From the NCBI GenBank assembly GCA_013821865.1, contig PNJM01000006.1, forward strand, positions 1-22,950: 22,950 nt of DNA, read 5' to 3'. Shown in pieces: positions 1-22,950 of the stretch. Numbering within the stretch: position 1 is the first letter of the stretch; every line of letters starts with the position of its first letter. The notes beneath the pieces are model-generated. The model was not told the origin of the DNA. It did no database searches and saw only the letters and a list, made by a program, of their open reading frames with translations. Origin of the DNA: Rhodocyclaceae bacterium (GTDB lineage Bacteria; Pseudomonadota; Gammaproteobacteria; Burkholderiales; Rhodocyclaceae). The translations under genes and the position numbers were made by a program.

Positions 1-2
1 TC

Positions 3-365
<363 letters not shown>

Positions 366-407
366 GCGCCAACCCGTGCCGGCGCTTCCCGCCACAACCT
401 GAAAATA

Positions 408-1304
408 ATGGCGATCACTACTGTTACCGAGAACAAATGCTTCGGCGGCATACAGGGGGTGTATAGCCACGCCTCGCCGGAAGCCGGATGCACCATGCGT
501 TTTGGCGTTTTCATGCCGCCGCAGGGGGAAAGCGGTTCCGCTCTCGTACCCGTACTCTACTGGCTTTCGGGGCTGACCTGCACCGAGGAGAACTTCATTG
601 TCAAGGCGGGCGCACAGCGCGTCGCCGCCGAGCTCGGCATCGCCATCGTGACTCCTGACACCAGTCCGCGCGGCCTTGACCTGCCGGGCGAAGCGGATAG
701 TTACGACTTCGGCAGCGGCGCCGGTTTCTATGTGGACGCGACCCGGGCGCCGTGGTCGCAGAACTACCGCATGTACTCCTACATCACGCAGGAATTACCC
801 TGGCTGATCGCCGCCAGCTTCCCTGTCGATCCGGCGCGGGTCGGTATCTTCGGTCATTCCATGGGCGGACACGGTGCGCTTGTTCTGGCTTTGCGGAATC
901 CCCAGCGCTACAAATCGGTGTCGGCCTTTGCCCCGATCTCTTCGCCGATGCGCTGTCCCTGGGGCGAGAAAGCGCTAACCGGATATCTGGGGCCGGAGCG
1001 CGGCGCCTGGCGCGAATACGACGCTGCCGCCCTGATCGAGGCGCGCGGCTGGAAGGGGCCGCCTCTTCTGGTCGACCAGGGCACGAAGGATCAGTTTCTC
1101 GAAACCCAGCTCAAGCCGGAGCTGTTGCGCGAGGCTTGTGAACGCGCGGGCGTGGCGCTCGATCTGCGCCTGCGAGAGGGCTACGATCACAGCTATTTCT
1201 TCATAGCCAGCTTCATCGAGGACCATCTCAGGTTTCATGCGCGGAACCTCTCCCGGAAAGATTCCCCTCCCGCGAGATACCAGGCAGCGATTCCGCAGGA
1301 CTAG
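408..1304 (+). CDS. fghA: S-formylglutathione hydrolase
   Basis: A serine esterase of the esterase D family that hydrolyses S-formylglutathione to formate and glutathione, the third step of the formaldehyde pathway. The 298-residue protein is slightly longer than the usual 275-285; the extra is a hydrophilic tail after about residue 275. The nucleophile is Ser151 in GHSMGG, the acid is probably Asp228 in GTKDQF and the base His261 in GYDHSYFF. The N-terminus (TENKCFGGIQGVYSHAS) and the WLSGLTCTEENF oxyanion-hole region are family hallmarks. The start is set by that N-terminal similarity; the Shine-Dalgarno before it is poor, consistent with reinitiation after the dehydrogenase. Its formate product is the substrate of the formate dehydrogenase encoded 1.6 kb downstream. 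Confidence 0.96.
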   Translation: MAITTVTENKCFGGIQGVYSHASPEAGCTMRFGVFMPPQGESGSALVPVLYWLSGLTCTEENFIVKAGAQRVAAELGIAIVTPDTSPRGLDLPGEADSYDFGSGAGFYVDATRAPWSQNYRMYSYITQELPWLIAASFPVDPARVGIFGHSMGGHGALVLALRNPQRYKSVSAFAPISSPMRCPWGEKALTGYLGPERGAWREYDAAALIEARGWKGPPLLVDQGTKDQFLETQLKPELLREACERAGVALDLRLREGYDHSYFFIASFIEDHLRFHARNLSRKDSPPARYQAAIPQD

Positions 1305-1342
1305 GGCCTGTTCGCAATTGTTTTGCCGGATGCGTTGTGGCC

Positions 1343-1379
1343 AAAAATAGCCTGCCGTGCGGAGGAGCACACGACAGGC
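1343..1379 (-). terminator. Rho-independent terminator of gfa
   Basis: Arms at 1350-1361 and 1368-1379 form a 12-bp stem with a six-base loop. Two positions that mismatch when read on the plus strand become G-U pairs in minus-strand RNA, so the signal works for the minus strand. On that strand the stem is followed by TATTTTT (1349-1343). It lies 28 bases past the gfa stop, between two convergent genes. Confidence 0.85.
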
Positions 1380-1406
1380 CCTGCAGACAGATGCTGCGGA
1401 TGTGTC

Positions 1407-1979
1407 TTATGCCCTGGCTTTGCTCTTGGCGACGTGCGTGGAAATGGCATCCATCAGGGCGGGCGACAGGCAGTCATACGGCTCCAGCCCCAGTTGTTTC
1501 AGGCGTGCTCGCACGGCAGGCATTTGAGCCGGGTCGGTACCCGTCTCGATGATGGATGAGACAAACGCCGCGAATTCGGGCGGCGACCAGCCGCCGGTGT
1601 CGGAGAGTTCGGTGTGGACGAAGTCGAGGCCGTAGAACGGATGGGCCTTGTTCTCGATGCGGCCAAACATATGAACACCGCAGCCGGTGCATGCATGGCG
1701 CTGAATGGTCGCGCTGCTGTCGACGACCTTCAGTTTCTCTTCATGGGCAGTTACCTTGAGCTTGTCGCGCGAAACGACGGCGACCTGCGAGAACAAGGCG
1801 CCCTTCGGCTTCCAGCACTTGCTGCAGCCGCAGGCGTGGTTGTGTGCCGTCTGCGAACTGATCGTCACTTCGACCTTGTCGGAGGCGCACTTGCAGCGGA
1901 GCTTGCCGCCGGCAAAACCTGGCGCAGCTGGTTTTATCCCGGCGTCAATCGACGGGTGAATCATTACGGCATCGCTCAT
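1407..1979 (-). CDS. gfa: S-(hydroxymethyl)glutathione synthase (glutathione-dependent formaldehyde-activating enzyme)
   Basis: Gfa is credited with speeding or organising the condensation of formaldehyde with glutathione, the entry step for the dehydrogenase and hydrolase encoded beside it. The 190-residue length is normal for the family. The zinc ligands of the CENP-V/GFA fold are all present: Cys29 and Cys31 (KLRCKC), Cys50, Cys52 and Cys55 (ACGCSKC), and Cys97 and Cys100 ([10 protein letters not shown]). The C-terminal half ([11 protein letters not shown], then [16 protein letters not shown]) also fits. The start is supported by a very strong GGAGGAGG ribosome-binding site (1985-1994). 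It is transcribed toward fghA, so the pathway is split into two convergent units. The function of the family in vivo has been debated; the family assignment itself is secure. Confidence 0.95.
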
Positions 1980-2487
1980 GAATTGTTTCCTCCTCCCCTG
2001 TGGGGATGCATTGGCCAGGTGACAGTTCGCTTCGGAACGCTATTCGTGTTCCATTAATCGGGAACAAAATGCGGTGTTCCCTCTTTACCCTGAAGCGCCG
2101 AATGAGGTGCTTTTCCGTCAAGACAAGTGCAATTGGCGCCTCCACTTGCTTAAGGGAAAATAAACCGGGTGATCCGGTTGGACAATCGGGATGATTACCT
2201 AGAGACATGAAGGTTGTCCCTGACTGATTCAGGGACAAGTTCCGATATGGTGCCAGCACGGCAGGGCAAGACAGTACCCGGCACGTCGGCACGCCGAACG
2301 GAACGTTCGACGCGCGCCGCGCGTCTACGAAATCGTAGGCCGGCAAACAAGGGTCTCCGGCGTGCCTCCATTGGCTTGATTAAATCGGGGGTCGTTTGTC
2401 AGATTCCGTTCGTATTTCCGGTCTACTCGGTCAGATGGACGGAAATGTCTGTCTGAACACGTTAACCTCAACGAAAGAGAGATGATC
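1980..2487. other. Structured gap without a supported protein gene
   Basis: About 500 bases upstream of gfa. No frame here has a good start, ribosome-binding site or recognisable protein. It holds several inverted repeats: the GGAAC half-site group listed separately; a 10-bp stem TTGTCCCTGA (2214-2223) with TCAGGGACAA (2229-2238) and a five-base loop; an 8-bp near-palindrome GACGCGCG-C-CGCGCGTC (2309-2325); and, directly adjoining, CTACGA-AA-TCGTAG (2325-2338). None is followed by a T run, so they are not ordinary terminators. Confidence 0.6.
2034..2081 (-). promoter_or_regulatory. Candidate operator region of gfa: four alternating GGAAC/GTTCC half-sites
   Basis: GGAAC at 2034-2038, GTTCC at 2048-2052, GGGAACA at 2060-2066 and TGTTCCC at 2075-2081 alternate in orientation with centres 13-15 bases apart. 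The last pair is a perfect 7-bp inverted repeat with an 8-base spacer. The group lies 55-100 bases upstream of the gfa start codon, where a promoter would be. No regulator is encoded nearby, and no known operator of formaldehyde regulators is recognised. Confidence 0.35.
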
Positions 2488-2646
2488 ATGAGAAAGCTGG
2501 CTATTGTTCTCGCGGTTCTATCCGCAGTGGTTGCCGGATGTGCCACGCAAGCAGGCGGCGGAATGGGAGTGTCCGGAAGCACGAAGGCGACCCACCCCAT
2601 GTCCGACAGCGAACATAGAATTCACCTTTATAGTGGCGGCCCCTAG
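2488..2646 (+). CDS. Small predicted lipoprotein of unknown function
   Basis: A 52-codon gene with a type II signal peptide: MRKLAIVLAVLSAVVAGC ends in the lipobox VAGC, with the lipidated cysteine at residue 18. The mature part (ATQAGGGMGVSGSTKATHPM and a short polar tail) is low in complexity and only about 34 residues, so it would be a tiny envelope-anchored peptide. The start at 2488 is chosen because AGAGAG lies about six bases upstream; an in-frame ATG at 2482 is the alternative. It could be an entericidin-like peptide or the truncated front of a longer lipoprotein; nothing in the sequence decides. I do not recognise a family. Confidence 0.6.
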   Translation: MRKLAIVLAVLSAVVAGCATQAGGGMGVSGSTKATHPMSDSEHRIHLYSGGP

Positions 2647-2887
2647 TGATGGCAGGGGGCGCGGATGCAGCGCGAATAACCCCTGCCGCCTTAACGCATC
2701 AGCCTGCCCGCAGCCCGCGGCGGGCTTGTGCTGCACGCGCGAGGCTCCGGCGAACCGCGTGGCGCGGCTCGCCGGCGGTCTGCGCGAAGGCTTGCGTTGC
2801 GTCCGCGGCAGCGCGTGGCGCTGGTCATGAAAAGCTGTCATTCATTTCCGGGTTGTTGAAGCCAGAACAATCCTGCAAAATCACCTC
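2647..2887 (+). other. Leader of the formate dehydrogenase operon, with strong hairpins
   Basis: No protein gene is supported. A near-perfect 13-bp stem with a three-base loop lies at 2747-2759/2763-2775 (one mismatch on plus, a G-U pair on minus), and a perfect AGCCCGC-G-GCGGGCT palindrome at 2713-2727. Neither is followed by a T run. No clear sigma-70 promoter is visible for the operon. Confidence 0.45.
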
Positions 2888-4534
2888 ATGTCCCGTCGCC
2901 ATCTCAATCCCGTTCCGTCCGTGGCCATCGAGGAAGTACGCGCCCTGGTCGGCGCCGGGACGCTGCGGCGCGACCTGCTGATCGAGTACCTGCACCGCCT
3001 CCAGGACAGCTACGGCTTCCTCTCGGCCGACCATCTCGCCGCGCTGGCCGAGGCCATGAAGCTCTCGCGCGCCGAGGTGTACGAGGTCGCCACTTTCTAC
3101 CATCACTTCGACGTCGTGCGCGAGGGCGAGGCGACCCCGCCGCCGCTGACGGTGCGGGTGTGCAATTCCGTCGCCTGCGAGATGGCCGGGGCCAACGAAT
3201 TGCTCGACGGGCTGCGCGCGGCGCTGGGCGATCGGGTGCGCGTGCGGGCGGTGCCCTGCGTCGGCCGCTGCGAATGCGCGCCGGTGGCGGTGGTGGGGCG
3301 CAATCCCGTCGGGGAAGCCGACGTGCGCGCCGTGCAATGGGCCATCGATGCGGGGGCGGTGGATGCGCCCCTGCCGGAGGCGCGCGGCCTGGCGGATTAC
3401 CGCGCCGCGGGCGGCTACCGGCTTTATGCGGATTGCGTCGCCGGCCGGCGCGGCGCCGAGGATGTCATTGCCGCGCTGGAGTCGGCGAATCTGCGCGGCC
3501 TGGGCGGGGCGGGCTTCCCGGCCGGGCGCAAGTGGCGCGTGGTGTGCGGCATGCCGGCGCCGAGATTGATGGCGGTTAACATCGACGAGGGCGAGCCGGG
3601 CACCTTCAAGGACCGTTACTACCTCGAACGCGACCCGCACCGCTTTCTCGAAGGTATGCTGATCGCTGCCTGGGCGGTGGGCATCGCGAAGATCTACATC
3701 TATCTGCGCGACGAATACGCCGGCCTGCGCACGATGCTCGGTGAGGAGCTGGATGCACTGCGCGCGGCCTTCCCCAATGCGCCGGAGACAGAGCTGCGGC
3801 GCGGCGCGGGGGCCTACGTCTGCGGCGAGGAATCGGCCATGATCGAATCCATCGAGGGCAGGCGCGGCCAGCCGCGCCTGCGTCCGCCCTACGTGGCGGA
3901 GACGGGCCTGTTCGGCCGGCCGACGCTCGAGCACAACATGGAGACGCTGTACTGGGTGCGCGAGATCGTCGAGCGCGGCGCGGCGTGGTTCGCATCGCAG
4001 GGGCGGCGCGGGCGCAAGGGCCTGCGCTCGTTCTCGGTGAGCGGGCGGGTGGTGAAGCCGGGCGTGCATCTGGCGCCGGCGGGCATCACGTTGCGCGAAC
4101 TGGTCGACGAATTCTGCGAAGGCATGCTGCCGGGGCACGAGTTGTATGCCTACCTGCCGGGCGGTGCTTCGGGCGGCATCCTGCCGGCTTCATTGGCCGG
4201 CCTGCCGCTGGACTTCGATACCCTGAATGAACACGGCTGCTTCATCGGCTCGGCGGCGATCACCGTGCTGTCGCAGCAAGATTCCGCAAGGGCCGTGGCG
4301 CTCAACGCCATGCGCTTCTTCGCCCACGAATCCTGCGGCAAGTGCACGCCCTGCCGCGTCGGCACGGCCAAAGCGGCGATCTTGATGGAGCGCGAGGCGT
4401 GGGACGTGCCGCTCCTCAAGGAACTGGCGCAGACCATGCAGGACGCCTCGATCTGCGGCCTCGGCCAGGCGGCGCCGAATCCGCTGCTGTCGGTGATGCG
4501 CTTCTTCCCGCATGAACTGGAGGGTGGCAAGTGA
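2888..4534 (+). CDS. NAD-dependent formate dehydrogenase, beta subunit (NuoE-NuoF fusion, diaphorase)
   Basis: This subunit takes electrons from the alpha subunit and reduces NAD+. Residues 1-150 are a NuoE/gamma-like thioredoxin-fold domain with all four [2Fe-2S] ligands: Cys92 and Cys97 (CNSVAC), Cys124 and Cys128 (CVGRC). Residues 165-548 are NuoF-like: the NADH/FMN site GLGGAGFPAGRKW (204-216) and NIDEGEPGTFKDR, the flavin-side YVCGEESAMIESIEG, and the [4Fe-4S] ligands Cys483, Cys486 and Cys489 (CGKCTPC) with Cys523 (SICGLG). Many bacteria encode gamma and beta separately (FdsG and FdsB); here they are one 548-residue chain, as in the two-subunit FDH1 of Methylobacterium extorquens. The Shine-Dalgarno before this ATG is weak. 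The stop overlaps the alpha subunit start in GTGA. A NuoEF-type hydrogenase diaphorase is excluded by the partner gene. Confidence 0.92.
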   Translation: MSRRHLNPVPSVAIEEVRALVGAGTLRRDLLIEYLHRLQDSYGFLSADHLAALAEAMKLSRAEVYEVATFYHHFDVVREGEATPPPLTVRVCNSVACEMAGANELLDGLRAALGDRVRVRAVPCVGRCECAPVAVVGRNPVGEADVRAVQWAIDAGAVDAPLPEARGLADYRAAGGYRLYADCVAGRRGAEDVIAALESANLRGLGGAGFPAGRKWRVVCGMPAPRLMAVNIDEGEPGTFKDRYYLERDPHRFLEGMLIAAWAVGIAKIYIYLRDEYAGLRTMLGEELDALRAAFPNAPETELRRGAGAYVCGEESAMIESIEGRRGQPRLRPPYVAETGLFGRPTLEHNMETLYWVREIVERGAAWFASQGRRGRKGLRSFSVSGRVVKPGVHLAPAGITLRELVDEFCEGMLPGHELYAYLPGGASGGILPASLAGLPLDFDTLNEHGCFIGSAAITVLSQQDSARAVALNAMRFFAHESCGKCTPCRVGTAKAAILMEREAWDVPLLKELAQTMQDASICGLGQAAPNPLLSVMRFFPHELEGGK

Positions 4535-7245
4535 GCGGCGTGCGCTTCACGCTCGACGGCCGCGCGGTCGAGGCGCGCGAGGGCGAGAGCATTCTGCAGG
4601 CGGCGCAGCGCCACGGCATCGACATCCCGCATCTTTGCTACAAGGACGGCCTGCGCGCCGACGGCAACTGCCGTGCCTGCGTAGTGGAGATCGGCGGCGA
4701 TCGCGCCCTGGCACCGTCCTGCTGCCGCGCGCCCGCGGCGGGCATGCAGGTGCAGGCGCGGAGCGCGCGCGCCGTGGCGGCGCAGAAGATGGTGCTGGAG
4801 CTTCTGAAGTCCGACATGCCGGACGAGGCGGTGCGCGCCGATTCGGAACTGGATGACTGGGCGCAGCGCATGGGCGTGGGGGTGCCGCGCTTCCCGCGCC
4901 GTGCGCAGCCGGCGGCGGATGCATCGCATCCCGCCATCGCGGTGCGGCTCGATGCCTGCATCCAGTGCACGCGCTGCCTGCGCGCCTGCCGCGAGCTACA
5001 GGTGAACGACGTGATCGGCTACGCGCATCGCGGCGAGATCGTCTTCGATTTCGGCGATCCGCTGGGGGCAAGTTCCTGCGTCGGTTGCGGCGAGTGCGTG
5101 GCGGCATGCCCGACGGGAGCGCTGCTGCCGGCCACCGGTTCCCTCCCCCTCGGGGGAGGGAAGACAGTCGACTCGCTCTGCCCCTACTGCGGCGTCGGCT
5201 GCCAGGTGACCTACCGCGTGCGCGACAATCGCATCGTCGCGGCGGAAGGCCGCGACGGGCCGGCCAACCACGGCCGGCTGTGCGTCAAGGGCCGCTTCGG
5301 CTACGACTATGTGCGCCATCCGCAGCGGCTGCTGAAGCCGCTCATCCGCAAGCCGGGCGCGGTCAAATCCGTCGACAATACCTTGGCGGATTTCCGCGAG
5401 GCGAGCTGGGAGGAGGCACTGGACTTCGCCGCGGACGGACTCAAGCGCATTCGGCAGCGGCATGGCAAGTACGCGCTGGCCGGCTTCGGCTCGGCCAAGG
5501 GCTCGAATGAGGAAGCCTATCTCTTCCAGAAGCTGGTGCGCACGGGCTTCGGCACCAACAACGTCGACCACTGCACGCGCCTTTGTCACGCCTCGTCGGT
5601 GGCGGCGCTGCTCGAGGGCATCGGCTCGGGCGCGGTGTCGAATCCCGTGGCGGACGTGCAGCACGCCGACGTGATCATCGTCATCGGCGCCAACCCGACG
5701 GTAAACCACCCGGTGGCGGCGACGTGGATGAAGAACGCGGCAGAACGCGGCGTCAAGCTGATCGTGATGGATCCGCGCGAGACCGAGCTGGCGCGCCATG
5801 CCGCCTACTCCCTGCAGTTCAAGCCCGACAGCGACGTGGCGCTGCTCAACGCCATCGCGCATGTCATCGTCACGGAAGGCTTGGTCAACGAGCGCTTCAT
5901 CGCCGGGCGCACCGAGGGCTACGAGGCCTTCCGCGAGAACGTCCTGCGCACGCCGCCCGAGGCGGTGGAGAAACTCTGCGGCGTCGACGCGGCGGCCATC
6001 CGCAGCGTGGCGCGCACCTACGCCAGGGCGAGGGCGGCGATGATCTTCTGGGGCATGGGCGTCTCGCAGCACACGCACGGCACGGACAACGTGCGCTGCC
6101 TCATCGCCCTGGCGCTGATGACCGGACAGATCGGCCGGCCCGGCACGGGCCTGCACCCGCTGCGCGGCCAGAACAACGTGCAGGGCGCGTCGGACGCGGG
6201 GCTGATCCCGATGATGCTGCCCGACTACGGCCGCGTGGCGGACGACGCGGTACGCGTCCGCTTCGAGAAGCTGTGGGGCGCGGCGCTCGACCCGAAGCCC
6301 GGCCTCACCGTGGTGGAAATCCTCGACGCGGCCCGCCGCGGCGAGATCAGGGGCATGTACATCATGGGCGAGAACCCGGCCATGTCGGACCCGGACCTCG
6401 CCCACGCGCGGGCCGGGCTGGCAAAGCTGGAGCATCTCGTGGTGCAGGATCTTTTCCTCACCGAGACGGCGGCGCTGGCCGACGTGGTGCTGCCGGCCTC
6501 GGCCTTCGCCGAGAAGACCGGCAGCTTCACCAACACCGACCGCACGGTGCAGCTCGGACGCGCTGCCATCGACCCGCCGGGCGAGGTGCGGCAGGACCTG
6601 TGGATCGTGCAGGAACTGGCGCGCCGGCTGGGGCTGGGCTGGAACTACGCCGGCCCGCGCGAGGTGTTCGAGGAAATGCGCGGCGCCATGCCGTCGATCG
6701 CCGGCGTTGCGTGGGAGCGGCTGGCGCGCGAGGGCGCCGTGACCTATCCGTGCCTGGAAGAGGACGCGCCGGGAGAGCCGGTGATCTTCACGGATCGATT
6801 CCCGACCGCGAACGGGCGCGGCAAATTCGTGCCGGCGGAATTCAGGCCGGCGGCCGAACTGCCCGATGCGGACTATCCGCTGGTGCTCATCACCGGCCGC
6901 GTGCTGGAGCACTGGCACACCGGCGCCATGACGCGCCGCTCTGAGGCGCTGGACGCGCTGGAGCCCGCGGCGCACATCGACGTGAACCCGGACGACCTTT
7001 GCGCGCTGGGCTGCAAGGCAGGGGAGTTCGTCACGCTGGAGACGCGGCGCGGGAAAGTGTCGGCGCGGGCGCGCGCCGATGCGGGGCTGGCGCGCGGCAC
7101 GGTGTTCATGCCCTTCTGCTACGCCGAGGCGGCGGCCAACCTGCTCACCAACCCGGTGCTCGATCCGTTCGGCAAGATACCGGAGTTCAAGTACTGCGCG
7201 GTGAAGCTCACTCCTGTCCCGGGTTGCCCGCTACCTGTGGTATGA
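4531..7245 (+). CDS. fdhA: NAD-dependent formate dehydrogenase, alpha (catalytic) subunit, Mo/W-bis-MGD
   Basis: Catalyses formate to CO2, passing electrons through its clusters to the beta subunit. The 904-residue chain starts with GTG overlapping the beta stop. N-terminus: a [2Fe-2S] ferredoxin domain (Cys36, Cys47, Cys50, Cys64/65); then two [4Fe-4S] motifs CIQCTRCLRAC (Cys143-153) and CVGCGECVAAC (Cys183-193); then the molybdopterin domain with its own cluster (CPYCGVGC, Cys217-224, plus Cys251). The metal ligand is Cys352 in CTRLCHASS, encoded TGT, so this is the cysteine and not the selenocysteine type. The C-terminal guanylate-binding domain begins near YPLVLITGRVLEHWHTG. Formate dehydrogenase rather than nitrate reductase is indicated by Cys-His at the active site and the NuoEF-like partner. 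A palindrome is embedded in the linker at 5139-5162. No fdsC/fdsD chaperone genes follow, so maturation factors must be elsewhere. Confidence 0.94.
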   Translation: MSGVRFTLDGRAVEAREGESILQAAQRHGIDIPHLCYKDGLRADGNCRACVVEIGGDRALAPSCCRAPAAGMQVQARSARAVAAQKMVLELLKSDMPDEAVRADSELDDWAQRMGVGVPRFPRRAQPAADASHPAIAVRLDACIQCTRCLRACRELQVNDVIGYAHRGEIVFDFGDPLGASSCVGCGECVAACPTGALLPATGSLPLGGGKTVDSLCPYCGVGCQVTYRVRDNRIVAAEGRDGPANHGRLCVKGRFGYDYVRHPQRLLKPLIRKPGAVKSVDNTLADFREASWEEALDFAADGLKRIRQRHGKYALAGFGSAKGSNEEAYLFQKLVRTGFGTNNVDHCTRLCHASSVAALLEGIGSGAVSNPVADVQHADVIIVIGANPTVNHPVAATWMKNAAERGVKLIVMDPRETELARHAAYSLQFKPDSDVALLNAIAHVIVTEGLVNERFIAGRTEGYEAFRENVLRTPPEAVEKLCGVDAAAIRSVARTYARARAAMIFWGMGVSQHTHGTDNVRCLIALALMTGQIGRPGTGLHPLRGQNNVQGASDAGLIPMMLPDYGRVADDAVRVRFEKLWGAALDPKPGLTVVEILDAARRGEIRGMYIMGENPAMSDPDLAHARAGLAKLEHLVVQDLFLTETAALADVVLPASAFAEKTGSFTNTDRTVQLGRAAIDPPGEVRQDLWIVQELARRLGLGWNYAGPREVFEEMRGAMPSIAGVAWERLAREGAVTYPCLEEDAPGEPVIFTDRFPTANGRGKFVPAEFRPAAELPDADYPLVLITGRVLEHWHTGAMTRRSEALDALEPAAHIDVNPDDLCALGCKAGEFVTLETRRGKVSARARADAGLARGTVFMPFCYAEAAANLLTNPVLDPFGKIPEFKYCAVKLTPVPGCPLPVV
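5139..5162. repeat. Perfect 24-bp palindromic element inside fdhA
   Basis: TTCCCTCCCCC (5139-5149), two central bases, and GGGGGAGGGAA (5152-5162) form a perfect 11-bp inverted repeat. It is read in frame as roughly GSLPLGGGK, in the linker between the ferredoxin-like clusters and the molybdopterin domain. It looks like the C-rich/G-rich dispersed palindromes common in proteobacterial genomes, which are occasionally tolerated in coding linkers. Confidence 0.7.
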
Positions 7246-7410
7246 CATCAGGTCGTTCTTGCTTCGCCCCCAGAGATCCATAGGATTGCCGACCGAGCGT
7301 TTGAGAGCCGCCCTTGCCATCGAGGCGGTGACGGGTTGTTTGAACGAGATGAGTTGTGCGAACGTCTGGCCTGCCAGCCGGTACAGCCAGGTGCGGCGTC
7401 GTATGATCAT
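7231..7410 (-). CDS. Small basic protein of unknown function
   Basis: A 59-codon gene, product MIIRRRTWLYRLAGQTFAQL followed by a basic region ending in GRSKNDLMSYHR. An excellent AAGGAGG ribosome-binding site sits about six bases upstream of this ATG, better than nearly any other start in the window, and is the main reason to call it. The reading frame is open to an upstream ATG at 7521, but that has no ribosome-binding site. It overlaps the last 15 bases of fdhA on the opposite strand. There is no signal peptide or metal motif; positive charges are spread along the chain. It is not the FdsD subunit. I do not recognise a family. Confidence 0.5.
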   Translation of the reverse strand: MIIRRRTWLYRLAGQTFAQLISFKQPVTASMARAALKRSVGNPMDLWGRSKNDLMSYHR

Positions 7411-7672
7411 GCGGCCCTCCTTCCTAACCGGATATGGAAACTGTCGTTCGCCTTCTTGACGGGCGAGTAATTCGACTTTACTCCAATTCGAATCGGGCAA
7501 TCGCTTTAATTCCATTTCCAAATCAAACCGACTTTGTTGGCTTCGCCTCGCCGCAGCCAGCTGCCCGATCCGTTAAAAGACCCGTCATGCCAAGGACGGT
7601 TCGCAGCGTTTTTCTTTCCATAGGCGATAAGTTTTTTCTTTGACTTGAAAAAAACAAAAACCAGAACTGCAC
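7411..7672. other. AT-richer gap without a supported gene
   Basis: Upstream of the minus-strand small gene and of the candidate small RNA. The base composition falls well below that of the flanking genes, with A and T runs at 7631-7638 and 7648-7660. Short open frames exist on both strands, but none has a convincing ribosome-binding site or protein character. The A-rich stretch just before 7673 could act as an UP element. Confidence 0.5.
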
Positions 7673-7717
7673 TTGACATGCGTCAAGAATTTGAATAGTT
7701 TGTCTCGGCGGGATAAT
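7672..7717 (+). promoter_or_regulatory. Candidate Fnr/Dnr-controlled promoter of the small RNA
   Basis: CTTGACATGCGTCAAG at 7672-7687 has 6-bp inverted arms around four bases, matching the TTGAC-N4-GTCAA form of Crp/Fnr-family (Fnr, Dnr/NnrR) sites. GATAAT at 7712-7717 is a good -10, giving a start near 7723 and placing the box centre near -44, about three bases further out than the usual -41.5. An alternative is a plain sigma-70 promoter with TTGACA (7673-7678) as -35 and the weak TAGTTT (7696-7701) as -10, spacer 17. Confidence 0.45.
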
Positions 7718-7721
7718 TTCA

Positions 7722-7821
7722 GTAACTCATACATTTTCTGCCGGCCGCCAATGATGCCGGTCGGCAGAATGGGCAATAAGGCCCTACGGAGCGCAGCGGC
7801 GCTCCGTAGGGCTTTTTTTTT
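7722..7821 (+). ncRNA. Candidate small regulatory RNA, about 100 nt
   Basis: From the predicted start near 7722 the transcript would have a short single-stranded 5' end, then a 12-bp hairpin (7736-7747 with 7758-7769, one G-U pair, ten-base loop), a 12-base linker and then a 14-bp terminator hairpin with nine T residues. There is no plus-strand gene upstream for this terminator to serve: the nearest is fdhA, whose stop is over 500 bases away. No start codon with a ribosome-binding site lies inside. The layout is that of an independent sRNA such as the Fnr-controlled FnrS or AniS. The sequence matches no RNA family I recognise, and the call rests on structure and promoter position only. Confidence 0.5.
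7781..7821 (+). terminator. Very strong Rho-independent terminator
   Basis: GCCCTACGGAGCGC (7781-7794) pairs perfectly with GCGCTCCGTAGGGC (7799-7812) around a four-base loop AGCG, followed directly by nine T (7813-7821). The minus strand has no T run after the stem, so the signal is for the plus strand. Confidence 0.93.
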
Positions 7822-8145
7822 GCTGCGCCGCAAGAACGCTTCAGCCGTCGCGTTTGTTGAAGTAGGACGTTTTCGAAGTGGCGTCTATGAGTTGAGATCC
7901 TGCAGCTCGTTTATCGGCTGGAGCATCGAGGGGGAAAGGAAGGCGAACAGAACTATCGTATTTATTGCGGTGCGGGATCGATAAAACAGGCCGTATTTAA
8001 GCCGAATCATTGGCAATACACCGAGGTTCACCCATCTACGCCCAAACCCTCTGGAGCAGGTTTTCTCTAGGGACGTCAAGTCACATGATACCCCGGTGTT
8101 CGACCTAAATCGACCCGGTTCCCTTTCGCTCGGCTCCTAGCTGGT
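7822..8145. other. Gap between terminator and integrase fragment, nothing recognised
   Basis: About 320 bases with mixed composition. I looked for a tRNA gene or tRNA 3' end that could serve as an integrase attachment site and found none. No supported open reading frame. Confidence 0.5.
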
Positions 8146-8170
8146 TCCTGGAAATCGGGTATTTCCAGGA
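8146..8170 (+). promoter_or_regulatory. Hairpin covering the integrase ribosome-binding site
   Basis: TCCTGGAAAT (8146-8155) pairs perfectly with ATTTCCAGGA (8161-8170) around CGGGT. The right arm contains most of the Shine-Dalgarno AGGAG (8167-8171), five bases from the ATG at 8177. The fold would hide the ribosome-binding site. Confidence 0.55.
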
Positions 8171-8176
8171 GCACTC

Positions 8177-8704
8177 ATGGCTAAAATCAAACTGACAAAA
8201 ATGGTTGTTGACGCTGCACAACCTCAATCCACCGACGTTGAACTACGCGATACCTTAGTGCCGGGCTTCCTGTGCAAAGTCACTCCGGCAGGCCGCAAGG
8301 TCTTCATGGTTCAGTATCGCACCAACGCCGGTGAACGCCGCAAACCCTCGCTCGGGCTGTTCGGCGAGTTGACTGTCGAGCAGGCCCGCTCGCTTGCGCA
8401 AGACTGGCTGGCCGAGGTTCGCCGCGGCGGTGATCCGGGTGGCGAGAAGGCGGAAGCGCGCAAGGCCCCGAGCGTCAAGGAACTGTGCACCCGATTCATG
8501 GAGGACTACTCCAAGACACGCAACAAGCCGAGCACCCAACGCTCATACCAGCATCAAATCGATCGCTCGATCATTCCTGCCTTCGGCAGCAAGAAAGTCT
8601 CTGAAGTCACGCGCATGGACGTGATTGCGCTGATGAAGCGCATGGAAAAATCGCCGATACAGGCCAACCGTGTGCTCGGCTGCATCCGCAAGATGTTCAT
8701 CTAA
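8177..8704 (+). pseudogene. P4-type tyrosine integrase, N-terminal fragment
   Basis: The 175 residues cover the N-terminal arm-binding domain (DUF4102-like, about 1-85, with TLVPGFLCKVTPAGRKVFMV) and the SAM-like core-binding domain (about 95-175, with KPSTQRSYQHQIDRSIIPAF and ANRVLGCIRKMF). The frame stops just where the catalytic domain should begin, so the R-H-x-x-R-Y residues are all missing; full-length relatives are about 400 residues. Start and ribosome-binding site are intact. The truncation point, near 8698, is probably a deletion or recombination joint, because no catalytic-domain sequence follows before phnP. It marks the left border of the phosphonate gene block. The product cannot recombine DNA, though it might still bind arm sites. 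Confidence 0.85.
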
Positions 8705-8767
8705 CGGCATAGTGTTGGCACTCTTTGCTTCCACTGAAACACCGATTCAAGCTGTTCTGGCAATTGG

Positions 8768-9550
8768 TTATTTCCCTCGGCGGCGGTTGATGTCAATCTC
8801 CGACACAACCTGTGAATCATGGGCAACAGTAATGCGAGGGGATAGCTCGCCGACATTTTTCAACCGCCAGGCATCCATATCGTGGCTGATGTGGGTCAAC
8901 CAGACTTTGGCCGGTGTGAGCGTTTCTGCTATCGCCAGGGCGATGGTCAGATCGTTATGGTTGCGCGGCGGATCGTTTTCGGGTGGTTGCGTGCAGTCCA
9001 ACGCCACCAATCCTGGCCGCCAGTCCTTTAGAAACTCCTCCGTCCGGGGAGGCAAACCAACGGTATCTGTCAGATAGGCGAAACGCTGGCCAATGGAATC
9101 TTCTATGGCATAGCCAAACGTTACCTTGGAATGAATCAGGGGTAGTGGCGTTAGCATTAGGTCGCCGACCGTAATCCGATCAAACTTGGAAAGCCGGTGG
9201 AATTCGAGAAGCCCATGATTTTTGTAGAGGTCAGCGCAACCTTCAGAATCCGGTGGCCCGTAGACAGGGATGCGAGCGCCGATTCCCCACCTCAGATGAA
9301 ACAGGCCCTGTACATGATCCGGATGAAAATGCGTCACTACGATTGCCGACAAACTACCCGGCGGAAAACGTTCGGTGAGATCAGTCAGGCCGGCATCGAT
9401 CAGTATGCGGGTGTCGCCCGCTTCCACTAACGCCGTACAGGGGCGGCGGCGGAAGGCCGCAACCGCCCGCGCCCGCATGCAGGCCGGACAATTGCAACCG
9501 TAGAGCGGCACACCACCCGCATCGCCGGTACCGAGAAACGTGACGCGCAT
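8768..9550 (-). CDS. phnP: Phosphoribosyl 1,2-cyclic phosphate phosphodiesterase
   Basis: Opens the 5-phosphoribosyl 1,2-cyclic phosphate released by C-P lyase to ribose 1,5-bisphosphate, the substrate of PhnN. A 260-residue metallo-beta-lactamase-fold protein with the metal motif HFHPDH (residues 74-79), later ligands in LTDTVG and LTHISHD, and the structural-zinc cysteines typical of PhnP rather than of other family members (Cys19, Cys21, Cys24 in GCNCPAC). The ATG at 9550 is chosen because MRVTFLGTGDAGGVPLYG is the known N-terminus and it lies one base past the phnN stop; the frame stays open for 65 more codons upstream inside phnN. It is the last gene of the operon, and no clear terminator follows it. 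Confidence 0.94.
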   Translation of the reverse strand: MRVTFLGTGDAGGVPLYGCNCPACMRARAVAAFRRRPCTALVEAGDTRILIDAGLTDLTERFPPGSLSAIVVTHFHPDHVQGLFHLRWGIGARIPVYGPPDSEGCADLYKNHGLLEFHRLSKFDRITVGDLMLTPLPLIHSKVTFGYAIEDSIGQRFAYLTDTVGLPPRTEEFLKDWRPGLVALDCTQPPENDPPRNHNDLTIALAIAETLTPAKVWLTHISHDMDAWRLKNVGELSPRITVAHDSQVVSEIDINRRRGK

Positions 9551-9551
9551 G

Positions 9552-10124
9552 TCAAGCAAACGCCCGTTCGGATGTGTCGGCAACCGACAGCAATTGCACC
9601 AGGCGCTCGCCTGCTGCGTGCAGTTCACCGTCATTCTGAATGATCTCCAAAGGCCCCTCTGGACGCATGAACTGCCTGGCGCGTGCAATCCGTTGAGATA
9701 TCTGATCCTCCGTTTCTCGGCCGCGGGCGCGCAATCTCGCGGCAAGAACTTCAGGCGAAACGGTGACCAGAACCGCAGTCAATGCCGGGTAGCGGCGTCT
9801 TGCTTCCGGCAGGTACTCGCGGGAGCCGTTCATCACCACGTTGCAGCCCTTGGCCAGCCAAAGGTTGATTTCCCGGCCGATGCCATAGCGCAAGCCGTGG
9901 CTTTCCCAATACATGGTGAAGAGGCCGGCAGCCAGGCGGGCGTCGAACTCGGTCTCGGTCAGGGCGACGTGGTTTTCCCCGTGGAGTTCCACCGGCCGCG
10001 TGATGTAGCGGTGCGCGAAGACCACGCCGGGGTCGCCCGCAAGGCGCTCGCGGCCGTAGCGCATCAGGCTGTCCTTGCCGCTGCCGGAGGGACCGATGAC
10101 GTAGAACAGCTTCCCCTCAGCCAT
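9552..10124 (-). CDS. phnN: Ribose 1,5-bisphosphate phosphokinase
   Basis: Phosphorylates ribose 1,5-bisphosphate with ATP to PRPP, returning the ribose of the C-P lyase intermediate to nucleotide metabolism. The 190-residue protein is of the usual length and has a guanylate-kinase-like P-loop GPSGSGKDS (residues 11-19), the RYITRP segment and a lid region RLRARGRE. Its start lies within the last eight bases of phnM, and its stop is one base before the phnP start, so translation is coupled on both sides. Confidence 0.94.
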   Translation of the reverse strand: MAEGKLFYVIGPSGSGKDSLMRYGRERLAGDPGVVFAHRYITRPVELHGENHVALTETEFDARLAAGLFTMYWESHGLRYGIGREINLWLAKGCNVVMNGSREYLPEARRRYPALTAVLVTVSPEVLAARLRARGRETEDQISQRIARARQFMRPEGPLEIIQNDGELHAAGERLVQLLSVADTSERAFA

Positions 10125-11271
10125 GGTCGAACCGTGCCTCGAACACCGGCTTGCCCGCCGAGAAAACGCCGCTCGCCTGGGCCAGCCCGTTGATGTGCGC
10201 GACGGCGACCAGATCGGCGCGCTTGCCTACGGCAATCTCACCGCGATCCGACAGACCCGCCGCCTTGGCCGGGTTGGCGCTGACCAGCCGTACTGCGTCG
10301 GCCAGGCCGATGCCCGCCAGTTCCGGCAGGCGGAAGACCGCCACGATCAGCGTCGCCGGGTGATAGTCGGCACACAGGCAGTCGGCGACGCCCGCGAGCA
10401 CGGCATCCAGCGCCCGAACGGCGCCAGACTGGCTTTTGCCGCGCAGGATGTTGGGCGCGCCGAACACGGTGCTCATACCGCGTTCGCGTGCGGCACGCGC
10501 GGTTTCCAGATTGATAGGGAACTCCGATATCCCGACACCCAGACCGTGCAGGGTCTCCACCTTTTCCGGCGTATCGTCGTCATGGGAGGATATGCGGATA
10601 CCCTTGTTCTTTGCTGCGTCGATCAGTAACCGGATACGGGCCATGGCGCCTTCGGCCTGGGCGAGCTTGTTCTCCACCAGGCTGTCCAGTTCGGCTTCCG
10701 ACTTCTTGTAGGTGCGGGCCAGATAATCGCGGAAGGCGGCGATGTCCTTGAACTGCCCCTGTCCGGGCGAGTGATCCATCACCGAAAGCAGGTGCATCTC
10801 GTCACCCGCCATCAGCTCAAGCAGGATTTCTGGCGCCGTCGGATCGGTCACTTCGTAGCGGCAGTGCACCCGGTTGTCGACCAAGCCGTGCGGGTTCCAG
10901 GCGTGGACCGCGCGCGCCACGGAGGCAGCGAAGGCGTTGTTGCGTACGCCGAGTTCCTCGTTGGCAAAGGATAGCGCGTGAAACACCGTGGTGACGCCGG
11001 CGGCCGCGTTGCGCTTGTCGGCCTGGGCGCAGGCGAAGTCGAGCGGGAAATGCACGTTGGGGCGCGGTTCGACTTCCTTCTCCAGCGCGTCGCAGTGCAG
11101 GTCGATCATGCCGGGAATCAGCGTCTTGCCGCGAAGGTCGAAGGTTTTCGCGCCGTTGCCCGATTTTGGGTTGATGGCCGCGATAACGCCGTCCTCGATC
11201 AGCACGGCGCCGTCATCGACGACGGCGTCGGGAAGCACCACACGGGCGCCGGTGAGATAAAGCTTGTTCAT
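10117..11271 (-). CDS. phnM: alpha-D-ribose 1-methylphosphonate 5-triphosphate diphosphatase
   Basis: Amidohydrolase-superfamily enzyme that removes pyrophosphate from the ribose-phosphonate triphosphate made by the PhnGHI(L) system, giving the 5-phosphate substrate of PhnJ. The 384-residue protein fits PhnM. Metal-site features include DLHCDA (His59, Asp61), KxVEPRP just after, the central SSHDDDTPE and the late CADYHPATL. The ATG at 11271 is used because MNKLYLTGARVVLPD is the family start; it has AAGGAG upstream and overlaps the phnL stop in ATGA. The open frame continues upstream only as antisense-like sequence inside phnL. Confidence 0.94.
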   Translation of the reverse strand: MNKLYLTGARVVLPDAVVDDGAVLIEDGVIAAINPKSGNGAKTFDLRGKTLIPGMIDLHCDALEKEVEPRPNVHFPLDFACAQADKRNAAAGVTTVFHALSFANEELGVRNNAFAASVARAVHAWNPHGLVDNRVHCRYEVTDPTAPEILLELMAGDEMHLLSVMDHSPGQGQFKDIAAFRDYLARTYKKSEAELDSLVENKLAQAEGAMARIRLLIDAAKNKGIRISSHDDDTPEKVETLHGLGVGISEFPINLETARAARERGMSTVFGAPNILRGKSQSGAVRALDAVLAGVADCLCADYHPATLIVAVFRLPELAGIGLADAVRLVSANPAKAAGLSDRGEIAVGKRADLVAVAHINGLAQASGVFSAGKPVFEARFDHG

Positions 11272-11990
11272 GCAATCTCCTTGAGGAGTTCCTCGACGGC
11301 GGGCGGCGGAGCCAGTTCGACGACCTGATCGGCCAGCCGGCGGGTGGTTTCGGGGTGGTGGAAAATGGCGAGCATGGCCGTGCCCTCGGACTTGAGTCCT
11401 TCGATCAGGCCGATCACGCATTCGGCGGTGGCCGGATCAAGGCTGGCGGTCGGCTCGTCGAGCAGCAGGAGGCGCGGGCGGGCGATGAAGCCGCGGGCCA
11501 GGTTCACCCGCTGACGTTCGCCGCCGGAAAACGTCGCCGGCGAAACGCTCCACAGACGCTCCGGCAGCTTCATGGCGGACAGCAGTTCGGCGGCACTCTG
11601 TTTTGCCTCCTCGCGTGGAACGCCAAGGCCCAACAGTGGTTGCGCCACGACATCGAGCGTCGTCTGGCGCGGCAGGCAATGCAGGAACTGCGTGACGAAG
11701 CCGATTTCGCGGCGCCGCAACTCCAGTATCTGGTGCTCGCTGGCCAGGGCCAGATCCAGCTCGTGGCCTGCCACATCGCGATAAAGAATGCGGCCGGCGC
11801 TCGGCAGGTAGGTGCGGTAGATGCCCTTCAGCACCGAGGACTTGCCGGCGCCGGTGGGGCCGATCAAGGCCGTGAGTTCGCCGGTGCGCACCGTGAAGCT
11901 GACGTTGTGGGAGGACGGGATCAGCTTGTTCTGCTCGTGGAGCTGGAAATGCTTGCCGTAGCCATCGACCTGGAGAATGGGTGGAATCAT
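11268..11990 (-). CDS. phnL: C-P lyase complex ABC-type ATPase PhnL
   Basis: A 240-residue ATPase of the ABC class that associates with the C-P lyase core rather than with a membrane transporter; in the E. coli complex it stacks on PhnK. The Walker A motif is GPTGAGKSS (residues 44-52), the signature is FSGGERQRVNLAR, and Walker B is LLLLDEPTASLD followed by the switch histidine in FHHPE. It starts ten bases after the phnK stop and its stop overlaps phnM. PhnL is also needed for the PhnGHI-catalysed nucleosidyl transfer in vitro. Confidence 0.94.
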   Translation of the reverse strand: MIPPILQVDGYGKHFQLHEQNKLIPSSHNVSFTVRTGELTALIGPTGAGKSSVLKGIYRTYLPSAGRILYRDVAGHELDLALASEHQILELRRREIGFVTQFLHCLPRQTTLDVVAQPLLGLGVPREEAKQSAAELLSAMKLPERLWSVSPATFSGGERQRVNLARGFIARPRLLLLDEPTASLDPATAECVIGLIEGLKSEGTAMLAIFHHPETTRRLADQVVELAPPPAVEELLKEIA

Positions 11991-12000
11991 GATGTGTTCC

Positions 12001-12831
12001 TCACAGGGCCGACGCCACCAGCCGCTGGGTATAGGCGTGCTGAGGGTCTTCCAGGATTTGATCGGTGAGCCCCGTCTCGATGACGCGGCCGTATTTCATG
12101 ACGATGGCCCGGCCGGCCAGCAGCCGGATCACGCCCAGGTCGTGGGTGACGACGACCATGGCGGTTTTTAGCTCCTGCTGGATTTCCAGGATCAGGTCGA
12201 GAATGCGGGCCTGCACCGAGAGATCGAGACCGGTGGTCACCTCGTCCAGGAACAGCAGAGGCGGTCGGGTGGCGAGCGCCTTGGCGATCTGCACGCGTTG
12301 CTGCATGCCGCCGGAGAAGTTCTTCGGTAGATCGTCGACGCGAGAGAGCAGCACCTCGGTGCGTGCCAGCAGGGCCTTGGCCCGTTCGCGAATGGCGCCG
12401 TAGTCCATTAGGTCGCTCATCAGCAACCGTTCCGCGATGTTGCCGCCGGCACTGATGTTGAAGTTCAGGCCCAGATTAGGATTCTGATAGACCATCCCGA
12501 AGCGGTGATTGCGCAGCCAGCGCTGCTGGGCGGCATTCAACGAAAACAGATCATGTTGCCGGTCGCTGTCGTAGAAAATCGCTTCGCCGCCGGAGGGTGC
12601 CTGATCGAAATAGAGGGCCTTCACCACCGTCGACTTGCCACTGCCCGACTCGCCCATGACGCCCAGAATCTCCCCCTCGAACAGGTCGAAGGAAACATCA
12701 TGGATGGCGACGACGCTGCCACAATGCGGACATAGGTTGGTGTCGACCTCCGGACCGGTGGATTCGAGGCATTGCGGGCAGCCCGGGCCGTAGATTTTGC
12801 TCAAGCCTCGGACCTCAAGAATCTTGTTCAT
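12001..12831 (-). CDS. phnK: C-P lyase complex ABC-type ATPase PhnK, with zinc-ribbon-like insertion
   Basis: The ABC-type ATPase that binds the PhnJ face of the C-P lyase core. Walker A is GESGSGKST (residues 60-68), the signature is FSGGMQQRVQIAK, Walker B LLFLDEVTTGLD, and the late VVTHDLGVIRLLAGRAIVMK matches PhnK. The length is 276 residues against about 252 in E. coli. The extra is an insertion after KIYGPG carrying Cys18, Cys21, Cys34 and Cys37 (CPQC, then twelve residues, then CPHC), a zinc-ribbon or rubredoxin-knuckle pattern. The ATG at 12831 overlaps the phnJ stop in ATGA and precedes MNKILEVRGLSKIYG. The insertion's role is unknown; it could dock to PhnJ or act as a structural zinc site. 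Confidence 0.92.
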   Translation of the reverse strand: MNKILEVRGLSKIYGPGCPQCLESTGPEVDTNLCPHCGSVVAIHDVSFDLFEGEILGVMGESGSGKSTVVKALYFDQAPSGGEAIFYDSDRQHDLFSLNAAQQRWLRNHRFGMVYQNPNLGLNFNISAGGNIAERLLMSDLMDYGAIRERAKALLARTEVLLSRVDDLPKNFSGGMQQRVQIAKALATRPPLLFLDEVTTGLDLSVQARILDLILEIQQELKTAMVVVTHDLGVIRLLAGRAIVMKYGRVIETGLTDQILEDPQHAYTQRLVASAL

Positions 12832-13721
12832 GCCAGTTCTCCCTGAGGATGTTCGGTCCGGAGCAATTGCTCGTCGCACCAATCGCTGTCCGAGCATTGC
12901 CAGGTCTTGCTGCCCGAATCGGCTACGAACTCATCGAGGAAGGAATCCGTGCAGCCGCAGCGGGCGCAGGCGCGGCGCCGCCCCGCTGCGTCGCGGAAAT
13001 CCTCGACGCGAAATGGCACGTCGCTGAAGGCCAGCGGTTCCGCCCTGGTGTGCGGCGGCACGGCGTAGATTTTCTTCTCGCGCCCGGCGCCGAACAGAAC
13101 CAGCGCCGCCGAATCGTTGAGCTTGGGCACATCCCAGCGCGGGATCGGCGAAGGATCGATGACGTAATGGCCGTTGATGCGCGTCGGATAGCGATGCGAG
13201 ATCGTGATCTCGTCGAACTTGACGATGTCCTCGTACAGCTTCACCAGCAGGCGCGAGTAGTCCGCCTCGCCATGCATGGTCTTGCGCTTGTCCTCGGAAG
13301 GCTCGACCACCACCAGCGGATCGGGGTATGGCACCTGCAGGACGATGATCTGGCTGGCCGTGAGCGCCAGTTCCGGGATGCGGTGGCGCGACTGGACGAG
13401 GGTGCACTCCGCCGTTTTCGTGGTCGTGGAAACACCGGGGCAGGTCATCTCGATGAACTGGCGCAGGTTGACGGCGTTGACCGAGTCGTCCGAACCCTGG
13501 TCGATGACCTTCACCACCTCGTTGGGGCCGATCAGCGACAGGGTGAGTTGCAGGCCGCCGGTGCCGAAGCCGCGCCCCATGGGCATTTCACGCGAGGCGT
13601 AGGGCACCTGGTAGCCCGGGATCGCGATCGCCTTGAGGACGGCCCGGCGTACTTCCTTCTTGGCGTACTCGTCGAGGAAACCGAAGTTGTAGGCATTCGT
13701 GGTGTGGGTCATGGCGTTCAT
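12828..13721 (-). CDS. phnJ: alpha-D-ribose 1-methylphosphonate 5-phosphate C-P lyase (radical SAM)
   Basis: The enzyme that breaks the carbon-phosphorus bond using S-adenosylmethionine and a [4Fe-4S] cluster, releasing an alkane (methane from methylphosphonate) and the cyclic ribose phosphate. The 297-residue protein starts in PhnJ style (YNFGFLDEYAKKEVRRA). Cysteines 252, 255, 276 and 282 (CARC and CSDSDWC) reproduce the spacing of E. coli Cys241/244/266/272 within one residue: three cluster ligands and the thiyl-radical cysteine. The ATG at 13721 overlaps the phnI stop (ATGA); an in-frame ATG at 13712 is the alternative. The much longer open frame upstream lies inside phnI and is not real. 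Confidence 0.95.
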   Translation of the reverse strand: MNAMTHTTNAYNFGFLDEYAKKEVRRAVLKAIAIPGYQVPYASREMPMGRGFGTGGLQLTLSLIGPNEVVKVIDQGSDDSVNAVNLRQFIEMTCPGVSTTTKTAECTLVQSRHRIPELALTASQIIVLQVPYPDPLVVVEPSEDKRKTMHGEADYSRLLVKLYEDIVKFDEITISHRYPTRINGHYVIDPSPIPRWDVPKLNDSAALVLFGAGREKKIYAVPPHTRAEPLAFSDVPFRVEDFRDAAGRRRACARCGCTDSFLDEFVADSGSKTWQCSDSDWCDEQLLRTEHPQGELA

Positions 13722-14836
13722 GCGGGTTCCCCTGACTTCTGCTGCGTCGTCCGCAGACGGTCCAGGTCGGATTGAAAGGTGACGTAGTGGGGCATCTTGT
13801 AGTGCGAGGCGAAACCCATGGAGTCGACGCCATCGACGTGGAGCAGGACAAACTCGGGGTCTTCGGAGGGGTTGGCCGGACCATCCTTCATGCCCTTCTG
13901 CAGCGCGCGGTCGAGAATCGCCATGGAGATGGCCTTGACTTCGTTGTGGCCGAAACACGCGCCGTAGCCGACGGTGAACACGGGTTTTCCGCCGCCTTCG
14001 GCTTCGTACATGGCCACCACCTCGCACTCGGTGATCAGCACCTCGCCTGCTTCGGTGAATTCGCCGGTCACCGGATGCGGCAGGGTTACCGGCAGGTAGC
14101 CGACCCGCAGTTCCGCCACCGTCGGATGCACATCGCCATAACCACGCATGTTGGAGTAGGCGATCCCGAGGAGCGATCCGGTTTCTGCCCGCGCCATGGT
14201 GGCCAGCGCGGCCGAACGCGGCACGGGAAACACCAGTGGCTCACGGGTGATATCGAACGCCGCCTGCTGGCGGGTGGCGCTGACCGGTGGCAACAGGTCT
14301 TCGGCACGCAGGGCGTCGAGCACCTTCGGAAAGCTGTCCGGCAGTTGTGCGTCAGGGCAGGTTTCCAGCCACTCCCGAGCTATGGCCCGGAAGGCCTCCG
14401 GCGACTCGTCCATCAGATCGAGGCGGAGCAGGCGCAGAGCGTAATCGGGGGTCGGGCCGAGCATCTGGCCGCCGGGAATTTCCTTGAAAGCGGACGAGAT
14501 GCGGCGAATCAGGCGCATCCGCGAGGTGTCGAGTGGCGGCGTCGCGGAAAGGCGCGGCCGGGTGGAGCGCCAGGCACGCAGCGCGAAAGCGGCTTCCAAC
14601 GTGTCCCCAAGACTTTGCTTCACGGCGAGTGCGGCGAATTTGGGGTGATACACCCCGCCCTCGGAAATGACGCGATCAACCAGATGGCGCAGTTGATGAA
14701 GAATGGCATCGATCTTGAGGGGTTCGGGCGGTTCGGTGCAGGTATTGCCCAGCCCCTCCTCGGTGCGCAGAAACTCGGTGACGGCAGCGGCTCCGGCAAT
14801 GGCGCGCCCGCCGCCCTTGATGGCAACGTAACTCAT
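13718..14836 (-). CDS. phnI: alpha-D-ribose 1-methylphosphonate 5-triphosphate synthase subunit PhnI
   Basis: Nucleosidase subunit that, with PhnG, PhnH and PhnL, displaces adenine from ATP by the phosphonate, committing the substrate to the pathway. The 372-residue product is close to the 354 of E. coli and carries the PhnI hallmarks MSYVAIKGGGRAI at the start, PLDTSRMRLIRRISSAFKEI in the middle, and ECEVVAMYEAEGGGKPVFTVGYGACFGHNE, followed by LLHVDGVDSMGFASHYKMPHY. The ATG at 14836 lies one base past the phnH stop. An open extension to 14953 is inside phnH and is rejected. Confidence 0.95.
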   Translation of the reverse strand: MSYVAIKGGGRAIAGAAAVTEFLRTEEGLGNTCTEPPEPLKIDAILHQLRHLVDRVISEGGVYHPKFAALAVKQSLGDTLEAAFALRAWRSTRPRLSATPPLDTSRMRLIRRISSAFKEIPGGQMLGPTPDYALRLLRLDLMDESPEAFRAIAREWLETCPDAQLPDSFPKVLDALRAEDLLPPVSATRQQAAFDITREPLVFPVPRSAALATMARAETGSLLGIAYSNMRGYGDVHPTVAELRVGYLPVTLPHPVTGEFTEAGEVLITECEVVAMYEAEGGGKPVFTVGYGACFGHNEVKAISMAILDRALQKGMKDGPANPSEDPEFVLLHVDGVDSMGFASHYKMPHYVTFQSDLDRLRTTQQKSGEPA

Positions 14837-14837
14837 C

Positions 14838-15404
14838 TCAGAAAGCCTCCCCGGAAATACGGATGCGCGTTGTACGCGCCAGCGCGACGATGCGTGTCGC
14901 ATCGGAGAGCAGCAGGTCGACCCCCAGGGGAAAGCCGCCGACCCAATCGGCACGGCGCGTCAGCCAGTCGGGATGCAGGCCCGTTAGACGCAGTGCTCGC
15001 CGGCCATCGACGCCAGGGCCGGCAAGATCCAGAGACAAGGCCCCGTGGCCCACGCTGTCGACCTCGATGAGGATGGTGGAACCGAATTCCGGAGATTCCA
15101 GCGAGCCCAGTGGCGGCTGGAAATCGGGGGCACGATGCCCGTTGGCCACGACGTAACGGGCACTCTCGGTTGCTCCCGGTTTGGCTTGAAGCAAAGGCCA
15201 GTCCGCTTCGGCGATTTGCCCGTGGGGGTCGGCCAGCGTCATTTCCCCGTCCATCAAGGTGGCCAGCACGGTGCGTTGCGCGGAAGCGCCGTCAACGCAG
15301 GCGCTCAGATCACGTATGTCGCCGGGACGCGAGAAGGCTTCGACCAGTTCGCGGAATACGCGCTGCTGGACGTCTGCCTGCCAGATGGATTCAGCCTTCA
15401 TCAT
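14838..15404 (-). CDS. phnH: C-P lyase core subunit PhnH
   Basis: Core subunit of the PhnGHIJ complex with a PLP-transferase-like fold but no known independent activity. The 188-residue length is close to the usual 190-195. Recognised from VFRELVEAFSRPGDI near the start, the central RYVVANG, and the C-terminal GGFPLGVDLLLSD followed by ALARTTRI. The start overlaps the end of phnG by 14 bases; two tandem ATG codons (15404 and 15401) are possible. Confidence 0.93.
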   Translation of the reverse strand: MMKAESIWQADVQQRVFRELVEAFSRPGDIRDLSACVDGASAQRTVLATLMDGEMTLADPHGQIAEADWPLLQAKPGATESARYVVANGHRAPDFQPPLGSLESPEFGSTILIEVDSVGHGALSLDLAGPGVDGRRALRLTGLHPDWLTRRADWVGGFPLGVDLLLSDATRIVALARTTRIRISGEAF

Positions 15405-15858
15405 CGTCGTCTCCTGCGTTGTTCAGCATCGCGAAATCCACCCGCGTTGCGGCGAGCATGGCGCGACGGCGGCGGTCTTCGCCGGTGCGACTGAGCGCCC
15501 CGGACTCAATGTGTGCCGACACCCGTTCCCAGCCAGGAAATCGGGCGGCGAGGACGGCGTCGAGTATTGCCAGCGAACGGGCAAGTTCGGCATCGTCGGC
15601 CATCACCTGGGCGCCGCCTGCGGCCCGACGGCCGTCGGACAGAGCGAGTTCGATGCTGCACGAGGACAGCGGAAATTCGCCCAGGTAATAGGGTTCGTGA
15701 AAAGCCCCATCGGTCAGGGTCAGGAGGCCGAGGCCCGCCTGCGGGAGACTCTTGAGTTTCACGTCGCAGTCGGCCGTCAACTGATCGGCCAGCGCGTTCA
15801 ATACGGTTGCCGGATGTGCGGTCAGCGCCCGAATCCAGTTTTTTCTTTCCATGTTCAT
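15391..15858 (-). CDS. phnG: C-P lyase core subunit PhnG
   Basis: Core subunit of PhnGHIJ; with PhnI it forms the centre of the complex and is required for nucleosidyl transfer. The 155 residues compare with 150 in E. coli. Diagnostic segments are RKNWIRALTAHP near the start, FHEPYYLGEFPLSSCSIEL and GGAQVMADDAELARSLAILDA. The tail is unusually acidic (GDDDDEG). The ATG at 15858 shares one base with the phnE2 stop (TGATG) and has GGGAGATTGGG upstream. The second ATG, two codons in, is an alternative. Confidence 0.93.
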   Translation of the reverse strand: MNMERKNWIRALTAHPATVLNALADQLTADCDVKLKSLPQAGLGLLTLTDGAFHEPYYLGEFPLSSCSIELALSDGRRAAGGAQVMADDAELARSLAILDAVLAARFPGWERVSAHIESGALSRTGEDRRRRAMLAATRVDFAMLNNAGDDDDEG

Positions 15859-16667
15859 CAACCCAATCTCCCTCGTAACCACGCCGAGGCGTAGTCGATA
15901 ATCAAAATGGTGGCCAGGATGACCAGAATCAGCGCGGCGGACTGGCCATAGTCGAACAGGCGCAAGGTGTCGTGGAGCGCCAGACCGATGCCGCCGGCCC
16001 CGACCAGACCTAGCACCGAGGCCATGCGCACGTTGCGATCCAGAATGTAGAGGACGTAGCCCAAGGCCTCGCGCATGATCGACGGCCAGCCGGCATACAT
16101 GACCATTTGCGGAAAATTGGCGCCGGTGGATGCCACGCCCTCGCAAACACCCTTGTCCACCCGCTCCAGACTTTCGGCGAAGAACTTGCCTAGAAAACCG
16201 GCCGTATGCACGCCGAGCGCGAGCGCGCCGGGCAACGGTCCCAGCCCGAGCGCGGCAACGAAGATCAGGGCCAGCAGCAAATCCGGCATGGCGCGCATGA
16301 AATTGAGGGTTTCCCGGGCGATGCGGTAGGTCACGGCATTGGGTGCGAAGTTGCGCGCGGCCAGCGGCGCCAGGAAGAACGCCACCAGCAGCGCGAACAC
16401 CGTGCCCCAGAGCGCGGTGGCCAGGGTGATCCCCATCAGTTCCAGATATCTAGACAAGTTGGTGAAATCGGGGTTTCCGTAACGGCCGAAATATTCGGCC
16501 ATGTCCTCGACGCCATACGCCAAAGCCTCGAAGGAGATATCCAGATCCAACACGATCAGCCAGAGAATGGCTAGCGTCGCCGCCATCCAGACCGGCGCCG
16601 GATTGCGCGGCTTCGGCGGGAATGGCTCCGCTTGCCGACGAGCCGATTTCAGATCATGGACGTTCAT
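15858..16667 (-). CDS. phnE2: Phosphonate ABC transporter permease (second PhnE)
   Basis: Inner-membrane permease of the phosphonate importer PhnCDE. The 269-residue chain has hydrophobic segments around residues 27-45, 75-98 and 125-160 and near the C-terminus (ALILVILATILIIDYASAWL), and the PhnE coupling region FFAESLERVDKGVCEGVASTGAN followed by LGLVGAGGIG. It is a tandem homologue of the upstream permease; the two probably form a heterodimer. Its start overlaps the phnE1 stop by four bases. A charged, proline-rich N-terminal extension (KSARRQAEPFPPKPRNP) precedes the first membrane segment. Confidence 0.92.
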   Translation of the reverse strand: MNVHDLKSARRQAEPFPPKPRNPAPVWMAATLAILWLIVLDLDISFEALAYGVEDMAEYFGRYGNPDFTNLSRYLELMGITLATALWGTVFALLVAFFLAPLAARNFAPNAVTYRIARETLNFMRAMPDLLLALIFVAALGLGPLPGALALGVHTAGFLGKFFAESLERVDKGVCEGVASTGANFPQMVMYAGWPSIMREALGYVLYILDRNVRMASVLGLVGAGGIGLALHDTLRLFDYGQSAALILVILATILIIDYASAWLRGRLG

Positions 16668-17479
16668 GCCCGTCTCCCGTGGATGATGCGGCTGCGCAAG
16701 CGGTCTGACGCACGATCAAGGGCGGTCACCACCAGATAGATGGATAGCGCGATCAAGAGCAAGCGCTCGTATTGGAAGAGGCGCATGGACATCACCAGGT
16801 CGTAACCGATACCGCCGGCGCCGACCAGGCCGAGGATGGCGGCCGCACGCAGGTTGTGGTCGAGGATGTACATCACCGTGCCGACGAAGTCGGGCAAAGC
16901 CTGGGGCAGCATGGCGAACAGGCGCACTTGCAGCCAGCCGGCGCCGTGCGCCCGCACTCCCTCCACCGCCTTGTGGTCGACCACCTCGATGGACTCGGCG
17001 AAGAACTTGCCCATGAATCCCACCGTCACGAAGGCCAGCGCCATGACGCCGGGCAAGGGGCCGAGGCCGACCGCCGATACGAAGACCAGCGCCCAGACCA
17101 GTTCCGGGAGCGCCCGCATCAGGCTCAACAGATCGCGCGTAACCCGATAGACCACCGGATGCGGCGTCGCGTTGTTGGCGGCCAGTATGCCCAAGGGCAG
17201 GCTCACGACAACGGCGATGGCGGTGCCCAGCACCGTCATTTCGATGGTTTCGAGCATCTTCGCCAGAAGTTGCGGCACATACTCCCAGTCAGGCGTGACG
17301 AACATCTGCCCGGCGAAGGCGACCATCCTGCCGATGGAGCCGATCAGGCGGACGAAGTCCACCTCCACGATCGGCGCCGTCAGCCAGAGACCGGCGAGCA
17401 GTGCCAGCACGCCGCCGACCAGCGGCAGCGGCGGCCAGCCGTTAGGCGTAGGCCAGCGCCATGTCGAGGCTGTTGTCAT
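16664..17479 (-). CDS. phnE1: Phosphonate ABC transporter permease (first PhnE)
   Basis: First of two permease genes of the phosphonate importer. The 271 residues include membrane segments near residues 18-40, 82-100, 120-150 and 240-260, and the conserved FMGKFFAESIEVVDHKAVEGV loop with LGLVGAGGIGYDLVMSMRLFQY. The start codon lies 38 bases inside phnC, an unusually long overlap for this operon. No later in-frame ATG would keep the first membrane segment, so the overlap is accepted. Confidence 0.91.
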   Translation of the reverse strand: MTTASTWRWPTPNGWPPLPLVGGVLALLAGLWLTAPIVEVDFVRLIGSIGRMVAFAGQMFVTPDWEYVPQLLAKMLETIEMTVLGTAIAVVVSLPLGILAANNATPHPVVYRVTRDLLSLMRALPELVWALVFVSAVGLGPLPGVMALAFVTVGFMGKFFAESIEVVDHKAVEGVRAHGAGWLQVRLFAMLPQALPDFVGTVMYILDHNLRAAAILGLVGAGGIGYDLVMSMRLFQYERLLLIALSIYLVVTALDRASDRLRSRIIHGRRA

Positions 17480-18221
17480 CTTCGATGCCTTCCCGTTGGT
17501 AGATGGTGTGCAGTACGGAGTGCGTCATTTGTTCGGGGCTGCCGTCGAAAACGATCTTCCCGCTATTCATGCCAATGATGCGATCGGCGAAACGCCGCGC
17601 CAGTTCCACCTGATGCAGATTGACCACGACCGTAATGCCGTCGCGGTCGCAGATTTCGCGCAGTAGGGTCATGATCTCCTCGCTCGATACCGGATCGAGG
17701 CTGGCGACCGGTTCGTCGGCCAGGATGACCTTGGGCCGTTGGGCCAGAGCCCGCGCGATGCCGACACGTTGCTGTTGCCCGCCAGACAGTTTGTCGGCGC
17801 GGCTCCAGGCCTTGTCGGTCAGGGCTACACGGGACAGAGCCTCCCGGGCAATGCCCATGTCCTCCTGGCGGAAGAGATAGAACACGCTGCCCACCCAGGA
17901 ACGGTGCGCCAAGCGTCCCGTCAGGACGTTGGTGACGACGGAAAGCCGGTCCACCAGATTGAACTGCTGGAACACCATGGCCACCTTGGAGCGGATGTGG
18001 CGCAGCTTGTGCCCGTCAACGGCTTCACCTCCGATGCGTACTTCGCCGGTGGTCGGGGTTTCCAGGCCGTTTACCAGGCGCAGCAGGGTGGACTTGCCGG
18101 CGCCGCTCGGGCCCAGCACGACGGTGAAACTGCCGGATTGAATCTCCGTATCGATACCCTTCAGGGCCTCGAAGCCGTTCGGGAAGCGTTTCGTTACGGA
18201 TTGAATGGAAATCGCGGACAT
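17442..18221 (-). CDS. phnC: Phosphonate ABC transporter ATP-binding protein
   Basis: ATPase powering the PhnCDE importer. The 259-residue protein has Walker A GPSGAGKST (residues 37-45), the Q-loop MVFQQFNLVDRLSVVTNVLTG typical of PhnC, the signature LSGGQQQRVGIARAL, and Walker B VILADEPVASLDP. An AAGGAG ribosome-binding site precedes the ATG at 18221. It follows phnD after 67 bases that hold a 9-bp hairpin. Confidence 0.95.
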   Translation of the reverse strand: MSAISIQSVTKRFPNGFEALKGIDTEIQSGSFTVVLGPSGAGKSTLLRLVNGLETPTTGEVRIGGEAVDGHKLRHIRSKVAMVFQQFNLVDRLSVVTNVLTGRLAHRSWVGSVFYLFRQEDMGIAREALSRVALTDKAWSRADKLSGGQQQRVGIARALAQRPKVILADEPVASLDPVSSEEIMTLLREICDRDGITVVVNLHQVELARRFADRIIGMNSGKIVFDGSPEQMTHSVLHTIYQREGIEDDNSLDMALAYA

Positions 18222-18239
18222 GACTTTTCTCCTTTGTCC

Positions 18240-18270
18240 GGGAAGGCAAACCGACGCGATCTGCCTTCCC
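18240..18270 (-). promoter_or_regulatory. Intercistronic hairpin between phnD and phnC
   Basis: GGGAAGGCA (18240-18248) and TGCCTTCCC (18262-18270) form a perfect 9-bp stem with a 13-base loop, just after the phnD stop and before the phnC ribosome-binding site. There is no T run. Such stems after binding-protein genes often protect the upstream mRNA and raise binding-protein levels relative to the rest of the operon. Confidence 0.55.
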
Positions 18271-18288
18271 CCATGCGTTTACTTGCGC

Positions 18289-19161
18289 TTACTTGAGCAG
18301 GTCTTTTTTCTGCAGTCCCAGGTCCTTCACCATGTCGCGGATCATCTGGTAGTCCTTCGGGCCGACCGCTACGTAGTGGGTCAGGTTGCCGTAGCCGGTG
18401 ACTTTGATGTCCTTGTGAGCAGTCAGGATGGCGTCCTGAATCTTCGCCTTCATGTCAGCGGGCAGGTCGCTGCGATAAACCAGGGGCGATCCGGGCAAGG
18501 GGTCGGATTCCTTGACGATACAGTTGGTCTGCTTGGTGATGAGGCCCTTGGCCAGCATCTTCTCGTAGGTGATGTCGTTGTCGGCGGCGGCATCGACGGT
18601 CTTGTTCTTGACCGCCAGTTCGGCCGCATCATGTGAGCCGGCATAGGTGAACTTGCCGAAGAACTCCTGCGGCATCATTCCTGTTTCTTTCTTGACCATG
18701 TAGGTTGGCATCAGGCCACCCGAGGTCGAGGCTGGATCGACGAAGGCCACGCTCTTACCCTTGAGATCCTTGATCGACTTGATGCCGGAGTCGCAGGGGG
18801 CGATGATCAGACTCTTGTAGGTATGCGAGCTGCTGCCTTCGCGGATGCCGACGGCGAATGCTTCCGCGCCGGCCTCCTGCTCGGCCAGGTAATAGGAAAG
18901 CGGTCCGAACCAGGCGATGTCGACACGCTTCTTCTTCATCGCCTCGATGACACCAGCGTAGTCGGTGGCGGTAAACACTTTTACCTTGGCGCCCAGTTTT
19001 TTCTCAAGTTGGACACGCATCGGCTCGAATTTCTGGATCATCTCCTCGTTGTTCTCGGCCGGAATCAGGCCCATGACAATGTCGCGCGCCTGAGCGGATG
19101 CGGCGGTTAATGACAAGGCCAGCGCCAGCGCGCTTGCCGAAAGAGTGGGTTTCAAATACAT
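18289..19161 (-). CDS. phnD: Phosphonate ABC transporter periplasmic binding protein
   Basis: Captures phosphonates in the periplasm and delivers them to PhnE1/E2. The 290-residue precursor has a Sec signal peptide (MYLKPTLSASALALALSLTA, then ASAQA) with likely cleavage after Ala25. The mature protein starts RDIVMGLIPAENNEEM and carries the PhnD signature regions KVFTATDYAGVIEAMKKKRV, IAWFGPLSYYLA and FVDPASTSGGLMPTYMV. The start at 19161 is chosen over an upstream ATG because it gives a proper signal peptide and has GGGAG upstream. It begins 35 bases after phnF with no visible promoter of its own. Confidence 0.95.
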   Translation of the reverse strand: MYLKPTLSASALALALSLTAASAQARDIVMGLIPAENNEEMIQKFEPMRVQLEKKLGAKVKVFTATDYAGVIEAMKKKRVDIAWFGPLSYYLAEQEAGAEAFAVGIREGSSSHTYKSLIIAPCDSGIKSIKDLKGKSVAFVDPASTSGGLMPTYMVKKETGMMPQEFFGKFTYAGSHDAAELAVKNKTVDAAADNDITYEKMLAKGLITKQTNCIVKESDPLPGSPLVYRSDLPADMKAKIQDAILTAHKDIKVTGYGNLTHYVAVGPKDYQMIRDMVKDLGLQKKDLLK

Positions 19162-19196
19162 TGCGATTGCTCCCGTAAGGTTGATCAATAGGACGG

Positions 19197-19925
19197 TCAA
19201 GGATTGATGCGCAGTTGGATCCGGTCGGCGCGAAACCGGGTCAGGGCGTATTCGAGCGGGGTACCATCCCGTTCGCCTACATTGACGCTTTTGACCCGTA
19301 GCACGGGCTGGTTCTGGGGCATACCCAGCAGCGAGGCATCATCTCCTTGCGGGAGCGCCGCGCTGACCAGGCTTTCGACCCGCCGCAGTTTCAACCCGTG
19401 GCGAACACCGAGATGTTCGTGCAGCGATCCCCCGTGGTATTCCGCCAGCAGGTACGGAAAAATCCGCTTCGGCAGGAAATGGGAAATCACGCAAACTGGC
19501 CGATCATCGGCCAGGCGCAGGGATTCAACCCAGATGACCGGGTCGTTCTCAGCCAAGCGCAGGCGGGTGGCAACGCCACCACGTGCCGGGATCACCAGTT
19601 TGCGCAGAATGCGGTTGCTGGCGGTCTTGCCGAGCGATTCGAAGGTTTCGGTGAAGCGCGTGCCGCTACCCAGCACGTAGTCGGCGGGGGCATCGAGCAC
19701 GAAAGTGCCCTTGCCATGGCGACGCTCCAGCAGGCCGGCGGCGATCAGGTCCTCGACTGCGCGGCGAACGGTGTGGCGATTGACACCGAAGCGCTCCGCT
19801 AGCTCGTTTTCCGAGGGTAGGCACTCTCTTGGCGACAGGAACGAAGCGATTTCTTCCTTGAGCAGTTTGGCAATCTGGCTATAGATCGCTTCGCCGCCAT
19901 TCCGTTGCAGAGCTACAAGACTCAT
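19197..19925 (-). CDS. phnF: GntR-family (HutC/PhnF-type) transcriptional regulator of phosphonate use
   Basis: First gene of the operon; a likely repressor of the operon and of itself. The 242 residues comprise an N-terminal winged helix-turn-helix (about 12-76, with LPSENELAERFGVNRHTVRRA and GLLERRHGKGTFV) and a C-terminal UTRA ligand-binding domain (about 95-240, with VIWVESLRLADDRPVCVISHFLP and the closing LEYALTRFRADRIQLRI). UTRA domains of this group sense small metabolites; the ligand here cannot be read from sequence. An inverted repeat lies directly upstream of the start codon, where an autoregulatory operator would be. Confidence 0.93.
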   Translation of the reverse strand: MSLVALQRNGGEAIYSQIAKLLKEEIASFLSPRECLPSENELAERFGVNRHTVRRAVEDLIAAGLLERRHGKGTFVLDAPADYVLGSGTRFTETFESLGKTASNRILRKLVIPARGGVATRLRLAENDPVIWVESLRLADDRPVCVISHFLPKRIFPYLLAEYHGGSLHEHLGVRHGLKLRRVESLVSAALPQGDDASLLGMPQNQPVLRVKSVNVGERDGTPLEYALTRFRADRIQLRINP

Positions 19926-19931
19926 CTAGAC

Positions 19932-19978
19932 ATCCCTACATTAAGTTGTAGGGAATGTACTGACTCATTGTGACAACA
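19932..19978 (-). promoter_or_regulatory. phn operon control region: inverted repeat and Pho-box-like sequence
   Basis: CCCTACA (19934-19940) and TGTAGGG (19947-19953) form an inverted repeat around TTAAGT, extended by one T-A pair, starting eight bases before the phnF ATG. Just upstream on the minus strand, TTGTCACAATGAGTCAG (19978-19962) contains two GTCA cores ten bases apart, resembling a Pho box whose usual period is eleven. I see no clear -35/-10 pair. Confidence 0.35.
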
Positions 19979-20010
19979 TGATGAATCTAGATTTCAGTGG
20001 TGACATGACG

Positions 20011-20190
20011 TCACTTGGTGGTTTGTGCGTGCCGCTGATCATCCTTGGCATGGAGGTAGATCGTTTCGATCGAGGAGTGCCTCAGGTTTTCTGGATAAAG
20101 CGGATGTCGTTGCCAGCATTGGCCTGGTGGGTCGCCGATGTATGGCGTAGCCAATGTGTGGAGGCACGTCGAAACGTCGCTGCATCACGT
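20011..20190 (-). pseudogene. Tyrosine recombinase, C-terminal remnant with frameshift
   Basis: Minus-strand translation gives RRASTHWLRHTSATHQANAG and NDIRFIQK in one frame, then LRHSSIET-IYLHAKDDQRHA in the next frame, ending at the TGA at 20011. The HxxR motif (HWLR), the LRHSS box and the catalytic tyrosine in YLHA are all recognisable. A one-base loss in the A run at about 20095 breaks the frame, and one or two codons are missing before the tyrosine compared with typical relatives. The N-terminal three quarters are absent; the IS element starts just beyond. This is a different integrase type from the P4-like fragment at 8177-8704, so they are not two halves of one gene. Confidence 0.8.
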
Positions 20191-20198
20191 GGGGAAGG

Positions 20199-20212
20199 CA
20201 GAGCGGGCCCCG
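20199..20212 (+). repeat. IS left terminal inverted repeat
   Basis: 14 bases that are the exact reverse complement of 21538-21551. The ends do not start with the TG typical of many IS3 elements, so the true tip could lie a few bases in or out. Confidence 0.7.
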
Positions 20213-20260
20213 TTTGTTTGGACAGAATTTCCGGGAGGATAAGTGGAGCCTTGCGGCGTA

Positions 20261-20325
20261 GGGTTATCCACGGGGCCGCCGCCCGCCCCTTTGAGGCGGG
20301 AGGCGAGCGGCCCGGTGGGTAACCC
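20261..20325. repeat. Large stem-loop inside the IS, downstream of orfB
   Basis: The 19 bases at 20261-20279 pair with 20307-20325 with two mismatches, and CCCGCC (20282-20287) pairs with GGCGGG (20295-20300) inside it. The fold lies just past the orfB stop. There is no T run. It may block transcription through the IS or be part of the transposase recognition end. Confidence 0.6.
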
Positions 20326-20332
20326 GGATACG

Positions 20333-21163
20333 TCATGCCGCGATCCTCTCCTGCGGCAGGCCGCCGAAGTAGATCGCATCCGGCGTCTTGCCGTCAAGTG
20401 TGCGATGCGGCCGGCGGGTGTTGTAGAAGGCCAGATACGCGCCCAGGCCGGCCTGGGCGGCCGACACCGAGTCGTAGGCCTTCAGATACACCTCCTCGTA
20501 CTTCACGCTCTTCCAGAGGCGCTCGACGAACACGTTGTCGCGCCAGCAGCCTTTGCCGTCCATGCTGATGGCGATGCCGTGGGCCTTGAGCAGATCGGTG
20601 AACTCCAGGCTGGTGAATTGGCTGCCCTGATCGGTGTTGAAGATCTCCGGCACGCCATATTTCGCGATGGCCCCCCGCACCGCGTCCAGACAGAAGTCGG
20701 TGGTGAGCGTGTTCGACAGGCGCCAGGCGAGCACGCGGCGCGAATGCCAGTCCATCACCGCCACCAGATAGACGAAGCCGCGGCGCATCGGGATGTAGGT
20801 GATGTCGGTCGCCCAGACCTGGTTGGGCCGCTCGATGGCGAGATTCCTGAGCAGGTACGGGTAGACCGGGTGGGCGGCATGGCGCCGGCTGGTGTTCGGT
20901 TTCCGGTACAGCGCCTCGATGCCCATCTTCTTCATCAGGGTGCCGACGTGCTTGCGCCCGATCTCGTGGCCTTCCCGCCGCAGCAGGTCGCGCAGCATGC
21001 GCGCGCCGGCGAAGGGGGACTCCAAATGCAGTTCGTCGATCCGGCGCATGAGCGCCAGGTCTTCCGGCGAGCTCGGCTGCGGCGCGTAGTAGGCGGTGGA
21101 ACGTGCCAGTTCGAGAATCCGGCATTGCCGGACGACCGGCAGGGCGTGGGTGCGGTCGATCAT
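20333..21163 (-). CDS. IS3-family transposase, catalytic OrfB
   Basis: The DDE-type integrase-core subunit. From the ATG at 21163 it has 276 residues with an HTH_21-like N-terminal region (LHLESPFAGARMLRDLLRRE) and the catalytic acids Asp120 (WATDITYI), Asp178 (FNTDQGSQF) and Glu214 (VFVERLWKSVKYEE); 35 residues separate the second and third, as expected. In the family it is usually made as an OrfA-OrfB fusion by -1 frameshifting. Here the orfA stop and this ATG overlap in ATGA, and the OrfB frame is also open far upstream through orfA, so both coupling and frameshifting are possible. No long A run is seen at the junction. Confidence 0.92.
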   Translation of the reverse strand: MIDRTHALPVVRQCRILELARSTAYYAPQPSSPEDLALMRRIDELHLESPFAGARMLRDLLRREGHEIGRKHVGTLMKKMGIEALYRKPNTSRRHAAHPVYPYLLRNLAIERPNQVWATDITYIPMRRGFVYLVAVMDWHSRRVLAWRLSNTLTTDFCLDAVRGAIAKYGVPEIFNTDQGSQFTSLEFTDLLKAHGIAISMDGKGCWRDNVFVERLWKSVKYEEVYLKAYDSVSAAQAGLGAYLAFYNTRRPHRTLDGKTPDAIYFGGLPQERIAA

Positions 21164-21462
21164 CTTCTTGCGCTCAGCAGGCCCGCCTTGGTGAGCGCGC
21201 TTTCTAAAAAATCGTTCTCCAGTGCGAGCTGCCCGATCTTGGCGTGCAGCACCTTTAAATCGACCGGCGGAGTCTCCGGACTGCTGCCGCCAAAAACCTG
21301 CGCCGCCCGTTCCAGCAACTGCGTCTTCCATTCGGCAATCTGGTTCGGATGCACGTCGTGCTGCTGCGCCAGTTCCGCCAGGGTCTTGTCGCCTTTTACC
21401 GCCGCGATCGCCACTTGGGCCTTGAACGCCGGTGAGTGGTTCCGTCTCTTCCTTCTTGCCAT
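21160..21462 (-). CDS. IS3-family transposase, OrfA (DNA-binding)
   Basis: A 100-residue protein with a helix-turn-helix (FKAQVAIAAVKGDKTLAELA and HDVHPNQIAEWKTQLL) followed by a short leucine-rich coiled coil (LHAKIGQLALENDFLESAL), the standard OrfA layout. The ATG at 21462 gives the usual MARRKRRNHSP start; the open frame upstream to 21516 runs toward the terminal repeat. Its stop overlaps the orfB start. Confidence 0.9.
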   Translation of the reverse strand: MARRKRRNHSPAFKAQVAIAAVKGDKTLAELAQQHDVHPNQIAEWKTQLLERAAQVFGGSSPETPPVDLKVLHAKIGQLALENDFLESALTKAGLLSARR

Positions 21463-21550
21463 GCTCTTGCTCCATTTCAGGGCCGCGACGCGGCCGTTGG
21501 GGGGCAAGGCTATCACTTATCCAACTGTCCGAATTTCCGGGGCCCGCTCT

Positions 21551-21898
21551 GAAAACCCGACTATTGTTGATGCCGTATTACGGCTTTGTGCCAGTGCGGT
21601 TGTTGCGGCGCCAATCCGTTCATTCGGTGTGCTTTCATCGTTAATTCTGGCGCGGCAGCTTACAGCGCAACTCAGGCAGCAGCGATGGCGGATCGAAAAG
21701 CTGGAATCGAAACTCGCCTTTATGCGGAAGATTTCCGAGGCGAAAACGATTGTCATGCATACGAAAGGCATCTCTGAAGATGAGGCGTATGCGGTTATGC
21801 GGGAACAGGCGATGTCCAAGCGGGTTCCGATCGAGGAGATTGCGACGGCGATCATGAATGCCAACGAGATCCTCGCCATGGGCAAGAAGAGCGGCTAA
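21551..21898 (+). pseudogene. AmiR-like ANTAR antitermination regulator, 5' end removed by the IS
   Basis: The remaining 115 codons start at the IS border with ENPTIVDAVLRLCASAVVAA, the late part of the pseudo-receiver domain as in Pseudomonas AmiR, followed by a coiled-coil linker (LRQQRWRIEKLESKLAFMRK) and a complete ANTAR RNA-binding domain (EAKTIVMHTKGISEDEAYAV, MREQAMSKRVPIEEIATAI). About 70-80 N-terminal residues are missing, and they are not on the other side of the IS. Such proteins bind paired hairpins in leader RNAs to prevent termination, often for amidase, nitrile or nitrate genes. The frame is open back into the IS, but no sensible start is seen, so it is probably dead. Confidence 0.82.
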
Positions 21899-21964
21899 CG
21901 TCATTCGAAGAGAGATGCGACATGACGCGTTCTTTAGCTGATCTGATTACTGTCCCTGTACAAA

Positions 21965-21996
21965 CTGCCGTTCCCTCATGCGGGAACAGGAGGCAG
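21965..21996 (-). terminator. Possible terminator of the GNAT gene
   Basis: On the minus strand CTGCC and GTTCCC pair with GGGAAC and GGCAG (21992-21996/21965-21969 and 21982-21987/21970-21975), with a four-base bulge and a six-base loop, followed by TTTGT. It lies directly after the GNAT stop codon. The T run is short. Confidence 0.45.
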
Positions 21997-22001
21997 GACA
22001 C

Positions 22002-22646
22002 TTACTCGCACCGCTCTTTGAGCGTCCGCATTGTGCACACTACCTCGCGCGGCGCGGCCTCTCCCTTGCGATCGCAGGCCGCGGCGGCGATTTCCTCGGA
22101 TTCTCCGACGGCCACCTGCCAGTCGCCCGGCCGCTGGACCTGCATGATGATCTCGCCAGATTGTTCGCGCAGTTTCTGGAAGCCGAGCGCTTCGGCCAGG
22201 CGCAGCATCGGGTGGTTGTCGCGCAGGCTGGACAGTTGCACGCGCTTGAGGCCCCTGGTCCAGGCTTGCAGCAGCACGCGCTGCAGCAGCATGCGGCCGA
22301 GGCCCTTGTGCCGCATGCGGTCCGAGACCGCGATGCCGAGTTCGGCGCACGACAGGCTGCCGGGCCGGTTCTCCCGGCACATTTCGCTGCCTGGAACCGA
22401 GGACAGTTCGGCGACGCCGACCAGGCGCTCGCCGAGGAAGGCGCCGAACACCATGCCTTGATCGCCGAAGGGAATCTGCGCCACGTAGGTGCGCACCGTC
22501 GCCGGCGTCATGGTGCGGAAGAAGCGCCAGTAGAGGGAAATATCGTCGAGCTCCTGCAGAAAGAAGCGCTCGACATCCCCGCGCGCGCCGGCATGCAGCC
22601 GGCGGATCAGCAGGGGAGGGACATCCTGCGGGGCGGGGGCGGTCAT
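22002..22646 (-). CDS. GNAT-family N-acetyltransferase
   Basis: A 214-residue protein with one GNAT domain (about residues 12-165). The acetyl-CoA pyrophosphate loop is in MRHKGLGRMLL, preceded by beta-4 (CAELGIAVSD) and followed by the late beta-alpha unit VQLSSLRDNHPMLRLAEALGF. The N-terminal LLIRRLHAGARGDVERFFLQELDDISLYWRFF resembles acetyltransferase domains related to protein lysine acetylases, but here the domain stands alone. The substrate cannot be read from sequence. About 45 residues after the domain are polar and rich in Glu and Ala. The start overlaps the stop of the small gene upstream (ATGA), so the two are co-translated. Confidence 0.88.
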   Translation of the reverse strand: MTAPAPQDVPPLLIRRLHAGARGDVERFFLQELDDISLYWRFFRTMTPATVRTYVAQIPFGDQGMVFGAFLGERLVGVAELSSVPGSEMCRENRPGSLSCAELGIAVSDRMRHKGLGRMLLQRVLLQAWTRGLKRVQLSSLRDNHPMLRLAEALGFQKLREQSGEIIMQVQRPGDWQVAVGESEEIAAAACDRKGEAAPREVVCTMRTLKERCE

Positions 22647-22765
22647 TTGCCGAACATGCCCTTGACGCCTTCAGCCGCGCTCTTGCCGCCGCTGCCGGCC
22701 TCGCAGGAGATGTGCGGCAATGCGGCGGCCCTGAGTGCCACTCCGGTCAGCAGGGTCTTTTTCAT
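22643..22765 (-). CDS. Very small exported or lipoprotein-like protein
   Basis: A 40-codon gene: MKKTLLTGVALRAAALPHIS, then CEAGSGGKSAAEGVKGMFGK. The start has a good GGAG ribosome-binding site. The N-terminus resembles a signal peptide with a poor lipobox (HISC); the arginine and histidine in the hydrophobic stretch make it weak. It could be a degraded lipoprotein kept because it drives translation of the GNAT gene, whose ATG overlaps its stop. No family recognised. Confidence 0.55.
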   Translation of the reverse strand: MKKTLLTGVALRAAALPHISCEAGSGGKSAAEGVKGMFGK

Positions 22766-22784
22766 GTGATCTCCAAAATGACAG

Positions 22785-22812
22785 TTGAACTCTATAGCGT
22801 CTGGGCTATCCT
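22785..22812 (+). promoter_or_regulatory. Possible sigma-70 promoter of the exported-protein gene
   Basis: TTGAAC (22785-22790) and TATCCT (22807-22812) with a 16-base spacer predict a start near 22819, 37 bases before the ATG at 22856. Each hexamer matches consensus at four of six positions. The 90-base gap must also hold the promoter of the divergent small gene. Confidence 0.35.
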
Positions 22813-22855
22813 GAAAAGGTACCGGCCCGGCCGGGACCCACGGAGAGAGGACGAA

Positions 22856-22950
22856 ATGAGATTCGGCACATTCGTATTGACGGGCAGCCTGGCGCTGGCG
22901 AGCGCCTCGGCCTTTGCCTTCCATTGCCCGATGGACATGAAGAAGATCGA
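22856..22950 (+). CDS. Small exported protein of unknown function, N-terminal part
   Basis: Cut by the right window edge after 31 full codons. MRFGTFVLTGSLALASASAF, then AFHCPMDMKKI: a Sec signal peptide with likely cleavage near SAFA, followed by the HCPMDMKKID motif that I associate with short uncharacterised periplasmic proteins of betaproteobacteria. GGAGAGAGG lies upstream as ribosome-binding site. The Cys, Met and His close to the new N-terminus could bind metal, but this is speculation. Confidence 0.75.
   Translation, partial: MRFGTFVLTGSLALASASAFAFHCPMDMKKI

Follow-up and report, generated by a model that had tools for sequence, protein, structure and literature searches.

The RNA targets of ANTAR-domain proteins are described as two hairpins, P1 and P2, whose hexaloops carry A at position 1 and G at position 4, with P2 overlapping a terminator (PMC3369931, PMC3369936). 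For the amiE operon of Pseudomonas aeruginosa, early transcription termination has been reported on the basis of 3'-end mapping (PMC8297930), and AmiL, the 100-nucleotide leader RNA of this amidase operon, has been reported to act in trans (PMC9045362). An ANTAR leader also precedes the Bradyrhizobium denitrification gene nosR, where NasT is reported to act, which provides a precedent for such leaders on genes used anaerobically (PMC6759348). Moreover, a free RNA with an ANTAR-binding dual hairpin, as reported for EutX/Rli55, can sequester an ANTAR protein (PMC5821096). We recognized no description of an Fnr-controlled ANTAR leader, or of an orphan AmiR leader, in the open-licence literature.

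Anaerobic sRNAs of the FnrS/AniS type combine an Fnr-type box with a short, terminated transcript. A sequence-only reading of the 22,950-nucleotide stretch of Rhodocyclaceae DNA analyzed here (hereafter the window) had assigned an element between genes for formate dehydrogenase and an integrase to this type. We reach a different primary identity, because the homologues of the element are leaders linked to AmiR and to amidase/urea genes. The element is very probably the antitermination leader of an AmiR-controlled amide/urea-utilization operon, which has been orphaned at this locus. This reading draws on the structure of the element, its homology, the synteny in its relatives and the presence of both ends of the operon in the window.

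As compared by description, the element shares with the AmiR-responsive amiE leader of P. aeruginosa a P1 hairpin with an A1/G4 hexaloop and a P2 hairpin overlapping an intrinsic terminator (PMC3369936), and with AmiL a leader RNA of about 100 nucleotides (PMC9045362). It differs from the amiE leader in having no operon, in carrying A at position 4 of the P2 loop and in having an Fnr-type box upstream. The leaders that respond to NasR/NasT and EutV share the dual hexaloop hairpins overlapping a terminator, but serve other operons through proteins with other input domains, and G at position 4 is stated for their P2. Unlike EutX/Rli55, the window contains no riboswitch match in Rfam.

Architecture of the element

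The coordinates of all features are given in Table 1. The 12-bp hairpin and the perfect 14-bp stem with its nine T residues are present as originally described. The segment between them, however, had been counted as a linker of 12 bases. It measures 11 bases (7770-7780) and takes part in a second hexaloop hairpin, P2, which is incompatible with the complete terminator, since the 3' strand of P2 is also the base of the terminator 5' arm (7781-7784). Thus, the element has the organization of an antitermination switch.

Table 1. Features of the leader locus and of the DNA that follows it in the window.
Feature	Coordinates	Strand	Evidence or remarks
Fnr/Dnr-type palindrome TTGACATGCGTCAA	7673..7686	.	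likewise exact before the leaders in G019 and G464
GATAAT, candidate -10	7712..7717	+	read directly
AmiR/ANTAR-type antitermination leader, whole element	7722..7820	+	covariance models R1 and R2 (both built with the window), hold-out R3
Hairpin P1, 12 bp	7736..7769	+	hexaloop AATGAT 7750-7755 (A1, G4), closed by C7749-G7756
Antiterminator hairpin P2, GGGC(AATAAG)GCCC	7771..7784	+	hexaloop 7775-7780: A1, but A at position 4
Intrinsic terminator	7781..7821	+	14-bp stem 7781-7794/7799-7812, 4-base loop, nine T 7813-7821
Tyrosine integrase fragment (N-terminal and central parts)	8177..8704	+	Pfam Arm-DNA-bind_3, Phage_int_SAM_3, Phage_int_M
Phosphonate (C-P lyase) cluster	8768..19925	-	Pfam PhnJ, PhnI, PhnH, Phosphonate-bd over cut-offs
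IS element	20199..21551	-	transposase ORFs 20333-21475 and 21160-21516; 27-nt terminal inverted repeats, 81% complementary
amiR 3' remnant	21551..21898	+	115 codons and stop; end of AmiR_N, whole ANTAR; 5' part missing

The folding energy of the element is -58.6 kcal/mol, versus -31.6 +/- 3.3 kcal/mol for 200 shuffled sequences (z -8.1). Stepwise folding predicts that P2 forms once the transcript reaches 7784, before the 3' arm of the terminator exists, whereas the full-length RNA favors the terminator (-54.0 kcal/mol) over a combination of P2 and a shortened terminator (-48.6 kcal/mol). The region 7000-8800 holds one strong plus-strand terminator site (17 pairs, with G-T allowed), which is this terminator. 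Terminator-like sites in the same region number two versus 2.0 in shuffles, such that the strength of this terminator is unusual and the number of sites is not. An RNA of about 100 nucleotides, as first proposed, is the expected default product predicted from the leader and its terminator.

Loop sequences were compared in an alignment (A4) of 39 rows drawn from 50 leaders, from which near-duplicates (L150, L139, L154, L123, L104, L111) and weaker leaders (L140, L100, L133, L141, L137) were omitted; L144, L148 and L090, a duplicate of G019, fell outside these 50. The C-G pair closing the P1 loop is invariant (39/39), A occupies position 1 in 37/39, and position 4 is divided between G (27) and A (12). 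The P2 loop has A at position 1 in 36/39, with A (30), G (8) or T (1) at position 4. The P1 loop of the window therefore conforms to the published hexaloop motif at A1 and G4, whereas its P2 loop conforms at A1 and departs from G4, a departure common to most of the aligned leaders. The prevalence of A rather than the published G at this position suggests that recognition of the second hairpin is relaxed. In addition, a 13-mer published for eut leaders, AGCAANGRRGCUY, resembles the window segment GGCAAUAAGGCCC (PMC3369931).

Base pairing in P1 and the terminator is supported by a covariation value of 0.479 versus 0.171 after shuffling, with slid controls at 0.177 or below; just 68% of P1 cells pair in the 39-row alignment, the outer stem poorly. 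For P1 and P2 together the value is 0.303 versus 0.131, with P2 itself barely varying, and the count of pair types for these two hairpins is no better than in shuffles, 91 of 500 of which reach it.

Homologous leaders head amidase and urea operons

When 199 related genomes were searched at the nucleotide level, one convincing relative emerged, G019, and the remaining BLAST matches outside this genome and the genome of the window (G000) were short. When the window copy and both G019 copies of the element are aligned, seven pairs are changed on both sides, versus a shuffled mean of 2.7. A covariance model built from these three sequences (R1) and applied to 395 family genomes added a further one, G464 (E 8e-20). 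Matches to R1 at or below 34 bits (G262, G460, G111, G204 and others) were dropped, and the four that were viewed (L050-L053) looked like unrelated terminators. A short pattern run over 297 family genomes gave four places in three genomes, of which the fourth, in G261, was judged by eye to be a chance match. Antisense matches of R1 through R3 on leaders reflect the terminator palindrome and were left uncounted.

In G019, two tandem leaders (L082 4657-4857), each with P1, P2 and terminator, precede a single operon and form a double attenuator. The window sequence just past the terminator, 7822-7840 (GCTGCGCCGCAAG), resembles the stretch that follows the second G019 copy (GCTGTCGCACCGCAAG), which would fit the collapse of a former tandem.

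In both G019 and G464 the element shortly precedes the gene of an ABC substrate-binding protein of urea/amide type, which in G464 scores over the cut-off of the UrtA model, and the contig of the leader also encodes an ANTAR domain, about 11 kb further downstream. The gene run includes genes for AmiR, an aliphatic amidase, a UrtA-like protein and a binding protein labeled AmiC-like from its position and its fold family. It is this urea/amide transport context that suggests antitermination by an ANTAR protein, and the linkage of amiE, amiC-like and amiR genes is shared with the amidase operon of P. aeruginosa.

The association was examined in 80 named amidase loci fetched with the G464 amidase as query. 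A model built from 39 leader sequences, including that of the window (R2), finds a leader before amiE/urtA in 44 of these loci (plus strand, E <=5.4e-7), and in all of them except L140 the leader lies no more than 306 bases upstream of the amiE/urtA match (43/44). An amiR gene is present in 41/44 loci with the leader versus 7/36 without it (tblastn, E <=1e-8). The three loci with only the leader end before the place where amiR is expected. Among the seven with only amiR, five are on contigs that start at most 182 bases from urtA or amiE; the remaining two, scored as leaderless, are L163, without any leader match, and L100, whose leader match is weak. Over the family, R2 gives matches in 16/395 genomes at E 1e-9 or better and in 54/395 at E 0.001.

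The window contributed to both R1 and R2. A hold-out model (R3), derived from 35 amidase-type leaders and excluding the window, G019 and G464, scores the window at 64.0 bits (7723-7820, E 3.1e-17 over 104 kb), G464 at 64.9 bits and the two G019 copies at 49.8 and 48.9 bits. Within its own genome the window leader (E 8.3e-16) is the sole match below E 0.1 among the 150 of 1431 first-look candidates that were scored. R3 also matches a plasmid record of Paraburkholderia aromaticivorans (E 3.3e-20), itself absent from the model although its congener L097 was included, 34 bases before an annotated 'aliphatic amidase'. On this plasmid the amidase gene is followed by genes for CbbQ, VWA and substrate-binding proteins and then, four genes on, for an 'ANTAR domain-containing protein'. 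None of the 40 plasmids listed of 763 provided a P. aeruginosa amiE positive control.

Other arrangements of these leaders were also seen. In L085 and L086 (genus g6), two leaders are about 5.3-5.5 kb apart within one gene region; one leader of L086 precedes a UrtA-like gene, and in L085 AmiC/AmiR-like genes are divergent from a leader. Opposite the amidase leader, a weaker second leader-like match occurs in L241 (7636-7733, minus strand) and in L097 (9646-9743, minus strand). That of L241 lies upstream of a minus-strand cytosine permease gene, perhaps as part of a divergent switch pair.

The Rfam search that had been proposed for the element returned no match at gathering score in the window, and none was obtained for five leader-bearing loci tested. 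Sub-threshold matches of 7600-7900 (ncS54, Phe leader and others) reach at best 21.7 bits versus a gathering score of 55, and those of a Burkholderia leader (BcKCsr2 and others) fall far under gathering scores; all were rejected.

A Crp/Fnr-type box precedes the leader

The Fnr-type box, cTTGACATGCGTCAAg, is present and exact, with its core centered at 7679.5, and is also exact in the two closest relatives that carry the element, where TTGACACAGATCAA precedes the first G019 copy and TTGACAGCAATCAA the G464 leader. Shuffling the 160 bases upstream produced an exact TTGAY-N4-RTCAA 14 times in 20000 trials, and of 5000 stretches of 160 bases drawn at random from the loci examined, 0.16% contain one. 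Among 48 leaders (G019 copy b, L090, L137, L140 and L141 being omitted from this count), three have an exact box at most 150 bases upstream, namely the window, G019 copy a and G464, and the other 45 have none, one of them showing a single mismatch. The three copies are all from Rhodocyclaceae and related, hence non-independent, with both half-sites kept and most spacer bases differing.

The hexamer GATAAT does start 24 bases past the 16-base box. The box centers 32.5 bases before it, near -44.5, in keeping with the original caution that the center falls near -44 rather than at -41.5. The left half of the box doubles as a -35-like TTGACA hexamer, and in G464 and G019 the box likewise overlaps TTGACA, 16-17 bases from the best -10. 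Binding of a regulator at such a position could repress. The best -35 partner for GATAAT, with spacings of 15-19 bases allowed, is TTGAAT (4/6, spacing 15), and a sigma-70 scan of 7000-8800 found 0 promoter sites versus 0.7 in shuffles, which leaves GATAAT as a candidate element of a putative promoter.

Fnr is encoded in the genome of the window (above the NCBIfam cut-off). Given a box that is exact in three Rhodocyclaceae copies and in 0/45 others, Crp/Fnr control of the leader promoter is plausible, and given the equivocal position of the box we accept it as such without a sign. The exact box and the encoded regulator stand in favor of the original proposal in this respect.

Both ends of an operon flank presumably acquired DNA

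The formate dehydrogenase ORF ends at 7245, which leaves the plus strand gene-free for 427 bases up to the box and for 476 bases up to the presumed RNA start, rather than the more than 500 bases first stated. Directly downstream of the leader there is no amidase/urt operon, and an integrase fragment without its catalytic part follows instead after about 355 bases; the element is therefore classed as an orphan homologue and not as a working leader. The relatives that have the element carry it before genes other than those beside it in the window, and so offer no case of its conservation together with these flanking genes.

The far end of the interval carries the 3' remnant of an amiR gene, which matches PF03861 (E 1.3e-14) and PF21332 (E 6.7e-9), contains its ANTAR domain at 21695-21853, and is 66% identical to the AmiR of G464 and 76% to that of G019. 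The remnant begins at the very position where the right inverted repeat of the IS element ends. Leader and remnant are on the same strand, 13.7 kb apart, and flank the integrase fragment, the phosphonate cluster and the IS element. The ORFs of the relatives' operons match this interval solely via ABC ATPases. Beside the left end of the IS element, a short minus-strand ORF (20082-20336) resembles the C-terminal end of a tyrosine recombinase, with a sub-cut-off Phage_integrase match (20.6 versus 27.1 bits).

We propose that in the relatives transcription begins upstream, that P1 is made first and P2 next, and that RNA polymerase would by default stop at the terminator. AmiR released by amide would be expected to bind both hairpins through their hexaloops, such that the terminator 5' base is kept by P2 and the operon is read. 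At the present locus, acquired DNA comprising the integrase fragment, the phosphonate genes and the IS element may have replaced the operon body and left both of its ends, which is the simplest story the sequence offers. With the operon body replaced and amiR cut, the leader should always terminate. Its most likely product now would be a terminated leader RNA of about 100 nucleotides that has no cis target.

The genome of the window is 82% complete and consists of 548 contigs, so an intact operon elsewhere, or a misassembly, is possible. No amidase (AmiE) match was found in the 82% that is available, and AmiR_N occurs nowhere in it beyond the window and in none of the other genomes of the genus that were searched. 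The genome has 16 Peripla_BP_5 matches, one of them strong (contig C36), which we interpret as corresponding to a similarly scoring copy on another G464 contig, outside the leader gene run.

Alternative explanations

The element could be an AmiR leader exactly as described above and yet be silent, with leader and amiR tail as decaying debris. We consider this a serious possibility, though a doubtful one. The operon body is missing, amiR is truncated, no promoter passes the sigma-70 scan, and the arrangement of leader, acquired block and amiR remnant occurs in one genome only. Against decay, the box, the loops and both stems are intact, and the terminator is perfect over 14 bp; these intact parts fit a recent loss equally well.

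Less can be said for a free-standing, Fnr/Dnr-controlled sRNA of the FnrS/AniS type that pairs in trans with respiratory or C1 mRNAs, which we regard as unlikely. The element does resemble such sRNA genes in its box and in its short, predicted terminated transcript: the unit is isolated and ends in a terminator, all three Rhodocyclaceae copies examined have an exact box, Fnr is encoded, and a trans-acting role has been reported for AmiL of P. aeruginosa (PMC9045362). Its conserved parts, however, are ANTAR-type hexaloops, its homologues head operons and do not stand alone, and no relation to these sRNAs emerges from Rfam at gathering score. The proposed conservation in related genomes holds for the box and stems in G019 and G464, but no strong leader match occurs in the 15 other genomes of the genus (10 first-look candidates scored per genome), in which the one weak match is in G012 (E 1.2e-4).

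By analogy with EutX/Rli55, the orphan leader might instead now serve as an Fnr/Anr-controlled decoy sRNA whose hexaloops soak up other ANTAR proteins, which this genome encodes on contigs C2 and C27. We hold this to be quite improbable.

We consider a contig chimera that joins unrelated pieces to be very unlikely. In its favor, the assembly is fragmented, and none of the other genus genomes searched has AmiR_N, a strong leader match or PhnJ (1/16 genomes, the one studied here). Against it, the foreign block is bracketed by the two ends of a single operon, which share the same strand, and the break in amiR coincides exactly with the end of the IS inverted repeat. Finally, capture of the leader by the downstream integrase gene, which is on the same strand with no clear plus-strand gene between, is hardly credible for an integrase that lacks its catalytic part and a leader whose cognate AmiR is broken.

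Implications

Leaders of this kind precede amiE or urtA in 44/80 loci, yet no Rfam family matches at gathering score in the window or in the five loci tested. The data suggest that the distribution of AmiR-linked amidase leaders extends over Burkholderiales, Rhodocyclaceae and some Alphaproteobacteria, and that the switch is joined to a Crp/Fnr-type box in one small clade. If the decoy reading were true, oxygen status would be linked to nitrogen antitermination. Regardless, a tempting call of a new sRNA gives way here to what is very probably an evolutionary case, that of a regulatory leader outliving its genes.
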